A stretch of 64,000 bases of DNA from Streptomyces profundus (GTDB taxonomy: Bacteria; Actinomycetota; Actinomycetes; Streptomycetales; Streptomycetaceae), in NCBI RefSeq assembly GCF_020740535.1, contig NZ_CP082362.1, positions 930,001 to 994,000 of the forward strand, read 5' to 3'. The notes under the pieces were generated by a model that saw nothing but the letters and a program-made list of their open reading frames with translations, ran no database searches and was not told the DNA's origin. Both the position numbers and the translations under genes were made by a program. Of the stretch, positions 1 through 64,000 are shown in pieces; position 1 is the first letter of the stretch, and every line of letters begins with the position of its first letter.

Positions 1-662
1 ACCGCGTCGCGGGGCGCGGCCAGCAGGGCGGCGGCCAGGTCGTCGGTCGCCGCGGCCAGCTCCTCGCCGGGGACGACCAGGTTGGCCAGCCCGATGCGCT
101 CCGCCTCGGCGGCGCGCACGGCGCGGCCGGTGGCGCAGATCTCCAGGGCCCTGGCGTAGCCGACCAGTTCGACCAGCGGGTGGGTGCCGGTCAGGTCGGG
201 GACCAGGCCCAGGCTGGTCTCGCGCATGGCGAACTGCGCGTCCTCGGCGCAGACGCGCAGATCGCAGGCGAGGGCCAGCTGGAAGCCGGCGCCGATGGCA
301 TGGCCTCGCACCTCGGCGACGGAGAGCAGGTCGGGGCGGCGCCACCAGGTGAACGCCTCCTGGTAGCCGGCGATGGTGGCGTCCAGCTCGGCTTCGGGGT
401 AGCGAGCCAGGTCGAAGAGGGAGAGCTGTCCTTCGATGCCCTCCGGGGTGAGGGCACGTCGGTCGAGGCCGGCGGAGAAGGAGACTCCCTCGGCGCGCAG
501 CACGACGACCCTGATGTCGCCGGTCAGCCTTCGCCCGGTTTCGGCGAGGGCCCGCCACATCGCGGGGGTCTGCGCGTTGCGCCGTTCGGCGTTGGTGAGC
601 GTGACGGTCGCCACGGCGTTGTGGACGGTGACACGCACACCGTCCCGGTCGAGCAGGCTCAT
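1..662 (-). CDS. Enoyl-CoA hydratase/isomerase family protein (3' end outside window)
   Basis: The reading frame is open from ATG at 662 to the window edge, so the C-terminus is missing (about 220 residues seen of a usual ~260). Crotonase-fold motifs are visible: the first oxyanion-hole segment FSAGLD at about residues 62-67, the second in GHAIGAGFQLALACDL at about 120-135, and ETSLGLVPD near 148. The first catalytic Glu of classical hydratases (after GxG) is replaced by Gln (about Q128), while the second Glu (E148) is kept. It may therefore be an isomerase or another crotonase-type acyl-CoA enzyme rather than a standard hydratase. Substrate is unknown. It lies downstream of gbn on the same strand. 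Confidence 0.85.
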   Translation of the reverse strand, partial: MSLLDRDGVRVTVHNAVATVTLTNAERRNAQTPAMWRALAETGRRLTGDIRVVVLRAEGVSFSAGLDRRALTPEGIEGQLSLFDLARYPEAELDATIAGYQEAFTWWRRPDLLSVAEVRGHAIGAGFQLALACDLRVCAEDAQFAMRETSLGLVPDLTGTHPLVELVGYARALEICATGRAVRAAEAERIGLANLVVPGEELAAATDDLAAALLAAPRDA

Positions 663-750
663 CGGGCCTCCGCTCGTTACTCGGCAGTAGTTCCGCCTCG
701 CAGGGTAACGACCGGCCCCGGTGCCCGACCATGCGGGTGGGGTGTGGTGG

Positions 751-972
751 TCAGGCGGTGGTGGACTTCTTGCCTCGGGTGGCGCCGCCACGACCGCGCA
801 GGGTGACGTCCGCCTCGCTCAGCATCCGATGCACAAAGCCGTACGACCTGCCGGTCTCCTCGGCCAGCGCGCGGATGCTGGCACCCGACTCGTACTTCCG
901 CTTCAGGTCTGCCGCGAGCTTCTCGCGCGCGGTGCCGGTCACCCGGCTGCCCTTCTTCAGAGTCTCGGCCAC
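751..972 (-). CDS. gbn: Gbn-like small HTH nucleoid-associated protein
   Basis: This is a 73-residue basic protein with a helix-turn-helix around SIRALAEETGRSYGFVHRML and a basic tail (RGRGGATRGKK). The GTG at 972 is chosen because AGGAGG lies five bases upstream. The frame stays open to 1215, but that extension is not protein-like. Sequence and neighbours (crotonase downstream, ABC-F upstream) match the actinobacterial protein I recall as SCO1839/Gbn, a GATC-binding nucleoid-associated protein affecting development and antibiotic production. That function is from family knowledge. The upstream region carries six GATC sites (see that feature), so autoregulation is plausible but inferred. Confidence 0.85.
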   Translation of the reverse strand: MAETLKKGSRVTGTAREKLAADLKRKYESGASIRALAEETGRSYGFVHRMLSEADVTLRGRGGATRGKKSTTA

Positions 973-1284
973 TCGTGCCTCCTCATGCGAAGTGCGCTCT
1001 GGACTCTCATGATCACCCCTATCCGGCTTCCTGGCCACCCATTCGTAGCGGTCCGTACGACAAACGGATCGGCGGGGCTCCCGCGAGGTGGGTGGGCCGG
1101 CACCGGACCGGAGCGCGAAGGCGCAGGTCAGCGCGGGTCGCCGCCGGGCGCTGGAGGTCGGTGGTGGCAAGGGTGAGCCCGGCGCTTCGACACGCCGGGC
1201 TACGACCGCACTCACTCAGATGAATGATCAACCATGGGCCGAATGATCCACCGGGAGTGATCACATTCGGTGGATCCGCCGCGC
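973..1284. promoter_or_regulatory. GATC-rich intergenic region upstream of gbn
   Basis: These 312 bases hold no credible gene. They contain six GATC sites at 1011, 1067, 1226, 1245, 1259 and 1273, the last four spaced 19, 14 and 14 bases apart. The octamer GAATGATC occurs twice (1222 and 1241). In DNA this GC-rich fewer than one GATC would be expected by chance. CCGAATG (1239-1245) and CATTCGG (1264-1270) are inverted and could also form a hairpin at the end of the ABC-F gene. The GTG of gbn follows on the minus strand, so this is its likely promoter or leader. Confidence 0.6.
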
Positions 1285-2883
1285 TCAGGCGAGCGCCACC
1301 AGATCCGCGTAGTCGGCGCTCCAGAGGTCCTCGACGCCGTCGGGGAGCAGGATGATCCGCTCCGGCTGGAGCGCGTCGACCGCGCCCTCGTCGTGGGTGA
1401 CCAGCACCACGGCCCCGGTGAAGTTGCGCAGCGCGCCGAGGATCTCCTCGCGGCTGGCCGGGTCGAGGTTGTTGGTGGGCTCGTCCAGGAGCAGCACGTT
1501 GGCCGACGACACCACGAGCGTGGCCAGCGCCAGCCGGGTCTTCTCGCCGCCGGAGAGCACCCCGGCCGGCTTGTCCACGTCGTCGCCGGAGAAGAGGAAC
1601 GAGCCAAGCGTCTTGCGCACCTGCACCAGATCGAGATCGGGGGCGGCGCTGCGCATGTTCTCCAGCACGGTGCGGCTCGGGTCGAGCGTCTCGTGCTCCT
1701 GCGCGTAGTAGCCGAGCTTGAGCCCGTGTCCCGGGGTGACCTGGCCGGTGTCGGGCTTCTCGACGCCGGAGAGCAGCCGCAGGAGCGTGGTCTTGCCGGC
1801 GCCGTTGAGGCCCAGGATCACCACGCGGGAACCCTTGTCGATGGCCAGCGAGACATCCGTGAAGATCTCCAGCGAGCCATAGGACTTGGACAGCCCCTCG
1901 GCGGTGAGCGGGGTCTTGCCGCAGGGCGCCGGATCGGGGAAGCGGAGCTTGGCGACCTTGTCGTCCTGCCGCTGCTCCTCAAGGCCGGCGAGCAGGCGTT
2001 CGGCGCGGCGGGCCATGTTCTGCGCGGCGACGGCCTTGGTGGCCTTGGCGCGCATCTTGTCCGCCTGGGAGTTGAGCGCCGCGGCCTTCTTCTCGGCGTT
2101 GGCGCGCTCCCGCTTGCGCCGCTTCTCGTCGGCCTCGCGCTGCACCTGGTACCGCTTCCAGCCCATGTTGTAGACATCGATCTGGGCGCGGTTGGCGTCG
2201 AGGTAGAAGACCTTGTTGACGACGGTCTCGACCAGCTCGATGTCGTGGGAGATGACCACCAGGCCGCCCCGGTAGGTCTTCAGGAAGTCCCGCAGCCAGG
2301 CGACCGAGTCGGCGTCGAGGTGGTTGGTCGGCTCGTCGAGGAGCAGCACGTCGGCGTCGGAGAAGAGGATCCTGGCCAGCTCGACCCGGCGCCGCTGGCC
2401 GCCGGAGAGGGTGTGCAGCGGCTGGCCGAGCACCCGGTCGGGGAGGCCGAGGCTGGCCGCGATGGTGGCGGCCTCGGCCTCGGCGGCGTAGCCGCCCTTG
2501 GTGAGGAACTCCGTCTCCAGCCGCTCGTACTTGCGCATCGCCCGCTCGCGGGTGGCGCCCTGGCCGCCGGCCATGCGGTTCTCGTTCTCCCGCATGCCGC
2601 GCAGGACAGTGTCCAGGCCGCGGGCGGAGAGGATGCGGTCACGGGCCAGCACGTCGAGGTCGCCGGTGCGCGGGTCCTGGGGGAGGTAGCCGACCTCGCC
2701 CGAGCTGGTGACGGTGCCGCCGGCCGGGGTGCCCTCGCCGGCCAGACACTTGGTGAGGGTGGTCTTGCCGGCGCCGTTGCGGCCGACCAGGCCGATGCGG
2801 TCGCCTCTGGCGATGCGGAACGACGCGTGTTCGATGAGGACGCGGGCTCCGGCGCGCAACTCGATGCCGGTGGCGGTGATCAT
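1285..2883 (-). CDS. ABC-F family ATP-binding protein
   Basis: The 532-residue protein has two ABC nucleotide-binding domains and no membrane segments. Walker A motifs are GRNGAGKTT (about 34-42) and GLNGAGKTT. Signature motifs are LSGGQRRR and LSGGEKTR, and Walker B motifs are LLLDEPTNHLD and LLLDEPTNNLD. The charged, Lys/Arg/Ala-rich linker between the domains is typical of ABC-F proteins, which act on the ribosome (translation factors or antibiotic protection) rather than in transport. ATG at 2883 has GGAG seven bases upstream. The gene lies next to gbn as in other Streptomyces, so a housekeeping ABC-F role is more likely than antibiotic resistance. Confidence 0.93.
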   Translation of the reverse strand: MITATGIELRAGARVLIEHASFRIARGDRIGLVGRNGAGKTTLTKCLAGEGTPAGGTVTSSGEVGYLPQDPRTGDLDVLARDRILSARGLDTVLRGMRENENRMAGGQGATRERAMRKYERLETEFLTKGGYAAEAEAATIAASLGLPDRVLGQPLHTLSGGQRRRVELARILFSDADVLLLDEPTNHLDADSVAWLRDFLKTYRGGLVVISHDIELVETVVNKVFYLDANRAQIDVYNMGWKRYQVQREADEKRRKRERANAEKKAAALNSQADKMRAKATKAVAAQNMARRAERLLAGLEEQRQDDKVAKLRFPDPAPCGKTPLTAEGLSKSYGSLEIFTDVSLAIDKGSRVVILGLNGAGKTTLLRLLSGVEKPDTGQVTPGHGLKLGYYAQEHETLDPSRTVLENMRSAAPDLDLVQVRKTLGSFLFSGDDVDKPAGVLSGGEKTRLALATLVVSSANVLLLDEPTNNLDPASREEILGALRNFTGAVVLVTHDEGAVDALQPERIILLPDGVEDLWSADYADLVALA

Positions 2884-3043
2884 GGACAGACTCCAGGTGC
2901 GGAATGTGTGGGCAGGGGTCGGATCAGCGCTTACGCCCGCTAATGCACGAGGAACAGAATGTCCATGCGGGCCATTCTAGCCGCGCGCGGCAACGGGTTT
3001 TCGTCCGGCCGAGCGGCCGGGCACAGCGTCAGGACCGCCGCCG

Positions 3044-4444
3044 TCACGCCCCTCCCGTGTGCACCTGGAACGCGGCGCGCCGCACCCGTTTCGCGACGGT
3101 CTGGTCCGGGTGGACCGCCGAGAGCGCCAGCAGCACCTGCACCGTGCGGGGATGGCCACAGGTTCGGATCTCGTCCACCAGTTCGGCGACGGTCGGCTGT
3201 GGAGCGGTGTCCAGATGGTCGAGCAACAGCCGTTCGGCGCCGTGCTCCTGGGCCGCCGAGGCGGTGTCGACCCAGAGCCAGGTGGCCTCGGCGCGGGTGA
3301 GCACGCCGAGCGGCGACTCGGCGGCGTCCCTGGGATCGCCCCCCTCGTGGTCGGCGAGCCAGAGCAGCACGTAGGGACGGAGCACCGGCTCGTCGGCCAC
3401 CGCGCGCACCGCGTCCAGCGCCGGGGCGCCGACCACCCGCAGCGCCTGGAAGGCGTGGCCCCTGATCAGCGCGTCCTCCCCCCGGGCCGCGGCGAGCAGC
3501 TCGTCGACGGCGGGCGCGGTGGGGCGCACGGCCAGCCAGGCGCGGTATTCGGCCCTGGCCGGTCCAGGCGTCAGGTTCGCGCAGCCGCGCAGCATGGCCA
3601 CCGCGGACTGCTCGATGTTGCCCGCCGGGCTCTGCGCGGCGACGCAGATCTGTTCCAGCTTGGTCCACATCGCCCAGCTGCCCAGGTCGGTGAGCCGGGC
3701 GCGGGCCGGCCGGTCGCCCTTGGCGTGCAGGGTGAGCGCGCCGACGGCGGAGAGCGCGTCCAGCGCCCAGCCCAGCAGCCGCACCCGTTCCGCCGTGGTC
3801 TCCTGGTCCTCCTCCGGCACCGGCGTCTCGCCGGGGGTGCCGTCCGGGCGTTCGGAGCGCAGTTCGGCCACCCGGCGGCGCATCAGGTCGATCAGCCCGG
3901 CCGCGGTGACGGGCCCCTCGGAGAGCCGCATCACGGACAGCAGTTGGGGCATGGCCGCCACGATGTCGGTGACCAGGGACGGGTCCGCGTCCGAAGGGGC
4001 GGGCCTGGCCAGGCACCAGGCGTCGAAGAGCGCGACCCAGCCGCGCAGCGCAGCCGTGTCGTCGCGCTCCCAGGCGCGCAGCCGCCAGCCGGCGCGGACG
4101 GCGCCGGGGCGGCCGTCGACCTCGCCGTCGATCTCCAGCAGGCCAGCGAGGCGCGCGCGGCTCCAGTTCTCGCGGAGTTCGGCGGGGCTCATGCCGAGCT
4201 CCTCGGCCGCCGGGGCACCGGCCTGTTCGGGCGAGACGCCGGCGCCGCGCGCCCAGTGCGCCACCCGGACCGCGTCGGCCAGCAGGCCCCTCGCCCGGCG
4301 GGCCAGCTGGTCGGGTGGCAACACGCCTTTGGGCGGTCTGGGGTTACGTCTGCGCTCGGCCGTTCGGCGCTGAACCTGCGTTCGTTGCGCGGGAGTCTGC
4401 GGGACGAGTCGCAACCGGGGCTCACGCGGAGTTCGGGACGTCAC
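3044..4444 (-). CDS. Conserved hypothetical protein, about 466 aa
   Basis: Function is not recognised. The protein starts with a basic, Arg/Pro-rich stretch (about residues 1-40), followed by alpha-helical, Ala/Leu-rich sequence with a middle segment rich in REN/RARLAGLLEIDGEVDG. The C-terminal third (e.g. ALIRGHAFQALRVVGAPALDAV) looks like HEAT-type repeats. No signal peptide or membrane segment is seen. GTG at 4444 is the preferred start because its product begins with a plausible basic N-terminus, but no strong ribosome site is visible and a TTG at 4480 is possible. It is on the same strand as the ABC-F gene, with about 160 bases between them. Confidence 0.7.
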   Translation of the reverse strand: MTSRTPREPRLRLVPQTPAQRTQVQRRTAERRRNPRPPKGVLPPDQLARRARGLLADAVRVAHWARGAGVSPEQAGAPAAEELGMSPAELRENWSRARLAGLLEIDGEVDGRPGAVRAGWRLRAWERDDTAALRGWVALFDAWCLARPAPSDADPSLVTDIVAAMPQLLSVMRLSEGPVTAAGLIDLMRRRVAELRSERPDGTPGETPVPEEDQETTAERVRLLGWALDALSAVGALTLHAKGDRPARARLTDLGSWAMWTKLEQICVAAQSPAGNIEQSAVAMLRGCANLTPGPARAEYRAWLAVRPTAPAVDELLAAARGEDALIRGHAFQALRVVGAPALDAVRAVADEPVLRPYVLLWLADHEGGDPRDAAESPLGVLTRAEATWLWVDTASAAQEHGAERLLLDHLDTAPQPTVAELVDEIRTCGHPRTVQVLLALSAVHPDQTVAKRVRRAAFQVHTGGA

Positions 4445-4544
4445 CCGAGCAGTTTCACCGCTCGGACCGTCAAAGCCCAAACCCCGCGTACAGCGGCCTA
4501 GATGAGGGGGGCGCCCGAGGGGCGCGCGCGGCGGTGGTGGTGGC

Positions 4545-5690
4545 TCACATCAGGGGCGTGAGGAAACGCCGCAGCGCCTCCTGGTAGCCGTCCGGATCGG
4601 CGTTCCACATCGCGGCGTGCTGCGCCTGGGCGACGGTGTGGAGGACGACGTTCCGCTCGTGCCGACCGGCGAGTTCGCGGGAGGCGGCGAACGGCGCGAT
4701 GGTGTCGTCGGGACCGTGCACCAGCAACATCGGCGGCGGTGTGCCCCGTTCGCCGGGCGGTGGCACCGGCGGCGGGCCGGCCGGGGCGCCGCGCTGGGCC
4801 GCGGCCACGGCCCAGGGCCTGAGCACGGCCGGCACGCCGCGCCGCACGGCCATGGCGCGCAGCGTGGCGGTGGGCCACAGCACCGGGGAGTCCAGCACAA
4901 GACCGGCGACACGCTGGTGCAGCGGCGAGTGGGTGGCGGTGTGCAGCGCCATGGTCGCGCCGGTGGACCAGCCGTAGAGCACCACCCGGCGCGCGCCGGC
5001 GCGCACGGCGAAGCGCAGCGCGGCCTCGGCGTCGCGCCACTCCCCCGCGCCGAGCCGGTACGCCCGTTCCGCGCGCCGGGGTGCGCCGGGATCGCCCCGG
5101 TAGCCGGGCAGCAGCACGGGGAAGCGGAGCTCCTGGAGGAAGGGCAGCACGTTCAACGGCAGTTCGCGGGTGGCGCCCAGGCCGTGCAGCGCGATGACCC
5201 AGGTGTCGCGGGGGCCCGGCACCAGCCAGGCCGGCAGCCGGACGGAGCCGTGCGGCAGTTCGACGTCGGTGTACTCGATGCCGAGCGCGGAGCGCGGGGT
5301 GCCGGTGTGCAGCTGCGGGGTGAGCCCCACGGAGCTGCCGGGCGGGAGCCGGCCGGGACCGACGCTGATCAGCTGCCGCACCACGGTGTCGGGGGTGCTG
5401 GCCACATCCAGCGGTGGTCCGATCACCGCGCTGCCCGAGCGGCCGGTGAGCCGGTAGGTGCCGGGCCGCAGCGCGTGGGCGGACCGGGTGAGGGTGAGGG
5501 TGTCGGCGGTGCTGGCGTGCACCGCGAACCGGATGCCGGCGAAGCCGGCCGGCCGGCCGCCCCTGGCCGCGCCCAGCGCCGTGCCGCTGGCCCAACGGCC
5601 CGCCAGGGCCGTGGCCAGGCCGGTACCGACCGCCAACACCGTGCTGGCGGCCACCGCCGCCGTGATCCGCCGCCGCATGGTCCCCAGCAT
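4545..5690 (-). CDS. Alpha/beta hydrolase, membrane-anchored or secreted
   Basis: The ~381-residue protein begins with a basic stretch and a hydrophobic segment (about residues 5-32), a signal peptide or anchor. The C-terminal half is an alpha/beta-hydrolase fold: nucleophile elbow GWSTG, acid in the GPDDTIAP segment, and a late His in AQHAAMW. An HGLG motif earlier forms the probable oxyanion hole. ATG at 5690 or 5678 are both possible; the latter has GGGGA just upstream. The long open frame beyond 5690 overlaps the aldolase gene and is a shadow. Substrate is unknown. Confidence 0.8.
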   Translation of the reverse strand: MLGTMRRRITAAVAASTVLAVGTGLATALAGRWASGTALGAARGGRPAGFAGIRFAVHASTADTLTLTRSAHALRPGTYRLTGRSGSAVIGPPLDVASTPDTVVRQLISVGPGRLPPGSSVGLTPQLHTGTPRSALGIEYTDVELPHGSVRLPAWLVPGPRDTWVIALHGLGATRELPLNVLPFLQELRFPVLLPGYRGDPGAPRRAERAYRLGAGEWRDAEAALRFAVRAGARRVVLYGWSTGATMALHTATHSPLHQRVAGLVLDSPVLWPTATLRAMAVRRGVPAVLRPWAVAAAQRGAPAGPPPVPPPGERGTPPPMLLVHGPDDTIAPFAASRELAGRHERNVVLHTVAQAQHAAMWNADPDGYQEALRRFLTPLM

Positions 5691-5752
5691 GGGCGCGGAG
5701 ACGGGCGACGGCCACCGCACCGCGCCGGAACGGGTGGGTCGCCCGGGAGGCG

Positions 5753-6526
5753 TCAGGTCCTGCCGGGGTTGCCGTAGTCGCGGAGGCGTTCGGCCACCTC
5801 GGCGAGTTGGTCCCGGGTGAGCAGGGTGGGCTCGCGCCCGGGTATGGCCGCAGCGGCCAGCCAGACCCGGCACATCCACTCCAGCTGCGCCGTGTGGTCC
5901 ATCGCCTGCCGCAGGTCGCGTCCGTGGACCAGGGTGCCGTGGTTGCGCAGCAGGCAGGCGCTGCGGTCGGCGAGCGCGGCCAGCGCCGCGTCCGCCAACT
6001 CGGGTGAGCCGTAGGTGGCGTAGTCGGCGACCCGGATCGGACCGCCCATGGCGGCGGCCATGTAGTGGATCAGCGGCACCTCGTCCACCAGCGTGGAGAC
6101 CGCGGTGGCGTGGGTGGCGTGGGTGTGCACCACGGCGCGGGCCCCGGTCGAGCGGTAGACCGCGAGGTGCAGCGGCAGTTCGCTGGTGGGTTCGAGGGCG
6201 CCGGCCAGCCGGCGGCCGTGGAGGTCGACGGCCAGCAGATCGGCCGGGCGGAGCCGGTCGTAGGGCACCCCGCTGGGGGTGACGAGGATCGCGTCCCCGA
6301 CGCGGACCGAGAGGTTGCCCGAGGTGCCGACGACCAGGCCGTCGGCCACCGTCTGCCGTGCGGCGGCCACCAACGCGCGCCAGGCGGCGCGCCAGGGGGC
6401 GGGGTGCCGGGCGGCGCCGGCCGGGAGAGCCGCCCGGGAACCTGCCCGACGGCCTGTGCGGAGACGTGTCCGACGACCTGTCCAAAAAAGGAGCGAAGCA
6501 ACAGCGTTACGCCGCCGTTCATTCAT
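5753..6526 (-). CDS. Class II aldolase/adducin family protein
   Basis: This is a ~257-residue protein of the L-fuculose-phosphate-aldolase/adducin family. GTSGNLSVR and the zinc ligands in VVHTHATH, plus a later His in RNHGTLV, mark the metal-binding active site. The first ~45 residues are basic and atypical, so the true start may be downstream of 6526; the family usually begins near APWRAAWRALV. It could be a sugar-phosphate aldolase or a dehydratase such as MtnB; the sequence does not decide. It is divergent from the phosphate transporter across a PHO-box-like region and 62 bases before the alpha/beta hydrolase gene. Confidence 0.85.
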   Translation of the reverse strand: MNERRRNAVASLLFWTGRRTRLRTGRRAGSRAALPAGAARHPAPWRAAWRALVAAARQTVADGLVVGTSGNLSVRVGDAILVTPSGVPYDRLRPADLLAVDLHGRRLAGALEPTSELPLHLAVYRSTGARAVVHTHATHATAVSTLVDEVPLIHYMAAAMGGPIRVADYATYGSPELADAALAALADRSACLLRNHGTLVHGRDLRQAMDHTAQLEWMCRVWLAAAAIPGREPTLLTRDQLAEVAERLRDYGNPGRT

Positions 6527-6562
6527 CTTCCGTTCACCTATTCACCCTACGTTAACGGCGCT
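6517..6562. promoter_or_regulatory. Candidate PHO box (PhoP direct repeats)
   Basis: The gap between the divergent aldolase and pit genes contains TTCA-type units spaced 11 bases apart: TTCA at 6522 and 6533, then a second register with TTCA at 6541 and a degenerate GTTAAC at 6551. Streptomyces PhoP boxes are tandem 11-base units of GTTCACC type. The match is partial but sits exactly where control of a phosphate transporter would be expected, and overlaps the start of the divergent aldolase gene. Confidence 0.4.
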
Positions 6563-6595
6563 TGATCCCCACCCCGCCGAACGATTGTCCGGTAC

Positions 6596-7933
6596 ATGGA
6601 ACACTTCACGCTGTTGATCGCGATCGTGATCGTCACGGCTTTGGCGTTCGACTTCACCAACGGCTTCCACGACACGGCCAACGCGATGGCCACCACCATC
6701 TCGACCGGGGCGATGAAACCCAAGCCCGCGGTGGCGATGTCGGCGATACTCAACCTCGTCGGCGCCTTTCTCTCCGTCGAGGTGGCCAGAACCATCTCCG
6801 GCGGCATCATCGACGAGGAGGCGGGCATCAAGCCCGAAGTGATCTTCGCCGGACTGGTCGGCGCCATCCTGTGGAACCTGCTCACCTGGCTCGCCGGCCT
6901 CCCCTCCAGCTCGTCCCACGCGCTCTTCGGCGGCCTGATCGGGGCCACCGCCGCCTCGGTCGGCTTCGGCGGGATCAACGGGGACGCGGTGATCACCAAG
7001 GTGGTCATACCCGCGGTGGCCGCTCCGCTGGTGGCCGGCTTCGCGGCGGTGCTGGCGACCAAGCTGACGTATCGGATCACCAGAGGCACCGACGAGAAGT
7101 CCATGTCCAAGGGGTACAGGACCGGACAGATCGCGTCCGCGGCCCTGGTCTCGCTGGCACACGGCACCAACGACGCGCAGAAGACCATGGGCGTGATGAC
7201 CCTGGCGCTGATCGCGGGCGGTTCGCTGGCCCCCAACTCCGACCCGCCGCTGTGGGTGATCACCTCGGCCGGCGTGGCGATCGCGCTCGGCACCTACCTG
7301 GGCGGCTGGCGGATCATCCGCACCATGGGCAAGGGCCTCACCGACATCAGGCCGCCCCAGGGCTTCGCCGCCCAGACCAGCGCCGCGACCACCATCCTGG
7401 CCTCCTCCCACATGGGCTTCGCGCTCTCCACCACCCAGGTCTGCTCGGGCGCCGTGACCGGCTCGGGGCTCGGCCGGCGCGGCGGTGTGGTGCGCTGGAA
7501 CACGGTCTCCCGGATGGTGGCCGCCTGGCTGCTGACGCTGCCGGCCGCCGCCCTGGTCGGCGCGCTGGGCGCGGTGATCGCCGAGCGCGGCGACTGGGGC
7601 GTGGCCGTGGTGGCGGTGCTCCTGGTGGCGTCGAGCGCGCTGATCTGGATGCTGTCGCGCCGCAAGCCCGTCGACCACTCCAATGTGAACGACGACGGCG
7701 CCCCCGCCTCCGACGCCGATCGGGTGAACGACGTGAACGACGTGAACGACACCGATGTGTCGAACGAGGTGAACGGCTCGGCGTCCGGAGCGAACGGGGA
7801 GCCGGAGCCGGTGATCATCTCCGTCCGCGCCCCGGCGCCCGGCGCCCCGGCCGATGACGATCCGCCGGCCGAACCCTCGGCGACGGCCGCTCCGGCGCCC
7901 GCCCCCGACCGGTCCACGCCGACCGTCTCCTAG
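6596..7933 (+). CDS. pit: Low-affinity inorganic phosphate transporter (Pit family)
   Basis: This is a 445-residue integral membrane protein. It carries both Pit/PNP signatures: DFTNGFHDTANAMATT at about residues 18-33 and ALVSLAHGTNDAQKTMG near 180-196. About ten hydrophobic segments cover residues 1-360. The rest is an unusually long acidic/Pro-rich cytoplasmic tail containing three exact copies of a 9-bp unit encoding VND (7724-7750). It imports phosphate (metal-phosphate with protons). It is followed 48 bases later by a small membrane protein gene, probably co-transcribed. A PHO-box-like repeat precedes it, implying PhoP control. Confidence 0.93.
   Translation: MEHFTLLIAIVIVTALAFDFTNGFHDTANAMATTISTGAMKPKPAVAMSAILNLVGAFLSVEVARTISGGIIDEEAGIKPEVIFAGLVGAILWNLLTWLAGLPSSSSHALFGGLIGATAASVGFGGINGDAVITKVVIPAVAAPLVAGFAAVLATKLTYRITRGTDEKSMSKGYRTGQIASAALVSLAHGTNDAQKTMGVMTLALIAGGSLAPNSDPPLWVITSAGVAIALGTYLGGWRIIRTMGKGLTDIRPPQGFAAQTSAATTILASSHMGFALSTTQVCSGAVTGSGLGRRGGVVRWNTVSRMVAAWLLTLPAAALVGALGAVIAERGDWGVAVVAVLLVASSALIWMLSRRKPVDHSNVNDDGAPASDADRVNDVNDVNDTDVSNEVNGSASGANGEPEPVIISVRAPAPGAPADDDPPAEPSATAAPAPAPDRSTPTVS
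7724..7750 (+). repeat. Three exact 9-bp tandem repeats (VND codons)
   Basis: GTGAACGAC occurs three times in a row within the 3' end of pit, encoding VNDVNDVND in the hydrophilic tail. The repeat keeps the reading frame, so copy-number change would only alter tail length. Confidence 0.9.
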
Positions 7934-7981
7934 CCGAAGCGCGCGGAGGAACCCGAGGAACCGAGGAATCTGAGGAACCCA

Positions 7982-8176
7982 ATGAACATCGAATGGGATG
8001 TGCTGGGCCAGGTCATTCTGGTGTCGGTGCTGCTGACCCTGGCGTTGGTCGGCCTGTTCTCGCTGGGCATCCGGGCGAGCAGCGCCGGCACGCGCTCCTC
8101 CCGGCCGGCCGGCTACCTGTCCTTCGCGCTCTGCGCCGCCGCCGTCGGCTACGGCATCTGGATCATCGCCGTCTGA
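7982..8176 (+). CDS. Small two-helix membrane protein linked to pit
   Basis: The 64-residue protein has two hydrophobic segments (about residues 8-28 and 43-62) separated by a short Ser/Arg-rich loop, so both ends probably lie on the same face of the membrane. ATG at 7982 is preceded by several GAGGAA repeats that can serve as ribosome sites. It starts 48 bases after pit and is followed by a strong terminator, so it forms a two-gene unit with pit. A similar small gene accompanies pit in other Streptomyces as far as I recall. A role in phosphate transport is inferred from position only. Confidence 0.8.
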   Translation: MNIEWDVLGQVILVSVLLTLALVGLFSLGIRASSAGTRSSRPAGYLSFALCAAAVGYGIWIIAV

Positions 8177-8211
8177 CCACGGCCGCCCCGGCACCGACAG
8201 CATCGGCCCCG

Positions 8212-8250
8212 GACCCGCCCAGCGCGGGTCCGGGGCCGATGGTTCAGGGG
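8212..8250. terminator. Bidirectional terminator, 17-bp perfect stem
   Basis: Arms 8212-8228 and 8234-8250 are perfectly complementary with a 5-base loop. It lies between the convergent pit operon and the LAETG protein gene, so it can stop transcription from both sides. Confidence 0.85.
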
Positions 8251-8288
8251 CCCGGTGGTTCAGGGGGCGGCGGCCCCGTGAGGGCCCG

Positions 8289-9224
8289 TCAGACGTTCCG
8301 GCCGGCGGCCATCCGGCGGCGGGCGATCAGCACGGTGCCGACGCCCAGGCCCAGCAGCACGGCCGCGCCGCCGATCACATAGGGCGTCTGGGAGCCGCCG
8401 CCGGTCTCGGCCAGATCGGTGGCGGGCTCGTCCCGCTCGTCCCAGCTCTGCGGCTCGGGGCCCTCGGGCTCCGGCTCCTCGGCGGTCTCCTCGGCCGCCG
8501 GGGTCACACAGGCCGCCTCGGCCAGCGTCACCTGCCCGGAGACGGTGGCCACGTTGAGGTCGAGCGGGTTGACCTCGACGCTCAGATCCAGGGCGGTGGC
8601 CGCCGCCGAGGTGGCGTCCGTGTCGCGCTGCGAGAGGCTGAGGGTGACCTGGCCGACGCCGGGCACGTCGACCTCGGTGGTCCCCTCGGACGCCAGGGTC
8701 ACGTCCCGGCCCAGAACGCTGACGACCGCCGGCATGGTGGTCTCCGCGACCGGCTCCTCGCCCACGGCGCAGTGCGCCCTGGCGCTGACCACGTCCACTT
8801 CGAGCAGCGGGAGGGCGCTCAGGCCCGGGAGTTGGACGGCGGCGTTGGTGAGGGAGGACTCGGCGTGCGCCGCCGTGTCCGCGACCTCGGCGGTCGAGCT
8901 GGCGACGTCGGCGCGCAGCACCTCGAACGGCTGGCCGCCGTCGACGCCGTCGAGGGTGGCGGTGAGCAGCGTCTCGTCGGCGCTCTCGCCGTCGGCGGTC
9001 GCGTCGACCTCGTTGAGCACCACGGAGAGCGGCAGGGAGACGCCTCCGTTCAACAGCGAGACATCCAGCGCCGTGCGCAGCACGGTGGCGCTCGCCGAGC
9101 CCGATCGCTCCTGGTCGGCGCCGTCGTCGGCGCTGGCAGGGACGGTGCCGGCGGCGGCCAGCAGGGCGCTGCCGGCGATCGCCAGGGCAGCGGAGACGGG
9201 CCGCCGGAAGGCAGAGTTGTACAC
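8289..9224 (-). CDS. SCO1860-type LAETG-anchored surface protein
   Basis: The ~311-residue secreted protein has a Sec-type signal peptide (basic FRRP, hydrophobic core, ASA cleavage near residue 34) and a Ser/Thr/Val-rich body. An acidic EEPEPEGPEP linker leads into the C-terminal sorting signal LAETGGGS, a hydrophobic helix and an RRRMAAGR tail. LAETG is the motif expected for class E sortases of Streptomyces, so the protein should be anchored to peptidoglycan. No sortase gene is in the window. GTG at 9224 is chosen because it places the signal peptide at the N-terminus and has a GGGGG run upstream. The function of the body is unknown. Confidence 0.85.
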   Translation of the reverse strand: MYNSAFRRPVSAALAIAGSALLAAAGTVPASADDGADQERSGSASATVLRTALDVSLLNGGVSLPLSVVLNEVDATADGESADETLLTATLDGVDGGQPFEVLRADVASSTAEVADTAAHAESSLTNAAVQLPGLSALPLLEVDVVSARAHCAVGEEPVAETTMPAVVSVLGRDVTLASEGTTEVDVPGVGQVTLSLSQRDTDATSAAATALDLSVEVNPLDLNVATVSGQVTLAEAACVTPAAEETAEEPEPEGPEPQSWDERDEPATDLAETGGGSQTPYVIGGAAVLLGLGVGTVLIARRRMAAGRNV

Positions 9225-9417
9225 GGGTGAGAACCCCCACGAGATGGTGAACGCCGCCGCCGTGCGGAAGGGACATCGGCACGGCGGCGACCGGGACGAC
9301 GCCATCTTTGGTGCTGAAACGGGTGCCCGGGGGTGATCCCGTCTTCCTTCACCCATACGGGGGAGGCGGGCCCGCACAGGCGTTCAGCGCACGGACAGCC
9401 AGCCGGGCGCTGGCGCC

Positions 9418-10527
9418 TCAGGCCACCGGGCGTCCACGCAGCAACACCACGCGAGGGCGGGCGAGTTCGGTGAGGTCGGCGCGTGGGTCGGCGGCGTAGA
9501 CGACCAGGTCGGCGGGGGCGCCCTCGGTCAGCCCAGGGCGGCCGAGCCACTCCCTGGCCGCCCAGGTGGCGGCCGAGAGCGCGGCGGACGGCGGGAGGCC
9601 GGCCCGGGTCAACTCGACCACCTCGCGGGCGATCAGCCCGTGCGGCAGCGAGCCGCCGGCGTCCGTGCCGGCGAAGACCGGGATGCCCGCGTCCCAGGCG
9701 GCGCCGACCGTGGCGTGGCGGCGCTCGTGCAGCCGGCGCATGTGCGCGGCCCAGTCCGGATAGCGCCGCTCCCCGCCGTCGGCGAGGGCCGGAAAGGTGT
9801 CGATGTTGACGAGCGTCGGCACGATGGCGACGCCGCGCTCGGCGAAGAGCGGGATGGTGTCCTCGGTGAGCCCGGTGGCGTGCTCGACGCAGTCGACGCC
9901 GGCCTCGACGAGATCGCGCAGCGAGTCCTCGGCGAAGCAGTGCGCGGTGACCCGCGCGCCCTCCCGGTGGGCGGCGGCGATGGCGGCGCGCAGCGCGTCG
10001 GCGGGCCAACAGGGCGCCAGATCGCCGCGTTCGCGGTCGATCCAGTCCCCGACCAGCTTCACCCAGCCGTCGCCGCGTCGGGCCTCCTGCCGGACGAGCG
10101 CGGGGAGTTGGTCGGGTTCGACCTCGTGCGCGTAGTTGCGGATGTAGCGGCGCGGGCGGGCGATGTGCCGGCCGGCCCTGATGATCCGGGGCAGATCGTC
10201 GCGGTCGTCGATCCAGCGGGTGTCGGCGGCCGAGCCCGCGTCGCGCAGCAGCAGGACGCCGGCGTCGCGTTCGGTGACGGCCTGCGCCTCGGAGGTCGCG
10301 TCGTCCACGGCGCCGGTGGGGCCGAGGCCGACATGGCAGTGGGCGTCCACCAGGCCGGGCAGCGCGTAGCCGCGCACGGTGGTCACCTCGCGCGTCGAGG
10401 CGGGCGGGCTGAGGCTGATCCGTCCGTCGATCACCCAGATCCCGTCCAGGACCTCGCCCTCGTCCAGCGCCGCTCCCCGGCCGGCCAGCACCCGGCCCGC
10501 CACATGGAACACCTGGCCTTCGGTCAT
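9418..10527 (-). CDS. Metal-dependent amidohydrolase family protein
   Basis: The 369-residue protein is a cyclic amidohydrolase of the imidazolonepropionase/prolidase-like type. The N-terminal beta-sandwich strand leads into the metal motif DAHCHVG (about 60-66). Further metal or catalytic residues are seen in VTAHCFAED, VEHATGL and FAGTDAGG. A C-terminal segment with GAPADLVVYAADP completes the fold. ATG at 10527 is the natural start. The substrate (cyclic amide, dipeptide or hydantoin-like) cannot be told. It is divergent from the sigma factor gene. Confidence 0.88.
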   Translation of the reverse strand: MTEGQVFHVAGRVLAGRGAALDEGEVLDGIWVIDGRISLSPPASTREVTTVRGYALPGLVDAHCHVGLGPTGAVDDATSEAQAVTERDAGVLLLRDAGSAADTRWIDDRDDLPRIIRAGRHIARPRRYIRNYAHEVEPDQLPALVRQEARRGDGWVKLVGDWIDRERGDLAPCWPADALRAAIAAAHREGARVTAHCFAEDSLRDLVEAGVDCVEHATGLTEDTIPLFAERGVAIVPTLVNIDTFPALADGGERRYPDWAAHMRRLHERRHATVGAAWDAGIPVFAGTDAGGSLPHGLIAREVVELTRAGLPPSAALSAATWAAREWLGRPGLTEGAPADLVVYAADPRADLTELARPRVVLLRGRPVA

Positions 10528-10731
10528 GGTGGCAAACTCCCGCAGCCGGTCGGTTCGTGAGCCTCGGCAGCCTACCGATCGCCTGCTACGCTCCCAACCG
10601 CCGGGGCTGAACGTGGATACGAACATCGCACGACCTGTCGAACAGCGCTGAGGGACAGCACTGCGGAACCGCATGGCGAGACAGCGCTGCCGACAGCCAC
10701 TTCAGGAGAGCCGCAACCCGAGGAGGCCGGC

Positions 10732-11310
10732 GTGGCCAGCCCCAGCGAAGACTTCCACGCCTTCTTCGAGCGCCACCATGCCGAACTGTCCCGACTGGCC
10801 TACCTGTTGCTGGGAGGCGACGGCGGCAGCGAGGGCGCGGACGATCTGGCCGCGGACGCGCTGCTGGCCATCTGGCACCGCTGGGACCGGGTCGCGGCGG
10901 CCGATCATCCGCTGGCCTACGCCCGGGGCGTGGTGGCCAATCTGGCCAGATCCCAGATCCGGTCGCGGGTGCGGGAACGACGGCGGGTGGCGCTGTTCTG
11001 GGCGCGCGCGGCGGAGACCGGCACCACCCAGGGACCCGACGTGCCGGCGGTGCTCGACGTGCGAGCGGCGCTGGCCAGGCTGCCCTACCGCAAGCGCGCC
11101 TGTGTGGTGCTGCGGCACGCCTTCGACCTCTCCGAGCGGGAGACCGCACGGGCCCTGGCCATCTCGGTCGGTACCGTGAAGAGTCAGACCTCGCGCGGGC
11201 TGGCCGAACTGCAACGGCTGCTGAGCGAGACCCAGGCCCGCACCGAGGGGGGCACCGGGGAGATGCTGCGCGCGCTGTCCAACGGCCCACCCGGGCGTCG
11301 CGGTTGGTGA
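10732..11310 (+). CDS. SigE-family ECF RNA polymerase sigma factor
   Basis: The 192-residue protein shows sigma region 2 (FHAFFERHHAELSRLAYLLLG through LLAIWHRWDRV) and region 4 (LPYRKRACVVLRHAFDLSE with HTH ETARALAISVGTVKSQTSRGL). The length and sequence type match the actinobacterial SigE-like ECF group. GTG at 10732 follows a weak purine-rich stretch. The next gene encodes a single-pass membrane protein on the same strand, typical for this group, where it may act as a co-regulator. The inducing signal is unknown. Confidence 0.9.
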   Translation: MASPSEDFHAFFERHHAELSRLAYLLLGGDGGSEGADDLAADALLAIWHRWDRVAAADHPLAYARGVVANLARSQIRSRVRERRRVALFWARAAETGTTQGPDVPAVLDVRAALARLPYRKRACVVLRHAFDLSERETARALAISVGTVKSQTSRGLAELQRLLSETQARTEGGTGEMLRALSNGPPGRRGW

Positions 11311-11389
11311 ACGAGGCCCGCCGGCGTCCGCACCCGGCCTCGACGCGGCGCGAGGACCGCGGAGAAGCCCGACCACGAAGAGGAATCCG

Positions 11390-12028
11390 ATGGCCAACCG
11401 CCCCGACACCAGGGAGCTGCTGCGCGCCGCCTCCGTCGAGCACCGTCCCGACCGGGCGCGGATGCTGGCACGCGTGCAGCACGGGATGGCCGCCCACCCG
11501 GCGGACGAGCCGCCACGGCCGGCGCGCCGCCCCCGGCTGCGGGTGGCCGGCGCCGTGCTGGCGCTGGGGTGCGTGCTCGGCCTCGCGCTGTTGACGGCCG
11601 GCTGGCTGCGCGACGACGGGCGGGGCGCCGATCCGGCGGGCGCGGGAGAGCCGGCGCTCGCCTCGTCGGGCGAGGTGGACCCGGGCAGCAACCCCTACTG
11701 GTCGCAGAGCAATGTCACGGTGGAAACCAGCCAGGCACTGACCTCACTGACGGTGGAGCTGCGGGTGGTGGCCGACGAGGGGATGCGGCCCACCGGGGGG
11801 TGGCGCACCCTGCCGGGGAACGACTTCACGCTCTCCGCCGCCAACGAGGGCGGCGACCTGGTCTTCCGTTGGGAACTGCGGACCGGGGCCGAGGTGCCGC
11901 CGGGGCGGCACGTCTTCGCCGGGCAGTACGACCACGACGGCGGGCCGCGGGATCCGGAACTGGACCGCTACCGCGTGACGGGCGAGGGGCCGGCGGGACC
12001 CGTCACGGCGCGTGGTGGATTCAACTGA
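11390..12028 (+). CDS. Membrane protein paired with the ECF sigma factor
   Basis: The 212-residue protein has an N-terminal cytoplasmic part (about 1-50, charged), one transmembrane helix (about 51-72) and an extracytoplasmic domain rich in beta strands (SNPYWSQSNVTVETSQALTS onwards). This is the topology of an anti-sigma or sensor protein, but no zinc anti-sigma HxxxCxxC motif is present. It starts 79 bases after the sigma factor stop and is likely co-transcribed. A regulatory role is inferred from the pairing. Confidence 0.7.
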   Translation: MANRPDTRELLRAASVEHRPDRARMLARVQHGMAAHPADEPPRPARRPRLRVAGAVLALGCVLGLALLTAGWLRDDGRGADPAGAGEPALASSGEVDPGSNPYWSQSNVTVETSQALTSLTVELRVVADEGMRPTGGWRTLPGNDFTLSAANEGGDLVFRWELRTGAEVPPGRHVFAGQYDHDGGPRDPELDRYRVTGEGPAGPVTARGGFN

Positions 12029-12447
12029 TCGGAGCAGCACGGCTGGTGCTCGTCCACAGCGGGCCCGATAATCCTTTTCCCCTTCTCTCCGCGCACTCGC
12101 GCCACATACGTTCCGGAATCTTCGACGAGAATTCCGGGTGGCGTTTCCGAGGCTTTATCGGAGCGGGAACACAGGCCGCTTCTGCCCGCTTTTCCGATCC
12201 CTAAACCGCTTCATGCCGCAGTCGCAGCAACGTCACACCACCGGGTCAGTCGGGTCACATCGTCGTTACTAACATGTGACCAAGGTCATGGGTGTGCCCT
12301 TTTTGTCCGGTAACTAACGGACAAACTCCCGCTTTTCGCCGGCGCTCAGCGCGCAGGCCCCTGCGCGCGCGATAACACACCCCACCGGCCCCTGTTAAGC
12401 CCTCTCGGCGATGCAATTTCAACCCATGCTGGGTAAATTCGATTCGC
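12029..12447. promoter_or_regulatory. AT-rich regulatory region upstream of ectA
   Basis: This 419-base region is distinctly richer in A+T than its neighbours and has no credible gene. It contains the palindrome TGACCAAGGTCA (12277-12288), an inverted repeat TTTGTCCG/CGGACAAA (12302-12309 and 12318-12325), and further short repeats of GGGTCA. A TAAATT at 12434-12439 ends eight bases before the ectA ATG and there is no ribosome-binding site between them. This suggests a leaderless ectA transcript. Osmotic or stress regulators probably act here. Confidence 0.55.
12302..12325. promoter_or_regulatory. Inverted repeat TTTGTCCG-N8-CGGACAAA before ectA
   Basis: The two 8-base arms are perfectly complementary with an 8-base spacer. 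It lies about 120 bases upstream of ectA and could be a regulator operator or a hairpin. No U-run follows on the plus strand, so an operator is favoured. Confidence 0.5.
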
Positions 12448-13044
12448 ATGACCCCCGCACAAGCAGACCATGCACGTGCCGTCGATAACGTGGAAATACC
12501 TGGAACAGTGGAAGTACCGGAAGGGCTTGGACTCGACACGCCGCGACTGTCCGACGGCGGATCCCTCTGGCGGATCGCGAAGGACTCCCGCGCACTTGAC
12601 CTGAACTCTTCGTACAGTTACCTACTGTGGTGCCGCGACTACGCGAGCACCTCTATCGTGGCCAGAGACACGTCGGGCGAGCCGGTCGGTTTCATCACGG
12701 GATATCTCCGCCCCGACGCCCCGACGACCCTGCTGATCTGGCAGGTCGCCGTCGACCACGCGCAGCGGGGACGCGGCCTCGCCGCCGCGATGCTGAACGC
12801 CCTCGTCCACCGGACGGGCGAGGAGCTGGGGGTGACCACCATCGAAACCACCGTCACACCGGACAACACCGCCTCCAACCGGCTGTTCGCCGCCTTCGCC
12901 GCACGGCACGGCGCCGATGTGCGCCGTGAGGTGCTCTTCGACACCGAGGTGTTCCCCGAGAGCGGCCACCAGCCCGAAGTGCTGTACCGGATCGGCCCCG
13001 TGGCCCTTCCCGCCGTCCCCGAAGTCGCCGCCACCGCGCGCTGA
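12448..13044 (+). CDS. ectA: L-2,4-diaminobutyrate N-gamma-acetyltransferase
   Basis: This is the second enzyme of ectoine synthesis: it acetylates diaminobutyrate using acetyl-CoA. The 198-residue protein shows the GNAT fold with the EctA-typical LWRIAKDSRALDLNSSYSYLLWCRDY segment and the acetyl-CoA loop in VAVDHAQRGRGLAAAML. The N-terminus is about 25 residues longer than in many EctA proteins. ATG at 12448 has no Shine-Dalgarno sequence, consistent with leaderless translation. It is first in ectABCD, with 37 bases to ectB. Confidence 0.96.
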   Translation: MTPAQADHARAVDNVEIPGTVEVPEGLGLDTPRLSDGGSLWRIAKDSRALDLNSSYSYLLWCRDYASTSIVARDTSGEPVGFITGYLRPDAPTTLLIWQVAVDHAQRGRGLAAAMLNALVHRTGEELGVTTIETTVTPDNTASNRLFAAFAARHGADVRREVLFDTEVFPESGHQPEVLYRIGPVALPAVPEVAATAR

Positions 13045-13081
13045 CCCGACGACCTCTCTTCGCGAAACCTGGAGATCCGCT

Positions 13082-14350
13082 GTGACCATCACCCAGCCCG
13101 ACCTGAGCATCTTCGAGACCCTGGAGTCCGAGGTGCGCAGCTACTGCCGCAACTGGCCGACCATCTTCGACCGCTCGCGGGGCAGCTACCTCTACGACGA
13201 GGACGGCCACACCTACCTCGACTTCTTCATGGGCGCCGGCTCCCTCAACTACGGCCACAACAACCCCGTACTGAAACGCGCCCTGATCGACTACCTGGAG
13301 CGCGACGGGATCACCCACGGTCTGGACATGTCCACCACCGCCAAGCGGGCGTTCCTGGAGACCTTCCGCGATGTGGTGCTGGTGCCCAGGGACATGGACC
13401 ACAAGGTGATGTTCCCCGGCCCGACCGGCGCCAACGCGGTGGAGGCCGCCCTCAAGCTGGCCCGCAAGGTCAAGGGCCGCGAGTCCATCGTCTCGTTCAC
13501 CAACGGGTTCCACGGCATGTCGCTCGGCGCGCTGGCCGTCACCGGCAACGCGTTCAAGCGGGCCGGCGCCGGCATCCCGCTGGTGCACGGCACGCCGATG
13601 CCGTTCGACGACTACCTGGACGGCCGGACGCCCGACTTCATCTGGTTCGAGCGGCTGCTGGAGGACGCGGGCTCGGGGCTCAACCAGCCGGCCGCCGTGA
13701 TCGTGGAGACGGTCCAGGGCGAGGGCGGCGTCAACGTGGCCAGGCCCGAGTGGCTGCGCGGCCTCGCCGACCTCTGCGAGCGCCACGACATGCTGCTGAT
13801 CGTCGACGACATCCAGATGGGCTGCGGCCGGACCGGCGCGTTCTTCTCGTTCGAGGACTCCGGGATCACCCCGGACATCATCACGGTCTCCAAGTCCATC
13901 AGCGGCTACGGCCTGCCGCTCTCCCTCACGCTGTTCCGGCCCGAGCTGGACGTGTGGGAGCCGGGCGAGCACAACGGGACCTTCCGCGGCAACAACCCCG
14001 CCTTCGTCACCGCGTCGGCCACGCTCAACACCTACTGGGCGGACGGGCAGATGGAGAAGCAGACCCTGAGCCGGGGCGAGCAGATCGAGACGGCGCTGCG
14101 CGCGCTGACCGTCGAGCACGCCCACGCCGGCGCCAGCTACCGGGGCCGTGGCCTGGTCTGGGGTCTCTCCTTCGAGGAGGCCGACCGCGCCCGCCGGGTC
14201 TGCCAGCGCGCCTTCGAACTGGGCATGTTGGTCGAGACCTCGGGTCCGCAGAGCGAGGTCGTGAAGCTGCTCCCCGCGCTGACCGCCACGCCCGAGGAGC
14301 TGGACGAGGGGCTGCGGGTACTGACCCGGGCCGTCCGGGAGACCGACTGA
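13082..14350 (+). CDS. ectB: Diaminobutyrate--2-oxoglutarate transaminase
   Basis: EctB is a PLP-dependent class III aminotransferase making L-2,4-diaminobutyrate from aspartate semialdehyde and glutamate. The 422-residue protein has the cofactor-binding region in PTGANAVEAALKLARK and the Schiff-base lysine in TVSKSISGYGLP. IVDDIQMGCGRTG carries the Asp that contacts the PLP ring. GTG at 13082 gives the usual EctB N-terminus (TITQPDLSIFETLES) and is preceded by GGAG; the upstream frame overlaps ectA and is not used. Confidence 0.97.
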   Translation: MTITQPDLSIFETLESEVRSYCRNWPTIFDRSRGSYLYDEDGHTYLDFFMGAGSLNYGHNNPVLKRALIDYLERDGITHGLDMSTTAKRAFLETFRDVVLVPRDMDHKVMFPGPTGANAVEAALKLARKVKGRESIVSFTNGFHGMSLGALAVTGNAFKRAGAGIPLVHGTPMPFDDYLDGRTPDFIWFERLLEDAGSGLNQPAAVIVETVQGEGGVNVARPEWLRGLADLCERHDMLLIVDDIQMGCGRTGAFFSFEDSGITPDIITVSKSISGYGLPLSLTLFRPELDVWEPGEHNGTFRGNNPAFVTASATLNTYWADGQMEKQTLSRGEQIETALRALTVEHAHAGASYRGRGLVWGLSFEEADRARRVCQRAFELGMLVETSGPQSEVVKLLPALTATPEELDEGLRVLTRAVRETD

Positions 14351-14455
14351 CACCCAGCCGAGCCACCCCTTCGGTCCGACAACAAAAGATGAGTTGGCAG
14401 AGCAGTAGACAGTGAAGTGCGCCTTGGCGTACGCATGGAGAGGAAACACACCGAC

Positions 14456-14851
14456 GTGATCGTCCGATCGCTCAGCGACATCGAGGGAACCGACCGGGAC
14501 GTGGAGTCAGCCTCCGGCACCTGGCGCAGCAAGCGCATCGTGCTCGCCAAGGAAGGCGTCGGCTTCTCGTTGCACGAGACCGTGCTCTACGCCGGTACCG
14601 AGACCTCGATGTGGTACGCCAACCACATCGAGGCGGTGTTCTGCGTCGAGGGTGAGGCCGAGCTCACCAACGACGAGACCGGTGAGAAGCATCTGATCAA
14701 GCCCGGAACGATGTACCTGCTGAACGGACACGAGAAGCACACCGTGCGTCCCAGGACGGACTTTCGCGTGATGTGCGTCTTCAATCCCCCGGTCACCGGG
14801 CGGGAGGACCACGACGAGAACGGCGTCTACCCGCTGCTGACCGAGGCGTGA
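14456..14851 (+). CDS. ectC: L-ectoine synthase
   Basis: EctC cyclises N-gamma-acetyl-diaminobutyrate to ectoine. The 131-residue cupin-type protein starts at GTG 14456 ([15 protein letters not shown]), the standard EctC N-terminus, behind GGAGAGGAA. Metal- and substrate-binding cupin positions lie in [18 protein letters not shown] and [12 protein letters not shown]. Length equals the family norm. The 105-base gap after ectB is larger than the others but has no terminator-like hairpin. Confidence 0.97.
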
Positions 14852-14870
14852 CCGAGAAGAAGGGAGCAAA

Positions 14871-15770
14871 ATGACCACCGCACCCGAACGCACCGCCGAC
14901 CTCTACCCCACCCGCGGCACCACCGAGGTGGCCACCCCCCGGCAGGACCCGGTGGTGTGGTCCGAGCCGGGCGCGGAGGGCCCGTTCACCGGCGAGCAGC
15001 TGGGGGGCTTCGAACGGGACGGCTTCGCCACCATCGATCAGTTGATCACCGACGACGAGGTCGCGCGCTACCGGTCCGAACTGGATCGGCTGGTCACCGA
15101 CCCGCAGGTGCGCGCGGACGCGCGTTCCATCGTGGAACCGGCTTCCGGTGAGACCAGGTCGGTGTTCGAGGTGCACAAGATCAGCCAGGTCTTCGCCGAA
15201 CTCGTCCGCGACCCACGGGTGGTGGGCCGCGCCCGACAGATCCTGGGCTCGGACGTCTATGTCCACCAGAGCCGGATCAACGTCAAGCCGGGCTTCGGCG
15301 CCACCGGGTTCTACTGGCACTCGGACTTCGAGACCTGGCACGCGGAGGACGGGCTGCCCCGGATGCGGACGGTCTCGGTCTCCATCGCGCTCACCGAGAA
15401 CCTGGACACCAACGGCGGGTTGATGATCATGCCGGGTTCGCATCTGACGTTCCTGGGCTGCGCGGGTGAGACGCCCAGGGACAACTACAAGAAGTCCCTC
15501 CAGATGCAGGACGCGGGCACCCCATCGGACGAGGCGCTGACCGGTTTCGCCGATCGGCACGGCATCAGGCTGTTCACCGGCAGGGCCGGTTCGGCCACCT
15601 GGTTCGACTGCAACTGCATGCACGGCTCGGGCGACAACATCACCCCGTACCCGCGCAGCAACGTGTTCATCGTGTTCAACAGTGTGGAGAACGCGGCGGT
15701 CGAGCCGTTCGCCGCGCCCGTTCCCCGACCGGAGTTCATCGGCGCCAGGGACTTCACCCCCGTCCGCTGA
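14871..15770 (+). CDS. ectD: Ectoine hydroxylase
   Basis: This is a non-heme Fe(II)/2-oxoglutarate dioxygenase that makes 5-hydroxyectoine. The 299-residue protein carries the iron-binding HxD in FYWHSDFETWHAEDGLPRM and the distal His in CMHGSGDN, followed by the conserved Arg near YPRSN that binds 2-oxoglutarate. ATG at 14871 follows AAGAAGGGAG. It is last in the ect operon, so the cell can make both ectoine and hydroxyectoine. A strong terminator follows. Confidence 0.97.
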   Translation: MTTAPERTADLYPTRGTTEVATPRQDPVVWSEPGAEGPFTGEQLGGFERDGFATIDQLITDDEVARYRSELDRLVTDPQVRADARSIVEPASGETRSVFEVHKISQVFAELVRDPRVVGRARQILGSDVYVHQSRINVKPGFGATGFYWHSDFETWHAEDGLPRMRTVSVSIALTENLDTNGGLMIMPGSHLTFLGCAGETPRDNYKKSLQMQDAGTPSDEALTGFADRHGIRLFTGRAGSATWFDCNCMHGSGDNITPYPRSNVFIVFNSVENAAVEPFAAPVPRPEFIGARDFTPVR

Positions 15771-15804
15771 CCGCTGCCGGGCCCTGGCCGGGCGACCGCC
15801 ACGG

Positions 15805-15845
15805 CGCCCCGGTGCGCCACCCGTCTCGGGTGCCGCACCGGGGCG
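15805..15845. terminator. Terminator between ectD and the convergent deaminase gene
   Basis: An 18-base stem (15805-15822 with 15828-15845) has one mismatch and a 5-base loop. It separates the ect operon from the convergent STM4011-type operon and can serve both. Confidence 0.85.
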
Positions 15846-15890
15846 TTCCGCGCTCCCGGGCGCGGTAGGGGCGCGTGGCGCCCGCTTCGC

Positions 15891-16379
15891 TCAGCCCCGG
15901 CCGTCCAGCAGTGCGCGGTTGATCTCCCGGGCAGGTGCGGCGAGTTCGGGGTGTTCGACGACGTGGACGCCGGCGGCGGTCAGCCGCGCCGCGCCCGCGC
16001 GTTCGACGAAGAGCGGTGGCTCGCGCCAGGCGTACACCACCTGGGGGATGCCGGCGGCGATGATCAGCTCGGCGCAGGTCGTGGGGCGGGAGGCGCGTTC
16101 CCCGCAGGGTTCGAGCGAGCTGTAGAGCGTGGCGGTGCGCAGCCTGGGATCGGCCGGGGGCAGCTTGCGCAGCGCGGCCTCCTCGGCGTGCTCCTTCGGA
16201 TCGGCCTCCCGGGAGTACCCGGTGGCGAGCGGCTGCCCGTCGACGCCGACGATCACGGCGCCGACGGCGAAGGCGGTGGCGCTGGGCGGGCAGCGGCCGG
16301 CGAGCGCGATGGCCTCCCGCAGCCAGTGCGACCGTTCGCTCGCGCCGGGCTGTGCACGGCGTTCCGGGCGTTCCGGCAT
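15891..16379 (-). CDS. RibD-type cytidine/deoxycytidylate deaminase domain protein
   Basis: The 162-residue zinc deaminase resembles the N-terminal half of RibD. The zinc and proton-shuttle motif HAEEAAL (His, Glu) and the cysteine ligands in LEPCGERASRPTTCAELI are both present. It lies two bases after the RibD-like reductase gene, so the two halves of a RibD-type enzyme are separate genes here. It is last in the STM4015-STM4011 operon. Either it works in riboflavin-type pyrimidine chemistry or on the unknown product of this operon. Dedicated riboflavin biosynthesis is less likely because no rib synthase genes are nearby. Confidence 0.85.
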   Translation of the reverse strand: MPERPERRAQPGASERSHWLREAIALAGRCPPSATAFAVGAVIVGVDGQPLATGYSREADPKEHAEEAALRKLPPADPRLRTATLYSSLEPCGERASRPTTCAELIIAAGIPQVVYAWREPPLFVERAGAARLTAAGVHVVEHPELAAPAREINRALLDGRG

Positions 16380-16381
16380 CG

Positions 16382-17101
16382 TCAGTCCCTTCCGTCCTGG
16401 GCATCCGGGAGGTAGCGCAACAGGACATGATCGCCCATGGGCCTGGCCTCGGCCAACCGCATCGGCCGCGCGGGGCCCTGGGGGAACGCGGCGGGCCTGG
16501 GGAAGCGGGCGGCGCCCGTGGTGCCCAGCAGGAACGGGGCGATGACCAGCTGGAGTTCGTCGACCAGATCGGCGGCCAGGAAGGCGCCGTGGATCGCGCC
16601 GCCGCCCTCCACCATGAGCCGGCGCACCCCGCGCCGCGCCAGATCGGCCACGATCTCGCGCGGGTGGAGCGGATCCCCCGCGGGGATCACCGTGGCCGCT
16701 TCGCCGAGGCGGGCCGCCGTGGCGGCGGCGCGGGCGGGCGGGCAGTACACCAGCGGGGGGCGCTCGCCCTCGGTGAAGATCCGGGCGGCGGGGTCGAGCC
16801 GGCCGCCGGTGGTGAGGACGACGCGGAGCGGGTCGGCCGGCCGGCCGGCGGCGACCCGCGCGGCGCGCCGTTCGGCGGCCCGCACCAGCAGCCGGGGGTT
16901 GTCGGCGCGCACGGTGCCGGCGCCGACCAGGATCGCGTCGGACGCGGCCCGTTCGGCGTCCACCCGGTCCAGATCGGCGGCGTGGGAGAGGATCAGCCGC
17001 CGGTCCGTGGCGTCGTCGATGAAGCCGTCGAGGGAGGCCGCGCAGGAGAGCAGCACCCAGGGCCGGGACGGTCCCGCCTCGCGCGGGTCAGGGCGTTCCA
17101 T
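16382..17101 (-). CDS. RibD C-terminal-type pyrimidine reductase (dihydrofolate reductase family)
   Basis: The ~239-residue NADPH-dependent reductase matches the RibD C-terminal family. It has the opening strand SCAASLDGFIDD, the DAILVGAGTVRADNPRLLVR cofactor motif, and VRRLMVEGGGAIHGAFLAADLVDEL near the end. ATG at 17101 is used; GTG at 17110 (VSAMERP) would overlap the upstream radical SAM stop and is also plausible. Physical coupling to STM4011 upstream and the deaminase downstream implies a shared pathway. The natural substrate is unknown. Confidence 0.85.
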   Translation of the reverse strand: MERPDPREAGPSRPWVLLSCAASLDGFIDDATDRRLILSHAADLDRVDAERAASDAILVGAGTVRADNPRLLVRAAERRAARVAAGRPADPLRVVLTTGGRLDPAARIFTEGERPPLVYCPPARAAATAARLGEAATVIPAGDPLHPREIVADLARRGVRRLMVEGGGAIHGAFLAADLVDELQLVIAPFLLGTTGAARFPRPAAFPQGPARPMRLAEARPMGDHVLLRYLPDAQDGRD

Positions 17102-17106
17102 CGCAC

Positions 17107-18006
17107 TCACGGTAGTCGCCGGATCGCGAGCGGGTCGGGGACGGGGGGCGGCGCGGCGCGGGCGGCGGGCGTGGGGACGCGTTCCAGCACCCCGCCGGCG
17201 AACGCGTCGTACAGCGGCAGGGTCTCCAGATGGACATAGCCGATGTGGCAGTCGCAGACGGCCAGCGGGCAGGCCCTGGGCGCGAGGGCGGCGCGGTAGG
17301 AGCCGTCGTAGAGGTTGCCGAGCTCGGCGGGGACGAAGTGGCAGCGGCGGACCGTGCCTTCGCCGTCCACGGAGATCACGGTGTCGCCGGTGCGGCAGGC
17401 GCGGCCGGCGGAGCGGTGCGGGTTGCGGCTGAACGGGAAGAGCGGATCGAGCGCCGTCCACGCGTCGGCCTCGTCGTCGGCGTAGCGGTGGCCCTCGGCC
17501 GCGTTCACCCAGAGGTAGACCGGCGGCGGCAGTTCGGCGCGCAACCGGCGTGCGGGGGCGAGGTGTTCGGGGAGGCCGACGACGCCGACGCTGAACCGGA
17601 TGCCCAGCTCGGCCAGGCGGCGGGTCTTGGTGAGGAAGCGGTCGTAGGGCGTCTGTCCCGGGTGGTAGGTGCACCACAGGGCGAGGGTGTCGGGGTCGGC
17701 GTCGGCCAGCCAGTCGGTGCGGCAGCTGAGGTTGGTCTGGATGGCGACCCGCGCCACATGCGGCTGGTGCGAGAGGTCGACGAGGGCGCGGCGGTACCAG
17801 GATCGGGTCAGGCCCTCGCCCCAGGGGGTGAAGAGGAGCGAGAGGCGTTCCTCGGGCTCGGTGGCGACCCAGCTGGTGAACCGCTCCAGGGCGGCCCGGT
17901 CCGTGCGGAGCTGCTCGGCGCTGTCCCGCCGCTTGGCGAACGGGCAGTAGGGGCAGTCGAGATCGCAGGAGGCGAGCGGGCCCCGGTAGAGGATGGTCAG
18001 GTGCAC
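17107..18006 (-). CDS. STM4011 family radical SAM protein
   Basis: The 299-residue radical SAM enzyme has CxxxCxxC at residues 14-21 (C14, C18, C21). The GTG start at 18006 lies four bases after the STM4012 stop. Its C-terminal ~90 residues hold more cysteines (RRCHF and CPLAVCDCHIGY), resembling the auxiliary Fe-S region of SPASM-type enzymes. That suggests additional clusters and a peptide- or sugar-type substrate. The family is named after a Salmonella locus; I know of no established reaction. It sits inside an operon with STM4012, STM4013, STM4014 and STM4015 homologues. Confidence 0.9.
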   Translation of the reverse strand: MHLTILYRGPLASCDLDCPYCPFAKRRDSAEQLRTDRAALERFTSWVATEPEERLSLLFTPWGEGLTRSWYRRALVDLSHQPHVARVAIQTNLSCRTDWLADADPDTLALWCTYHPGQTPYDRFLTKTRRLAELGIRFSVGVVGLPEHLAPARRLRAELPPPVYLWVNAAEGHRYADDEADAWTALDPLFPFSRNPHRSAGRACRTGDTVISVDGEGTVRRCHFVPAELGNLYDGSYRAALAPRACPLAVCDCHIGYVHLETLPLYDAFAGGVLERVPTPAARAAPPPVPDPLAIRRLP

Positions 18007-18010
18007 GGCG

Positions 18011-19369
18011 TCACCTCGGCTCGTGGGCGGCCATCGCCGCGCGCACTTCGGGCGAGAAGAAGACGGGGCCGACGGCGTCCGAGTGGGCCAGCCCTTCGGG
18101 CGAGAGGCGCAGCAGCCCCGGGGCGTCGCCGGCCAGCCAGCCCAGGGCGGCCACCGCCGCCAGCTCGGCGGGGAAGTCCTGGTGCGGGTCGGAGCCGAAC
18201 CGGGCGCGGTAGTCGTCGACGGCGAGTCCTTCGGCCTGGAGCAGGGACTGGAGCAGATGGCGGCGTCTGGCCTCGCCGGCGTCGACGGCGCGGCCGTGCT
18301 CGGCGCGGCTGAAGTCCTCGGTGGCGGTGTAGGCGTCGATGATGCCTCGGATCTCCCGCATGTCGACCGCGTAGTCGAAGGAGTAGTGCAGCGTGGAGGT
18401 GTAGGAGCGGGCGCCGCAGCCGAGACCGATCATGCCGTCGGTCTGGCAGGCGTAGTCGTCGGGGCCCTGGGCGGGCGCGTCGACGCGACGGAACATCCGC
18501 ATCGACGCCTGTTGGTAGCCGTGGGCCAGCAGATGGTCCCGGCCCTCGCAGTAACGGCGCAGCCGGGTCTCGTCCCAGGCGAGGTCGGCGGCGAGCCGGT
18601 CGGGGTGGCGGCCGAGGCCGGTCAACGGGCGGACATAGAGCGGGTAGAGGTAGATCTCCTCGGGCCGCCAGGCCAGGGCGGCGTCCAGGGAGTGGCGCCA
18701 ACTGGCCGCCGTCTGACCGTCGATGCCGTAGATCAGGTCGATGTTCAGGACGGGGATGCGGGCGTCGCGGATCCGGCCGATGGCCGACTCGACGTCGGCC
18801 CGCCGCTGTGGGCGGACGGCGGCCCGCGCCTCGCTGTCGACAAAGCTCTGCACGCCGAGGCTGAGCCGGGTGGCGCCGCGCTCGGCGAGGACGGCGAGCC
18901 GGTCGGCCGTCGCGGTGGCCGGGGACGCCTCGACCGACAGCGGGATCGTCCGCAGATCGGCGCCCATGCGCTGTTCGGCGATGTCGCAGAGCCGGGACAG
19001 TTCGTCGGCCGTCAGGAAGGTGGGGGTGCCGCCGCCGAACGCGGCGTTGGAGAACCGGAGCGGCTCGCCGTCGCCGAGCGCCTCGCGCACCGCGACGGCC
19101 TGCCGCTCCAGGGCGTCGAGGTAGCGGCCGGTCAGCCCGTCGGGCGCGCCGACCCGGGTGAACAGGTTGCAGAAGCCGCAGCGCACCTCGCAGAACGGTA
19201 TGTGCGCGTACAGCGAGAGCGCCCGCCTGGACTCCCCGGCCCACAGGTCGGCGAGCCGGGGCCGGTCGGGGAGCGCCCGGTAGGCGGTCTTGTGCGGGTA
19301 GGCGTACACGTAGTGCTGATAGGGGCGTTGCCGGGGGAGCTGGTGGGTGGGCGCGGCGGCGACGGTCAT
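18011..19369 (-). CDS. STM4012 family radical SAM protein (HemW-like)
   Basis: The ~452-residue protein resembles HemW/oxygen-independent coproporphyrinogen oxidase relatives. CxxxCxxC is at C60, C64 and C67 (HIPFCEVRCGFC) and the GGGTPT motif follows near residue 115. Conserved HemW-like blocks continue as LSLGVQSF and IDLIYGI. ATG at 19369 overlaps the STM4013 stop as ATGA, indicating translational coupling. The extra C-terminal domain (after about 330) is like HemW. It is probably not a heme biosynthesis enzyme here. Reaction unknown. Confidence 0.92.
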   Translation of the reverse strand: MTVAAAPTHQLPRQRPYQHYVYAYPHKTAYRALPDRPRLADLWAGESRRALSLYAHIPFCEVRCGFCNLFTRVGAPDGLTGRYLDALERQAVAVREALGDGEPLRFSNAAFGGGTPTFLTADELSRLCDIAEQRMGADLRTIPLSVEASPATATADRLAVLAERGATRLSLGVQSFVDSEARAAVRPQRRADVESAIGRIRDARIPVLNIDLIYGIDGQTAASWRHSLDAALAWRPEEIYLYPLYVRPLTGLGRHPDRLAADLAWDETRLRRYCEGRDHLLAHGYQQASMRMFRRVDAPAQGPDDYACQTDGMIGLGCGARSYTSTLHYSFDYAVDMREIRGIIDAYTATEDFSRAEHGRAVDAGEARRRHLLQSLLQAEGLAVDDYRARFGSDPHQDFPAELAAVAALGWLAGDAPGLLRLSPEGLAHSDAVGPVFFSPEVRAAMAAHEPR

Positions 19370-20250
19370 GCGGGTGGCTCCAGGAAGAAGTGGCGGTAGG
19401 GGACGGTCCACACCGAGGGGTGGCCGAGGCGGTGCCCGGTGTAGCCGTCGTCCCCGTAGGCGGTGCCGTGGTCGGAGCAGACGATGGCGAAGCAGCGGCG
19501 ACGGGAGCGCATCGCGTCGAAGAGGCGGCCCACCTGGCGGTCGACGTACTCCAGGGCCGCCGCGTGGCTGGCCAGGCTGTCGCCCGCCTCCCGGGTGGCG
19601 CCCGGCAGGTGGAACCAGTTGGGCTGATGCAGCGCCGAGACGTTGAGGAAGAGGAACAGCCGCCGCTCGGCCGGCAGTTCGGCGACGATCCGCTCGACGC
19701 GGGCGATCTGCGCCTCGAAGGAGGTGGGGGAAGCGACGGAGAACTCCGGCTCCCAGTGGCTCTCCCGGAACAGTCCGGGCAGGACGCTGCCGAGGGCACC
19801 CCGCTTGTTGAAGAAGCCGACGCCGCCGACACAGACGGTGTGGTAGCCCCGGTCGGCGAGCGCCGTCACCAGGTCGGGGGCGTCGAAGACGAAGGTGCGG
19901 CCGGCGGTGGTCTCGCTGCCGCCGAACCTGGCGGCGAAGAGGCGCGCGTGGCGTCCGGGAGCGGCCGGCGTGGGCAGGAAGCCGGCGAAGATGGCCTGGT
20001 GCGAGGCGTAGGTGAAGTTGCCGGGCGCGTGCCGCTCCTCCCAGACGCCGCCCGGCAGATGGGCGGCCAGGTGCGGCAGGCGCCCCTCGGCGGCCAACTC
20101 CCGGGCCACGTCGTACCGGAGCGTGTCGAGCGTGAGCAGCAGCAGGTCGTCACGGCCGACCACCTCGTTCATGTCCGGATCATCAGCGGGATGAACGGGA
20201 TGAACGGGATCAACGGGGTCAGCGAGACGAGCGGGATCAACGGGCCGCAT
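19366..20250 (-). CDS. STM4013/SEN3800 family hydrolase (alkaline phosphatase superfamily)
   Basis: This ~294-residue metal-dependent hydrolase is related to sulfatases and phosphatases. Metal-binding DTLRYD appears near the N-terminus (LLLTLDTLRYD) and SDHG in VCSDHGTAYGDD near the C-terminus. A FTYASHQAIFAGF segment occupies the place of the catalytic Ser/Thr/Cys. ATG at 20250 has GAAGGAG five bases upstream and overlaps the STM4014 stop by 14 bases; the alternative 20172 lacks a ribosome site. The resulting N-terminal extension is a DPVHPV-type repeat. No formylglycine C/S-x-P-x-R motif is seen, so phosphatase or phosphodiesterase chemistry is possible. Confidence 0.9.
   Translation of the reverse strand: MRPVDPARLADPVDPVHPVHPADDPDMNEVVGRDDLLLLTLDTLRYDVARELAAEGRLPHLAAHLPGGVWEERHAPGNFTYASHQAIFAGFLPTPAAPGRHARLFAARFGGSETTAGRTFVFDAPDLVTALADRGYHTVCVGGVGFFNKRGALGSVLPGLFRESHWEPEFSVASPTSFEAQIARVERIVAELPAERRLFLFLNVSALHQPNWFHLPGATREAGDSLASHAAALEYVDRQVGRLFDAMRSRRRCFAIVCSDHGTAYGDDGYTGHRLGHPSVWTVPYRHFFLEPPA
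20191..20217. repeat. 9-bp tandem repeats at STM4013 N-terminus
   Basis: Three in-frame 9-bp units (atgaacggg, atgaacggg, atcaacggg on the plus strand) encode the HPV/DPV repeat at the STM4013 N-terminus; another copy at 20236-20244 overlaps the STM4014 stop codon. Confidence 0.85.
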
Positions 20251-21370
20251 GGTCGCTCCTTCGTCGGTCCTGGAACGGGGCGCCCCGGTGGACGGCGGCG
20301 ACCTGGGCGGCGTAGGTGTCCAACGTCTCGGCCCCACTGCCCGGCAGGCCCGTCAGCCCGGGCAGCAGATCGCCGAAGGCGTTGACCTCGCCGACGGCGA
20401 ACCGCCGCCAGCCGGCGGCCGGCAGCAGGTCGACGCCGACGCAGAGCGTGCCGGGGAAGCAGGCGGCGGCCCGCTCGCAGATCTCCAGGGCCCGCGCCCA
20501 CGCGGCGCCGGCCCGTGCGACGACCTCCGTCATATCCCCTCGGGAGCCGCCCAGATGGAGGTTGGTGAGCGGGTGCCGGCTGGTGCGGACCACGGCGTGG
20601 GTGGCCCGGCCGGCGACCACCACCAGGCGCAGATCGGCCGATCCGCCCCGGAGGGCGGCCTTGGGCAGCCAGCGCTCGACGTGCAGCCCTTCGGGCGCCA
20701 GGGCGTCGACGATGCCGGCGATGGTCCGCTCGTCGACGAGCCGGCGCATCCGCAGGGAGTTGTGGAGCCGCCCCTCGGGGGTGACCTCGATCGGGGTGGT
20801 GGCCTTGAGCCGGCCGGATCGGCTGGTCTCCAGGGCCAGCACGCCGGATCCGGACGAGCCATGGGCGGGTTTGACGAAGACCCGCGCGAAGCCGGGCTCC
20901 CCGGTGATCGTCCTGATGTCGTCCCAGCCGCGCACCGGCCGGGCCAGCCCCGAGGTGGGGGACGGCGGGACGGGCACGCCGGCCGCCGCCAGCCTCGCGT
21001 GGCAGCGCCGCTTGTCGAACAGGACGGCCAGCTCGTCCGGATCGTCGAGGCGCCGCCCGCCGCGCAGCGAGCGGACGGCGGCCAGGAAGCGGGCGTACCA
21101 GAGCGCGGAGCCCTCCACCCGCGTCGGGTCGGCGGCGCCCCGCAGCGCGCGGTCGACCTCGGCGTTCTCGCCCGGCGAGTCCAGCCGCACGATCTCGTGG
21201 TCGGCGAAGGCGTGCCCGCCCTCGCGCAGGACGTCCTGCCAGGGGACGACGCGGGGCGGCGCGGCGCCGGCGGCCCCGGCCGCCGCCAGGAACCGCGTCA
21301 CCCGCCGGTTCTCCGGGTTGCCGACGACCGCCCACGCGCGCGGCTGGGGCGCCGGCCGGGCGCTACTCAC
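20237..21370 (-). CDS. STM4014 family ATP-grasp-like protein
   Basis: The ~377-residue protein looks like an ATP-grasp ligase. A nucleotide-binding hairpin DKRRCHARLAAAGVPVPPS leads to the Gly-rich loop VFVKPAHGSSGSGV. A Mg-binding segment near the C-terminus (AVGEVNAFGDLLPGL) supplies Glu and Asn. GTG at 21370 overlaps the STM4015 stop by eight bases. ATP-grasp enzymes join a carboxylate to an amine or thiol. In this operon it could build a peptide or conjugate bond on the product handled by the radical SAM enzymes. Substrate unknown. Confidence 0.88.
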   Translation of the reverse strand: MSSARPAPQPRAWAVVGNPENRRVTRFLAAAGAAGAAPPRVVPWQDVLREGGHAFADHEIVRLDSPGENAEVDRALRGAADPTRVEGSALWYARFLAAVRSLRGGRRLDDPDELAVLFDKRRCHARLAAAGVPVPPSPTSGLARPVRGWDDIRTITGEPGFARVFVKPAHGSSGSGVLALETSRSGRLKATTPIEVTPEGRLHNSLRMRRLVDERTIAGIVDALAPEGLHVERWLPKAALRGGSADLRLVVVAGRATHAVVRTSRHPLTNLHLGGSRGDMTEVVARAGAAWARALEICERAAACFPGTLCVGVDLLPAAGWRRFAVGEVNAFGDLLPGLTGLPGSGAETLDTYAAQVAAVHRGAPFQDRRRSDHAAR

Positions 21371-22340
21371 CCACCGCGACGAAGCGCCACTGGTTGCCGT
21401 CGGCATCCTCGTCCTCGTCGAATTCGGCGCCGCCATGGTCGAGATCGAGCTGGACACCCGCCGGCTCCAGTGTCTCGCGCAGCCGGGTGAGGAGCTTGCC
21501 GCTGATGTAGTTGTGCGACAGGTCGAGCGAGCTGAGATGGGTCAGCGGCTGGCCGGTGAGCAGCGCGGACGCCCCCTCGTCGGTGAGCACACCCATCGAC
21601 AGGTCCAGCGAGTCGAGCCTGGCCACCACGGGCGCGGCGGCCACGGCGGCACAGATCGCGTCCTGCAACACGCTGTTGCACAGGCTCAGATGCCTCAACG
21701 CCGGAAGCCGGACGCCGGAGAAGATCGGCGCGAGATCGTCGATGTCGGCGTCGCCGCCGTACTCCGGGGTGCCGAGCCACAGATCGAGGTGGACCAGGGC
21801 GGGCAGGTCGCTGGCGGCGACGCCGCGCACCGCCGCGGCCGGCATCCCGCCCGTCTCGATGACGAGCCGGCGGAGCGCCTCGTGCCGGATCGGGGAGAAC
21901 GACAGGTCCGTACCGCCGCGCACGCCGAACTCCTCCAGCGCGGGGAACGCCTCCAGCACATCCGTGACCCGGCCCTGGTAGATCCAGGAGATCTCGGCCT
22001 CCTCCATCACGATGTCGCCGAGGAACACGGCGCGCAGCGCGGTGAGTCGGTCGCGCACCCCGACCAGGGCCTCGATCACGCGTTCAGGGCCGTTCTCGTA
22101 CGCCTCGCCCCAGACGCCGACGATCAGCGCCCGCACCTGGCTGAGGTCGACGGTGTCCGCGAACCTGGCGAACCTGGCCGTCCACTCCTCGTCGTCGTCG
22201 CCGTACGGCTCGACCGCGATCCGCCAGGCCACCGCGTCGGCGGCGGGCAGTTGGGCCACGTCCTTCGGCTCCCGGGGTTCGGCCGGGAAGTCGAAGGCGG
22301 GCAGGCCGTGAAAGTCCTGCAAGTGGTTCCCGATGGTCAT
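21363..22340 (-). CDS. STM4015 family leucine-rich repeat protein
   Basis: The 325-residue protein begins MTIGNHLQDFHGLPAF and is rich in leucine-rich repeats in its second half (LVHLDLWLG, LRHLSLCNS, LDSLDLSMG, LSSLDLSHN). LRR domains bind proteins, suggesting a scaffold, immunity or partner-recognition role rather than catalysis. ATG at 22340 has GAGGAA about ten bases upstream. It is the first gene of the minus-strand operon; its promoter is in the 169-base gap shared with the divergent 22510 gene. Confidence 0.9.
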   Translation of the reverse strand: MTIGNHLQDFHGLPAFDFPAEPREPKDVAQLPAADAVAWRIAVEPYGDDDEEWTARFARFADTVDLSQVRALIVGVWGEAYENGPERVIEALVGVRDRLTALRAVFLGDIVMEEAEISWIYQGRVTDVLEAFPALEEFGVRGGTDLSFSPIRHEALRRLVIETGGMPAAAVRGVAASDLPALVHLDLWLGTPEYGGDADIDDLAPIFSGVRLPALRHLSLCNSVLQDAICAAVAAAPVVARLDSLDLSMGVLTDEGASALLTGQPLTHLSSLDLSHNYISGKLLTRLRETLEPAGVQLDLDHGGAEFDEDEDADGNQWRFVAVGE

Positions 22341-22509
22341 GCTGCGCCCGTTCCTCGTCGTCGGTCGTCGGACAGTACGGGAGTTCTACCAAGTGCCACT
22401 GACAGCGCCGTCGGTGACCCCGTGTCCGGCGGCCGGGGACGGTCGATTGTCAGTGCCTCCGCCTACTGTCCGTGGCGTGGCACATCGGGTGCCGCGGGGA
22501 GGGAGATCC

Positions 22510-22836
22510 ATGTATCGACAGGGAGATGTGCTGATCGTGCCGTTGGCGGCGGAGGCGGTGCCGGCCGACGCGCTGGAGGCGGAGTCGGAGCCGAGGGACG
22601 GGCGCGGCCGGCTGGTGTTGGCCCTCGGCGAGGTGACGGGCCACGCGCACGCGGTGGTGGGCCCCGGGCGGTTGATCCGGGAGGGCGGCGCCTTCGGGCC
22701 GGCGCTGCTCCATGTGCCGGACGGCGCCCGGGTGGTGCACGAGGAGCACGCGGTCATCCCGCTGCCCCGGGGCTGGTACCGGGTGGTGCGGCAGCGCGAG
22801 TACGTGCCGGGCTCGGTCCGCGTGGTCGCGGACTGA
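22510..22836 (+). CDS. Small conserved protein preceding a DUF6745-like gene
   Basis: This is a 108-residue soluble protein of unknown function. It opens MYRQGDVLIVPL and contains the His-rich segment GEVTGHAHAV and the downstream HEEHAVIPLPRGWYRVVRQREY. The several histidines could bind a metal. The start is firm because GGGAGGGAG lies just upstream of ATG 22510. It diverges from the STM4015 operon and is followed 134 bases later by the DUF6745-like gene. I recall this pair occurring together in other actinomycetes. Confidence 0.8.
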   Translation: MYRQGDVLIVPLAAEAVPADALEAESEPRDGRGRLVLALGEVTGHAHAVVGPGRLIREGGAFGPALLHVPDGARVVHEEHAVIPLPRGWYRVVRQREYVPGSVRVVAD

Positions 22837-22970
22837 CCGGACGATCCGGCGTCAGGACGGACACCGGGCAACGCCAGAAGACACCGCGCGACACCGCAGC
22901 ACGGCAACCCAGCAGCACAGCACATCGGCACATCGGCACGGGATTTCGGGAACACGGAGGCACGGGGCAC

Positions 22971-24062
22971 ATGGGACACGCGGTCATGCGACACGGGGAT
23001 CACGGCGACCTGCTGGGCGGGGACGCGTCGCGGGGACGGCCAGGCGCCGAGGCCGGGGGCGAGCCGACGGGCTGGCGCTCGGTGGCGGCGGCCACCGGGC
23101 CCGGGGCGCGGGACGCCGCCGAGGCGGGGGTCAGGCTCGCGTATCGGCGGGCGGGGCTGGCGGAGCCCGAGCGGCTGCGGTGGGTGGATTCGCCGCTGGC
23201 GGCGGTCCGGCTGCTGCGGGAGGAGGCCGGGCGCACCGGCGCCAGCGTGCGGCGCGCCCTCCGCGACGAGCCCCTTGCGGCCCAACGTGAGCTGATGCAC
23301 GACCGGTTGGGCCCGACGGGCTGGAGCACGCACTGGCGGGCCACGGGCGCCGATCTGTGGGAGACGACGGCCCCGCTGGTGGAGCGGATCAGGTCGGCGG
23401 TGATCGCGGCGTCGGCGCCCCGGCCCAGGGACGAGGCGGCGATCCGCGTCCTGCTGTTGGACGCGGTGCTCGGCCAGCACGAGGCGGCCTGGCTGAGCGC
23501 GTTGGACCCGGGCCCGGGCTCCGGGCTCGACGGTCTCGCGGTGGTGGCCAACTCGGCGGGCTGGTGGTGGCCCTACGAGAACGTGGTGGTGCTCAGCGAG
23601 CGGCCCGTCGAGCTGTGGCGGGACGAGGCCGGCCGGCTGGACCGCTCGGACGGGCCGGCGCTGGCGTACCCGGACGGCTTCGCGCTGCACGCCTGGCGCG
23701 GGCTGCCGGTGCCGGGCGAGTTCCTCAAGCGGCTGGACACGTTGACTCCCGCGCTGATCCGGGAGGAGGAGAACGCGGAGCTGCGCCGTGTGATGCTCGA
23801 ACACTACGGCTACGACCGCTATTTGACGGAGTCGGGCGCCGAGCCGGTCCACCGCGACGAGACGGGGGTCCTCTGGCGCATAGCGCTGCCGGGCGACGAG
23901 GACGTGGCGATGGTCGAGGTGGTCAACTCCACGCCGGAGCCCGACGGCACCAACCGCACCTACTGGCTGCGGGTGCCCCCGCGCACGAGGACCGCGCGCG
24001 AGGGCGTGGCCTGGACGTTCGGCCTGGAGGCGGATACCTATGCGCCGCTGCGGCAGACCTGA
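22971..24062 (+). CDS. DUF6745-like protein of unknown function
   Basis: The ~363-residue protein has an N-terminal Ala/Arg-rich region and a conserved C-terminal half. Landmarks are WWWPYENVVVLSERP, RSDGPALAYPDGFALHAWRGLPVP, MLEHYGYDRYLTESGAEPVHRDETG and the tail TFGLEADTYAP. This pattern fits DUF6745. No catalytic motif or signal peptide is seen. ATG at 22971 has GGAGG ten bases upstream. The long upstream open frame (back to 20316) is a shadow of the STM4014/STM4015 genes. It is paired with the small 22510 gene. Confidence 0.8.
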   Translation: MGHAVMRHGDHGDLLGGDASRGRPGAEAGGEPTGWRSVAAATGPGARDAAEAGVRLAYRRAGLAEPERLRWVDSPLAAVRLLREEAGRTGASVRRALRDEPLAAQRELMHDRLGPTGWSTHWRATGADLWETTAPLVERIRSAVIAASAPRPRDEAAIRVLLLDAVLGQHEAAWLSALDPGPGSGLDGLAVVANSAGWWWPYENVVVLSERPVELWRDEAGRLDRSDGPALAYPDGFALHAWRGLPVPGEFLKRLDTLTPALIREEENAELRRVMLEHYGYDRYLTESGAEPVHRDETGVLWRIALPGDEDVAMVEVVNSTPEPDGTNRTYWLRVPPRTRTAREGVAWTFGLEADTYAPLRQT

Positions 24063-24074
24063 TCGGGGGCGCGG

Positions 24075-24090
24075 GGGCGGCGGGCCGCCC
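24075..24090. terminator. Short GC hairpin between convergent genes
   Basis: GGGCGG and CCGCCC (24075-24080, 24085-24090) form a 6-bp stem with a 4-base loop in the 73-base gap between the DUF6745-like and GH53 genes. Confidence 0.45.
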
Positions 24091-24135
24091 GGGGGCCCGG
24101 TCCTGGGGTGGCTCCGCCGCCTGTGCCGCGTCCTG

Positions 24136-25260
24136 CTACCAGCCGGCCGCCGGCAGCACCCGGCCGTCGTAGTCGAAGACGGCCTGGTTCTCCCAGGCGT
24201 TGCCGGAGGACGGGTCGGCCGGGTCCCAGCCGTTGCCGGCCACGGCGGTCCAGGCCGGCTCCCAGTAGAAGACGCCCAGGCCCCTTCCGCCGGGCACCCC
24301 GGCGACCACGGCGCTGATGTCGCGCAGCCAGCGTTGCTGTCCTTCGGGGGTGGCGGGGTAGCCGGCGACCAGTTGGGACTCCTCGCCGATGATGTCCGCG
24401 TGGTCGTCGTGGCTGCCCAGCCGGAACGGGTAGGCGGTCTCGGCCACCAGCACATCCCGGTCGTAGCGGGCCACCACGTCGCGGAGGTTGTGGTCCAGCT
24501 CGGCCAGGGTGCCGTGCCAGTACCCGTAGAAGGAGAGCGCGACCACGTCGAACGGCACGTTCCTGGCCACCGCGTTGTCGAACCACCAGCGGGTGCCGCC
24601 GTTGTCGCCGCCCTCCGCCAGGTGCAGCGCCAGGGTGGTGCTCGGGGACACCTCCCTGGCGGCCTCGGCGCCGACGGTGAGCAGTTCGGCGAGCCGGTCG
24701 AAGTTCTCGCTGGAGCCGTCGGGCCAGAGCATCCCGGCGTTGATCTCGTTGCCGATCTGGGCCATGTCGGCCGGGGTGCCCTGGTCGACGAGCGCGCCCA
24801 GCACGGCGCGGGTGTGGTCGCGGACGGCCTGGTCGAGCCCGGCCGCGTCCAGACCGGCCCAGGCCGCGGGCTTGTGCTGCTGCCCGGGGTCGGCCCAGCT
24901 GTCGGAGTAGTGGAAGTCCACCAGCGTCCGCATCCCCAGGGCGTGGGCCCGGGCGGCGAGGCCCGCGACCCGCGCGGTGTCGTGGTAGCCGTCCGGGGAG
25001 TTCACCCACACCTTCAGCCGCACCCAGTTGGCGCCGTTCCCCTGGAGGATGCGCAGCGCGTCGTCCGCCGTTCCGTCCGCGTGCCGGAAGACCGCGCCCA
25101 ACTCCTCGCCCTTGGGCAGCGAGGAGACGTCCACGCCCCTGATCGGGCCGTCGGCGGCCGGTGCCGCGTGCGCGGCCCCGCCCTGGAGCAGCGGCCAGGC
25201 CAGCGGTGCTGCGAGGGCGGCGCCCGATGCGCGAAGGACGGTTCGCCTGCTGGTGCTCAT
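24136..25260 (-). CDS. Arabinogalactan endo-beta-1,4-galactanase (GH53), secreted
   Basis: The enzyme cleaves beta-1,4-galactan (type I arabinogalactan, a pectin side chain). The 374-residue protein has a Tat-like signal peptide (RRTVLRASG, then a hydrophobic core ending near AHA). The GH53 barrel follows, with the acid/base Glu in QIGNEINAG and the nucleophile Glu in LVAETAYPF. FHYSDSWADPGQQHKP is a family hallmark. It lies downstream of the GH42 gene (204 bases apart) and belongs to the galactan locus controlled by the LacI protein at 30829. ATG at 25260 follows a purine-rich stretch. Confidence 0.95.
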   Translation of the reverse strand: MSTSRRTVLRASGAALAAPLAWPLLQGGAAHAAPAADGPIRGVDVSSLPKGEELGAVFRHADGTADDALRILQGNGANWVRLKVWVNSPDGYHDTARVAGLAARAHALGMRTLVDFHYSDSWADPGQQHKPAAWAGLDAAGLDQAVRDHTRAVLGALVDQGTPADMAQIGNEINAGMLWPDGSSENFDRLAELLTVGAEAAREVSPSTTLALHLAEGGDNGGTRWWFDNAVARNVPFDVVALSFYGYWHGTLAELDHNLRDVVARYDRDVLVAETAYPFRLGSHDDHADIIGEESQLVAGYPATPEGQQRWLRDISAVVAGVPGGRGLGVFYWEPAWTAVAGNGWDPADPSSGNAWENQAVFDYDGRVLPAAGW

Positions 25261-25330
25261 CTCGAACTCCTCTGTCCGATACCGGATGTACCTGAGTTGA
25301 CTGAGTTGCCGAACATGCCGAACGTGCCGG

Positions 25331-25349
25331 GCCCGCGGGCCCCGCGGGC
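25331..25349. terminator. GC hairpin downstream of the GH42 gene
   Basis: GCCCGCGG (25331-25338) and CCGCGGGC (25342-25349) form a perfect 8-bp stem with a 3-base loop in the 204-base gap between the GH42 and GH53 genes. Confidence 0.45.
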
Positions 25350-25464
25350 GTCATGGCGGCTGCCGGGGCCGCCGGTTCTGTCGATCTGTCTCCCGCCCGG
25401 CGAACCGCCCGGTCGCCCGGCGGGCAGTCGCCCCGGCACCCGGCCGGCGCCCCGGCGGTCGCCG

Positions 25465-27504
25465 TCAGCGCTGGACGCGCAGCACGCGTACCTCCCCCGC
25501 CGGGATGGTGAGCTTGTCGGTGACGCGCTCGCCCGTGAGCAGTTCCTCGCCCGTGAGCCGCTCCCCGCCGGCCTTCGTCAACGGCAGCAGCGCCTCAGCG
25601 TCGGCATGGTTGATGGCGAACAGGTAGTCGTCCCGCTCGCCCCGGCGGCGCACCACCTCAAGGTCGCGCGGCAGCGGGTCGTGCTCCGGCAGCCCCGCGT
25701 CGGCCGAGGCGGCGGCGAGCACCGCGTCCAGATCGTCCCGCCCGAGGTGGGCCGAGACATACCAGGCGCTGCCCTCGCCCAGCCGGTGCCGGGTGACGGC
25801 GGGCCCGCCGGCGGCCGGCCCGTCCGCGTAGCGCCACACCGCCTCGGCGCCGTCGCACACCACGGTCTCCGCCCAGCGCTCGGCGGTGAGTTCGGCGCGG
25901 TCCCGCCCGGTGAGCCGCACGGCGCGGCCGGCGTGCAGCGGCTGGAACTCCTCCACGGTCAGCCCCAGCACATCGCGCAGCGCGCCCGGGTGCGGCCCGG
26001 GGTGCACGGCGTCGTGCTCGTCCACGATGCCGGAGAAGTAGGACACCACCAGGGTGCCGCCGCCCGCCACATACCGGCGCAGGTTCTCGCCGGCCCCGGC
26101 GGTCGCGAGGTAGAGCGCGGGCACCACGACCAGCGGGTACGGGGCCAGCTCCCCCTCCGGCCTGACGAAGTCGACGGTGAGGTGTCGGTCGAAGAGCGCG
26201 GCGTAGTACGCCTCGGCGCGCTCCCTGGTGTCCAGCTCCTCGCTGGGACGCCATTCGAGGCCCTGCGCCCACCAGGACTGCCAGTCCCAGACCACGGCCG
26301 CGTCCGCCACCGTGCGGCTGCCCCACACCTCGGCCAGCCGGTCGAGGTCGGCGCCCAGGCGCACCACCTCGCGCCAGATCCGGCTGTCGGTCCCGGCGTG
26401 CGGCAGCATCGCCGAGTGGAACTTCTCCGCGCCCGCCCGGGAGGCGCGCCACTGGAAGAACATCCCGCCCTCGGAGCCGCGCGCCACGTGCGCCAGGGTG
26501 TTGCGGGCCATCTCGCCCGGCCGCTTCGCGATGCCGCGCGGCTGCCAGTTGAGGCCACTGGTGGAGTGCTCCAGCAGCAGCCAGGGCCGCCCGTCGCCGA
26601 CGGAGCGGCTGAGGTCGGCCGCCATCGAGAGGTTGACGTGGTTGCGCGGCTCCTCGGCCACCAGGTAGTGGTCGTTGGTGACCAGGTCCACCTCGCGGCC
26701 CCAGGCCCAGTAGTCGATGGTGTCGCACTGGGTCGGCGACACCATGAAGTTGGTGGTCACGGGCGCGTCAGGGGACAGCTCCCACAGCAGGTCGCGCTCG
26801 CGCCTGAAGTTGGCCAGCGCGCTGTCGCTGGCGAATCTGGCGAAGTCGAGACGCTGCGCCGGGTTGGCCACGGTCGGGGTGAGCCTGGGCGGTTGGATCT
26901 CCTCCCAGTCGCCGTAGAGCTGGCCCCAGAAGGCCGTTCCCCAGGCGGTGTTGAGCGCGTCGACGGTGCCGTAGCGCTCGGCCAGCCAGCGGCGGAAGTC
27001 GGCGGCGGAGATGTCGCAGTAGCACTCCAGGACCGGCACCCCGTACTCGTTGTGCACGTGCCACATGACCACCGCCGGGTGCGCGCCATAGCGTTCGGCC
27101 AGCGCGCGGGTGATGCGGAGGGCCGCCTCCTGATAGGCGGGCGAGCTGTGGCAGATGGCGCCGCGTGAGCCGAAGGCCCAGCGGGTGCCGTCGCGGCTGA
27201 CGGGCAGTGCCTCCGGGTGCGCCCGGTAGAACCAGGCCGGCGGGACGACGGTCGGGGTGGCCAGGTCGACGCGGATGCCGCCTTCGTGCAGCAGCTCGAT
27301 GACGCGGTCCAGCCAGCCGAAGTCGTACTCGCCCTCGCGCGGCTCCAGCCGGGCCCAGCTGAAGATGCCGAGGCTGACCAGGTTCACCCCCGCCTCGCGC
27401 ATCAGCGCGACGTCCTCGGCCCACACCTCCTCCGGCCATTGCTCCGGGTTGTAGTCGCCGCCGAAGGCGAGTCGGCGCAGACCCCTGGGGGTGCCGTGCG
27501 GCAT
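25465..27504 (-). CDS. Beta-galactosidase, GH42
   Basis: The 679-residue GH42 enzyme has no signal peptide, so it is cytoplasmic and would hydrolyse imported galacto-oligosaccharides. It opens with the family sequence FGGDYNPEQWPEEVW. The acid/base Glu is in WHVHNEYG and the nucleophile in LLEHSTSGLNW; zinc-site cysteines lie in ECYCDISAA. ATG at 27504 has GGAGAGAAG at proper distance. The promoter region, with an operator at 27524-27537, is shared with the divergent importer genes. Confidence 0.96.
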   Translation of the reverse strand: MPHGTPRGLRRLAFGGDYNPEQWPEEVWAEDVALMREAGVNLVSLGIFSWARLEPREGEYDFGWLDRVIELLHEGGIRVDLATPTVVPPAWFYRAHPEALPVSRDGTRWAFGSRGAICHSSPAYQEAALRITRALAERYGAHPAVVMWHVHNEYGVPVLECYCDISAADFRRWLAERYGTVDALNTAWGTAFWGQLYGDWEEIQPPRLTPTVANPAQRLDFARFASDSALANFRRERDLLWELSPDAPVTTNFMVSPTQCDTIDYWAWGREVDLVTNDHYLVAEEPRNHVNLSMAADLSRSVGDGRPWLLLEHSTSGLNWQPRGIAKRPGEMARNTLAHVARGSEGGMFFQWRASRAGAEKFHSAMLPHAGTDSRIWREVVRLGADLDRLAEVWGSRTVADAAVVWDWQSWWAQGLEWRPSEELDTRERAEAYYAALFDRHLTVDFVRPEGELAPYPLVVVPALYLATAGAGENLRRYVAGGGTLVVSYFSGIVDEHDAVHPGPHPGALRDVLGLTVEEFQPLHAGRAVRLTGRDRAELTAERWAETVVCDGAEAVWRYADGPAAGGPAVTRHRLGEGSAWYVSAHLGRDDLDAVLAAASADAGLPEHDPLPRDLEVVRRRGERDDYLFAINHADAEALLPLTKAGGERLTGEELLTGERVTDKLTIPAGEVRVLRVQR

Positions 27505-27523
27505 GGGCTTCTCTCCAGATCCA

Positions 27524-27537
27524 TGTGAACGTGCACA
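27524..27537. promoter_or_regulatory. LacI-type operator O1 (galactan locus)
   Basis: TGTGAACGTGCACA is a near-perfect palindrome, 20 bases upstream of the GH42 start. Its exact reverse complement occurs at 27611. It fits a LacI/GalR-family site for the regulator at 30829. Confidence 0.75.
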
Positions 27538-27610
27538 GCATCCATGACCGTGCTCAACCACGAAACAACAGAGACCCAACGGTTGACAAGTGGCTGAAAC
27601 ATTTCTTCAC

Positions 27611-27624
27611 TGTGCACGTTCACA
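27611..27624. promoter_or_regulatory. LacI-type operator O2 (galactan locus)
   Basis: TGTGCACGTTCACA is the exact reverse complement of O1, lying 21 bases upstream of the solute-binding protein start. The two sites, 87 bases apart centre to centre, would let one regulator repress both directions. Confidence 0.75.
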
Positions 27625-27644
27625 GTCATATCCCGGGAGGGAAC

Positions 27645-28925
27645 ATGCGTCACCGCGCGATCGCCGCCGTCACCGCGACGCTGTTGGCGGCCACGGCGCT
27701 CGCCGGCTGCGGCGCGTCCGACGACGGCACCGTCCGCCTGGACTACTGGGCGTGGGCGCCCGGCATGGAGGAGGTCGTCGAACTCTGGAACGAGGCCAAC
27801 CCGGACATCCAGGTCACGGTCAAGAAGCAGGCCAGCGGCGACGAGTTGGTCACCAAGACGGTGACCGCCGCCCAGGCCGGCACCGCGCCCGACCTCGTCC
27901 AGGCCGAGTACCAGGCGCTGCCGACCCTGGCCAGCAACAATGTCACCGCCGACATCTCCGAGGAGGTGGCCGACGCCGAGGCCGCGTTCACCCCCGCCGT
28001 GTGGCAGCAGGTCACCCTCGGCACCGACGCGGTGTACGCGCTCCCCCAGGACTCGGGCCCGCTGCTGTTCTTCTACCGGGCCGACCTATTCGAGGAGTTC
28101 GGCCTGACCGTCCCCGAGACCTGGGACGAGTTCGAGCGGACCGCCCGAGACCTGCGCGAGATCGACCCCGACCGCCGGCTGACCACGTTCTCCGCCAACG
28201 ACGCCGGCCTCTTCGCCGGGTTGACCCAGCAGGCCGGCGCCCAGTGGTGGACCACAGAGACGGACCGCTGGCGGGTGGGGATCGACGACGACGCCGGCCG
28301 CCGGGTCAGCGCGTTCTGGGAGGGTCTTGTCGCCGAGGAACTGGTCGACAACCAGCCCATGTACACGCCCGCGTGGAACCAGGCGCTCAACGAGGGCGAC
28401 CAGATCGCCTGGATCAGCGGCGTGTGGGCGCCCGGCACGCTGGCCACGGCCGCCCCCGACACCGAGGGCTCCTGGGCTGCGGCACCGCTGCCCCAGTGGG
28501 AGGCCGGGGCGAACGTCACCGGCAGCTGGGGCGGTTCCACCACGGCGGTGACCACGGACTCCGACCACCGAGCCGAGGCGGCCGAGTTCGCGGTCTGGCT
28601 CAACACCGACCCCGAGGCGCTGACCGCCCTCGTGCAGATCTGCGGGATCTACCCGGCCGCCAGCGACGCCCAGTCCGGCGGCGCCCTGGCGGAGCCGCCC
28701 CCGTTCTTCGCCAACCAGCCCGACTTCTACGACACGGTCGCCGAGGTGGCCGAGGGCGCGGCCCCCGCCGCCTGGGGCCCCAACGTCACCGTCGCCTACA
28801 GCGCGTTCAACAACGCCTTCGGCGCGGCGGCCGGCCGCCGCGCCGGGTTCGAGGAGGCCCTGGCCGTCATGCAAGAGACCACGTTCGAGGACATGGACCG
28901 GCTCGGCTTCGAGGTCGTCCAGTGA
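27645..28925 (+). CDS. Sugar ABC transporter substrate-binding lipoprotein (galactan locus)
   Basis: The 426-residue extracellular solute-binding protein (family 1, MalE-like) has a lipoprotein signal peptide with lipobox LAGC (Cys22). The mature part starts DYWAWAPGMEEVVELWNEANPDIQV, typical of sugar binders. ATG at 27645 follows GGGAGGGAA. Its stop overlaps the next gene's GTG. Context (GH42 divergent, GH53 nearby) points to galacto-oligosaccharides as substrate. Confidence 0.93.
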   Translation: MRHRAIAAVTATLLAATALAGCGASDDGTVRLDYWAWAPGMEEVVELWNEANPDIQVTVKKQASGDELVTKTVTAAQAGTAPDLVQAEYQALPTLASNNVTADISEEVADAEAAFTPAVWQQVTLGTDAVYALPQDSGPLLFFYRADLFEEFGLTVPETWDEFERTARDLREIDPDRRLTTFSANDAGLFAGLTQQAGAQWWTTETDRWRVGIDDDAGRRVSAFWEGLVAEELVDNQPMYTPAWNQALNEGDQIAWISGVWAPGTLATAAPDTEGSWAAAPLPQWEAGANVTGSWGGSTTAVTTDSDHRAEAAEFAVWLNTDPEALTALVQICGIYPAASDAQSGGALAEPPPFFANQPDFYDTVAEVAEGAAPAAWGPNVTVAYSAFNNAFGAAAGRRAGFEEALAVMQETTFEDMDRLGFEVVQ

Positions 28926-29869
28926 GCGCCCCGCGCGGTTCGTCGAGTGCCCGGCGCCGGCGGAGCACCTCGGCCAGGGCCGCCCCCTACGGCTTCCTCG
29001 CCCCGACGGCCGTGCTGTTCGTCCTGTTCTTCGCGCTGCCGATCGGCTACGCGCTCTATCTCAGTGTGCGCAAGGTCGAGATCAGGGGCCTGGGCCTCGG
29101 CCCGGACGGGCGCGCCGAGGTGTGGGCCGGGCTGGACAACTACCGCCGGGCGCTGACCGACTCCGAGCTGTTGGACGGCGCGCTGCGGGTGCTGGGCTAC
29201 GGCGCGATCGTGGTGCCGGTGATGATGGGCCTGGCGCTGTTCTTCGCCCTGCTGCTGGACGACGAACGGGTGCGCGGGCGCCGCTTCGGCCGGCTGGCGA
29301 TCTTCCTGCCGTACGCCGTGCCCGGGGTGATCGCCGCGCTGCTGTGGGGCTTTCTCTACCTCCCCTCGGTCAGCCCGCTCACCGACGCGCTGGAGGCGGT
29401 CGGGCTGCCCGCCCCCGACCTGCTCCAGGGGGCTTCGCTCTACGGCGCGTTGGCCAACATCGCGATCTGGGGCGGCACCGGCTTCAACATGATCGTGATC
29501 TACACCGCGCTGCGCGCCATCCCGGCCGAGGTCCACGAGGCGGCGCGGCTGGACGGCTGCACCCCGTTCCAGACCGCGCTGCGGATCAAGATCCCGATGG
29601 TGCTGCCCTCGCTGGTGCTCACCTTCTTCTTCTCGATCATCGCCACGCTCCAGGTCTTCAACGAGCCGACGACCCTGCGCCCGCTGACCAACAACCTCTC
29701 CACCACCTGGTCCCCGCTGATGAAGGTCTACCAGGACGCGTTCACCGGCGGTGACATCCATGCCGCCGCGGCGACCGCCGTGGTGATCGCGCTGGTCACG
29801 CTGACCCTGTCGTTCGGCTTCCTGCGGCTGGCCACCGCCCGTAACCGCCGCGAGGAGAACGCCCGATGA
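28922..29869 (+). CDS. Sugar ABC transporter permease, MalF type (galactan locus)
   Basis: The 315-residue inner-membrane permease has six predicted helices. Its EAA-loop motif EVHEAARLDGCTPFQTALRIKIP contacts the ATPase. GTG at 28922 overlaps the binding protein's stop codon (GTGA), and its own stop overlaps the next ATG (ATGA). No ATP-binding gene is present here, as expected if the shared multi-sugar ATPase MsiK energises it. Confidence 0.94.
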   Translation: MSAPRGSSSARRRRSTSARAAPYGFLAPTAVLFVLFFALPIGYALYLSVRKVEIRGLGLGPDGRAEVWAGLDNYRRALTDSELLDGALRVLGYGAIVVPVMMGLALFFALLLDDERVRGRRFGRLAIFLPYAVPGVIAALLWGFLYLPSVSPLTDALEAVGLPAPDLLQGASLYGALANIAIWGGTGFNMIVIYTALRAIPAEVHEAARLDGCTPFQTALRIKIPMVLPSLVLTFFFSIIATLQVFNEPTTLRPLTNNLSTTWSPLMKVYQDAFTGGDIHAAAATAVVIALVTLTLSFGFLRLATARNRREENAR

Positions 29870-30771
29870 GCGCCCCGACCACCTCGGCCAACACTGCCAA
29901 CACCGCCAACGCCGCCAACGCCACGGCGGACGCCCGCCGCCCGCGCCGGATCGCGCTGCTGCCCACCGCCGCGCTGCTGTTGGGCGCGGTCTACTGCCTG
30001 CTGCCGGTGGCCTGGGTCGCGATCGCCGCCACCAAGGCGGGCAACGAGCTGTTCTCGACGTTCACCTTCGCGCCCGGCGGCGGGCTGCTGGACAACGTCT
30101 CGGACCTGAACGGCTACCGGGACGGGATCTACTGGCGCTGGATGGCCAACTCCGCGCTCTACGCGGGCATCGGCGCGCTGCTGTCCTGCGCGGTCTCCGC
30201 GCTGGGCGGCTACGCGCTGGCGCTCTACCGCTTCCCCGGCCGGGAGACCATCTTCAACGTGCTGCTCGCCGGCGTGCTGATGCCGCCGGTGATCCTGGCG
30301 GTTCCGCAGTACCTGCTGCTGGCCGAGGTCCATCTGACCGACAGCCACGCGGCCGTGCTGCTGCCGGTGCTGCTCTCCCCCTTCGGCATCTATCTGGCGC
30401 GGATCTACACGGCGGCGGCGGTCCCCCAGGACGTCGTCGAAGCCGCCCGGATGGACGGGACGGGCGAGTGGCGGATCTTCCGGGCGATCGCCCTGCCGAT
30501 GATGCTGCCGGGTCTGGTGACGGTCTTCCTGTTCCAGTTCGTCGCCATCTGGAACAACTTCCTGCTGCCGTACATCATGCTCAGCGACGACGAGAAGTTC
30601 CCCATCACCCTCGGTCTGTTCACCCTCCTCAACCAGGGCTCGACCACGCCGGCCCTCTACACCCTGGTGATCACCGGCGCCCTGCTGGCGGTGCTCCCGC
30701 TGATCCTGCTCTTCCTCGTCATCCAGCGGTTCTGGAGCCTCGATCTCCTCTCCGGCGCGGTGAAGTCCTGA
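29866..30771 (+). CDS. Sugar ABC transporter permease, MalG type (galactan locus)
   Basis: The 301-residue permease has six helices and the EAA-loop DVVEAARMDGTGEWRIFRAIALP. ATG at 29866 is coupled to the preceding stop. The N-terminus is a low-complexity NTANTANAANATA stretch coded by four 9-bp repeats (29887-29922). It completes the importer with the two preceding genes; LacI follows 57 bases later on the same strand. Confidence 0.94.
   Translation: MSAPTTSANTANTANAANATADARRPRRIALLPTAALLLGAVYCLLPVAWVAIAATKAGNELFSTFTFAPGGGLLDNVSDLNGYRDGIYWRWMANSALYAGIGALLSCAVSALGGYALALYRFPGRETIFNVLLAGVLMPPVILAVPQYLLLAEVHLTDSHAAVLLPVLLSPFGIYLARIYTAAAVPQDVVEAARMDGTGEWRIFRAIALPMMLPGLVTVFLFQFVAIWNNFLLPYIMLSDDEKFPITLGLFTLLNQGSTTPALYTLVITGALLAVLPLILLFLVIQRFWSLDLLSGAVKS
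29887..29922 (+). repeat. Four 9-bp repeats in permease N-terminus
   Basis: GCCAACACT/GCCAACACC/GCCAACGCC/GCCAACGCC in tandem encode ANT/ANA units at the permease N-terminus; copy-number change would keep frame. Confidence 0.85.
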
Positions 30772-30828
30772 CGGCCCCCGCCGGACCTGGGACGACGATT
30801 GTCAGCGTGTCACCGTAAGGTCGTGACC

Positions 30829-31854
30829 ATGGGCAATCCGGTGAGACGTCAGCGGCCGACGATCCACGATGTGGCGCGTGAGGCGGGCGTCTCGCGTGGC
30901 ACGGTCTCGCGGGTGCTCAACGGCGGCCACCACGTCAGCCCGGCGGCCACCGAGGCGGTCAACGCGGCGATCCGCAGGACGGGCTATGTGGTCAACCGGC
31001 ATGCCCGCAGCCTGATCACCGGCCGGTCGGGGTCGGTGGCCTTTCTGCTCACCGAGCCGCAGGAGCGGTTCTTCGAGGACCCCAACTTCAATGTGCTGCT
31101 GCGCGGCTGCACCCAGGCGCTGGCCGCGCACGACATCCCGCTGCTGCTGATGATCGCCGGCTCGCGGGACGAGCAGCGGCGGATCACCCGCTATGTCACG
31201 GCCGGCCATGTGGACGGCGTGCTGCTGGTCTCCAGCCACACGGGCGATCCGGTGGCCGCCCAGCTCACCCGCGCCGGCATCCCGGTGGTCGCCTCCGGCA
31301 AGCCGATGGATCCGCGCGCCGGCCGCCTCGCGCATGTGGCGGCCGACGACCGGGACGGCGCCCGGTCGATGGTGCGGCATCTGGTGGCCGGCGGCCGGCG
31401 CCGGATCGGCACGGTCACGGGCCCGCAGGACACCTCCGGCGGTGTGCAGCGGTTGGAGGGCTACCGCGAGGTGCTGGCCGAGGCCGGCCTCCCGTTCGAG
31501 GAGACGCTGGTGGCCACGGGGGACTACGGCCGGGAGAGCGGCGCGGTCGCCGCCGAGCGGCTGCTGGCCGAACACCCGGATCTGGACGCCCTGTTCGTCG
31601 CCTCCGATCTGATGGCTCGGGGCGCTTTGGAGGCCCTGGAGCGCGCCGGGCGCAGTGTGCCGGGGGATGTGGCGGTCGGCGGCTTCGACGACTCGTCCGC
31701 CGCTCTGGCCGCCAGGCCCGCGCTGACCACCATCCGTCAGCCGTGGGACCGGATCAGCCAGGAGATGGTGCGGGTCCTGCTGGCGCGGATCGCCGGCGAG
31801 GACACCTCGGCGGTGATCCTCCCCACCGAGCTGGTGATTCGGGACTCCGCGTAG
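30829..31854 (+). CDS. LacI family transcriptional regulator (galactan locus)
   Basis: The ~341-residue repressor has the N-terminal HTH TIHDVAREAGVSRGTVSRVLNG (about residues 10-31) and a periplasmic-binding-protein-like sugar domain. A LacI-type FVASDLMARGALEALERAGRSVPGDVAVGGFDDS block and TTIRQPWDRISQEM near the end confirm the family. ATG at 30829 has AAGG eight bases upstream; GTG at 30823 is possible. It likely binds the two matching operators at 27524 and 27611 and responds to galactose or galactobiose. Ligand is inferred. Confidence 0.92.
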   Translation: MGNPVRRQRPTIHDVAREAGVSRGTVSRVLNGGHHVSPAATEAVNAAIRRTGYVVNRHARSLITGRSGSVAFLLTEPQERFFEDPNFNVLLRGCTQALAAHDIPLLLMIAGSRDEQRRITRYVTAGHVDGVLLVSSHTGDPVAAQLTRAGIPVVASGKPMDPRAGRLAHVAADDRDGARSMVRHLVAGGRRRIGTVTGPQDTSGGVQRLEGYREVLAEAGLPFEETLVATGDYGRESGAVAAERLLAEHPDLDALFVASDLMARGALEALERAGRSVPGDVAVGGFDDSSAALAARPALTTIRQPWDRISQEMVRVLLARIAGEDTSAVILPTELVIRDSA

Positions 31855-31899
31855 CGCTCCCGCGTAGGATGCCGTGGCCTTCCATGGACGGAGTCCACC

Positions 31900-32349
31900 G
31901 TGAGCACTGTGCGCATTCCCGACGACGTGGCCGCGGCTCGCTACGTCAACCTCACCACCTTCCGCCGCACCGGCGTCCCGGTCGCCACCCCCGTGTGGCA
32001 CGCCCCGGACGGCGAGCGGGTGGTGATCTGGACCAACGACGACAGCGGCAAGGTGAAACGCCTGCGGCACACCGCGCGGGTCACCGTGACCGTCTGCGAT
32101 CTCAGGGGACGGGTCCGCCCCGGCACCCCCGAACACGCCGCCACCGCGCGGGTCCTGGACGCCGATGAGGGCAGGGCGGCGCGCGCCGTGTTGTCCCGCC
32201 GGTACCGGCTGATGCGTCTCACCGACCTGCTCGCCCGGGTGGTGCCGAGGATCACCCGTCGCGGCGTCGCCGTGGCGGTCACCTTCACCGCCCCCGACAC
32301 CGACTCCGACGCCGGCTCCGACTCCCCGGCGGCCGGCGACGCTGGGTGA
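31900..32349 (+). CDS. PPOX-class F420-dependent oxidoreductase-like protein
   Basis: The 149-residue split-barrel flavin/F420-binding protein opens YVNLTTFRRTGVPVATPVWHAPDGE, a characteristic start of PPOX-class F420-dependent enzymes, with KVKRLRHTARVTVTVCDLRG in the second strand set. The C-terminal tail is an acidic Asp/Ser/Ala low-complexity run. GTG at 31900 is the natural start. Substrate unknown. It stands alone after the lacI gene. Confidence 0.85.
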   Translation: MSTVRIPDDVAAARYVNLTTFRRTGVPVATPVWHAPDGERVVIWTNDDSGKVKRLRHTARVTVTVCDLRGRVRPGTPEHAATARVLDADEGRAARAVLSRRYRLMRLTDLLARVVPRITRRGVAVAVTFTAPDTDSDAGSDSPAAGDAG

Positions 32350-32509
32350 GGGGCGCGGCGGGGCGGGTGACACCGGGCGCCGCCGGCCGGTGAGTTCACG
32401 TCGCGGCCAGGGTGGCGCGCCATGACGTTCACCCGGTGGGGAGGTTCCGTTCCCGGGGCCGATGTCAGGTAAGGAACCTGTTTGCCCCAACCTAGGAGTT
32501 CGCACCCCT

Positions 32510-35230
32510 ATGTCGATGCGTCAGCGTGTCGTCGCCCTGCTCGCCGTGTCACTCGCCGCCCTGGGCAGTGGCCTCGGCGCCTCTCCCGCCGGCGCGGCGC
32601 CGGCCGTCGACCGACTCGCCGTCTCCGTGGTCGGCGACGGGGAGACGGGCGGGAACCGCGCCGTCCCCGTCTCGATCCTCTCCCTCGGCGGCGACGGGAC
32701 CAGGGGCGATGTCCGCACCCTGCCCACGGCCGCCGACGGCGACCAGCACGCGTTCACCCTGGGCGCCGACCGCGACCAGCAGGGCGCGCTGCGGCAGTCG
32801 GCCGACCACCGGTTCCTGACGATCGGCGGCTACGACGCCGAGCCGGGCGATCTGGCGCTCAACGACACGGCGGCTCCCGACACCCTCCGGGTGGTGGCGC
32901 GGATCGACGCGGCCGGCGCCGTCGACACGTCGACATCCCTGGCGGACGGCTACTCGCTGCGCCATCTCCGTGGCGTGGCCAGCGACGACGGCACACGCCA
33001 CTGGACCGGCGGGCACGGCCACGACGCGCCGGCCACCCGCGCCGGCGTGCTGAGCGTCGAACACGGCGGTGCGGCGCCGACGCCGGTCGTCGCTGGCTCC
33101 TCGGAGCTGAACAACGCGCGGGTGCCGCTGATCCACGACGGCCAGTTGTACGTCTCCAGCGACCGCACCGGGTTCCACGGCGTCAACCAGGTCGGCTCCG
33201 GCCTGCCGACCACGGCCGCCGACCTCACCCCGGTCGCTTCGGCGCCCGACGGGGCGAGCGTGCCGCACGACTTCGTCTTCGTCGGCGACACCCTCTATGT
33301 CGGCTACACCGAGGGCAGCGCGCCCGGGCTGGCGAAGTACGTGCGGCGGGACGGCTCCTGGGCGTATGTCGGCAGCCACCCCGGCGTGTTCTGGGGCCTC
33401 ACCGGGCGGGTGGCCGGCGAGCGGACCGTCCTCTACGCGGTGCGCGGCGGCGGCCAGGGCAACGAGGTGGTCCGGCTCCTGGACGAAGGCGCCGACACGT
33501 GGGAGGTGGTAGAGGAGCGGACGTTGGCCACCGCCGACGCCGGCACCGCCTTCCGTGGCATCGCGTTCGCCGCGGGTTTCGCGCCCGGCACCGACCCGAT
33601 CGAGTCGGAGGGGCCCACGCCCGCCGTCGGTTGGACGCCGCGCGTCGCCGGCGGCACGGGCAACGCCCTGTCCGCGGTGCTCGACGCCGCCGGCAACCCC
33701 GTCGCCCGCGGCCGGGTCGCCGACCCGGCCGGCGCGGAGCTGACCGTGACCGCCACCTCGGCCGACCCCTCGGTCGTCGCCGACGACGGCCTCACCGTCC
33801 GGGTCGAAGAGGACGGCACGTTCGCCCTCTCCGCCACCCCGCGCTCCGCCGGCGCGTCCGTCATCACCGTCACGGCGACGGCGGCGGACGGCCGGCAGGG
33901 CACGGCGCGGCTTGACTACCGGGTGTCGGCGGCGTTGCCCGACGCCGGTGTCCGCGCCCACCCGGGGATGTCGGACGCCTCGGCGTCCTACGCCGTCGGG
34001 GACGGCCACTTCGTGGTCGCCGACGACGACTCGAACCAGTTCCGGCTCTATGGCGGGGGCTTCGCCGAGCCGATCGCCACGTTCGACCTCACCGAGCGGG
34101 TACCGGCCGTCCGCTCGGGCGACACCTGGGACATCGAGGGCGCCGCCCGGGCGGGGAACACCATCTACTGGGTGGGTTCCCTCGGCAACACCAACAGCGG
34201 CAACATCCGCCTGGACCGGGATCTCGTCATCGCCACCGCCGTGCACGGCAGCGGCGCGGACACCACCCTGGAGTACGTCGGCCACGCCCGTGGCCTGCGG
34301 CAGGCGCTCGTCGACGGCGACATGGCCGACGTCCACGGCCTGGGCGCCGACCACTTCGGCTTCCGGGCCGCGACCCAGGACGGGGTGTCAGCGCGGGGAC
34401 CGAACTCCCTGAACGTGGAGGGCGCGACCATCGCGCCCGACGGCACCACCCTCTGGCTGGGCTTCCGTTCACCACTTGTCGCCCTGAACAGCGGCGGGGA
34501 CGGCGACGGGGACAGCGACGGCGACAAAGCGCTGGTGGTCGGCATCCCCGACATCGCCGGTGTGGTCGCGGGCACCACCGAGCCCCGCTTCGGCGACGTG
34601 GTGCGGCTGGACCTCGACGGCCACGCCATCCGCGACCTCCAGGAGACCGACGACGGCGGCTATCTGATCATCGGCGGATCCACCGACGACGGCGGGGACT
34701 TCGACCTCTACGGCTGGACGGGCCGGCCGGAGGACGCCCCCGTCCGGTCCGCCACCTCGCCGACCCCGCCCGCCGGTTGGGAGGGCGGCTCCTTCGAGGC
34801 GCTCCTGGACACCTCGGGTCTGGCCGACGGCACGACGGTGCGCCTGGTGCAGGACGCCGGCAATGTCGACATCTACGGCGACGGCACCCCGGGCGAGGAC
34901 CTGCCGGCCGCCGAACTGCGGAAGTTCCTGACCCTGGAGTACCGCCTCGACTTCGGCGGCGCCTTCCCCGGCGAGCCGGCCGAGGAGTCGCCGCGCCCCG
35001 GCGGCCCCGAAGGCCCGGGCGACGACAACCGGCCGGACGACGACGAGAACGCCGCCGGGACCGACGACCAGGAGAGCGAGGCAGCGGGCGGCGACGGCGA
35101 CCTCGCCGGGACCGGCGCCGGGACGATCCTCGTGGTCGCCGCCCTCGCCGCGCTGCTCGTCCTCGGTGGCGGGACGGCGCTCCTCATCAGGCGCGGAACG
35201 CTTCCGCGTGGTCCCTGGCCCAGCGCCTGA
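32510..35230 (+). CDS. Large secreted LAGTG-anchored DUF3616-like protein
   Basis: The ~906-residue protein has a signal peptide (about residues 1-30, ending PAGAAPA). A long beta-propeller-like body follows, with an Ig-like segment around residues 390-480 and a DUF3616-type portion after 480 (GDTWDIEGAARAGNTIYWVGS, NSLNVEGATIAPDGTTLWLGFRSPL). An Asp/Glu/Pro-rich spacer leads to LAGTGAGT, a hydrophobic helix and an RR-rich tail, a variant sortase signal. Function unknown; a wall-bound enzyme or binding protein is likely. Its last 44 bases overlap the convergent NmrA-like gene. Confidence 0.8.
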   Translation: MSMRQRVVALLAVSLAALGSGLGASPAGAAPAVDRLAVSVVGDGETGGNRAVPVSILSLGGDGTRGDVRTLPTAADGDQHAFTLGADRDQQGALRQSADHRFLTIGGYDAEPGDLALNDTAAPDTLRVVARIDAAGAVDTSTSLADGYSLRHLRGVASDDGTRHWTGGHGHDAPATRAGVLSVEHGGAAPTPVVAGSSELNNARVPLIHDGQLYVSSDRTGFHGVNQVGSGLPTTAADLTPVASAPDGASVPHDFVFVGDTLYVGYTEGSAPGLAKYVRRDGSWAYVGSHPGVFWGLTGRVAGERTVLYAVRGGGQGNEVVRLLDEGADTWEVVEERTLATADAGTAFRGIAFAAGFAPGTDPIESEGPTPAVGWTPRVAGGTGNALSAVLDAAGNPVARGRVADPAGAELTVTATSADPSVVADDGLTVRVEEDGTFALSATPRSAGASVITVTATAADGRQGTARLDYRVSAALPDAGVRAHPGMSDASASYAVGDGHFVVADDDSNQFRLYGGGFAEPIATFDLTERVPAVRSGDTWDIEGAARAGNTIYWVGSLGNTNSGNIRLDRDLVIATAVHGSGADTTLEYVGHARGLRQALVDGDMADVHGLGADHFGFRAATQDGVSARGPNSLNVEGATIAPDGTTLWLGFRSPLVALNSGGDGDGDSDGDKALVVGIPDIAGVVAGTTEPRFGDVVRLDLDGHAIRDLQETDDGGYLIIGGSTDDGGDFDLYGWTGRPEDAPVRSATSPTPPAGWEGGSFEALLDTSGLADGTTVRLVQDAGNVDIYGDGTPGEDLPAAELRKFLTLEYRLDFGGAFPGEPAEESPRPGGPEGPGDDNRPDDDENAAGTDDQESEAAGGDGDLAGTGAGTILVVAALAALLVLGGGTALLIRRGTLPRGPWPSA

Positions 35231-36056
35231 ACGTGCGGGCCGGCCGGCCCGTGACGTCGCTCGCCGTCGGGGGCGGCACGGCGCCCGGCGCGGGGGCGAA
35301 GTCCGCCGCCTCGGCGGGGTCGGCCTCCGCGCCGCCGTAGTCCTCGAACCCCAGCAGGAAATCGGCGTTCTCGGCGGCGAACCCGCCCTGCGCCCGGTAG
35401 ATCTCCCTGGCCTCCTCCAGGGTCACCGTCTCCAGCCGGATCTCCTCGCCCATCGCCTCGGCGATCAGCTCCACCTGTCGGCGGTGGGTGAGGAGTTCCG
35501 GCCCGTTGAGCGTGTAGGCGCGCCCCTCGTGGCCCGGTTCGGTCAGGGCCAGCGCGGCAACCTCCGCGATGTCCTCCTCGTGCACCGGATACCAGGCGGC
35601 GTCCGGCAGCGGCTCGCGCACCACCCGCTCGGCGCGGATCGGCGGGCCCCAGAGGGCCAGCTTGTTCATCGCGAACTCCCCGGGGCGGACATGCGTCCAC
35701 GCCAACCCGGCCGCCTCCACCGCGCGTTCGACCGGCAGATGGTAGTCCGTGTCATAGCCGTCGGTCACCGCGCCCGACGACAGCACCACCACCCGCCGCA
35801 CCCCCGCCCGCCGCGCCAGCTCGGCCACCGCCCCCGCGGTGTGCGGAACGGGAAAGAGAAACACCTCGGAGACCCCGGCCAGCGCCGGCCGCAGCGTCTC
35901 GGGACTGCCGAGGTCCCCCTCGTACACCGCCACCCCGGCCGGCAGCCCCGGGGCCGGCCTGCGGCTCAACGCCCGGACGTCCCGCCCCGCTTCGAGAAGC
36001 CGACGGACGACACCCCGCCCCACGTTGCCGGTCGCACCGGTCACCAGAACGGTCAT
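35187..36056 (-). CDS. NmrA/SDR-type NAD(P)-binding protein
   Basis: The 289-residue atypical short-chain dehydrogenase-like protein has the Rossmann motif VTGATGNVGRGVVRRL at residues 4-19. It continues NmrA-like (VSEVFLFPVP, VVLSSGAV, HEEDIAEVAALAL) without a clear YxxxK catalytic pair, so it may sense or reduce quinones or NADP. ATG at 36056 overlaps the TetR stop as ATGA. Its 3' end overlaps the LAGTG gene tail-to-tail by 44 bases. Regulation by the adjacent TetR is likely. Confidence 0.88.
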   Translation of the reverse strand: MTVLVTGATGNVGRGVVRRLLEAGRDVRALSRRPAPGLPAGVAVYEGDLGSPETLRPALAGVSEVFLFPVPHTAGAVAELARRAGVRRVVVLSSGAVTDGYDTDYHLPVERAVEAAGLAWTHVRPGEFAMNKLALWGPPIRAERVVREPLPDAAWYPVHEEDIAEVAALALTEPGHEGRAYTLNGPELLTHRRQVELIAEAMGEEIRLETVTLEEAREIYRAQGGFAAENADFLLGFEDYGGAEADPAEAADFAPAPGAVPPPTASDVTGRPARTFRRWARDHAEAFRA

Positions 36057-36655
36057 CCGCGGTCGTCCTCTCGGCTGGGGCGCGGGGCGGTCCCGACGCC
36101 GTTCTCCAGGGTCCGGATCACCGACGCCGAGGCGCCAGGACGCGGCAGCAGCCCACTGCCCACCGCCGTGCAGCCGGCGGAGATCCCCGCCCACAGCACA
36201 TGTTCGATCCACTCGGCGCTCACCTCGCGATCCAGCACTCCCGCCTCCTGGCCCCGCCGGATCAGGGCACCGATCCGGTCGGCCGCCGGGTCGGGGCCCT
36301 CCGGCACCGTGATCGCGTCGGTGACCCTCGGATCGCCGTAGAGGAACAGCACCGCGTCGCCGACGTCCACCATGGCGCTCACCAGCCGGCGCAGCGCGGC
36401 CAGCGGCGGGTCCTCCTCGATCCGCGCCTCGGTCAACGCCACGTCGAGGCGCCGCAGCGAGTCCTGGACGACGGCCGAGATCAGCAACTCCCGGTCGGGG
36501 AAGTACCGCTGGAGCGTGCTGCGCCCGACGCCGGCCGCCGCCGCGATCACGGCCAGCGTGGCGTCGTGGCGGCGGGAGAGTTCGGTGACGGCGGCATCCA
36601 GGATGGCCCGTCGGGTGCGCCCCCGGACGCCGACCACGGGCGGGGTCTCGGTCAT
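36053..36655 (-). CDS. TetR family transcriptional regulator
   Basis: The 200-residue regulator has the N-terminal HTH ATLAVIAAAAGVGRSTLQRYFPDRELL (about residues 32-58) and a helical ligand domain. It is translationally coupled to the NmrA-like gene, which it probably controls. A 16-bp palindrome lies 53 bases upstream in the gap before the divergent HAD remnant. Confidence 0.9.
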   Translation of the reverse strand: MTETPPVVGVRGRTRRAILDAAVTELSRRHDATLAVIAAAAGVGRSTLQRYFPDRELLISAVVQDSLRRLDVALTEARIEEDPPLAALRRLVSAMVDVGDAVLFLYGDPRVTDAITVPEGPDPAADRIGALIRRGQEAGVLDREVSAEWIEHVLWAGISAGCTAVGSGLLPRPGASASVIRTLENGVGTAPRPSREDDRG

Positions 36656-36707
36656 GGCCGCACCCTAGGCGGCAACACCCGTCACCCGGCAACCAGCTAC
36701 CCGTTCT

Positions 36708-36723
36708 GGGGCACCGGTGCCCC
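36708..36723. promoter_or_regulatory. 16-bp perfect palindrome, candidate TetR operator
   Basis: GGGGCACCGGTGCCCC lies between the divergent TetR and HAD genes, flanked on both sides by gttct. Size and position suit a TetR-dimer site. Confidence 0.5.
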
Positions 36724-36748
36724 GTTCTCTCGCCCGTACCCTGTCCGC

Positions 36749-37087
36749 ATGGTCAGTCCGGTGGAACTCGTCATCTTCGACTGCGACGGCGTGCTCATCG
36801 ACAGCGAGCGCCTGGCCGTGCGCCTCCACGCCGCCTTGGGCGCCGAAATGGGCTGGCCGTTGACCGAGGCCGAGGTGATCGAGAAGTTCATCGGCCGATC
36901 GATCGTCTCCAACGGCGAGCAGATCGCCGACCGAATAGGCCGGAGGCGGGCCGCACTCTGGCTGGAACGGTTCGCGGAACGTCATCGCGCGGCCGTCGAA
37001 GCCGAACTCACCCCGGCGCACTGGCTCGAAGGGCCGGACACCACGGTCTTCGACGACATGAGCCAACTCCCCACGCTCCTCACGTAG
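36749..37087 (+). pseudogene. HAD-family hydrolase with large internal deletion
   Basis: The 112-residue product begins as a normal HAD phosphatase: motif I FDCDGVLIDSE (about residues 9-19), then the cap domain (LAVRLHAALGAEMGWPLTEAEVIEKFIGRS). After AELTPA it jumps to HWLEGPDTTVFDDMSQLPTLL, which resembles the extreme C-terminus of the same family. About 100 residues, with HAD motifs II-IV, are missing, so it cannot be a working phosphatase. The frame is intact, indicating an in-frame deletion. The stop at 37087 ends a still-open gene; whether it is expressed is unknown. Confidence 0.75.
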
Positions 37088-37418
37088 GCGTCACGGCCCC
37101 TCCGTGGGGGCGGGGGTGCCGACGTCCGCCCCAACGCCTGAGATCCCGACGCCCCGCGCCGCGATCGGCCCCTCGCCCCAGCGACCACAGCCGTCCGGTG
37201 CCTACTCCCGAGACACCTGACGCCTCGACGGTTCCAGTTGTACAACGAATCGGTTACGATAAGGCGCAGTTCGGCGAGACGGGCCGGCCGGGGGCCGCTT
37301 CGCTGTTCGCGAGTTCACGACGTCGTTATCCGGTGGTCGCCCGGGTCGGGGGAGCCGATAACGCGTGCTTCCTACCGTTCCCGTGGCTCGTTATGCCGTC
37401 ACACCTTGGGAGAAGCGC
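37088..37418. promoter_or_regulatory. Regulatory gap upstream of the secreted calcium-motif protein
   Basis: This 331-base stretch has no credible gene. It contains the perfect palindrome GTTGTACAAC (37237-37246), a TACGAT box nine bases after it (37255-37260) that could be a -10, and scattered GTTA(T/C)-type motifs. Confidence 0.4.
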
Positions 37419-38633
37419 GTGTCTCAGGCCAGGTTGATCCTTGTCGCCGCCCTCGCCGCCGCCGGGGTGGCCGTCGCGGCGGTGCCCATCGCACAGGCCG
37501 CCCCGAACCCCGCCCCCAGCGCGCCGCCGGTGGGGGCGGAAACGTCGGTCGCCGTCGATCCGCCGCCCCAGCCCCGCTGGCCGGAGTACGTCAACGGCGG
37601 TTCATGGCCGACGAGTCACGTCCAGGGCGTCGTGGTGGACACCGAGAACGACCTCGTCTACTGGTCGTTCACCCAGATGTTGGTCAAGACCGATCTCGAA
37701 GGGAACGTCATCGGCACCGTCGAGGGCCTCACCGGTCACCTCGGCGATATCGACCTCAACCGCGAGGACGGGCGGGTCTACGGCTCGCTGGAGTACAAGG
37801 CCGAGGAGGCGTTCTACATCGCCATCTTCGACGTGGACGCCATTGACCGGATCGGCATGGACGCGGAGACGGACGGCGTGCTCACCGCCGTCCATCTGGA
37901 GGAGGTCGTCGAGGACTTCACCGCCGACATGGACGGTGACGGCGTCTTCGACGGCGACACCGGCGACACGGCCGACCACCGTTACGGGTGCAGCGGCATC
38001 GACGGCGTCTCGTTCGGCCCCTCGTTCGGGGCCCGTTGGGGGGCGGAACAGAACCTGATGGTGGCCTACGGCGTCTACTCCAACGTGGAGCGCACCGACA
38101 ACGACCACCAGGTCGTCCTGGAGTACGACATCGACGACTGGCACGCGTACGAGCGCCCGCTCTCCCAGGCTGACCCGCACCGCAGCGGGCCCGACGCCGT
38201 GGACGAGAAGTACTTCCTCCACACCGGCAACACCACCTACGGCGTGCAGAACCTCGAATACGACCAGCACACGGGGAACTGGCTGCTGGCCGTCTACCCG
38301 GGCGTCAAGGAGGAGTTCCCCAACTACCCGCTCTTCATGGTGGAGGGCGCCAGGCAGCCGGAGCGGGGTGAGATCGTCGGCCAACCGGAGTATGAGGAGG
38401 GCCAGTTGCTGAGCCTCCTGCCGCGCGGGCTGCACGACGAGGCCACCGACACCTGGGGTTGGGACTTCGACGCCTCCTACGGCCTGGAGTCGCTGGGCGA
38501 CGGCTACTACTACGGAGCTGAGGGCCGCGCCGTCCCGGGCGGCGACCAGGAGGGCGAGGTCCACCTCTACCGCTGGAGCGGCCAGCCGCCGAACCCGTTC
38601 ACCCCGGTCGCCGGCTCGGGCGAGGCCGGCTAG
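37419..38633 (+). CDS. Secreted protein of unknown function with calcium-type loop
   Basis: The ~404-residue protein has a signal peptide (about residues 1-28, AQAAP). Its body is acidic and aromatic-rich; sequence like YVNGGSWPTSHVQGVVVDTENDLVYWSFTQMLVKTD suggests a beta-propeller. DMDGDGVFDGDTGD is an EF-hand/dockerin-like calcium-binding loop. GTG at 37419 follows GGGAGAAG. No enzyme motif is recognised. MerR follows on the same strand, six bases after its stop, and may regulate it. Confidence 0.7.
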   Translation: MSQARLILVAALAAAGVAVAAVPIAQAAPNPAPSAPPVGAETSVAVDPPPQPRWPEYVNGGSWPTSHVQGVVVDTENDLVYWSFTQMLVKTDLEGNVIGTVEGLTGHLGDIDLNREDGRVYGSLEYKAEEAFYIAIFDVDAIDRIGMDAETDGVLTAVHLEEVVEDFTADMDGDGVFDGDTGDTADHRYGCSGIDGVSFGPSFGARWGAEQNLMVAYGVYSNVERTDNDHQVVLEYDIDDWHAYERPLSQADPHRSGPDAVDEKYFLHTGNTTYGVQNLEYDQHTGNWLLAVYPGVKEEFPNYPLFMVEGARQPERGEIVGQPEYEEGQLLSLLPRGLHDEATDTWGWDFDASYGLESLGDGYYYGAEGRAVPGGDQEGEVHLYRWSGQPPNPFTPVAGSGEAG

Positions 38634-38639
38634 CGGACC

Positions 38640-38984
38640 ATGCGGATCGGCGAGGCCGCTCGGGTCAGCGGCGTGAGCGTACGGGCGTTGCGGTACTACG
38701 AGGACGAGGGACTGATCGTCCCGGGGCGCCGCGACAACGGGTACCGCGACTACTGCCGGCCGACCATCGACCGGGTCCTCGCCGTCCGCGCGCTGTTGGA
38801 GTCCGGGCTGCCGGTGCGGCTGATCAGGGAGGCGCTGCCCGTCGTCGACGACGGGCAGGCCGCGCTGGAGGCCGAGTTCCTGGCGGAGGTGGCGGGCTAC
38901 CGCGATCGGCTCGCCGCCAGGATCACCGAACTCCAGGCCAGGCAGGCCGCGCTCGACGCCTTCCTCCGCCAGAACGGGAGTTGA
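38640..38984 (+). CDS. MerR family transcriptional regulator
   Basis: The 114-residue regulator carries the MerR HTH-wing at its N-terminus (MRIGEAARVSGVSVRALRYYEDEGLI) and a dimerisation coiled coil. No cysteine cluster is seen, so it is not a metal-sensing MerR. It begins six bases after the secreted protein and ends 35 bases before the quinone oxidoreductase gene, which is a typical target of such regulators. Confidence 0.9.
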   Translation: MRIGEAARVSGVSVRALRYYEDEGLIVPGRRDNGYRDYCRPTIDRVLAVRALLESGLPVRLIREALPVVDDGQAALEAEFLAEVAGYRDRLAARITELQARQAALDAFLRQNGS

Positions 38985-39019
38985 CCCTGACGCCTGCGTG
39001 AGGCTTCTACAGTGCGCCC

Positions 39020-40015
39020 ATGGAGAACGACACACGGATGCGGGCCCTGGTCCAACGGTCCACCGGAGGGCCGAAGGACCTCGCCCTCGTCCCCGACCAC
39101 CCCCGGCCCGCGCCGGGCCCGGCCGAGTACCTGATCCGCGTCGGCGCGGCCGGCGTCAACTTCGCCGATGTGATGCAGACCAGGGGAACGTACGGCGGCG
39201 GGCCGCGAGCGCCCTATGTCGCGGGCTTCGAGGCCGCGGGCGAGATCGTGGGCGCGGGGACGGACATCGCCTCCCCGTTGCCGGCCGGCACGTTGGTCGT
39301 CGGGGCCGGCGCCGGCGCCTTCGGGCAGTACATGACGATGCCGGCGGCCGGGGCGCTGCCCGTCCCGGACGGGTGGACGGACGCCCAGGCCCTCGGCCTG
39401 GTGCTGAACTGGGCGACGGCCCTGGCCGCGCTCCGGCCGTTGGGCGCCCTCGCGCCGGGCGAGACGGTGCTCGTGCACGCCGCCGCGGGCGGAGTCGGGC
39501 AGGCCGCGGTCCGCCTCGCCCGGCACTACGGTGCGCGGGTGATCGCCACGGCCTCGCCGGGCAAGCACGAGACGGTTCGCGCCCTCGGCGTCGAGGAGGT
39601 CCTCGACGGCGCCCGCCCCGATCTGGCCGAGACGATCGTCCGGCTGACGGGCGGCGTCGATCTGGTCCTGGAGTCCGTGGGACGGACCACGTTCGCGGCG
39701 AGTCTCTCCGTCGCCAAGCCCTTGCTCGGCCGCGTCGTCGTCTTCGGCGCCGCCTCGGGCGACGCCGGACTGACCACCCACGACCTGGTCTTCCGCCACC
39801 CGATCCAGATCAAGGGCCTCCATATCGGCACCCTCGCCCGGTCCGCGCCGGCGCTCTACCTGTCCCTGCTGACCGAACTCCAGTCCCTCATCGCCCAGGG
39901 CGTCTATCCGCCCGGCACCCCCACCCTGCACCCCCTCGCCGAAGGCCCGGCCGTCCTGGGGGAGTTGGAAGCCGGCCGCACCCGGGGCAAGCACGCCCTC
40001 GCCCCCTGGCTCTGA
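39020..40015 (+). CDS. NADPH:quinone oxidoreductase-like MDR protein
   Basis: The 331-residue medium-chain dehydrogenase/reductase resembles quinone oxidoreductase (QOR). It has the GroES-like start, the GFEAAGEIVGAG segment, the nucleotide fold with AAAGGVGQAAVRLARHYGA and a QOR-type C-terminus. Catalytic zinc ligands are absent, as in QOR. ATG at 39020 is used. The preceding MerR gene likely controls it. A strong terminator follows. Confidence 0.9.
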   Translation: MENDTRMRALVQRSTGGPKDLALVPDHPRPAPGPAEYLIRVGAAGVNFADVMQTRGTYGGGPRAPYVAGFEAAGEIVGAGTDIASPLPAGTLVVGAGAGAFGQYMTMPAAGALPVPDGWTDAQALGLVLNWATALAALRPLGALAPGETVLVHAAAGGVGQAAVRLARHYGARVIATASPGKHETVRALGVEEVLDGARPDLAETIVRLTGGVDLVLESVGRTTFAASLSVAKPLLGRVVVFGAASGDAGLTTHDLVFRHPIQIKGLHIGTLARSAPALYLSLLTELQSLIAQGVYPPGTPTLHPLAEGPAVLGELEAGRTRGKHALAPWL

Positions 40016-40071
40016 ACGGGCCACGCGGTGCCCTTCCGGGGAAGGCGTCCGCTGACCGGGAGGCCGCCACG

Positions 40072-40111
40072 GCGCGGGCCCCGGGGGCCGTCCGGCCCCC
40101 GGGGCCCGCGC
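40072..40111. terminator. Bidirectional terminator, 18-bp perfect stem
   Basis: Arms 40072-40089 and 40094-40111 are perfectly complementary with a GTCC loop, between the convergent quinone oxidoreductase and phoX genes. Confidence 0.9.
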
Positions 40112-40119
40112 GGCGGGCG

Positions 40120-42072
40120 CTACGCGCCGATCACGCCGCCGTCGAGGCGGGTGATGGCGACGGTGGCGGAGCGGGGGCGGCCCTCGGGGTCGAAGTCCGG
40201 CCAGTTGCTGACGGCGCGGGGGTTCTCGGGGCTCGGCTCACCCCAGGCGACCGTGGCCTCGCCCGGGTGTTGGACGTTGACAAAGAGGGTGCGCTGGTCG
40301 GGGCTGGCCGTGGCGCCGGTGATCTCGGAACCCCGGGGGCCCGTCAGGAAGCGACGGATCTCGCCGGTCTCCGGATCGGCGGCGAGCATCTGGTTGTTGC
40401 CGATGTTGTCGTAGCCCTTTTCGGCCAGGTGCTGGGAGCTGTTGGAGATGTCGGTCTGGATCCACAGCCGGCCGTCGTCGTCGAACCATACGCCGTCGGG
40501 CGAGCCGAAGATGTTGGTCTCGTCCAGGTCGACCTGGTCGTCGTAGGCCGGGTCGCCGGCCAGGACGAAGATGTCCCAGGTGAACGTGGTCGAGGTGTGG
40601 TCGCGGCGCTTCTCCGTCCACCGGACGATATGACCGTAGGGGTTGGGGTTGCGCGGGTTGACCGCCGCGTCCCAGCCGCTGCCGTTGGTCAACGTGCAGT
40701 AGACGTCGTTGTTCTTGGGGTTGATGGTGATCCACTCGGGGCGGTCCATCTTGGTGGCGCCGACCGCGTCGGCGGCCTCGCGGGTGCGCAGCAGCACATC
40801 GGCCTGGTCCTGCCAGCCGTTGGCGCGGGTCAGCGGGCCCCGGCCGTGGGTCAGCGGCAGCCACTCCCCCTTGCCGTCGTCCTTGAAGCTGGCGACATAG
40901 AGGGTGCCGTGGTCCAGCGGGCTGCGGCCCAGGGCCCGCTGGAGGCGCCAGTTGCCCGTGCCGACGAACTTGTAGATGTAGTCGCCGTCCTGGTCGTCGC
41001 CGCTGTAGGCGACGACGCGGCCCCAGGACTCGGTGACGGTGCAGCCCTCGTGCTTGAAGCGGCCGAGCGCGGTGCGCTTGACCGGCGTGGCGTCGGGCCG
41101 GTTGGGGTCGATCTCCACGATCCAGCCGAAGCGGTTGATCTCGCCCGGGTTGGCGGCCAGGTCGAAGCGCGGGTCGGCCAGATGCCAGTCGAAGCCGCCG
41201 CCGGCGGCGGAGACGCCGTAACGGGCCTGCGCCGGCGTCGGCTCCCAGCTCTCGTCCTCGGTGCCGAAGTAGTTGTTCCAGTTCTCCTCGCAGGCCAGAT
41301 AGGTGCCCCAGGGGGTCACCCCGTGCGAGCAGTTGTTGAGGGTGCCGCGCGGGCGGCCTTCGGCGCGCAGCTCGGGGTGGTCGGCGCGGACCGGCCCGGA
41401 GAACGCCACGGGGGTGTCGCCGGTGACCCGGCGGGCGCGGCGCGAGTTGACCGTCTCCCAGCTGCCGTCCGAGCGCCGTTCGATCTCCACGACGGAGACC
41501 CCGTGCGCGGCCAGCGCCTTGGCCACCTTCTCCTGGGTCATCTCGGCCGGCCCGTCGGGGAAGAGCAACTCCTGGTCGATGTACTCGTGGTTGAGCACCA
41601 GCAGGCCACGGCGGTTGCCCTCCCGGCCGTGCCCGAGCGGGAAGAAGTGCATCCCGTCGTGGTTCATGCCGACCTGCTGGGCCTGTTCCTGGGCCGTGTT
41701 GCTGGCGTCCTTGTGCCAGGCGGGCCCGTCCGGGCGGACGGGGGTGCCCCAGGGGATCAGCACCTGCGCCCGGTAGCCCTCCGGCACCACGAAGTCGTCG
41801 GCGTCGCTGGTGGGGACCGGGGTGAAGCCCAGCAGCGGCCGGCTCCCCGGCCGGCCCCGTCCGCCGCCGGCGGGGTGGGCCCCGGTGGCCGCCGCGCCGC
41901 TGCCTGATCCTGGCCCGATCAGGAAGGCGGCAGCCGCAGCCGTGCCGCCCAGCAGCGTGTCCCGGCGGGACACCCGGCGCTGGACCACCTCGCCGAAGGA
42001 CGGGTTGTCGGAACGGTTCGAGCTGACGTCATCCGGATCGATCTCCGGGAAGACCGGGTGCTGTGCTGACAT
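40120..42072 (-). CDS. phoX: PhoX family alkaline phosphatase (Tat-secreted)
   Basis: The 650-residue protein carries an N-terminal Tat signal (RRVSRRDTLLGG at about 32-43, then a hydrophobic Ala-rich stretch). Its PhoX/DUF839-type body includes LNNCSHGVTPWGTYLACEENWNNYFG, GRFKHEGCTVTESWGRVVAYSGDD and NPKNNDVYCTLTNGS. PhoX proteins are Ca/Fe-dependent phosphatases that release phosphate from organic esters. Expected regulation is by PhoP, but only a single GTTCACC unit (minus strand, near 42154) is seen upstream. Confidence 0.92.
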   Translation of the reverse strand: MSAQHPVFPEIDPDDVSSNRSDNPSFGEVVQRRVSRRDTLLGGTAAAAAFLIGPGSGSGAAATGAHPAGGGRGRPGSRPLLGFTPVPTSDADDFVVPEGYRAQVLIPWGTPVRPDGPAWHKDASNTAQEQAQQVGMNHDGMHFFPLGHGREGNRRGLLVLNHEYIDQELLFPDGPAEMTQEKVAKALAAHGVSVVEIERRSDGSWETVNSRRARRVTGDTPVAFSGPVRADHPELRAEGRPRGTLNNCSHGVTPWGTYLACEENWNNYFGTEDESWEPTPAQARYGVSAAGGGFDWHLADPRFDLAANPGEINRFGWIVEIDPNRPDATPVKRTALGRFKHEGCTVTESWGRVVAYSGDDQDGDYIYKFVGTGNWRLQRALGRSPLDHGTLYVASFKDDGKGEWLPLTHGRGPLTRANGWQDQADVLLRTREAADAVGATKMDRPEWITINPKNNDVYCTLTNGSGWDAAVNPRNPNPYGHIVRWTEKRRDHTSTTFTWDIFVLAGDPAYDDQVDLDETNIFGSPDGVWFDDDGRLWIQTDISNSSQHLAEKGYDNIGNNQMLAADPETGEIRRFLTGPRGSEITGATASPDQRTLFVNVQHPGEATVAWGEPSPENPRAVSNWPDFDPEGRPRSATVAITRLDGGVIGA

Positions 42073-42240
42073 CGCGAGTCCTCACGTGCTGATGTGGCGG
42101 AACAGATGTTCCGGTGAGGCTAGGAGTCAACAATGGCGCAAACTGACCACCAAGGTGAACGCGCGGCCACCGCCGCACATACGGCTGATTCACCGTGCCG
42201 GTTCACTCAACCGCGCGCGCCCGGTCGTCCGGGGACGCGT

Positions 42241-43770
42241 TCAGACCTCCCGGGTGCCGTTCACCCGGCGGGGGACTCCCAGCGGGTTGTCGTCGCGCAG
42301 CTCCGGGGGGAGCAGCGCGGGTGGGGCGCTCTGGTAACTGACCGGACGCAGCCAGCGCTCGATGGCGGTGGCGCCGACCGAGGTGGAGCTTGAGGTGGAC
42401 GCCGGGTAGGGGCCGCCGTGCTGCTGGGCCGGGGTGACGGCGACGCCCGTCGGCCAGCCGCCCACCAGCACCCGGCCGGCCAACGGGGTGAGGGCGGCCA
42501 GCAGTTGGGCGCCCTGGCCGGCCGGGTCCCCGGCCTCGTCGGCGCCCAGGTGCAGGGTGGCGGTGAGGTTGCCGGGGAAGCGGGCGAGGAGGGTGGCCAA
42601 CTGCTCGGCGTCGGCGTGGCGGACGACCACGGTCAGCGGGCCGAAGCACTCCTCCAACAGCAGATCGTGCTCCCCCGCCGCCGTCAGCCGCGCGCCGTCC
42701 ACGGTGAGGAAGCCGGGGGTGACCGTGCGGCCCTCGCCCTCGCCGGCGGCGACGGGGGCGCTGACGCCGTCGAGTTCCGCCCGGGCGGCGACGCCGGCCA
42801 CGAAGGCGTCCCGCATCCGGCCGTCCAGCAGCACGCCGGGGGCGACCTCGGCGACGGCCTTGGCCAGCGTGGCGACCAACGCGTCGCCCCGCTCGCCGGT
42901 GGGCACCAGCACCAGGCCCGGCTTGGTGCAGAACTGGCCGACGCCCAGCGTCATCGAGCCGGCCAGCCCCGCGCCGATCTCGTCGGCCCGCTCGGCTGCG
43001 GCGCGCTCGGTGACCACCACCGGGTTGAGGCTGCCCAGCTCACCGTGGAACGGGATCGGGGTCGGCCTGGCCGCCGCCGCGTCGAAGAGCGCGCGCCCGC
43101 CACGGACCGAGCCGGTGAACCCCGCGGCGGAGACCAGCGGGTGCTTGACCAGCTCGACGCCGGCCTCGAAGCCGTGCACCACGGTGACCACCTCGGCCGG
43201 CAGGCCGACCCGGACGGCGGCCCGGCGCAGCGCGGCGCCGGCCAGTTCGGAGGTCGCCGGATGGTCCGGATGCGCCTTGACGACCACCGGGCAGCCGGCG
43301 GCCAGCGCGCTGGCGGTGTCCCCGCCTGGCACGGAGAACGCCAGCGGGAAGTTGGAGGCGGCGTAGACCGCGACGACGCCCACCGGGATCTTGTAGCGGC
43401 GCAGGTCGGGACGGGGCGGGGCGAGGGAGTCATCGGCGTGGTCGATGATCACATCGAGGTAGCCGCCGTCCTCGATCTCGTCGGCGAAGGCGCGCAACTG
43501 GCCCGTGGTGCGGCCGAGTTCGCCGGTGAGCCGGACCTGGCCCAGGGCCGTCTCGGCGTCGGCCGTCTCCTTGATCCGCTCCCCGTCGGCCGTCAACTCC
43601 TCGGCGGCGGCGCGCAGCAGGGCGATCCGGACATCCCGGTCGGCGAGGGCGCCCCGTGCCGCGTGCGCGGCACGGACGGCTGCGTCCACCTCGCCGGCGG
43701 TGGCCTCGAAGGCCACCTGCTCACGCTGGTTTCCGGATCGGGGGTCCACGCTCCACACTGGTACTGCCAC
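42241..43770 (-). CDS. 2-oxoglutarate semialdehyde (2,5-dioxovalerate) dehydrogenase
   Basis: The ~509-residue NADP-type aldehyde dehydrogenase has the catalytic Glu in FHGELGSLNPVVV and the nucleophile Cys in GVGQFCTKPGLVLV, the order and spacing of the 2-oxoglutarate-semialdehyde dehydrogenase group. It would finish uronate, glucarate and pentose-acid breakdown to 2-oxoglutarate. GTG at 43770 has AGGAGG ten bases upstream. It is divergent from the IclR gene, its probable regulator. It can serve both the uronate route (48-50 kb) and the sugar-acid operon (54-64 kb). Confidence 0.92.
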   Translation of the reverse strand: MAVPVWSVDPRSGNQREQVAFEATAGEVDAAVRAAHAARGALADRDVRIALLRAAAEELTADGERIKETADAETALGQVRLTGELGRTTGQLRAFADEIEDGGYLDVIIDHADDSLAPPRPDLRRYKIPVGVVAVYAASNFPLAFSVPGGDTASALAAGCPVVVKAHPDHPATSELAGAALRRAAVRVGLPAEVVTVVHGFEAGVELVKHPLVSAAGFTGSVRGGRALFDAAAARPTPIPFHGELGSLNPVVVTERAAAERADEIGAGLAGSMTLGVGQFCTKPGLVLVPTGERGDALVATLAKAVAEVAPGVLLDGRMRDAFVAGVAARAELDGVSAPVAAGEGEGRTVTPGFLTVDGARLTAAGEHDLLLEECFGPLTVVVRHADAEQLATLLARFPGNLTATLHLGADEAGDPAGQGAQLLAALTPLAGRVLVGGWPTGVAVTPAQQHGGPYPASTSSSTSVGATAIERWLRPVSYQSAPPALLPPELRDDNPLGVPRRVNGTREV

Positions 43771-43811
43771 CGGAATCGATCCTCCTGAACGGCTGCTCCG
43801 GAAGGGACGAG

Positions 43812-43888
43812 GTTCGCTATAGTACCGTTCGAGATACTGAACATCGTCCCGATATGTGAATTCCTTGGGACTCTATAGCGTTGCGAAC
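43812..43888. promoter_or_regulatory. Inverted repeats between KGSADH and IclR genes
   Basis: GTTCGCTATAG (43812-43822) is mirrored by CTATAGCG (43873-43880) and CGAAC (43884-43888), with a central GTTC-N8-GAAC (43827-43842). These are candidate IclR sites controlling both divergent genes. Confidence 0.45.
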
Positions 43889-43904
43889 AAAGGGGTCAAG
43901 GTCG

Positions 43905-44675
43905 ATGTCAGCCGGTGAGACGGGCGGTGCCCAGGTCAAGTCAGCGGTCCGCACGGTGGAACTGCTGGAGTTCTTCGCCGGTCGACCCGGGATGCACTCG
44001 CTCGCCGACGTCCAGACGGCCGTCGGGTACCCCAAGTCCTCGCTCTATATGCTGCTGCGCACCCTCGTCGAGTTGGGCTGGGTGGAGACCGACGCCACCG
44101 GCACCCGCTACGGCATCGGCGTGCGGGCGTTGCTCGTCGGCACCTCCTATATCGACGGCGACGAGGCGGTCGCGGCGGCCCGCCCCACGTTGGACCGCAT
44201 CGCCGAGGACACCAGCGAGACCATCCATCTGGCGCGCCTGGACGGGACCAACGTCGTCTATCTCGCCACCCGGCAGTCGGAGCACTACCTGCGCCCGTTC
44301 ACCCGGGTCGGCCGTCGACTCCCCGCGCACTCCACCTCGTTGGGGAAGGCGCTGCTCGCCACCTACCCGGACGAGCGCGTGCGGGCGATGCTGCCGGCGA
44401 CGCTGGAGCGGCTGACCGAGCACACCATCACCGACCGGGAGTCGCTGATCGGCGAGTTGGCGCAGGTGCGGGAGCGCGGCTACGCCATCGACCGCGAGGA
44501 GAACACCCTGGGGCTGCGCTGCTTCGGCATCGCCATCCCCTACCGCGCCCCGGCCAGGGACGCGATCAGCTGCTCGGTGCCGGTGGCCCGGCTCACCACG
44601 GGGCACGAGCAGTTGATCAAGGAAGCGCTCTTCGACGCCCGCGACCGGCTGAGCCTGGCCACCCGGCACCTCTGA
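43905..44675 (+). CDS. IclR family transcriptional regulator
   Basis: The ~256-residue regulator has the winged HTH (SLADVQTAVGYPKSSLYMLLRTLVELGWV) at about 28-60. The IclR effector domain has SLGKALLA and FGIAIPYRAPARDAISCSVPVARL. ATG at 43905 has AAGG shortly upstream. It is divergent from the semialdehyde dehydrogenase gene and likely senses a sugar acid or keto-acid intermediate. Confidence 0.93.
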   Translation: MSAGETGGAQVKSAVRTVELLEFFAGRPGMHSLADVQTAVGYPKSSLYMLLRTLVELGWVETDATGTRYGIGVRALLVGTSYIDGDEAVAAARPTLDRIAEDTSETIHLARLDGTNVVYLATRQSEHYLRPFTRVGRRLPAHSTSLGKALLATYPDERVRAMLPATLERLTEHTITDRESLIGELAQVRERGYAIDREENTLGLRCFGIAIPYRAPARDAISCSVPVARLTTGHEQLIKEALFDARDRLSLATRHL

Positions 44676-44697
44676 GCGGACGGGCGGGGCGTGGCGG

Positions 44698-45174
44698 TCA
44701 GTGGTGCCAGGGCAGCCGGACCGGCTCGGCCGGGAGGCGGCCGGCCAGCAGATCGGTGACGAGCGGCGCCACACCGAGCGGGACGATCGGCTCCTCGGCG
44801 GTCGCCAGCGCGTCGACCGGCCACCAGCGGTGCTCCGCCAGGGTGGTGCGCTCGTGCCGCTCCATGTGCCGGGTGTCCACCTCGTGGCGGTCGACCCGGA
44901 GGAGGAAGAAGTGGTCCTCGAAGCGGCCGGCGCGCCAGCCGAGGTCGGCGAAGCCCCCCGTCCAGGCGACGCGGGCGCCCAGCTCCGCCGGCCGCACCCG
45001 CAGCCCCGTCTCCTCCCACAGCTCCCGGGCGGCGGTGGCGGCCAGGCTCTCCCGGCGACGCTTCCCACCGCCCGGCGTCATCCAGTACGGGTCGGCACCC
45101 GCCTCGTCCGTGGACCGGAAGAGCAGCAGCCGCTCTTGTCCGTCCACCAGCAACACCCGTCCCGACGCGCGCAT
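44698..45174 (-). CDS. Nudix hydrolase
   Basis: The 158-residue protein contains the Nudix box GGKRRRESLAATAAREL plus WEETGL (GX5EX7REUXEEXGU pattern complete) at about residues 35-58. It would hydrolyse a nucleoside-diphosphate-linked substrate; the substrate is unknown. ATG at 45174. It is on the same strand as the purine permease gene, separated by a terminator hairpin. Confidence 0.92.
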   Translation of the reverse strand: MRASGRVLLVDGQERLLLFRSTDEAGADPYWMTPGGGKRRRESLAATAARELWEETGLRVRPAELGARVAWTGGFADLGWRAGRFEDHFFLLRVDRHEVDTRHMERHERTTLAEHRWWPVDALATAEEPIVPLGVAPLVTDLLAGRLPAEPVRLPWHH

Positions 45175-45192
45175 GACGTGCTCCTCCAGCCC

Positions 45193-45225
45193 GATGCCTC
45201 CCGGCCGCGTTCGGCCGGAGGCATC
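45193..45225. terminator. Terminator downstream of the purine permease
   Basis: GATGCCTCC(C)GGCCG and CGGCCGGAGGCATC form a long stem with one bulged C and a short loop in the 82-base gap after the permease stop. Confidence 0.75.
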
Positions 45226-45256
45226 AGGGTAGGGACGAGGGGAGCAGCTACGCGCG

Positions 45257-46666
45257 TCAGTTGACGCCGAGCACCTGCTGGACCGGGTCGATGGCGAAGT
45301 AGATCAGGAACAGCCCGGCGGTGATCCACAGCAGCCAGTTGACCTCGCGGACGCGGCCGGTGACGCACTTGAGCACCACATAGGCGACAAAGCCGGCGCC
45401 GATGCCGTTGGTGATCGAGAAGGTGAACGGCATCACGGCGATGGTGACGAACGCCGGGATGGCCAGGGTGTGATCCGCCCAGTCGATCTTCGCGACCTGC
45501 ACCATCATCAGGAAGCCGACCGCGACCAGGGCCGGCGCAGCGGCCTGGGCCGGGACCACGGTGGCCAGCGGCGAGAAGAACAGCGCGGCGGTGAAGAGCA
45601 GCCCGGTGACCAGGTTGGCGAAGCCGGTCCTGGCCCCCTCGCCCACGCCGGCGGCCGACTCCACATAGGAGGTGTTGGACGAGGCGGAGGCGGCGCCACC
45701 GGCGGCGGCGGCCAGACCGTCGACGAACAGCAGCCGGCCCAGGCGCGGCACCCGGCCGTTCTCGTCCAGCAGGCCCGCCTCGCTGGTGACGCCCACGGCG
45801 GTGCCCATGGTGTCGAAGAAGTCGGTCAGGAACAGCGTGAAGATGATCAGCACCACGGTGATGGCGCTGACCTCGCCGAAGGCGCCGAACAAGCTGAACT
45901 CGCCCACCAGGTTGAAGTCCGGGGCGGCGACCAGGGCATCGGGCCAGTTGGGCGCGGTCAGGCCCCAGGCGCCGTCGTCGATGTCCGCGATGCCGTTGAC
46001 GGCCATCGCGAAGAGGGTCATCGCCACGATGCTGATCAGGATGGCGCCCTTGACCTTGCGGGCCAGCAGCGCCAGCGTCAGCAGCAGCCCCAGGCAGAAG
46101 ACCAGCACCGGCCAACCGGCCAACTCGCCGTCTCCGCCCAGGGTGAGCGGCGGGGAGCCCTCGTGCCCCACGGTAAAGCCCGCGTTGACAAAGCCGATCA
46201 GGGCGATGAAGAGGCCGATGCCCACGCCGATCGCCTGCTTGAGCGCCATGGGGATGGCGTTCATCACGGCTTCACGGAAGCCGGTCAAGGAGATCACGCA
46301 GAGCAGCAGGCCCTCCAGCACCACCAGGCCCATGGCGTCGGGCCAGCTCATCCGGGGCGCGATCTGGAAGGCGACCATCGCGTTGAGGCCCAGCCCGGCC
46401 GCCAACGCGAGCGGCAGGTTGGCGGTGATTCCCATCAGCACGGTCATGACGCCGGCCACCAGGGCCGTCACGGTCAACACCTGCTCAAGGGAGAGCTGGT
46501 TGCCGTGCACATCCGTGGCGCTGCTGAGGATGATCGGGTTCAGCACCAGGATGTAGGCCATGGTGAAGAACGTGGCGAAGCCGCCGCGCACCTCGCGGCC
46601 GAAGGTGCTCCCGCGTTCCGAGATCTGGAAGAAGCTGTCCAGTTTGGTCAGCCGTTCTACCGGCAT
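45257..46666 (-). CDS. NCS2/AzgA-type purine permease
   Basis: The ~469-residue membrane protein resembles guanine/hypoxanthine permeases. It opens LDSFFQISERGSTFGREVRGGFATFFTMAYIL and contains NLPLALAAGLGLNAMVAF and TDFFDTMGT, hallmarks of the AzgA branch. About 13 helices are expected. ATG at 46666 gives the usual start. It imports purine bases with protons or sodium. No purine catabolism genes are nearby. Confidence 0.92.
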   Translation of the reverse strand: MPVERLTKLDSFFQISERGSTFGREVRGGFATFFTMAYILVLNPIILSSATDVHGNQLSLEQVLTVTALVAGVMTVLMGITANLPLALAAGLGLNAMVAFQIAPRMSWPDAMGLVVLEGLLLCVISLTGFREAVMNAIPMALKQAIGVGIGLFIALIGFVNAGFTVGHEGSPPLTLGGDGELAGWPVLVFCLGLLLTLALLARKVKGAILISIVAMTLFAMAVNGIADIDDGAWGLTAPNWPDALVAAPDFNLVGEFSLFGAFGEVSAITVVLIIFTLFLTDFFDTMGTAVGVTSEAGLLDENGRVPRLGRLLFVDGLAAAAGGAASASSNTSYVESAAGVGEGARTGFANLVTGLLFTAALFFSPLATVVPAQAAAPALVAVGFLMMVQVAKIDWADHTLAIPAFVTIAVMPFTFSITNGIGAGFVAYVVLKCVTGRVREVNWLLWITAGLFLIYFAIDPVQQVLGVN

Positions 46667-46831
46667 TGTCGAATCCTTGACTGAGCGAGTTTGGGGACCC
46701 AGGGATTGTGCCTGCTCAGTCGCGCATTCGGGTTTTGTGCATGTCACATTGGGCAACACCGTTACGGAATTGCGTCCTCATGGCGGAACTCGACGCTCGT
46801 CGGTGATCTTGATACAAGCGGCCCAGCCTGG

Positions 46832-48055
46832 TCAGCTCACTGCCCGGAGCGCGGCGCGCACCGCCCGTAGATCTTCGTCCGTGGCCAATCCGGCGTGGTA
46901 GAGCCGCAGTTCGTCGGCGCCCAGCTCGGCCGCGTGGGCCGCGTCGGCGGCCAGCGTGCCGGGCGAGCCCCCCATCCCCGCGACCACCGGGAAGTTCGCC
47001 GCGACCACTCGACGAGGCGCGCCCTCGCCACCACGCTCGGTGACGAACGGCGTCAACGCCGCGTCCCGCGCCGCCGCGCCACCGGCGCACGGCACCACCA
47101 CGCCGTCCGCGTGCGCCAGCACGCTCCTGGGCACCACCCCGACGTTGGCGCCACAGCGGTGCGGCGCGGGATCGGCGTGCAGCAGCACCCGGAAGTCCGT
47201 GCGGCCGAGGCGGGCCGCCTCGGCCCGCACCGCCGCTACCGTCGCCCGCTGGAACGCGTCGGCGGTCCGCGACCGCCAGTCGGCCACCGCCTCGGCCAGC
47301 TCCGCGCCGAGCGCGGCGACCACCCCGGCCCATTCGGCGTCCCGCCCGGCGGGCGCGGGAGCGGCCGTGCCGGCCCAGTAGGGCGCCAGGGCGGCGCGCA
47401 CCGCACCGCGCAGCCGCTCGGGCTCGACGCCGGACGCCGCATAGCCAGCCGCGCAGACCTCGCAGAAGCAGAGCGACATCAGGAAGCCGCCGACGCCGCC
47501 GAGCGCCGCGCCGCCGATCTTGTCGTGCGCGTGCAGATGGTCGAGGCCGTACCAGCCGCAGGACTCCAGCTCGACGCCGGCCGTGCCGGGGCGCACCGCG
47601 GCCTCGGCGGCCAGCTCCTCGGCGTAGGCGAGCACCTCGGGCCTGGCCACACAGGGCGCCCACGGGTAGCGGTCGCCGGCGGCGTTGACCACCGTGCTCT
47701 CCGGATACTCCTCGCCCAGCCGGGAGTTGTGCGCCAGGATCACCCAGGAGTGCACGTCGAGACCGGCCTCGGCCAACGCCAGTGTGGCCTGCCCATAGGC
47801 GTCCTCGTCCTGGAGCCAGCCCTGGTCGTAGGGGTGCAGCCGGTGTTCCGCCCAGCGTGCCCGCTCCCAGGGGTAGTAGACGGCGGAGTGGCGCGCGGTG
47901 ACGATCCGGTGCGCCGGGTGGCGCGGGGTCAGCGCGCGGGTGGAGTGATAGGCGGCGGCGAGGGTGACCTGGCGCACGCCGAGTGCGGCGATCCGCTCGG
48001 CGGCTGCCGGGTCCCCGGCGATGTCCCAGGGGTAGACGAAGGTGCCCGCGCGCAT
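46832..48055 (-). CDS. Unknown TIM-barrel-like protein coupled to KDG dehydratase
   Basis: The 407-residue cytoplasmic protein is not recognised by name. It opens MRAGTFVYPWDIAGDPAAAERIAALGVRQV, like a TIM-barrel sugar enzyme. It carries VELESCGWYGLDHLHAHDKIGG and a CFCEVC cysteine cluster that could bind zinc, as in glycoside hydrolases with a metal site. ATG at 48055 overlaps the stop of the upstream dehydratase by one base (TGATG), so the two are coupled. A hydrolase or lactonase for uronate derivatives is possible but inferred. Confidence 0.65.
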   Translation of the reverse strand: MRAGTFVYPWDIAGDPAAAERIAALGVRQVTLAAAYHSTRALTPRHPAHRIVTARHSAVYYPWERARWAEHRLHPYDQGWLQDEDAYGQATLALAEAGLDVHSWVILAHNSRLGEEYPESTVVNAAGDRYPWAPCVARPEVLAYAEELAAEAAVRPGTAGVELESCGWYGLDHLHAHDKIGGAALGGVGGFLMSLCFCEVCAAGYAASGVEPERLRGAVRAALAPYWAGTAAPAPAGRDAEWAGVVAALGAELAEAVADWRSRTADAFQRATVAAVRAEAARLGRTDFRVLLHADPAPHRCGANVGVVPRSVLAHADGVVVPCAGGAAARDAALTPFVTERGGEGAPRRVVAANFPVVAGMGGSPGTLAADAAHAAELGADELRLYHAGLATDEDLRAVRAALRAVS

Positions 48056-48984
48056 CAGCCGTTCACCAGCCCGAGGCCGCGGTCGATCAGCTCGGCCAGC
48101 TCGTCGAGATGCTCGGGCAGCGGCTCGGACAGCGGCGACCGCACCTCCCCCACGTCCAGGCCGCGCATCCGCACCCCGGCCTTGACCAGGGAGACGGCAT
48201 AGCCCCTGCCCCGGTCGCGCAGTTCGACCAGCGGCCGGTAGAAGCCGTCGAGCAGCCGGCCCACCGTCTCCTCGTCGCCCTGCTGGAGCGCGCGATGGAA
48301 GGCGAGCGCGACCTCGGGCACGAAGGCGAAGGCGGCGGACGAGTAGAGCCGCACGCCGAGCCCCTGGTAGGCGAGGCTGGTCAGCTCGGCCGTCGGCAGT
48401 CCGTTGAAGTAGCGGAACGGCTGGTCGGGGTGGCTGGTCCGCACGGCCGAGATGATCCGTTGGAGCAGGTCGAGGTCGCCGAGGCCGTCCTTGAGGCCGA
48501 CGATGCCGGGGGTGGCGGCCAGCTCGACGGCCGCGGCGGGCGTCAGCACCACGTTGTCGCGCTGGTAGACGATCACCTCAAGCGAGGTGGCGGCGGCCAG
48601 CCGCGCGAAGTGCGCGACCAGGCCCCGCTGGTCGGGAACCACCAGATAGGGGGGCATCGCCAACAGGCCGTCGGCGCCGGCACGTTCGGCGAGCCGGGCG
48701 TATTCGCTGGCCAGCGAGGTGCCATAGCCGGCACCCGCCACCACGGGCACGGCGCCCGCGACCTCGTCGACGGCCGTGGCCACACAGTCGGCGAACTCCG
48801 TCGGGGTGAGGGCGTGGAACTCGCCGGTGCCGCAGCAGACGAAGACCGCGCCGGCACCCGCGTCGACGCCCGCGCGCAGGTGCGCGCGGAAGGCCGTGAG
48901 GTTGAGGGAGCCATCGGGGCCGTAGGCGGTCACGGGGAAGAACAGCAGGCCGTCCAGCCGCTGAGCCAGGGTGCCTTCGGTCAT
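48055..48984 (-). CDS. 5-dehydro-4-deoxyglucarate dehydratase
   Basis: The ~309-residue DHDPS/NAL-superfamily enzyme converts 5-dehydro-4-deoxy-D-glucarate to 2-oxoglutarate semialdehyde with loss of CO2 and water. It opens LDGLLFFPVTAYGPDGSLN, has VFVCCGTGEFHALT and the Schiff-base Lys in GIVGLKDGLGDL. ATG at 48984 follows GGAGAGAGG. It is divergent from uronate dehydrogenase, upstream in the same pathway, and coupled to the unknown 46832 gene. Confidence 0.93.
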   Translation of the reverse strand: MTEGTLAQRLDGLLFFPVTAYGPDGSLNLTAFRAHLRAGVDAGAGAVFVCCGTGEFHALTPTEFADCVATAVDEVAGAVPVVAGAGYGTSLASEYARLAERAGADGLLAMPPYLVVPDQRGLVAHFARLAAATSLEVIVYQRDNVVLTPAAAVELAATPGIVGLKDGLGDLDLLQRIISAVRTSHPDQPFRYFNGLPTAELTSLAYQGLGVRLYSSAAFAFVPEVALAFHRALQQGDEETVGRLLDGFYRPLVELRDRGRGYAVSLVKAGVRMRGLDVGEVRSPLSEPLPEHLDELAELIDRGLGLVNG

Positions 48985-49059
48985 AGTGCCTCTCTCCGAC
49001 CGTGCATAATGATGACCACTGTCCATACTTCTGAACAACTAACGCTAGATGAGCGTGGT

Positions 49060-49099
49060 TTGACCGGTCAACCCGACCGTTGACGAGCCCGAGGTCAAC
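49060..49099. promoter_or_regulatory. Operator-like palindromes between KDG dehydratase and udh
   Basis: TTGACCGGTCAA (49060-49071) is a perfect 12-bp palindrome, and GTTGAC-N9-GTCAAC (49079-49099) is a second site sharing the same half-site. Both lie in the 173-base divergent promoter region of the uronate genes. Confidence 0.6.
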
Positions 49100-49157
49100 G
49101 CATAGCGTGGGCCGGCAAAGCGGAGCCACTCGGCGGTCTCACGGAGATGGGGAACTC

Positions 49158-50006
49158 ATGCCGGCAGATCAGCCCGTTGAACGAGATGCCGAACAGACGG
49201 GCGCCCCGTCCACCGTGCTGCTCACCGGCGCGTCGGGCATCGTCGGCACGCTGATGCGGGAGTTGCTCCCCGCGCACGGCCACCGGATCCGTTCGCTGGA
49301 CATGGTCCCGGTGCCCGACGAGCCGGACGCGATCGTCGCCGATCTCGCCGACCGGGCCGCGCTGCGCGAGGCGGTGCGCGGCACCGACGCGATTCTCCAT
49401 CTGGCCGGTATCTCCCTGGAGTCGTCCTTCGAGAAGATCCTGCGCGCCAACATCGAGGGGACCTACAACCTCTACGAGGCCGCCCGCGAGGAGGGCGTAC
49501 GCCGGATCGTCTTCGCCTCCAGCAATCATGCCGTGGGCATGACCCCGTGGCCCCGCCCCGGCGACGCCCCGGTCCCGGTGGACGTCCCGCATCGGCCCGA
49601 CACCTTCTACGGCCTCTCCAAGTGTTTCGGCGAGGACCTGGCGCAGCTCTACTGGGACAAGTACGGAATCGAGACGGTCTCCATCCGGATCGGTTCCTGC
49701 TTCCCGAAGATCAACTCGGCTCGTATGTTGTCGGTCTGGCTCAGCCCCGCCGACGGCGCCCGGCTCTTCCACGCGGCGCTCAGCGCGCCCGACGTGGGCC
49801 ACACCGTCGTCTACGGCTCCTCCGACAACACGCGCAGGGTCTGGGATCTGGCACCCGCCGAGGCCCTCGGCTATGTCTCCGAGGACGACTCGGAGGTGTT
49901 CGCCGCCGAAGTGATCGCCGCCCACGGCGAGCTCGACACCGCCAAGCCCGACCAGGCCCACCTCGGCGGCGCGTTCGTCACCGACCCGCCCATCTGGCCG
50001 CACTGA
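49158..50006 (+). CDS. udh: Uronate dehydrogenase
   Basis: The 282-residue NAD-dependent SDR oxidises D-galacturonate or D-glucuronate to the aldarolactone. The Rossmann motif TGASGIVG lies at 23-30. The family segment SSNHAVGM, the Tyr-Lys pair in FYGLSKCFGEDLAQLYWDKYG, and RIGSCFPK match known uronate dehydrogenases. ATG at 49158 has a purine-rich stretch upstream; the longer frame is not needed. It starts the oxidative uronate route finished by the dehydratase at 48055 and the semialdehyde dehydrogenase at 42241. No aldarolactonase or glucarate dehydratase is seen. Confidence 0.9.
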   Translation: MPADQPVERDAEQTGAPSTVLLTGASGIVGTLMRELLPAHGHRIRSLDMVPVPDEPDAIVADLADRAALREAVRGTDAILHLAGISLESSFEKILRANIEGTYNLYEAAREEGVRRIVFASSNHAVGMTPWPRPGDAPVPVDVPHRPDTFYGLSKCFGEDLAQLYWDKYGIETVSIRIGSCFPKINSARMLSVWLSPADGARLFHAALSAPDVGHTVVYGSSDNTRRVWDLAPAEALGYVSEDDSEVFAAEVIAAHGELDTAKPDQAHLGGAFVTDPPIWPH

Positions 50007-50205
50007 CACCGCTGGCCGCGTCCGCCCCGGCGGCCGGGCCGCCGAGTTCGGCCCGAGGCCGCATGGACAGCCGGCGCGTCGCCGCGTTACCGTTTTGTGC
50101 CGCGTGGCGCGTGCCGCCGCGCGCGGGAGTGAGCCGACCCCCGGCTCGCCAGCCCCTGGCGAGCCGACCTCTGGCGAAGGGAAACCGACCGTGGGAGCAC
50201 CGCAG

Positions 50206-50283
50206 TTGACTGCCGTGTCCCGTCGGTTGACCCGACAGTTGCCCATCGATCTGTGCCGATCGGCCAGCTCTCTCTGTAGCTGA
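50206..50283 (+). CDS. Cysteine-rich-end leader peptide
   Basis: The ~25-residue peptide ends RRLTRQLPIDLCRSASSLCS before TAG. It resembles the short Streptomyces leader peptides (SRR...DLxR...SALC) that precede sulfur and cysteine metabolism genes. The start is uncertain: TTG at 50206 has GGGAG eight bases upstream, while GTG at 50191 and 50215 are also in frame. Ribosome stalling at the two Cys codons when cysteinyl-tRNA is low would couple downstream monooxygenase expression to sulfur status. That mechanism is inferred. Confidence 0.55.
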   Translation: MTAVSRRLTRQLPIDLCRSASSLCS

Positions 50284-50327
50284 GCACCGCCGCGGCGTCG
50301 CCCGCCCGGCCCTCCCCTCCCCCGCCC

Positions 50328-50343
50328 CGCACCGTCCGGTGCG
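50328..50343 (+). terminator. Attenuator-like hairpin after the leader peptide
   Basis: CGCACC (50328-50333) pairs with GGTGCG (50338-50343) around a GTCC loop and is followed by CGTCTTT. It lies 45 bases after the leader stop. Confidence 0.45.
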
Positions 50344-50464
50344 CGTCTTTCGTGCGTCGCCGAACGCCCGGGCGTGCCGGGGCGCCCCCGCGCTCGCAAC
50401 ACCGCGCGCTGCCATGCCGGTTCGTCCGGCTCCTGATGAAACCGTCGGCCTGTGAGGTCCCGCT

Positions 50465-51703
50465 GTGACGTCTTCGCACCTACCCCCGAACGGCTCTCCG
50501 CTCCTCGACACCCCCCTCCATCTGGCGGTCGCCCTGGACGGCGCCGGCTGGCATCCGGCCGCCTGGCGTGAGTCCCGGGCGCGCCCCGACGAGTTGACCG
50601 GCGCCCGCTACTGGGCCGATCTGGTCCGCACCGCCGAGTCGGGCCTCCTCGACCTGGTCACCATCGAGGACGCCCTCGCCCTCCAGCCCACCGTGCCCGA
50701 CGGCCCCGACGACCGGCTCGACCGGGTGCGCGGACGACTGGACGCGGTGCTGATCGCCTCCAGGGTCGCGCCGCTGACCCGGCACATCGGGCTGATCCCC
50801 ACGGCGACCACCACCCACACCGAGCCCTTCCACGTCTCCAAGGCCATCGCGACCCTGGACCATGTCAGCCTCGGCCGCGCGGGACTGCGGGCCCAGGTGT
50901 CCCGCCCGGTCGAGAACGCGCACTTCGGGCGCAGGGAGTTGGGCGAGGTCAGCCTCGCCGACCCCGGCACGCCGGCGGCGCGCGCCTTTGTGGCCGAACA
51001 CTTCGGCGAGGCCGAGGACTTCCTGGAGGTGGTGCGGCGGCTCTGGGACAGCTGGGAGGACGACGCCGAGATCAGAGACGCCGCCACCGGCCGCTTCATC
51101 GACCGGGACAAGCTGCACACCGTCGACTTCCAGGGCCGCTGGTTCAGCGTGCGCGGCCCGTCCATCGTGCCCAGGCCGCCGCAGGGGCAGCCGCCGGTGG
51201 CGGTGCTGGCGCACGAGAGCCTGCCCTACCGGCTGGGTGCCCGGCAGGCGGACGTGGTCTTCGTGACACCGCGCGACGTCGAACAGGCGCGGGCCATCGT
51301 GGCGGAGATCCGTGCGGAGCAGAGCGCCGCCGGCCGCGAACGGGACACCGTCCATGTCTTCGCCGACCTGGTGGTGCTCCTCGCCGACACGGCCGAAGCC
51401 GCCCAGGAGCGGCTCGCTCGCCTGGACGAACGGGCCGGCGCCCCGATCGCCAGCGACGCGCTCGTCTTCGCCGGCACCGCCGCGGAGTTGGCCGACACCC
51501 TGCTGGCGTGGCAGCGCGCCGGCCTGACCGGGTACCGGCTGCGCCCCGCCGTGCTGCCCGACGACCTGGACGCCGTGGTCGGCCGGCTGGTGCCGGAACT
51601 GCAACGGCGCGGTGCCTTCCGCACCGCCTACGGCGAGGAGACCCTGCGCTCCCGCCTCGGACTGCCGCACCCGGCCAACCGCTATGCCACCCCCGCTGGT
51701 TGA
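50465..51703 (+). CDS. LLM class flavin-dependent monooxygenase
   Basis: The 412-residue bacterial luciferase-like protein opens LDTPLHLAVALDGAGWHPAAWRE and carries the LLM-type SWEDDAEIRD and DFQGRWFSVRGP segments of the NtaA/SfnG/DszA group. It would use reduced FMN and oxygen to oxidise an organosulfur or related compound. GTG at 50465. It is first in a two-gene unit with the monooxygenase at 51747 and follows a cysteine leader peptide, supporting sulfur scavenging. Confidence 0.9.
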   Translation: MTSSHLPPNGSPLLDTPLHLAVALDGAGWHPAAWRESRARPDELTGARYWADLVRTAESGLLDLVTIEDALALQPTVPDGPDDRLDRVRGRLDAVLIASRVAPLTRHIGLIPTATTTHTEPFHVSKAIATLDHVSLGRAGLRAQVSRPVENAHFGRRELGEVSLADPGTPAARAFVAEHFGEAEDFLEVVRRLWDSWEDDAEIRDAATGRFIDRDKLHTVDFQGRWFSVRGPSIVPRPPQGQPPVAVLAHESLPYRLGARQADVVFVTPRDVEQARAIVAEIRAEQSAAGRERDTVHVFADLVVLLADTAEAAQERLARLDERAGAPIASDALVFAGTAAELADTLLAWQRAGLTGYRLRPAVLPDDLDAVVGRLVPELQRRGAFRTAYGEETLRSRLGLPHPANRYATPAG

Positions 51704-51746
51704 GCCCCTCCCCGACCGTGCGCGAGCGTGAGATTGGACAGCGACG

Positions 51747-53102
51747 ATGACCCAGCCATCCCGGCAGCCGCGCAAGCGGATCATCCTGGGCGCCTACCTC
51801 GGCGGCGTCAACCACCACACGGTCTGGTCGGCCCCCGAGGCCGACAGCCAGATCGCGTTCTCCTCCTTCCGGCACCTGGCCCAGACCGTCGAGCGCGGCA
51901 AGTTCGACTTCTTCTTCCTGGCCGAGGGGCTCGCCATCCGCGAGCGGCTCGGGCGGTTCTTCGACCAGGACGTCGTCGGCCGCCCCGACACCCTCCCGGT
52001 GCTCGCCGCCCTGGCCGGCGTGACCGAACACCTCGGGCTGATCGGCACCATCAACGCCACCTTCAACGAGCCCTATGAACTCGCCCGACAACTCAGCAGC
52101 CTCGACCACCTCTCCGACGGGCGCGCCGGCTGGAACGTGGTCACCTCGTTCGACGCCTTCACCGGACAGAACTTCCGCCGGGGCGGCTTCCTGCACCGGG
52201 ACGACCGCTATGTACGGGCCGACGAGTTCCTCACCGTGGCGCGTCAGCTCTGGGACTCCTGGCCCGAGGACGCCATCGAGGCGGACAAGGAGAGCGGTCG
52301 GTTCCTACGCCCTGAGCACGCGGACGCGGGCCGGTTCGCGTTCAGCGGCAAGCAGTTCGAGATAGCGGGCCGCTTCACCACGCCGCGCTCGCCCCAGGGC
52401 AGGCCGGTCGTGCTCCAGGCCGGTGTCTCCCCCCACGGCCGGGACTTCGCGGTCGCCAGGGCCGACGCGATCTTCTCGCCGTTCCACCGCCTGGACGAGG
52501 CCCAGGAGTTCTACCGGGACATCCAGCGGCGCGCCGCCCGCGCCGGCCGTCCGCCGGGAGCGGTGAAGGTGCTGCCCTCGGCGTCCTTCGTGCTCGGCGA
52601 CACGGAGGCGGAAGCCGCCGAACGACAGCGGGAGATCGCCCGGCAGCAGGTCAGCGGGCGGACGGCGCAGATCCTGCTGGAGGCCGTCTGGAACCGCGAC
52701 CTCTCCGGCTACGACCCCGACGGGCCGCTGCCCGACGTGGAACCGGACGTGGAGGGGCCGAGGATCATCCAAGGACGCGCCGTCATCCACCAGGACGCCA
52801 GGCAGACCGCCGCCGAATGGCGGGAGTTGGCCGAGGCGAAGGGCTTCTCGCTGCGCGAGTTGGCCATCCACCTCTTCTCCCGCACCGAGTTCGTCGGGAC
52901 GCCCGAGCAGGTGGCCGACCGGCTCGACTCCTTCGTCCAGAACGAGGGCTCGGACGGCTTCATCCTGGGCTCGCACCTCACCCCGACCGGCCTCGACGAG
53001 TTCGTCGACCGGGTCATCCCCCTCCTCCAGGAACGAGGCGCCGTACGCACCGAGTACACCGGCACCACCCTACGAGAGCACCTCGGCCTCCCCTCCACCT
53101 GA
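51747..53102 (+). CDS. NtaA/DmoA family FMN-dependent monooxygenase
   Basis: The 451-residue LLM-type enzyme resembles nitrilotriacetate, dimethylsulfide and dibenzothiophene-sulfone monooxygenases. Visible family blocks are NHHTVWSAPEADSQIAFSSF, GRAGWNVVTSFDAF and LDHLSDG, with LQAGVSPHGRDFAVARADAIF. ATG at 51747 comes 43 bases after the preceding gene. No flavin reductase gene is adjacent; one must be supplied elsewhere. Substrate unknown; sulfur source use is inferred from the leader. Confidence 0.92.
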   Translation: MTQPSRQPRKRIILGAYLGGVNHHTVWSAPEADSQIAFSSFRHLAQTVERGKFDFFFLAEGLAIRERLGRFFDQDVVGRPDTLPVLAALAGVTEHLGLIGTINATFNEPYELARQLSSLDHLSDGRAGWNVVTSFDAFTGQNFRRGGFLHRDDRYVRADEFLTVARQLWDSWPEDAIEADKESGRFLRPEHADAGRFAFSGKQFEIAGRFTTPRSPQGRPVVLQAGVSPHGRDFAVARADAIFSPFHRLDEAQEFYRDIQRRAARAGRPPGAVKVLPSASFVLGDTEAEAAERQREIARQQVSGRTAQILLEAVWNRDLSGYDPDGPLPDVEPDVEGPRIIQGRAVIHQDARQTAAEWRELAEAKGFSLRELAIHLFSRTEFVGTPEQVADRLDSFVQNEGSDGFILGSHLTPTGLDEFVDRVIPLLQERGAVRTEYTGTTLREHLGLPST

Positions 53103-54153
53103 GCGAAGGGCTGCCGCGAAGGGCTGCCGCCCCGGCTGAGGCAGAGGACCGCCCGCGGTCCGGCCCGGAGGCCGCCCCTCCGGCCCGGACCGCCGCCCGC
53201 CCGGGCCGGCGGGCTGCCACCCGGCGGAGGCCACAGAGCGGGGGGAACACCCCCTGGCCCGGCGGGCCGGACGGCCAAGGCACCACCCAAGGGCCTGCCC
53301 TCCGGCCCGGACCGCCCCAGGCGGGCGGGCTGCCACCCGGCGGAAGCCACAAAGCAGGGGGAACACCCCCGACCCGGCAGGCCAGACGGCCAAGGCACCA
53401 CCCAAGAGCCTGCCCTCCAACCCAAACCGCCACCCGCCCGGACGGGCTACCACCCGACGGAAGCCACAAAGCAGGGGGAACACCCCCGACCCGGCAGGCC
53501 GAACGACCAAGGCACCGCCCAAGGGCCTGCCCTCCGACCCGCACCGCCGCCCGCGCGGGCGGGCGGGCTACCACCCGGCGGAGGCCGCAAAGCAGGGGGA
53601 ACACCGCTCCGGCCTGGCGGGCCGGACGGCCAAGGCACCGCCCAAGGGCCTGCCCTCCGACCCGCACCGCCACCCGCCCGGGCGGGCTACCAGCCGGCGG
53701 AAGCCGCAGAGCGAGGGAAACACCCCCGGACCCGGCGGGCCGGACGGCCAAGGCACCACCCAAGGGCCTGACCTCCGACCCGCACCGCCACCCGCCCGGG
53801 CGGGCTACCACCCGGCGGAGGCCACAGAGCGAGAGGAACACCCCCGATCCGGCGGGCCGGACGGCCAAGGCACCACCCAAGGGCCTGACCTCCGACCCGC
53901 ACCGCCACCCGCCCGGGCGGGCTACCGCCCGGCGGAGGCCACAGAGCGAGGGGAACACCCCCGGCCCGGGGCCGCCGCGCGGGTGGGGTACCGGGGTGGG
54001 GACCCGCCCCGCGCCCGTGCGGTGGGCCGCCACTCAGCCAGGACGACCGGGCAGGGAACGGCCAAGCGCAGACGGCCCGCCCGGGGGCCGGGGCGCTCGC
54101 CCCGGGTGGGTGGCCGTGCGCATCGATGGCCGGGGCGCGGCGCGGCGTCCGGC
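53103..54153. other. Long intergenic stretch, mostly repeats
   Basis: Apart from the repeat array (53160-53990), the remaining ~160 bases up to the serine hydrolase stop are GC-rich with no recognisable gene. Confidence 0.7.
53160..53990. repeat. ~117-bp imperfect tandem repeat array, about seven units
   Basis: The landmark ccaagg recurs at 53275, 53390, 53507, 53630, 53748 and 53865 (spacings 115, 117, 123, 118, 117). Each unit also carries an AAC-ACC run after a G-run, and several hold a GC palindrome CCCGCCCGGGCGGG. Open frames cross it on both strands, but the unit length is not a constant multiple of three, so it is not coding. It fills the gap between the convergent monooxygenase and serine hydrolase genes. 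Confidence 0.9.
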
Positions 54154-55290
54154 TCAGCCCGCCCGCAGGGCGCAGGCGTGGGCCACGGCGGCCAGCCGAT
54201 CCGCTTCGGGGGCCGAGCCGCCGGCGAAGACGCGGCGGGTGTAGCCGAAGGCGAGCCCCGTGCTCGGCGAGGCGAGGGCGACCGAGCCGCCCGCGCCGTC
54301 GTGGCCGAAGGTGCCGGCCGGCAGGTGGGGAAAGCCGACCATGAAGCCCAGGCCGTAGGCGCGCCGCATATCGAGCACCAGATCGTGCCCGACCGAGTAG
54401 GGCAGCCCGCACAGCCGCGCCGTCGCCTCGTCCAGCAGCGGCTCGGCGCCGTCGACGCCGGTGACCGCCGCCGCGTAGAGGCGGGACAGGCCACGGGCGG
54501 AGGCGACGCCGCCGGCCGAGGACTGGCCACCCGCCCGGAACCGCCGGGAGTTGGGCAGCTCGTGCAGCACGGTCGGTGCGTCTCCGCGGTGCCGGTTGCC
54601 GGCGATCCCAGCGATGCCGTCCGGGGGACCGGCCGGCTCGGACGCCCCTGGCTCGCCGGGCGGGGCCGGGAGGATGGTGCGGAGCCTGCGCTCCTCCGCC
54701 TCGGGCAGGCCGAGGTGGAAGTCGACGCCCAACGGCCCGCGTATCTCCTCGTCGTAGAGCGCGCGCAGCGAGCGGCCCGTGATCCGGCGGACGATCTCCC
54801 CGGTCAGCGCGCCGACCGTCAGGGAGTGGTAGCCGAAGGCTCGGCCCGGGTGCCAGTAGGGGTGGTGCCCGGCCAGCCGGTCGGCGATCGCCGCGTCGTC
54901 GGCCAGCTCCTCCCGGGTGAAGCCGTCCTCGGTGCCGATCGAACCGGCGCGGTGGGCCAGCAGATCGTGCACGCTGATCCCGCCCTTGCCCTCGGCGGCG
55001 AACTCCGGCCAGTAGGAGCGGACCTCACGCGTCACATCCAACTGGCCGCGCCGCACCAGCAGCGCGGCCACCAGGAAGGCGATGCCCTTGGTCGAGGAGA
55101 AGACACCCGTCAGGCTGTCCCCCTGGATATCGGGACCGCCCCACAGGTCCACCACCAGTCGGCCGTGGAGATGGACGGCGAGCTGCGCCGCGTGCCCTGG
55201 ATCCGCGTCCAGCACCGCCGCGAACTCCGCGCGCAACGGCTCGAACGCGGCGGTCGCGACGCCGCTCACCTCGGGTGTCTCAGTTGCCAT
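54154..55290 (-). CDS. Serine hydrolase, class C beta-lactamase/EstB type
   Basis: The 378-residue protein has the penicillin-binding fold: SxxK in SSTKG (about residue 66), a YxS-type motif in GYHSLTVG, and HDGAGG in place of the KTG box. These match EstB-type esterases rather than true beta-lactamases. No signal peptide is seen. It starts three bases after the pectate lyase stop (55294) and probably belongs to that operon, perhaps as an esterase acting on substituted pectin or sugar acids; this is inference. Confidence 0.87.
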   Translation of the reverse strand: MATETPEVSGVATAAFEPLRAEFAAVLDADPGHAAQLAVHLHGRLVVDLWGGPDIQGDSLTGVFSSTKGIAFLVAALLVRRGQLDVTREVRSYWPEFAAEGKGGISVHDLLAHRAGSIGTEDGFTREELADDAAIADRLAGHHPYWHPGRAFGYHSLTVGALTGEIVRRITGRSLRALYDEEIRGPLGVDFHLGLPEAEERRLRTILPAPPGEPGASEPAGPPDGIAGIAGNRHRGDAPTVLHELPNSRRFRAGGQSSAGGVASARGLSRLYAAAVTGVDGAEPLLDEATARLCGLPYSVGHDLVLDMRRAYGLGFMVGFPHLPAGTFGHDGAGGSVALASPSTGLAFGYTRRVFAGGSAPEADRLAAVAHACALRAG

Positions 55291-55293
55291 GCG

Positions 55294-56730
55294 TCACAGT
55301 CGGCCGGCTCCGGCGTGGATGTCAAGCAGCAGGGGCAGCAGCAGCGGGTGGTGCACCACGCGCCGCAACTCGGGACGCCAGCCGGCGTCGTCGCCGAGGG
55401 TGTGCTCCGGGTTGGCCGCCTGGAAGGCGCCCAGCAGATCGACGGAGCGCCCGTTGACCCGGTTCCCGTGCTCGGTCATGCCGGTGTTCGCGGTCCACTG
55501 GTATATGGCCCGGTCCGGAGTGATCTCGGCGGGCAGCGTGAAGGCGTTGTACTCGGCGACCAGCGCCGACTCGATGCCGATGCCCCAGCTGTAGCCGTAG
55601 GGAACGCCCGCGTCCTGCCGGTAGTGGTTGTTGTAGACGTCCACCTGCCCGTAACGGACGCGCGGCGCACGCTCGTTGACGTTGTGGAAGAGGTTGTGGT
55701 GGAAGGTGGTGCGCAGCTTGCCCCGGTCGTCGGCGGCGGCGCCGTCGGAGTTGCCGAGCAGGATCGTCTTGTCGTGGTCGGTGAACACGTTCCAGCTGAC
55801 CGTCACCAGATCGGCGCCGCGCACGATGTCGAGCTGGCCGTCGTGCTGCTGGAACAGCCGCCCGAAGTAACGCGGCTGGTCGGCGTCGGGGCGACGGCCG
55901 TCGGTGAACGTGTTGTGGTCCACCCAGACATGGCGGGAGCCGTACACCACCGCGCTGTCGTACTCCGAGTTCCACTCGCCGAACTCACCGTCGGTGGGGT
56001 CCCACTGGGGGAAGCAGTCGAAGGTGTCCTCGAACGTCAGGTTGCGGACGATGACGTTCTCGACGCCCCTGATGTCCAGCGTGGCGCCCAGCAGCCGGGC
56101 GTCGGACCCCGCCCCCACGATGGTGGTGTGGGAGGGAACGGAGAGCACCACCTGTTCCTTCTGCACCGCCGCCGAGGCGAGGCGGGCGTCCTCCTGCGGC
56201 CCGCTTGGCTCCTCGTCGCGACCCCAGGTGTCGGGGTCGTAGGCGTCCAGGTAGGCGTCCAGGCTGTAGCCGTCGGTGGCGTAGTCCTCGCAGCTCAGCG
56301 CGTTGCCGTCGGCGTCGGTGTTGGCATCGATGGCGCCCTGGACACGGATGATCCGGGGCCCGTCGCCCGGGGCGGCGAGGGCGTCGGCCAGCTCACCGCG
56401 GTCGGTGACGGTGAAGACCCGCTCGCGCGGCGCACCGGATCCGCCGGTGACCCCGCCCTCCGCCGAGCCCCAGCCGTCGCGTGCCGGCAGCACGCCCTGC
56501 TCCAGGCGGTGCCCGGAGCCCGGCCAGGACCCGAACGAGGCGGTGGAGGCGGCGTCGGACGTCAGCTCGTCGAACGACGCCTCCTCGGCGGAGGCGTGCG
56601 GCGGCAGGGCGACCAGCGCGAGTGCGGCGCAACCGACCGTCGCTGCCACCGGCAGCAGCCGGGACCTACCGGCTGGTCCGCTGTCGGATCTGGTGTCGGA
56701 TCTGCGGTGAGAGGTTCTCTCTTTGGACAT
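55294..56730 (-). CDS. Pectate lyase, PL1 family, secreted
   Basis: The 478-residue protein has a signal peptide (about residues 20-48, PPHASAEE). The parallel beta-helix PL1 domain has family blocks VWVDHNTFTDG, TVSWNVFTDHDKTILLGNSD, TFHHNLFHNVNERAPRVRYG (with the catalytic Arg) and VYNNHY. It cleaves polygalacturonate by beta-elimination outside the cell. ATG at 56730. It is 96 bases after the solute-binding protein gene, so breakdown and uptake are co-expressed. Confidence 0.95.
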   Translation of the reverse strand: MSKERTSHRRSDTRSDSGPAGRSRLLPVAATVGCAALALVALPPHASAEEASFDELTSDAASTASFGSWPGSGHRLEQGVLPARDGWGSAEGGVTGGSGAPRERVFTVTDRGELADALAAPGDGPRIIRVQGAIDANTDADGNALSCEDYATDGYSLDAYLDAYDPDTWGRDEEPSGPQEDARLASAAVQKEQVVLSVPSHTTIVGAGSDARLLGATLDIRGVENVIVRNLTFEDTFDCFPQWDPTDGEFGEWNSEYDSAVVYGSRHVWVDHNTFTDGRRPDADQPRYFGRLFQQHDGQLDIVRGADLVTVSWNVFTDHDKTILLGNSDGAAADDRGKLRTTFHHNLFHNVNERAPRVRYGQVDVYNNHYRQDAGVPYGYSWGIGIESALVAEYNAFTLPAEITPDRAIYQWTANTGMTEHGNRVNGRSVDLLGAFQAANPEHTLGDDAGWRPELRRVVHHPLLLPLLLDIHAGAGRL

Positions 56731-56826
56731 GGCGACTCCCGGGAGAGGGGGAAGGAAGGATGGGGAAATCGGATGGAGCGAGGGGCCGGCCGGGCGTCGT
56801 CCCGCCGAGGCCGGCCCCCGGGCCGG

Positions 56827-58152
56827 TCAGCGCTGCTCCAGCCACTCCGCCTGGGCCTCGTTGAGCTGCTCCGCCAGGTCGTCGGCGAACTCCTGGGCCG
56901 TCATCTCGCCCAGCAGCAGCCGCTGGAAGTTCGGCTCGGTGCCGGCTTTGGTGATGTCGTTCCAGTCGGGCAGGTAGTAGGGCAGCTGGACGATGGTGGT
57001 GTTCTCGTCGTAGAGCGCCTCGACGGCGGCCTGGGTGGGCGGCGCCTGGGCGATCCACGGATCGTTCATCACCTCGGTGTTGGCCGGTATCTGGCCGGCC
57101 GACTCGTTCCAGCGGCTGTTCATGGCGTGCGAGGCGGCGAACTCGATGAACGCCCAGGCGGCGGCCTTGTTGTCGCTGGAGCGGAAGAGGCCGAGGCCGT
57201 CCACCGGGTTGGAGACGAAGGTGTGGTTGCCGCCCTCGGCGTCGGCCGGCATCGGCAGCCCGTCCACCACGCCTTCGCCGAAGGCGGCCGTGTGGTCCCC
57301 GTAGGAGCCGAGGTTGTGCTGGAGCATGCCGACCGAGCCGCCGGTGAAGGTGGCGACCATGTTGGTGAAGTCGCTGTTGAGGTCGGCCTCCGGGGTGGCC
57401 ACGCCGTAGAGCGCGGCATACCGCTCCAACGCCTCGACGTTCGCCGGGTCGTTGACCGTGGTCTGGTCGCCGTCCCAGAAGCTGTCGATGCCGGACTGCG
57501 CGTACATCATGTCCAGGGCGTGGGCGATGGAGCCCTCACCGCCCCTGAGGGTGAAGCCGAACGCGTTGTTGCCGCGGTCGGTCAGCGTCTCGGCGGCGGT
57601 GAAGAAGTTGTCCCAGGTGGTGGGCGGTTCCAGGCCGGCCTCGTCGAAGAGGTCGGTGCGGTACCAGAGCACCCCCTGGTTGGCCGAGGTCGGCACGGAG
57701 AACAGCTCGTCGCCCCCGCCCACGGTGGAGCGCACGCTCTCCAGCATGTTGGGCGCCAGCTCGTCGGCGAGGCCGCTCTCCGCGAGCCGCTCGTCCAGCG
57801 GGTCGAGCGCGCCCTGGGCGACGAGGTTGGCGAGGTAGGAGGTCGAGACGCCGCCCACGTCGGGCAGGCCGCTGCCGCCCTGGATCGCCGCGTCGTACTT
57901 GGCCTGCACGTCGGCGATCGGCACCCCGACGTACTCCACCTCGATATCGGGGTGTTCATCCTCGAACGCGTCGATGATCTCGTTCCAGATGTCGGTGCGG
58001 GCCCCGCCGTTGTTGTCCCAGAAGACGATCTTTCCGGCACCCTCACCCTCGGCACCGCCGTCGTCGCCGGAGTCGCCACAGGCGGTGGCGGTGACGGCGA
58101 GGACCAGCCCGGTGGCGACGACGGTGGCGCCACGGGTCCACTTTGCTCTCAT
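56827..58152 (-). CDS. Sugar ABC substrate-binding lipoprotein (pectate/sugar-acid operon)
   Basis: The ~441-residue solute-binding protein (family 1) has a lipoprotein signal peptide with Cys25 in TATACGDS. The mature start IVFWDNNGGARTDIWNEII and GGGDELFSVPTSANQGVLWYRTDLFDEAG are typical. ATG at 58152 follows GGGAGAAG. Two near-identical 14-mers (GAGTCGTTA[C/T]GTGT at 58193 and 58225) lie upstream. It is the binding partner of the permeases at 59372 and 60262, likely for oligogalacturonides or sugar acids. Confidence 0.93.
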   Translation of the reverse strand: MRAKWTRGATVVATGLVLAVTATACGDSGDDGGAEGEGAGKIVFWDNNGGARTDIWNEIIDAFEDEHPDIEVEYVGVPIADVQAKYDAAIQGGSGLPDVGGVSTSYLANLVAQGALDPLDERLAESGLADELAPNMLESVRSTVGGGDELFSVPTSANQGVLWYRTDLFDEAGLEPPTTWDNFFTAAETLTDRGNNAFGFTLRGGEGSIAHALDMMYAQSGIDSFWDGDQTTVNDPANVEALERYAALYGVATPEADLNSDFTNMVATFTGGSVGMLQHNLGSYGDHTAAFGEGVVDGLPMPADAEGGNHTFVSNPVDGLGLFRSSDNKAAAWAFIEFAASHAMNSRWNESAGQIPANTEVMNDPWIAQAPPTQAAVEALYDENTTIVQLPYYLPDWNDITKAGTEPNFQRLLLGEMTAQEFADDLAEQLNEAQAEWLEQR

Positions 58153-58220
58153 ACGACTTCTCCCTGTACTGCGATGTGTCACGGATCGTTGTGAGTCGTT
58201 ACGTGTGGTTGTCGGTTTCG

Positions 58221-59375
58221 CTACGAGTCGTTATGTGTCCCCGGGACCGCCCAGGGGGCGCCCAGCTCGGAGTAGAGCGCCAGCCGGTCGGCGCCGTCAG
58301 CGGTCAGCTGGTCGATGCCGGGCAGCACCCGGCGCGGCCCGTGTTCGCCCCGTTCCACCCGCCAGTGCTCCGGCGCCAACCGCACGGGGTCGGGGGCGGT
58401 GCGGACCGCCTCGACCAGCCGCATGAAGCCGCCGGTCCGCTCGGGCGGCACCAACAGCGGTACGCCCTCCCGCAGATGGGCGACCAGGTTGGCCAGCAGG
58501 TCGGTACGGGGGTGCTCGGTGGTCACCGGCGGCCGGCCGCGCCGTTCCAGCAGCACCCGGTCGGCCTTGTACCAGAAGGTGATCCGGCCCTCCTCCCCGT
58601 GCACCACCACGGAGGGCTCCCCCGGCCGTTCGGCGCAGAGCGTCACCGCCGTGACGATCTGACCGCCGGCGGTGGTGCGGAGCCGGGCGCAGGAGGTGTC
58701 GTCCGCCGCGATGTCGTTGATCCGGAACAGCTCAAGCTCGATCCCGGCCAGATCGTCGGCCCGGTCGGCGTCGGCGATCCGCAGCGCGGTGGCCACGGCG
58801 TGGGCGAGGGGATTGGTGAGCACCCCGTCCACGACGTCCCGACCGTCGAGACGGCGCAGTCCGCCCCAGGGCGCGCGCCGCCAGTACGCCTCCTCGCGCA
58901 CCCAGGCGCCGACCGCGCCAAGGCCGGTGACCCGACCGATCGCTCCCTCCGCGATCAGGCCCCTGATGTGTTCGATCGCGCCGGAGCCCAGCGACTGGAA
59001 GCCGATCTGACAGGCGGTGCCGGCCTCCTCCAGGCCCCGCCGCAGCTGGTGGAAGGCGTCGAGCGAGGGGGTGGGCGGCTTCTCCAGCAGCAGGTGCACG
59101 CCCCGCGCGGCGGCGATCAGGCCCAGTTCGGCGTGCGTGTGGATGGGGGTGCAGACGATCGCGACCTCGGCACCCGTGCGATCCAGCAGCGCGGCCAGGT
59201 CGTCGGACTGCTCCGGGCTGCCGAGACCTTCGAGTTCCTCCGGTGCCAGCGGCGTCAACTCACAGACGCCGACCAGCCGGACCAGTCCCGCGGCGGTCAA
59301 CCGCCGGATGTTGGACAGGTGCCAGTGACCGTGCCCTCGGGCACCGGCCAGCACCAGCGTGACGGGGCCGCTCAT
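58221..59375 (-). CDS. Gfo/Idh/MocA family oxidoreductase
   Basis: The 384-residue NAD(P)-dependent sugar oxidoreductase has the Rossmann start VLAGARGHGHWHL, the EKPPTPS motif (EKP) and VVCTPIHTHAELGL in the cofactor fold. ATG at 59375 overlaps the permease stop (ATGA). In this operon it may oxidise a sugar or act on a sugar acid before the dehydratases. Substrate is not determinable from sequence. Confidence 0.9.
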   Translation of the reverse strand: MSGPVTLVLAGARGHGHWHLSNIRRLTAAGLVRLVGVCELTPLAPEELEGLGSPEQSDDLAALLDRTGAEVAIVCTPIHTHAELGLIAAARGVHLLLEKPPTPSLDAFHQLRRGLEEAGTACQIGFQSLGSGAIEHIRGLIAEGAIGRVTGLGAVGAWVREEAYWRRAPWGGLRRLDGRDVVDGVLTNPLAHAVATALRIADADRADDLAGIELELFRINDIAADDTSCARLRTTAGGQIVTAVTLCAERPGEPSVVVHGEEGRITFWYKADRVLLERRGRPPVTTEHPRTDLLANLVAHLREGVPLLVPPERTGGFMRLVEAVRTAPDPVRLAPEHWRVERGEHGPRRVLPGIDQLTADGADRLALYSELGAPWAVPGTHNDS

Positions 59376-60265
59376 CCCTTGACCGCCCCCGCGCTGAAGC
59401 CGGTGATCAACCAGCGCTGGATAAAGGCGAACACGATCACCACCGGCACCGCGGCCACCACACCGCCGGCGGCCAGCGCGCCCAGATCGACGCTGTCCGA
59501 GCCGAGCAGGGAGTTGAGCCCCACCGGAATCGTCTGCTTGTCCTGCGAGTTGAGGAACATCAGCGCGAACAGGAAATGGTTCCAGCTGTGCACGAAGGCG
59601 AAGGAACCCACCGCGATCAACCCGGGACGCAGCAGCGGCAACACCACGGCGAGAAAGGCCCGAAGGCGGCTGCATCCATCCACCCAGGCGGCTTCCTCAA
59701 GGGAGGGCGGCACATTGCGGATGAAGCCACTGATCAGAATCATCGAAAGCGGCAGCTGGAACACCGTCTCGGCGAGGATCACGCTCCACAGGGAGTTCAA
59801 CAGCTGTAGTTCGCGGAAGATCTCGAAGAGCGGCACCAGCATGAGCGCGCCCGGGATGAACTGCGAGCAGAGCAGCGCCAACATGAACGGCATCCGCATC
59901 CGGAACTTGAACCTGGCCAGCGCATAGCCGCCGGAGAGGGCCACCAGCAGGGTCATCAGCATCGAGGCGATACCGACGTACATGCTGTTGATGAAGTAGG
60001 TGTCGAACCCGCGCTCGTTCCACACCTTGGCGAAGTGTTCCCCGGTGATGGGCCAGGGCACCAGCGAGTCCGAGCCCGGCTCGCGCAGCGCGAACAGCAC
60101 CATCCAGTAGAACGGGATCAGCGTGAACAGCAGGTAGACCCCGAGCGGGACATAGATCTGCCAACGCGGCGGCTCGTCCAGGGACCTGCGCCTCCTGCGC
60201 CTGGAGACCGGCGGGGACGCGGGCGGGGCGGAGGCTTCCTTCGACTCCGTGAGTGCGGCGGTCAC
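59372..60265 (-). CDS. Sugar ABC permease, MalG type (pectate/sugar-acid operon)
   Basis: The 297-residue permease has six helices and the EAA-loop SLEEAAWVDGCSRLRAFLAVVLP. GTG at 60265 overlaps the preceding permease stop (GTGA), and its stop overlaps the Gfo/Idh start. It works with the MalF-type permease upstream and the binding protein downstream; the ATPase is not local. Confidence 0.94.
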   Translation of the reverse strand: MTAALTESKEASAPPASPPVSRRRRRRSLDEPPRWQIYVPLGVYLLFTLIPFYWMVLFALREPGSDSLVPWPITGEHFAKVWNERGFDTYFINSMYVGIASMLMTLLVALSGGYALARFKFRMRMPFMLALLCSQFIPGALMLVPLFEIFRELQLLNSLWSVILAETVFQLPLSMILISGFIRNVPPSLEEAAWVDGCSRLRAFLAVVLPLLRPGLIAVGSFAFVHSWNHFLFALMFLNSQDKQTIPVGLNSLLGSDSVDLGALAAGGVVAAVPVVIVFAFIQRWLITGFSAGAVKG

Positions 60266-61188
60266 TTGTCGTCGCCTCCGAACTTGCTCAGGCGCAGATA
60301 GACGATCGAACAGAAGAGGAGAATCACGAAGGCCACCGTGGTCAACGCCGCCGCATAACCGAACTCGTTACCGTGGATTCCGGTCTGGGCCACATAGAGG
60401 GGTAGCGTCGTGGTCGATCCCGCTGGCCCCCCGTTGGTCAGGGTGTAGAGCAGGTCCACGTTGTTGAACTCCCAGACCGCGCGCAACAGGGTGGAGAGCA
60501 CGATGGCGTCCCGCAGATGCGGCAGAGTGATATGGAAGAACTGCCGGATCCGGCTCGCCCCGTCCACCGAGGCCGCCTCGTAGAGGTCCTTGGAGACCGA
60601 CTGGAGATCGGCCAGGATCAGAATGGCGAAGAACGGTACACCGCGCCATAGTTCGGCGATCACCGCCCCCCAGAAGGCCGTTCCCGGATTGGCCAGGACC
60701 GATGTTCCGTACTCCCCGATTCCGGCATCCGCCAGATAGCGGCTCAGCCCGGTCGAGGGGTTGTAGAGAAGAATCCAGATGGTGCTGGTCAACACCCCGG
60801 AGACCGCCCAGGGAGAGAAGACCAGCGCGCGGGCGACTCCTCGGCCGACAAAGGTCTGATTGATGATCAGGGCCAGTGCCAGACCGAAGACCAGCTGGAG
60901 CGAGACCTCCACCAGCACCCATCGGGCGCTGAAGATGAGCGTGTCCCAGAAGAACGGGTCGTCGGTGAAGATCTCCCGGAAGTTGTCCAGACCGGCGAAC
61001 CCGTTTCGCCAGGGCTTGGTGACGTTGTAGTTCTGAAGGCTGTAGTAGATGACGCTGATGATCGGGTAGGCGATGAAGCCCAGCATCAGAAGACCGGCGG
61101 GCGCGAGCAGCAGGTAGGGCAGCGAACGTGGGGAACGTCCGGCACGGCGGCGCCGCGGCCGGGTCCGTTCCCTTACGGCGTCGGCCAT
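60262..61188 (-). CDS. Sugar ABC permease, MalF type (pectate/sugar-acid operon)
   Basis: The 308-residue permease has an Arg-rich N-terminus, six helices and the EAA-loop DLYEAASVDGASRIRQFFHITLP. ATG at 61188 is the natural start. A LacI-type palindrome lies 36-49 bases upstream, which may start a separate transcript for the transport genes. Confidence 0.94.
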   Translation of the reverse strand: MADAVRERTRPRRRRAGRSPRSLPYLLLAPAGLLMLGFIAYPIISVIYYSLQNYNVTKPWRNGFAGLDNFREIFTDDPFFWDTLIFSARWVLVEVSLQLVFGLALALIINQTFVGRGVARALVFSPWAVSGVLTSTIWILLYNPSTGLSRYLADAGIGEYGTSVLANPGTAFWGAVIAELWRGVPFFAILILADLQSVSKDLYEAASVDGASRIRQFFHITLPHLRDAIVLSTLLRAVWEFNNVDLLYTLTNGGPAGSTTTLPLYVAQTGIHGNEFGYAAALTTVAFVILLFCSIVYLRLSKFGGDDK

Positions 61189-61223
61189 GACCGCTTCTCC
61201 GTTCTCGACGGGCGGCAAGCGCG

Positions 61224-61237
61224 TGGAAGCGCTCCCG
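61224..61237. promoter_or_regulatory. LacI-type operator upstream of the permease gene
   Basis: TGGAAGCGCTCCCG resembles the GGAAGCGCTTCC-type palindrome bound by LacI-family regulators in Streptomyces. It lies between the IlvD/Edd stop and the permease start. Confidence 0.55.
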
Positions 61238-61300
61238 CGAGGGGGTGGCGAAACCCCGGGTCGGTTGTGGACGGGGCGGATCGGGTCCCGATCCGCCGGG

Positions 61301-63079
61301 CTAGCCCGCGTAGGGCTCGGGGACCTCTCCCTCCCGGGAGAGGAAGGCGAAGTCGCAGCCGGTGTCGGCCTGGGTGATGTGGTCCTGGTAGAGCGCCCCG
61401 AAGCCTCGGCCGTAGCGAGGCCCCGGCGGGGTCCACGCCGCCCGGCGACGGTCCAGCTCGATGTCGTCGATCTCAAGACGCAGCGTGCGCGTGGACACGT
61501 CGAGGGTGATCAGATCGCCGTCCTGGACCAGGGCGAGCGGCCCGCCCACGTGCGATTCGGGCGCGATATGCAGCACGCAGGCGCCATAGCTGGTGCCGCT
61601 CATCCTGGCGTCGGAGAGGCGCACCATGTCGGTGACGCCCTGTTTCAGCAGATAGTCGGGGATGGGCAACATCCCGTACTCCGGCATGCCGGGACCGCCC
61701 AGCGGGCCGGAGCCGCGCAGCACCAGCACGCTGTCCCTGGTGATACCGAGGGCCGGTTCGTTGATGGTGGCCTGCATGGTGCGGTAGTCGTCGAACACCA
61801 CGGCGGGGCCTGTGTGTCGATGGAGCCTCGGATCGGCGGAGATGTGCTTGATCACCGCGCCGTCGGGGGCCAGGTTGCCGTGCAGCACCGCCAACCCGCC
61901 CTGGTCGGCGAGGGATTTGTCCGAGGTCCTGATCACCTCGGCGTCATGGGTGGCGGCGCCGGCCAGCTGCTCCCGCAGCGAGTCATGGGCCACGGTCGGC
62001 CGATCCAGGTGCAGTTGCTCCTCGCCCAGCCGGGCGAGGAGCGTGGGCAGCCCGCCGGCGTAGTAGAAGTCCTCCATCAGGAAGCGGCCCCCGGGCCGCA
62101 CATCGGCCAGCACCGGAACTCGGCGGGCGATCCGGTCGAAGTCGGCCAGGCTCAGGGGGACATGGGATCGCCCCGCCATCGCGATCAGATGGATCACGGC
62201 GTTGGTCGAGCCACCCAGCGCCAACACGGTGGTCACCGCGTCCTCGTACGCCTCGGCGGTGAGGAAACGGGAGAGCCTGGCGTCCGTCCAGACCAGCTCG
62301 ACGATCCGCCGGCCCGCCGAGGCGGCCATCCGGCTGTGCGCCGAGTCCACCGCCGGGATGGCCGCGGCACCCGGCATGGTCACGCCGAGCGCCTCCGCCG
62401 CCGAGGCCATGGTGGACGCGGTGCCCATGGTCATACAGGTGCCGGGCGAGCGGGCCAGCCCGCACTCCAGCTCCGAAAGCTCCTGGTCACCGATCCGCCC
62501 GGCCCGCTTCTCGTCCCAGTACTTCCACATGTCGGTACCCGAGCCCAGCGTCTCGCCACGCCAGTGGCCGCGCAGCATCGGCCCCGCCGGCACGAAGATC
62601 GTCGGCAGGTCGGCGCTGGCCGCGCCCATCAGCAGCGCCGGAGTCGTCTTGTCGCAGCCGCCCAACAGCACCGCGCCATCCACCGGATAGGAGCGGAGCA
62701 GTTCCTCGGTCTCCAGCGAGAGCAGATTGCGGTAGAGCATCGGAGTCGGCTTCTGGAACGTCTCCGAGAGGGTCGCGACCGGGAACTCCAGCGGGAATCC
62801 GCCGGCCTGCCAGACCCCCCGTTTCACGGCTTCGGCCCGTTCCCGCAGGTGTTGGTGGCACGGGTTGATATCCGACCAGGTGTTCACGATCGCGATCACC
62901 GGCTTGCCGAGGTGCTCCTCGGGCAGATAGCCGAGCTGCCTGGTCCGCGCGCGGTGGCTGAACGAGCGGAGCCCGTCGGTGCCGTACCACTGGTGGCTGC
63001 GCAACTCCTCGCTGGTCAAACGTCGTTGACTGTCGCCCGGTCCGTTCGGGGACCGCGTCGGCTCCGCGTCGGCGCTCAT
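61301..63079 (-). CDS. IlvD/Edd family sugar-acid dehydratase (L-arabonate dehydratase-like)
   Basis: The ~592-residue Fe-S dehydratase carries cluster cysteines in INPCHQHL, LGGCDKTTP and PGTCMTMGTAS. Blocks such as YRNLLSLETEELLRSYP and LLMGAASADLP point to the sugar-acid branch (L-arabonate, D-xylonate or galactonate dehydratase) rather than IlvD of branched-chain synthesis. ATG at 63079 overlaps the DapA-like stop (ATGA). With the DapA-like enzyme upstream and the dehydrogenase at 42241 it could form an oxidative pentose-acid route. Confidence 0.92.
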   Translation of the reverse strand: MSADAEPTRSPNGPGDSQRRLTSEELRSHQWYGTDGLRSFSHRARTRQLGYLPEEHLGKPVIAIVNTWSDINPCHQHLRERAEAVKRGVWQAGGFPLEFPVATLSETFQKPTPMLYRNLLSLETEELLRSYPVDGAVLLGGCDKTTPALLMGAASADLPTIFVPAGPMLRGHWRGETLGSGTDMWKYWDEKRAGRIGDQELSELECGLARSPGTCMTMGTASTMASAAEALGVTMPGAAAIPAVDSAHSRMAASAGRRIVELVWTDARLSRFLTAEAYEDAVTTVLALGGSTNAVIHLIAMAGRSHVPLSLADFDRIARRVPVLADVRPGGRFLMEDFYYAGGLPTLLARLGEEQLHLDRPTVAHDSLREQLAGAATHDAEVIRTSDKSLADQGGLAVLHGNLAPDGAVIKHISADPRLHRHTGPAVVFDDYRTMQATINEPALGITRDSVLVLRGSGPLGGPGMPEYGMLPIPDYLLKQGVTDMVRLSDARMSGTSYGACVLHIAPESHVGGPLALVQDGDLITLDVSTRTLRLEIDDIELDRRRAAWTPPGPRYGRGFGALYQDHITQADTGCDFAFLSREGEVPEPYAG

Positions 63080-63993
63080 GGCAGCTCCCACCCTTCCACC
63101 ATCGCCGCGACATCGGCGCGGTCCTCGGGGGCCAACACCGAACTGGGCGGGCGCACATCGCGACGGCAGAGGTCGAGCGCGGCCAGCGCCTCCTTCACCA
63201 CGGTCACGTTGTTCGCCGACTGGTCCCGCGCGCGCAGTTCCTCGAAGGGCCGGATCAGCTCCCAGACCCGCATCGCCGCCCGGTAGTCGCCGGCGCGCAG
63301 CGCGTCCCGCATGGCGAGGGAGACCGCGGGCGCCACATTGACCAGGCCCGAGGTGAACCCGGTGGCGCCCGAGGCGAAGTAGGAGGGCGCGGAGAGTTCG
63401 GCCAGGCCAGCCACCCAGACGAAACGTTCCAGCCCCGCGTCCCGCGCGACCGAGGCGAAGCGCACCGGATCGGGCACCGCGTACTTCACCCCGATCACAT
63501 TGGGGCAGTCGGCGCCGAGCCGGGCGATCGTCGCCCCCTCGATGGCCGGGTTGCGGACATAGGGCACCACGCCCACCTCGGGGACGGCGTCCGCGATGGC
63601 GCGGTGATAGGCCAGCCAACCCTCCTGGGAGACATAGGGGTGAACCGGCTGGTGCACCATCACCATCTGGGCCCCCGCCGCGCGCGCCTCCAACGAGGCG
63701 GAGACGGCGGTGCCCACGTCCTGCCCCACCCCGACCAGGATCTGCGCCCCACTGCCGGCCTCGGCGACCTCGGCCACCGTCAGCACGACCTCGATCTGGC
63801 GCTCCTCGGCGGTGAGCGAGTAGAACTCACTGGTGTTGCCGTTGGGGGTAAGCGCTTGCACGCCGGACGTCAGAAGACGCCGCAGCAGCACGCGATAACT
63901 CTCCTGATCGAACCGGTCGTTCTCGGTAAACGGGGTGACGGGAATCGCCACCACATCCGCCAACGCCTCGCGTTGTCGAGCGAAATCGCTCAT
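63076..63993 (-). CDS. DHDPS-family lyase/dehydratase for a keto-deoxy sugar acid
   Basis: The 305-residue protein of the dihydrodipicolinate synthase family has VVAIPVTPFTENDRFD at the start, PNGNTSEFY and the Schiff-base Lys in VIGVKYAVPDP. Coupling to the IlvD/Edd gene (ATGA) suggests it acts on the 2-keto-3-deoxy product, as a dehydratase or aldolase. It is the first gene seen of the operon, close to the window edge; a regulator may lie beyond. ATG at 63993. Confidence 0.9.
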   Translation of the reverse strand: MSDFARQREALADVVAIPVTPFTENDRFDQESYRVLLRRLLTSGVQALTPNGNTSEFYSLTAEERQIEVVLTVAEVAEAGSGAQILVGVGQDVGTAVSASLEARAAGAQMVMVHQPVHPYVSQEGWLAYHRAIADAVPEVGVVPYVRNPAIEGATIARLGADCPNVIGVKYAVPDPVRFASVARDAGLERFVWVAGLAELSAPSYFASGATGFTSGLVNVAPAVSLAMRDALRAGDYRAAMRVWELIRPFEELRARDQSANNVTVVKEALAALDLCRRDVRPPSSVLAPEDRADVAAMVEGWELP

Positions 63994-64000
63994 GACCGCC

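Follow-up and report, generated by a model that had tools for sequence, protein, structure and literature searches.

The window analysed here, a 64,000-nt stretch of the Streptomyces profundus genome (GCF_020740535.1, NZ_CP082362.1, positions 930,001-994,000 of the forward strand), contains seven genes between positions 15891 and 22340, all on the minus strand with intact frames and no internal stops. The coordinates confirm the tight packing of these seven open frames claimed in the original prediction; its gene list was right about the seven but missed two divergently oriented partners, a 108-aa protein and a DUF6745 protein. The features are listed below, with start codons chosen from overlaps and relatives.

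15891-16379, minus strand: deaminase (dCMP_cyt_deam_1, PF00383, E = 4.1e-17)
16382-17101, minus strand: RibD_C-type reductase (PF01872, E = 1.3e-44)
17107-18006, minus strand: STM4011 radical SAM enzyme (NCBIfam NF038073, 405.7 bits against a cut-off of 200)
18011-19369, minus strand: STM4012 radical SAM enzyme (NCBIfam NF006067, 634.3 bits against a cut-off of 380)
19366-20250, minus strand: STM4013/SEN3800 hydrolase (NCBIfam NF038075, 423.7 bits against a cut-off of 250)
20237-21370, minus strand: STM4014 family ATP-grasp ligase (NCBIfam NF038074, 434.6 bits against a cut-off of 175)
21363-22340, minus strand: STM4015 family LRR protein (NCBIfam NF038076, 372.7 bits against a cut-off of 275)
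22341-22509, no strand: divergent intergenic region of 169 bp between STM4015 and the 108-aa protein
22510-22836, plus strand: 108-aa protein, divergent partner (motif RQGDVL...GExTGHxH...HEEH, with invariant histidines)
About 22971-24062, plus strand, start codon uncertain: DUF6745 protein, divergent partner (PF20530, E = 4.9e-115)

STM4014 has a GTG start and overlaps STM4015 by 8 nt; the STM4013/STM4014 and STM4012/STM4013 overlaps are 14 nt and 4 nt, and the remaining junctions are gaps of 4 nt (STM4012 to STM4011), 5 nt (STM4011 to the reductase), and 2 nt (reductase to deaminase). The intergenic region (22341-22509) presumably serves as a promoter region shared by both directions.

The order 4015-4014-4013-4012-4011 is identical in annotated records from Streptomyces, Deinococcus, Methylobacterium, Paenibacillus, Salmonella, and E. 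coli, and because it is constant across these records the five-gene core is not a chance assembly; the constancy does not extend to the RibD-type pair. The conserved unit is STM4015-4014-4013-4012-4011, joined in most actinobacterial relatives (the best 80 of 578 relatives, all actinobacterial, were compared) by the divergent small protein and DUF6745. The core genes co-occur near-strictly, and their distribution is patchy (154/5426 E. coli genomes; STM4011 in 72/150 Streptomyces genomes), with plasmid-borne copies and, in some genomes, several copies of the LRR gene; the name STM4012 is also applied to solo genes. No relative was confirmed in the viral contigs searched. When phage records were searched with STM4015 by tblastn, five partial matches turned up, in records of Salmonella and E. 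coli.

The 108-aa protein and DUF6745 are the usual neighbours of the core in actinobacteria, both being present in 65 of the 72 relatives with enough sequence. Among 150 Streptomyces genomes, close DUF6745 homologs are confined to those with STM4011 (57/57), one of which (G529) has just an STM4011 remnant. The enterobacterial and Paenibacillus records contain neither DUF6745 nor the small protein. Pfam gives no match for the 108-aa protein, and profile searches of the PDB returned nothing convincing for either protein; in PHROGs both match families without known function (phrog_27831 for the 108-aa protein), and relatives of both exist in phages. DUF6745 was absent from the literature searched.

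The STM4015 protein of this locus has 325 aa (the family mostly 280-330 aa), with a predicted structure consisting of a repeat-like helix/strand domain and a flexible tail; an acidic linker precedes a conserved C-terminal octapeptide, here WRFVAVGE (21366-21389). The final Glu is invariant, ending all 338 intact sequences from Streptomyces, Paenibacillus, Deinococcus, E. coli, and Lachnospiraceae, which are related to one another and so are not independent observations. Homolog lists comprise the best 120 matches; in the E. coli-type set 6 of the 120 were removed, five as fragments or a fusion lacking the terminal Glu (P0263, P0266, P0267, P0273, and P0296) and one as a fragment that has it (P0309), leaving 114/114 ending in Glu. 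The tail fits the consensus [W/Y]xxxxx[T/G/S/A]E in most sequences and has an aromatic residue at positions -8 to -6 in 338/338. The terminal residue alone is invariant: over three sequence sets the tail shows no conserved internal Asp/Glu that could pair with a Lys/Ser/Thr. In the protein as a whole, no position at least 95% conserved in 101 sequences carries a Cys.

A conserved last residue is not proof in itself, because the small protein (Asp in 71/71, kept also in Deinococcus and Methylobacterium), DUF6745 (Thr in 67/70), and STM4012 (Lys in 77/95) conserve theirs too; those of STM4014 (Ala in 31/84), STM4013 (Ala in 42/88), and STM4011 (Arg in 24/92) are poorly conserved. The overlap between the STM4014 start and the STM4015 stop was considered as a cause of the fixed Glu and rejected: among 103 copies on the plus strand that are followed by another gene (with homology-based start codons), 61 stand at least 5 nt clear of it. 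In 19 of the 103 the following gene is itself an STM4015, and the Glu is encoded by GAG in 76 and by GAA in 27. Distant stray copies that keep the Glu also count against a DNA-overlap cause.

The stray STM4015 copies end in Glu in 15/20 cases where the STM4014 gene is present and in 0/5 where it is absent, without correction for kinship. The Glu-less copies, including the five found in ligase-positive genomes, belong to a handful of types, chiefly ..VGP[LV][TS]Y and ..FVADGRDF; a Fisher test on these counts therefore overstates independence. The set of 20 + 5 comprises 16 matches placed outside the operon and nine from 15 genomes chosen among 195 STM4015-positive ones, the STM4015 and STM4014 genome lists having been matched up by eye. 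It leaves out five matches outside the operon that came without a locus: G710:C201 (which stops at profile position 277/290), the partial G752:C366, and those in G729, G630, and G739, the last three of which reach profile position 290. In G710, C281 was taken as the operon copy, and C270 and C79 were counted as stray; G422 was not classed as ligase-less, because its STM4014 match stops short on the contig. Two of the 20 lie less than 10 kb from the operon on the opposite strand (G513 and G455).

STM4014 has the RimK-family ATP-grasp fold and its conserved residues. Its profile finds LysX structures as the best PDB matches (1uc8, 1uc9, and 3vpd), and the best structural matches of its model (VIA-align) are ArgX-LysW, LysX, and RimK, with DcsG, glutathione synthetase, PurK, and D-Ala ligases trailing by a few Z units. 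Foldseek places the graspetide ligase PsnB with its precursor first; PsnB is absent among the 50 VIA-align matches listed. The protein scores far under the LysX and RimK family cut-offs of NCBIfam (rimK_fam, 26.9 bits against 143.4), and the LysX recognition motif GSWGR occurs in 0/85 STM4014 sequences. We propose that STM4014 is a C-terminal-Glu ligase of the LysX/RimK type.

STM4013 belongs to the alkaline-phosphatase/sulfatase superfamily (PF00884, E = 2.5e-7), with NPP and sulfatases as PDB relatives; the motifs D[ST]LR, FT[YW], and DHGT, which we take from their superfamily roles to supply metal ligands and the nucleophile, are found in 86/86 sequences. STM4012 matches PF04055 and, weakly and under the cut-off, HemN_C (PF06969); its profile retrieves HemN (1olt, 2.5e-54) and NocN (9p2u, 1.8e-31) from the PDB, and CX3CX2C is present in 95/99 sequences. 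In STM4011, C14, C18, and C21 are invariant, as are C204, C222, C246, C251, and C253 (nine sequences); CX3CX2C and a C-terminal CX4CXC occur in 96/96 sequences, the latter resembling SPASM-type auxiliary cysteines, and a match to SkfB (6efn, E = 7e-4) is strongest over the C-terminal part. Both radical SAM enzymes and the phosphatase-like enzyme presumably tailor an attached group or the tail.

These features probably describe a system in which STM4015 is the substrate or carrier, STM4014 ligates an amino compound to the Glu of its tail, and the radical SAM enzymes and STM4013 carry out further processing. STM4015, with its folded LRR domain, flexible acidic linker, and conserved octapeptide, would present the C-terminal Glu to STM4014, which would activate it as an acyl phosphate and join it to an amino compound; STM4012 and STM4011 would next modify either what has been attached or the tail, and a group of the phospho or sulfo type might be trimmed or hydrolysed by STM4013. 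A single set of enzymes could act on several LRR proteins, some encoded far away, and the product might be kept on the protein or released. The computed basis consists of the invariant Glu tail, the flexibility of the model, the type of ligase, the co-occurrence of the genes, and the five Glu-less stray copies in genomes without the ligase. DUF6745 and the small protein are left unexplained by ligation to Glu, which counts against it. A more specific version is put forward tentatively, as somewhat less probable than not: a RimK/LysX-type ligase would load an amino compound onto the Glu of LRR carriers, and at that site the pair of radical SAM enzymes would assemble an unusual residue or cofactor, the set serving in trans a family of LRR proteins encoded at scattered places in the genome.

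The original prediction read the operon as one pathway leading to a modified nucleotide-, pterin-, or peptide-type product; in the nucleotide or pterin case the RibD pair would supply early enzymes. The tight packing, seen here and in one relative (L022), favours such a pathway; in two others, L026 and L029, the pair is found some 5 kb downstream, after other open frames and ahead of ectoine-type genes. A comparison of neighbourhoods across genomes found the RibD genes mostly unlinked from the core, an outcome that the original prediction had itself named as refuting it, the reductase being adjacent to the core in 1/69 named relatives, and the pair is not annotated near the core in plasmid, Salmonella, or E. 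coli records. Among 150 Streptomyces genomes the reductase is present in 75, STM4011 in 72, and both in 31, against 36 expected (Fisher p = 0.14), so that co-occurrence is not above chance; in these 31, three of which have partial STM4011 only (G410, G460, and G529), the two genes are within 10 kb in 2 (G000 and G431), on one contig but separated by some 180 kb or more in 13, and on different contigs in 16. The deaminase stands beside the reductase in 19/19 other Streptomyces loci examined, and the two are a common Streptomyces pair; this pair does not belong to the conserved system and looks like an unrelated neighbour, found beside the core only in a small Streptomyces branch, although the adjacent reductase is perhaps co-transcribed with the core here. 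A seven-gene nucleotide pathway is refuted as a general pathway, with the RibD genes as a possible clade-specific add-on, and we regard a modified nucleotide, pterin, or similar product as highly improbable. The nucleotide and pterin idea is unsupported because it rests on the RibD pair; the peptide-type product fits.

A peptide-type product might also arise by maturation of the RiPP or graspetide kind, with the STM4015 tail as core peptide and the LRR domain as leader, STM4014 closing a macrolactam or ester, radical SAM crosslinks, and a short modified peptide perhaps cut off. The Foldseek match to PsnB, the resemblance of the C-terminal part of STM4011 to the peptide maturation enzyme SkfB, and the universal aromatic residue of the tail agree with this; the tail, however, lacks the conserved internal residue pair that ring closure would use, and no recurrent protease or exporter gene lies by the core in six annotated plasmid records (the Paenibacillus record has upstream efflux genes), so we judge such maturation unlikely. 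Many ATP-grasp ligases take small free substrates and LRR proteins commonly serve as interaction modules, and a slightly less probable alternative is that the enzymes build a small molecule from free metabolites while STM4015 is a scaffold or regulator with its C-terminus as docking peptide. The STM4014 fold is matched by D-Ala ligases, glutathione synthetase, and PurK as well, but the closest structures are C-terminal-Glu ligases, an exact terminal Glu in every intact sequence over several phyla exceeds any obvious docking need, and this Glu is missing from the five stray copies of the ligase-less genomes. It is very unlikely that the locus serves against phages or stress, with LRR proteins that sense a trigger and become armed through modification: PADLOC finds nothing in 7/9 proteins and weak partial matches in STM4012 and the deaminase only, set against the patchy spread, the plasmid copies, the multiple LRR copies, and the relatives that both divergent partners have in phages.

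If LRR proteins are indeed carriers, the system would represent a novel class of post-translational modification or of biosynthesis tethered to a protein, with a range from Enterobacteriaceae and Lachnospiraceae to Streptomyces and Deinococcus, and would bring a new carrier fold and radical SAM chemistry to carrier systems of the LysW type. Five widespread families known merely as Salmonella locus numbers gain one testable hypothesis, which points experimenters to a single site, the C-terminal peptide of STM4015; dropping the RibD genes spares a wrong start in nucleotide chemistry. That these families, with their two radical SAM enzymes and ATP-grasp ligase, have no assigned function, as originally stated, agrees with the literature searched, where no printed function was found: the passages available mention STM4013 and STM4015 once each, in two papers, without giving one, the names SEN3799-3801 and the family names of STM4011, STM4012, and STM4015 did not appear, and work on ATP-grasp enzymes with radical SAM enzymes, LRR proteins, or amidoligases yielded nothing on an STM4011-4015 operon, while the carrier-protein literature supplied general background. 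The portions available of PMC4431377 and PMC8939145 do not mention LRR or leucine-rich proteins.

Several known systems resemble parts of the proposed chemistry. STM4012 matches HemN (1olt) and the radical SAM methyltransferase NocN (9p2u) by profile, but has an NCBIfam family of its own (NF006067). Graspetide ligases such as PsnB likewise act on a gene-encoded peptide region, and SPASM radical SAM enzymes are reported, in the available part of PMC8939145, close to some ATP-grasp loci; the conserved lactam/lactone residue pair of graspetides is not seen in the STM4015 tail, and the proposed substrate here is a large LRR protein. The pearlin and 3-thiaglutamate pathways, in which PEARL enzymes work on a scaffold peptide of 50 residues, use a ligase that depends on tRNA, whereas the present locus has an ATP-grasp ligase and an LRR protein. 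Their common ground with the proposal is chemistry on a group that the C-terminal end of a ribosomal scaffold carries (available parts of PMC9016710 and PMC9303977). RimK also acts on the C-terminal Glu of a partner protein, ribosomal protein S6 (RpsF); its partner is different, STM4014 falls under its family cut-off, and the operon described here adds radical SAM enzymes and a hydrolase. The LysW-LysX/ArgW-ArgX systems, which supply both the closest structure and the closest PDB sequence match of STM4014, pair a RimK-type ATP-grasp ligase with a partner protein whose conserved C-terminal motif ends in an invariant Glu. LysW, however, is a small zinc protein ending at Glu54 in EDWGE, in contrast to an LRR protein without conserved cysteines that in most cases ends in (W/Y)xxxxx(T/G/S/A)E; the GSWGR by which LysX recognises EDWGE is missing from STM4014, and the Arg/Lys pathway enzymes of the LysW system are replaced here by two radical SAM enzymes and a phosphatase-like hydrolase.

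The seven genes lie in a Streptomyces genome of 7.65 Mb on a single contig, and the closest STM4011 homologs among the matches listed are Streptomyces proteins. The tight packing described in the original prediction holds: all seven minus-strand reading frames are open, with overlaps of 8 nt (STM4015/STM4014), 14 nt (STM4014/STM4013), and 4 nt (STM4013/STM4012) and gaps of 4 nt (STM4012/STM4011), 5 nt (STM4011/reductase), and 2 nt (reductase/deaminase), and the family assignments of the proteins score far above cut-offs. The list of seven was correct but missed two divergent genes, the nearer of them 169 bp from STM4015.

Features in the window
12448-15770, plus strand: ectA-, ectB-, ectC-, and ectD-like genes, convergent to the operon end
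15891-22340, minus strand: STM4015 (LRR protein), STM4014 (ATP-grasp ligase), STM4013 (phosphatase/sulfatase-like hydrolase), STM4012 and STM4011 (radical SAM), RibD_C-type reductase, and deaminase
22510-22836, plus strand: 108-aa protein without Pfam family
~22971-24062, plus strand: DUF6745 protein

We take the frames at 12448-15770, by their sequences, to be ectoine/hydroxyectoine genes; in loci L022, L026, and L029 as well, the RibD pair (the reductase and deaminase) has ectD- and ectB-like frames on its flanks.

The order 4015-4014-4013-4012-4011 is common to plasmid and chromosomal records from Streptomyces (L014 and L015), Deinococcus (L017, L109, and L110), Methylobacterium (L018), Paenibacillus (L019), Salmonella (L020), and E. 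coli (L113 and L114); 154 of 5426 complete E. coli genomes carry the cluster. Among the named actinobacterial loci (the best 80 of 578 relatives), 74 have matches to all five core genes inside the fetched stretch, and the small protein and DUF6745 are both present in 65 of the 72 that include STM4015 and extend over 2.5 kb upstream. Among 150 Streptomyces genomes, STM4011 was found in 72, STM4015 in 72, STM4014 in 69, and a close DUF6745 in 57, all 57 of which also have STM4011 (in one only as a remnant). Microcystis phage LMM01 (NC_008562.1, 154042-155447) encodes a relative of each of these two proteins, the small one and DUF6745, within ~1.4 kb, so both can exist without the cluster. In the Salmonella and E. 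coli records (L020, L113, L114, and L115), a Cof-type HAD hydrolase gene comes after STM4011, and the neighbors of the cluster are ompL or a DeoR regulator on one side and typA on the other. Some genes annotated as “STM4012 family” stand apart from the other four families: one adjoins a methyltransferase and pseudoazurin in Rhizobium (L021:9944-11296), and one is on a Streptomyces SAT1 plasmid (L112:6944-8326).

The RibD pair had been proposed as part of the pathway; comparison of neighborhoods shows these genes unlinked in related genomes, the finding that the original prediction itself named as its refutation, and we reject them as members of the conserved system. In the best 80 of 578, 69 named loci extend over 3 kb downstream, and one of these (L022, whose STM4011 match is the closest among them) has the reductase less than 1 kb from STM4011; it lies ~5 kb away in S. 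zhaozhouensis (L026) and S. sedi (L029) and was not found in the remaining loci. It occurs in 75 of 150 Streptomyces genomes, as a rule at ~50% identity, and all 19 of the best-matching non-self loci have a deaminase match beside it (one of them short), so reductase and deaminase form a common pair. Reductase and STM4011 co-occur in 31 genomes versus 36 expected (Fisher p 0.14); of these 31, two (G000 and G431) have them no more than 10 kb apart, 13 have them on one contig at ~180 kb or more, and 16 on different contigs. In this one clade, the pair is possibly co-transcribed with the core genes.

Every one of the 104 STM4015 copies in the loci ends in Glu, within an octapeptide such as WRYVAVGE.

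C-terminal ends of STM4015
Deinococcus: WRYVALGE
Methylobacterium: YRSIAVSE
Paenibacillus: WRYPSLTE
Salmonella: YMNAMYTE
E. coli: YMNPMFTE
Ligase-less G420: ..SVGPLTY
Ligase-less G461: ..RYVSIAV
Ligase-less G485: ..CVEGLP
Ligase-less G687: ..CVGPVSY
Ligase-less G742: ..FVADGRDF

The best 120 listed homologs of the Paenibacillus protein all end in TE; among the best 120 listed for the E. coli protein, Lachnospiraceae included, 115 end in Glu and the other five are fragments or a fusion. Eight of the latter 120, from metagenomes (P0275, P0290, P0310, P0317, P0329, P0338, P0349, and P0350) keep the tail with an apparently N-terminal WGR domain. All 338 intact sequences, which are related and thus not a count of independent cases, end in Glu, with T, G, A, or S almost always penultimate and an aromatic residue at -8 to -6; the 15 residues ahead of the tail average 39-48% acidic, by set. 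In the loci, the linker varies in sequence and length, with conservation at most positions of the tail. For the STM4015 encoded in the window, the AlphaFold model scores 92-99 for most LRR-body blocks and ~60 for residues 301-325. A modified tail would be expected to take this form, a C-terminal extension whose last residue is invariant. Overlap of the STM4015 end with the start of STM4014 was rejected as the cause of the Glu; the small protein, DUF6745, and STM4012 also conserve the last residue among close relatives.

Of 392 Streptomyces genomes, 195 have STM4015 and 189 have STM4014, the 189 all being among the 195 (lists compared by eye). Setting apart G422, with a truncated STM4014 match, from the six STM4015-only genomes leaves five without ligase, and none of their STM4015 copies has the terminal Glu; the G461 tail departs from the usual pattern at its last residue alone. 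Where the ligase is present, 20 copies outside the operon were fetched, and 15 of these retain the Glu tail, some at a distance of megabases (e.g., G446 and G497). The statistic (Fisher p 0.005 for the 20 and five fetched copies) ignores kinship, and the Glu-less copies represent few types, five of them in ligase-positive genomes; absence of the Glu without the ligase agrees with predicted tail ligation, short of proof. G700 (C12:264344-265159) has a weak, perhaps decaying STM4014 match (E 4.8e-45) and a shorter STM4015 frame still ending in SE. S. sedi L029 (~2400-6507) has four tandem STM4015 copies, all Glu-tailed; G543:C1, perhaps the same species, likewise has four, with identical tails.

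STM4012 is HemN-like and also matches NocN, a radical SAM methyltransferase according to its PDB entry; the C-terminal part of STM4011 carries a SPASM-like set of cysteines and resembles SkfB; and STM4013 is a member of the alkaline phosphatase superfamily. In Embleya sp. NBC_00888 (L111:4640-6775), STM4014 and STM4013 share one reading frame, apparently a natural fusion, suggesting that they act together. No printed function for the STM4011-4015 families or DUF6745 was found in open-licence PubMed Central literature. We infer every chemical step of a scheme in which STM4014 would load the terminal Glu of STM4015 with an amino compound, the radical SAM enzymes would remodel that compound or the tail itself, and STM4013 would remove or transfer a charged group; further LRR paralogs may be served by the same enzymes. 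What the computation shows is the Glu tail, the ligase type, gene co-occurrence, and absence of the tail in ligase-less genomes.

STM4015 has neither the EDWGE motif nor conserved cysteines and is not a LysW, and STM4014 belongs to neither LysX nor RimK by motif or family score; our claim is therefore limited to the pair working, by analogy, like the LysW-LysX and RimK systems. Carrier- or tail-directed ligation of this kind is known, and there is a chance that the system represents a new class.
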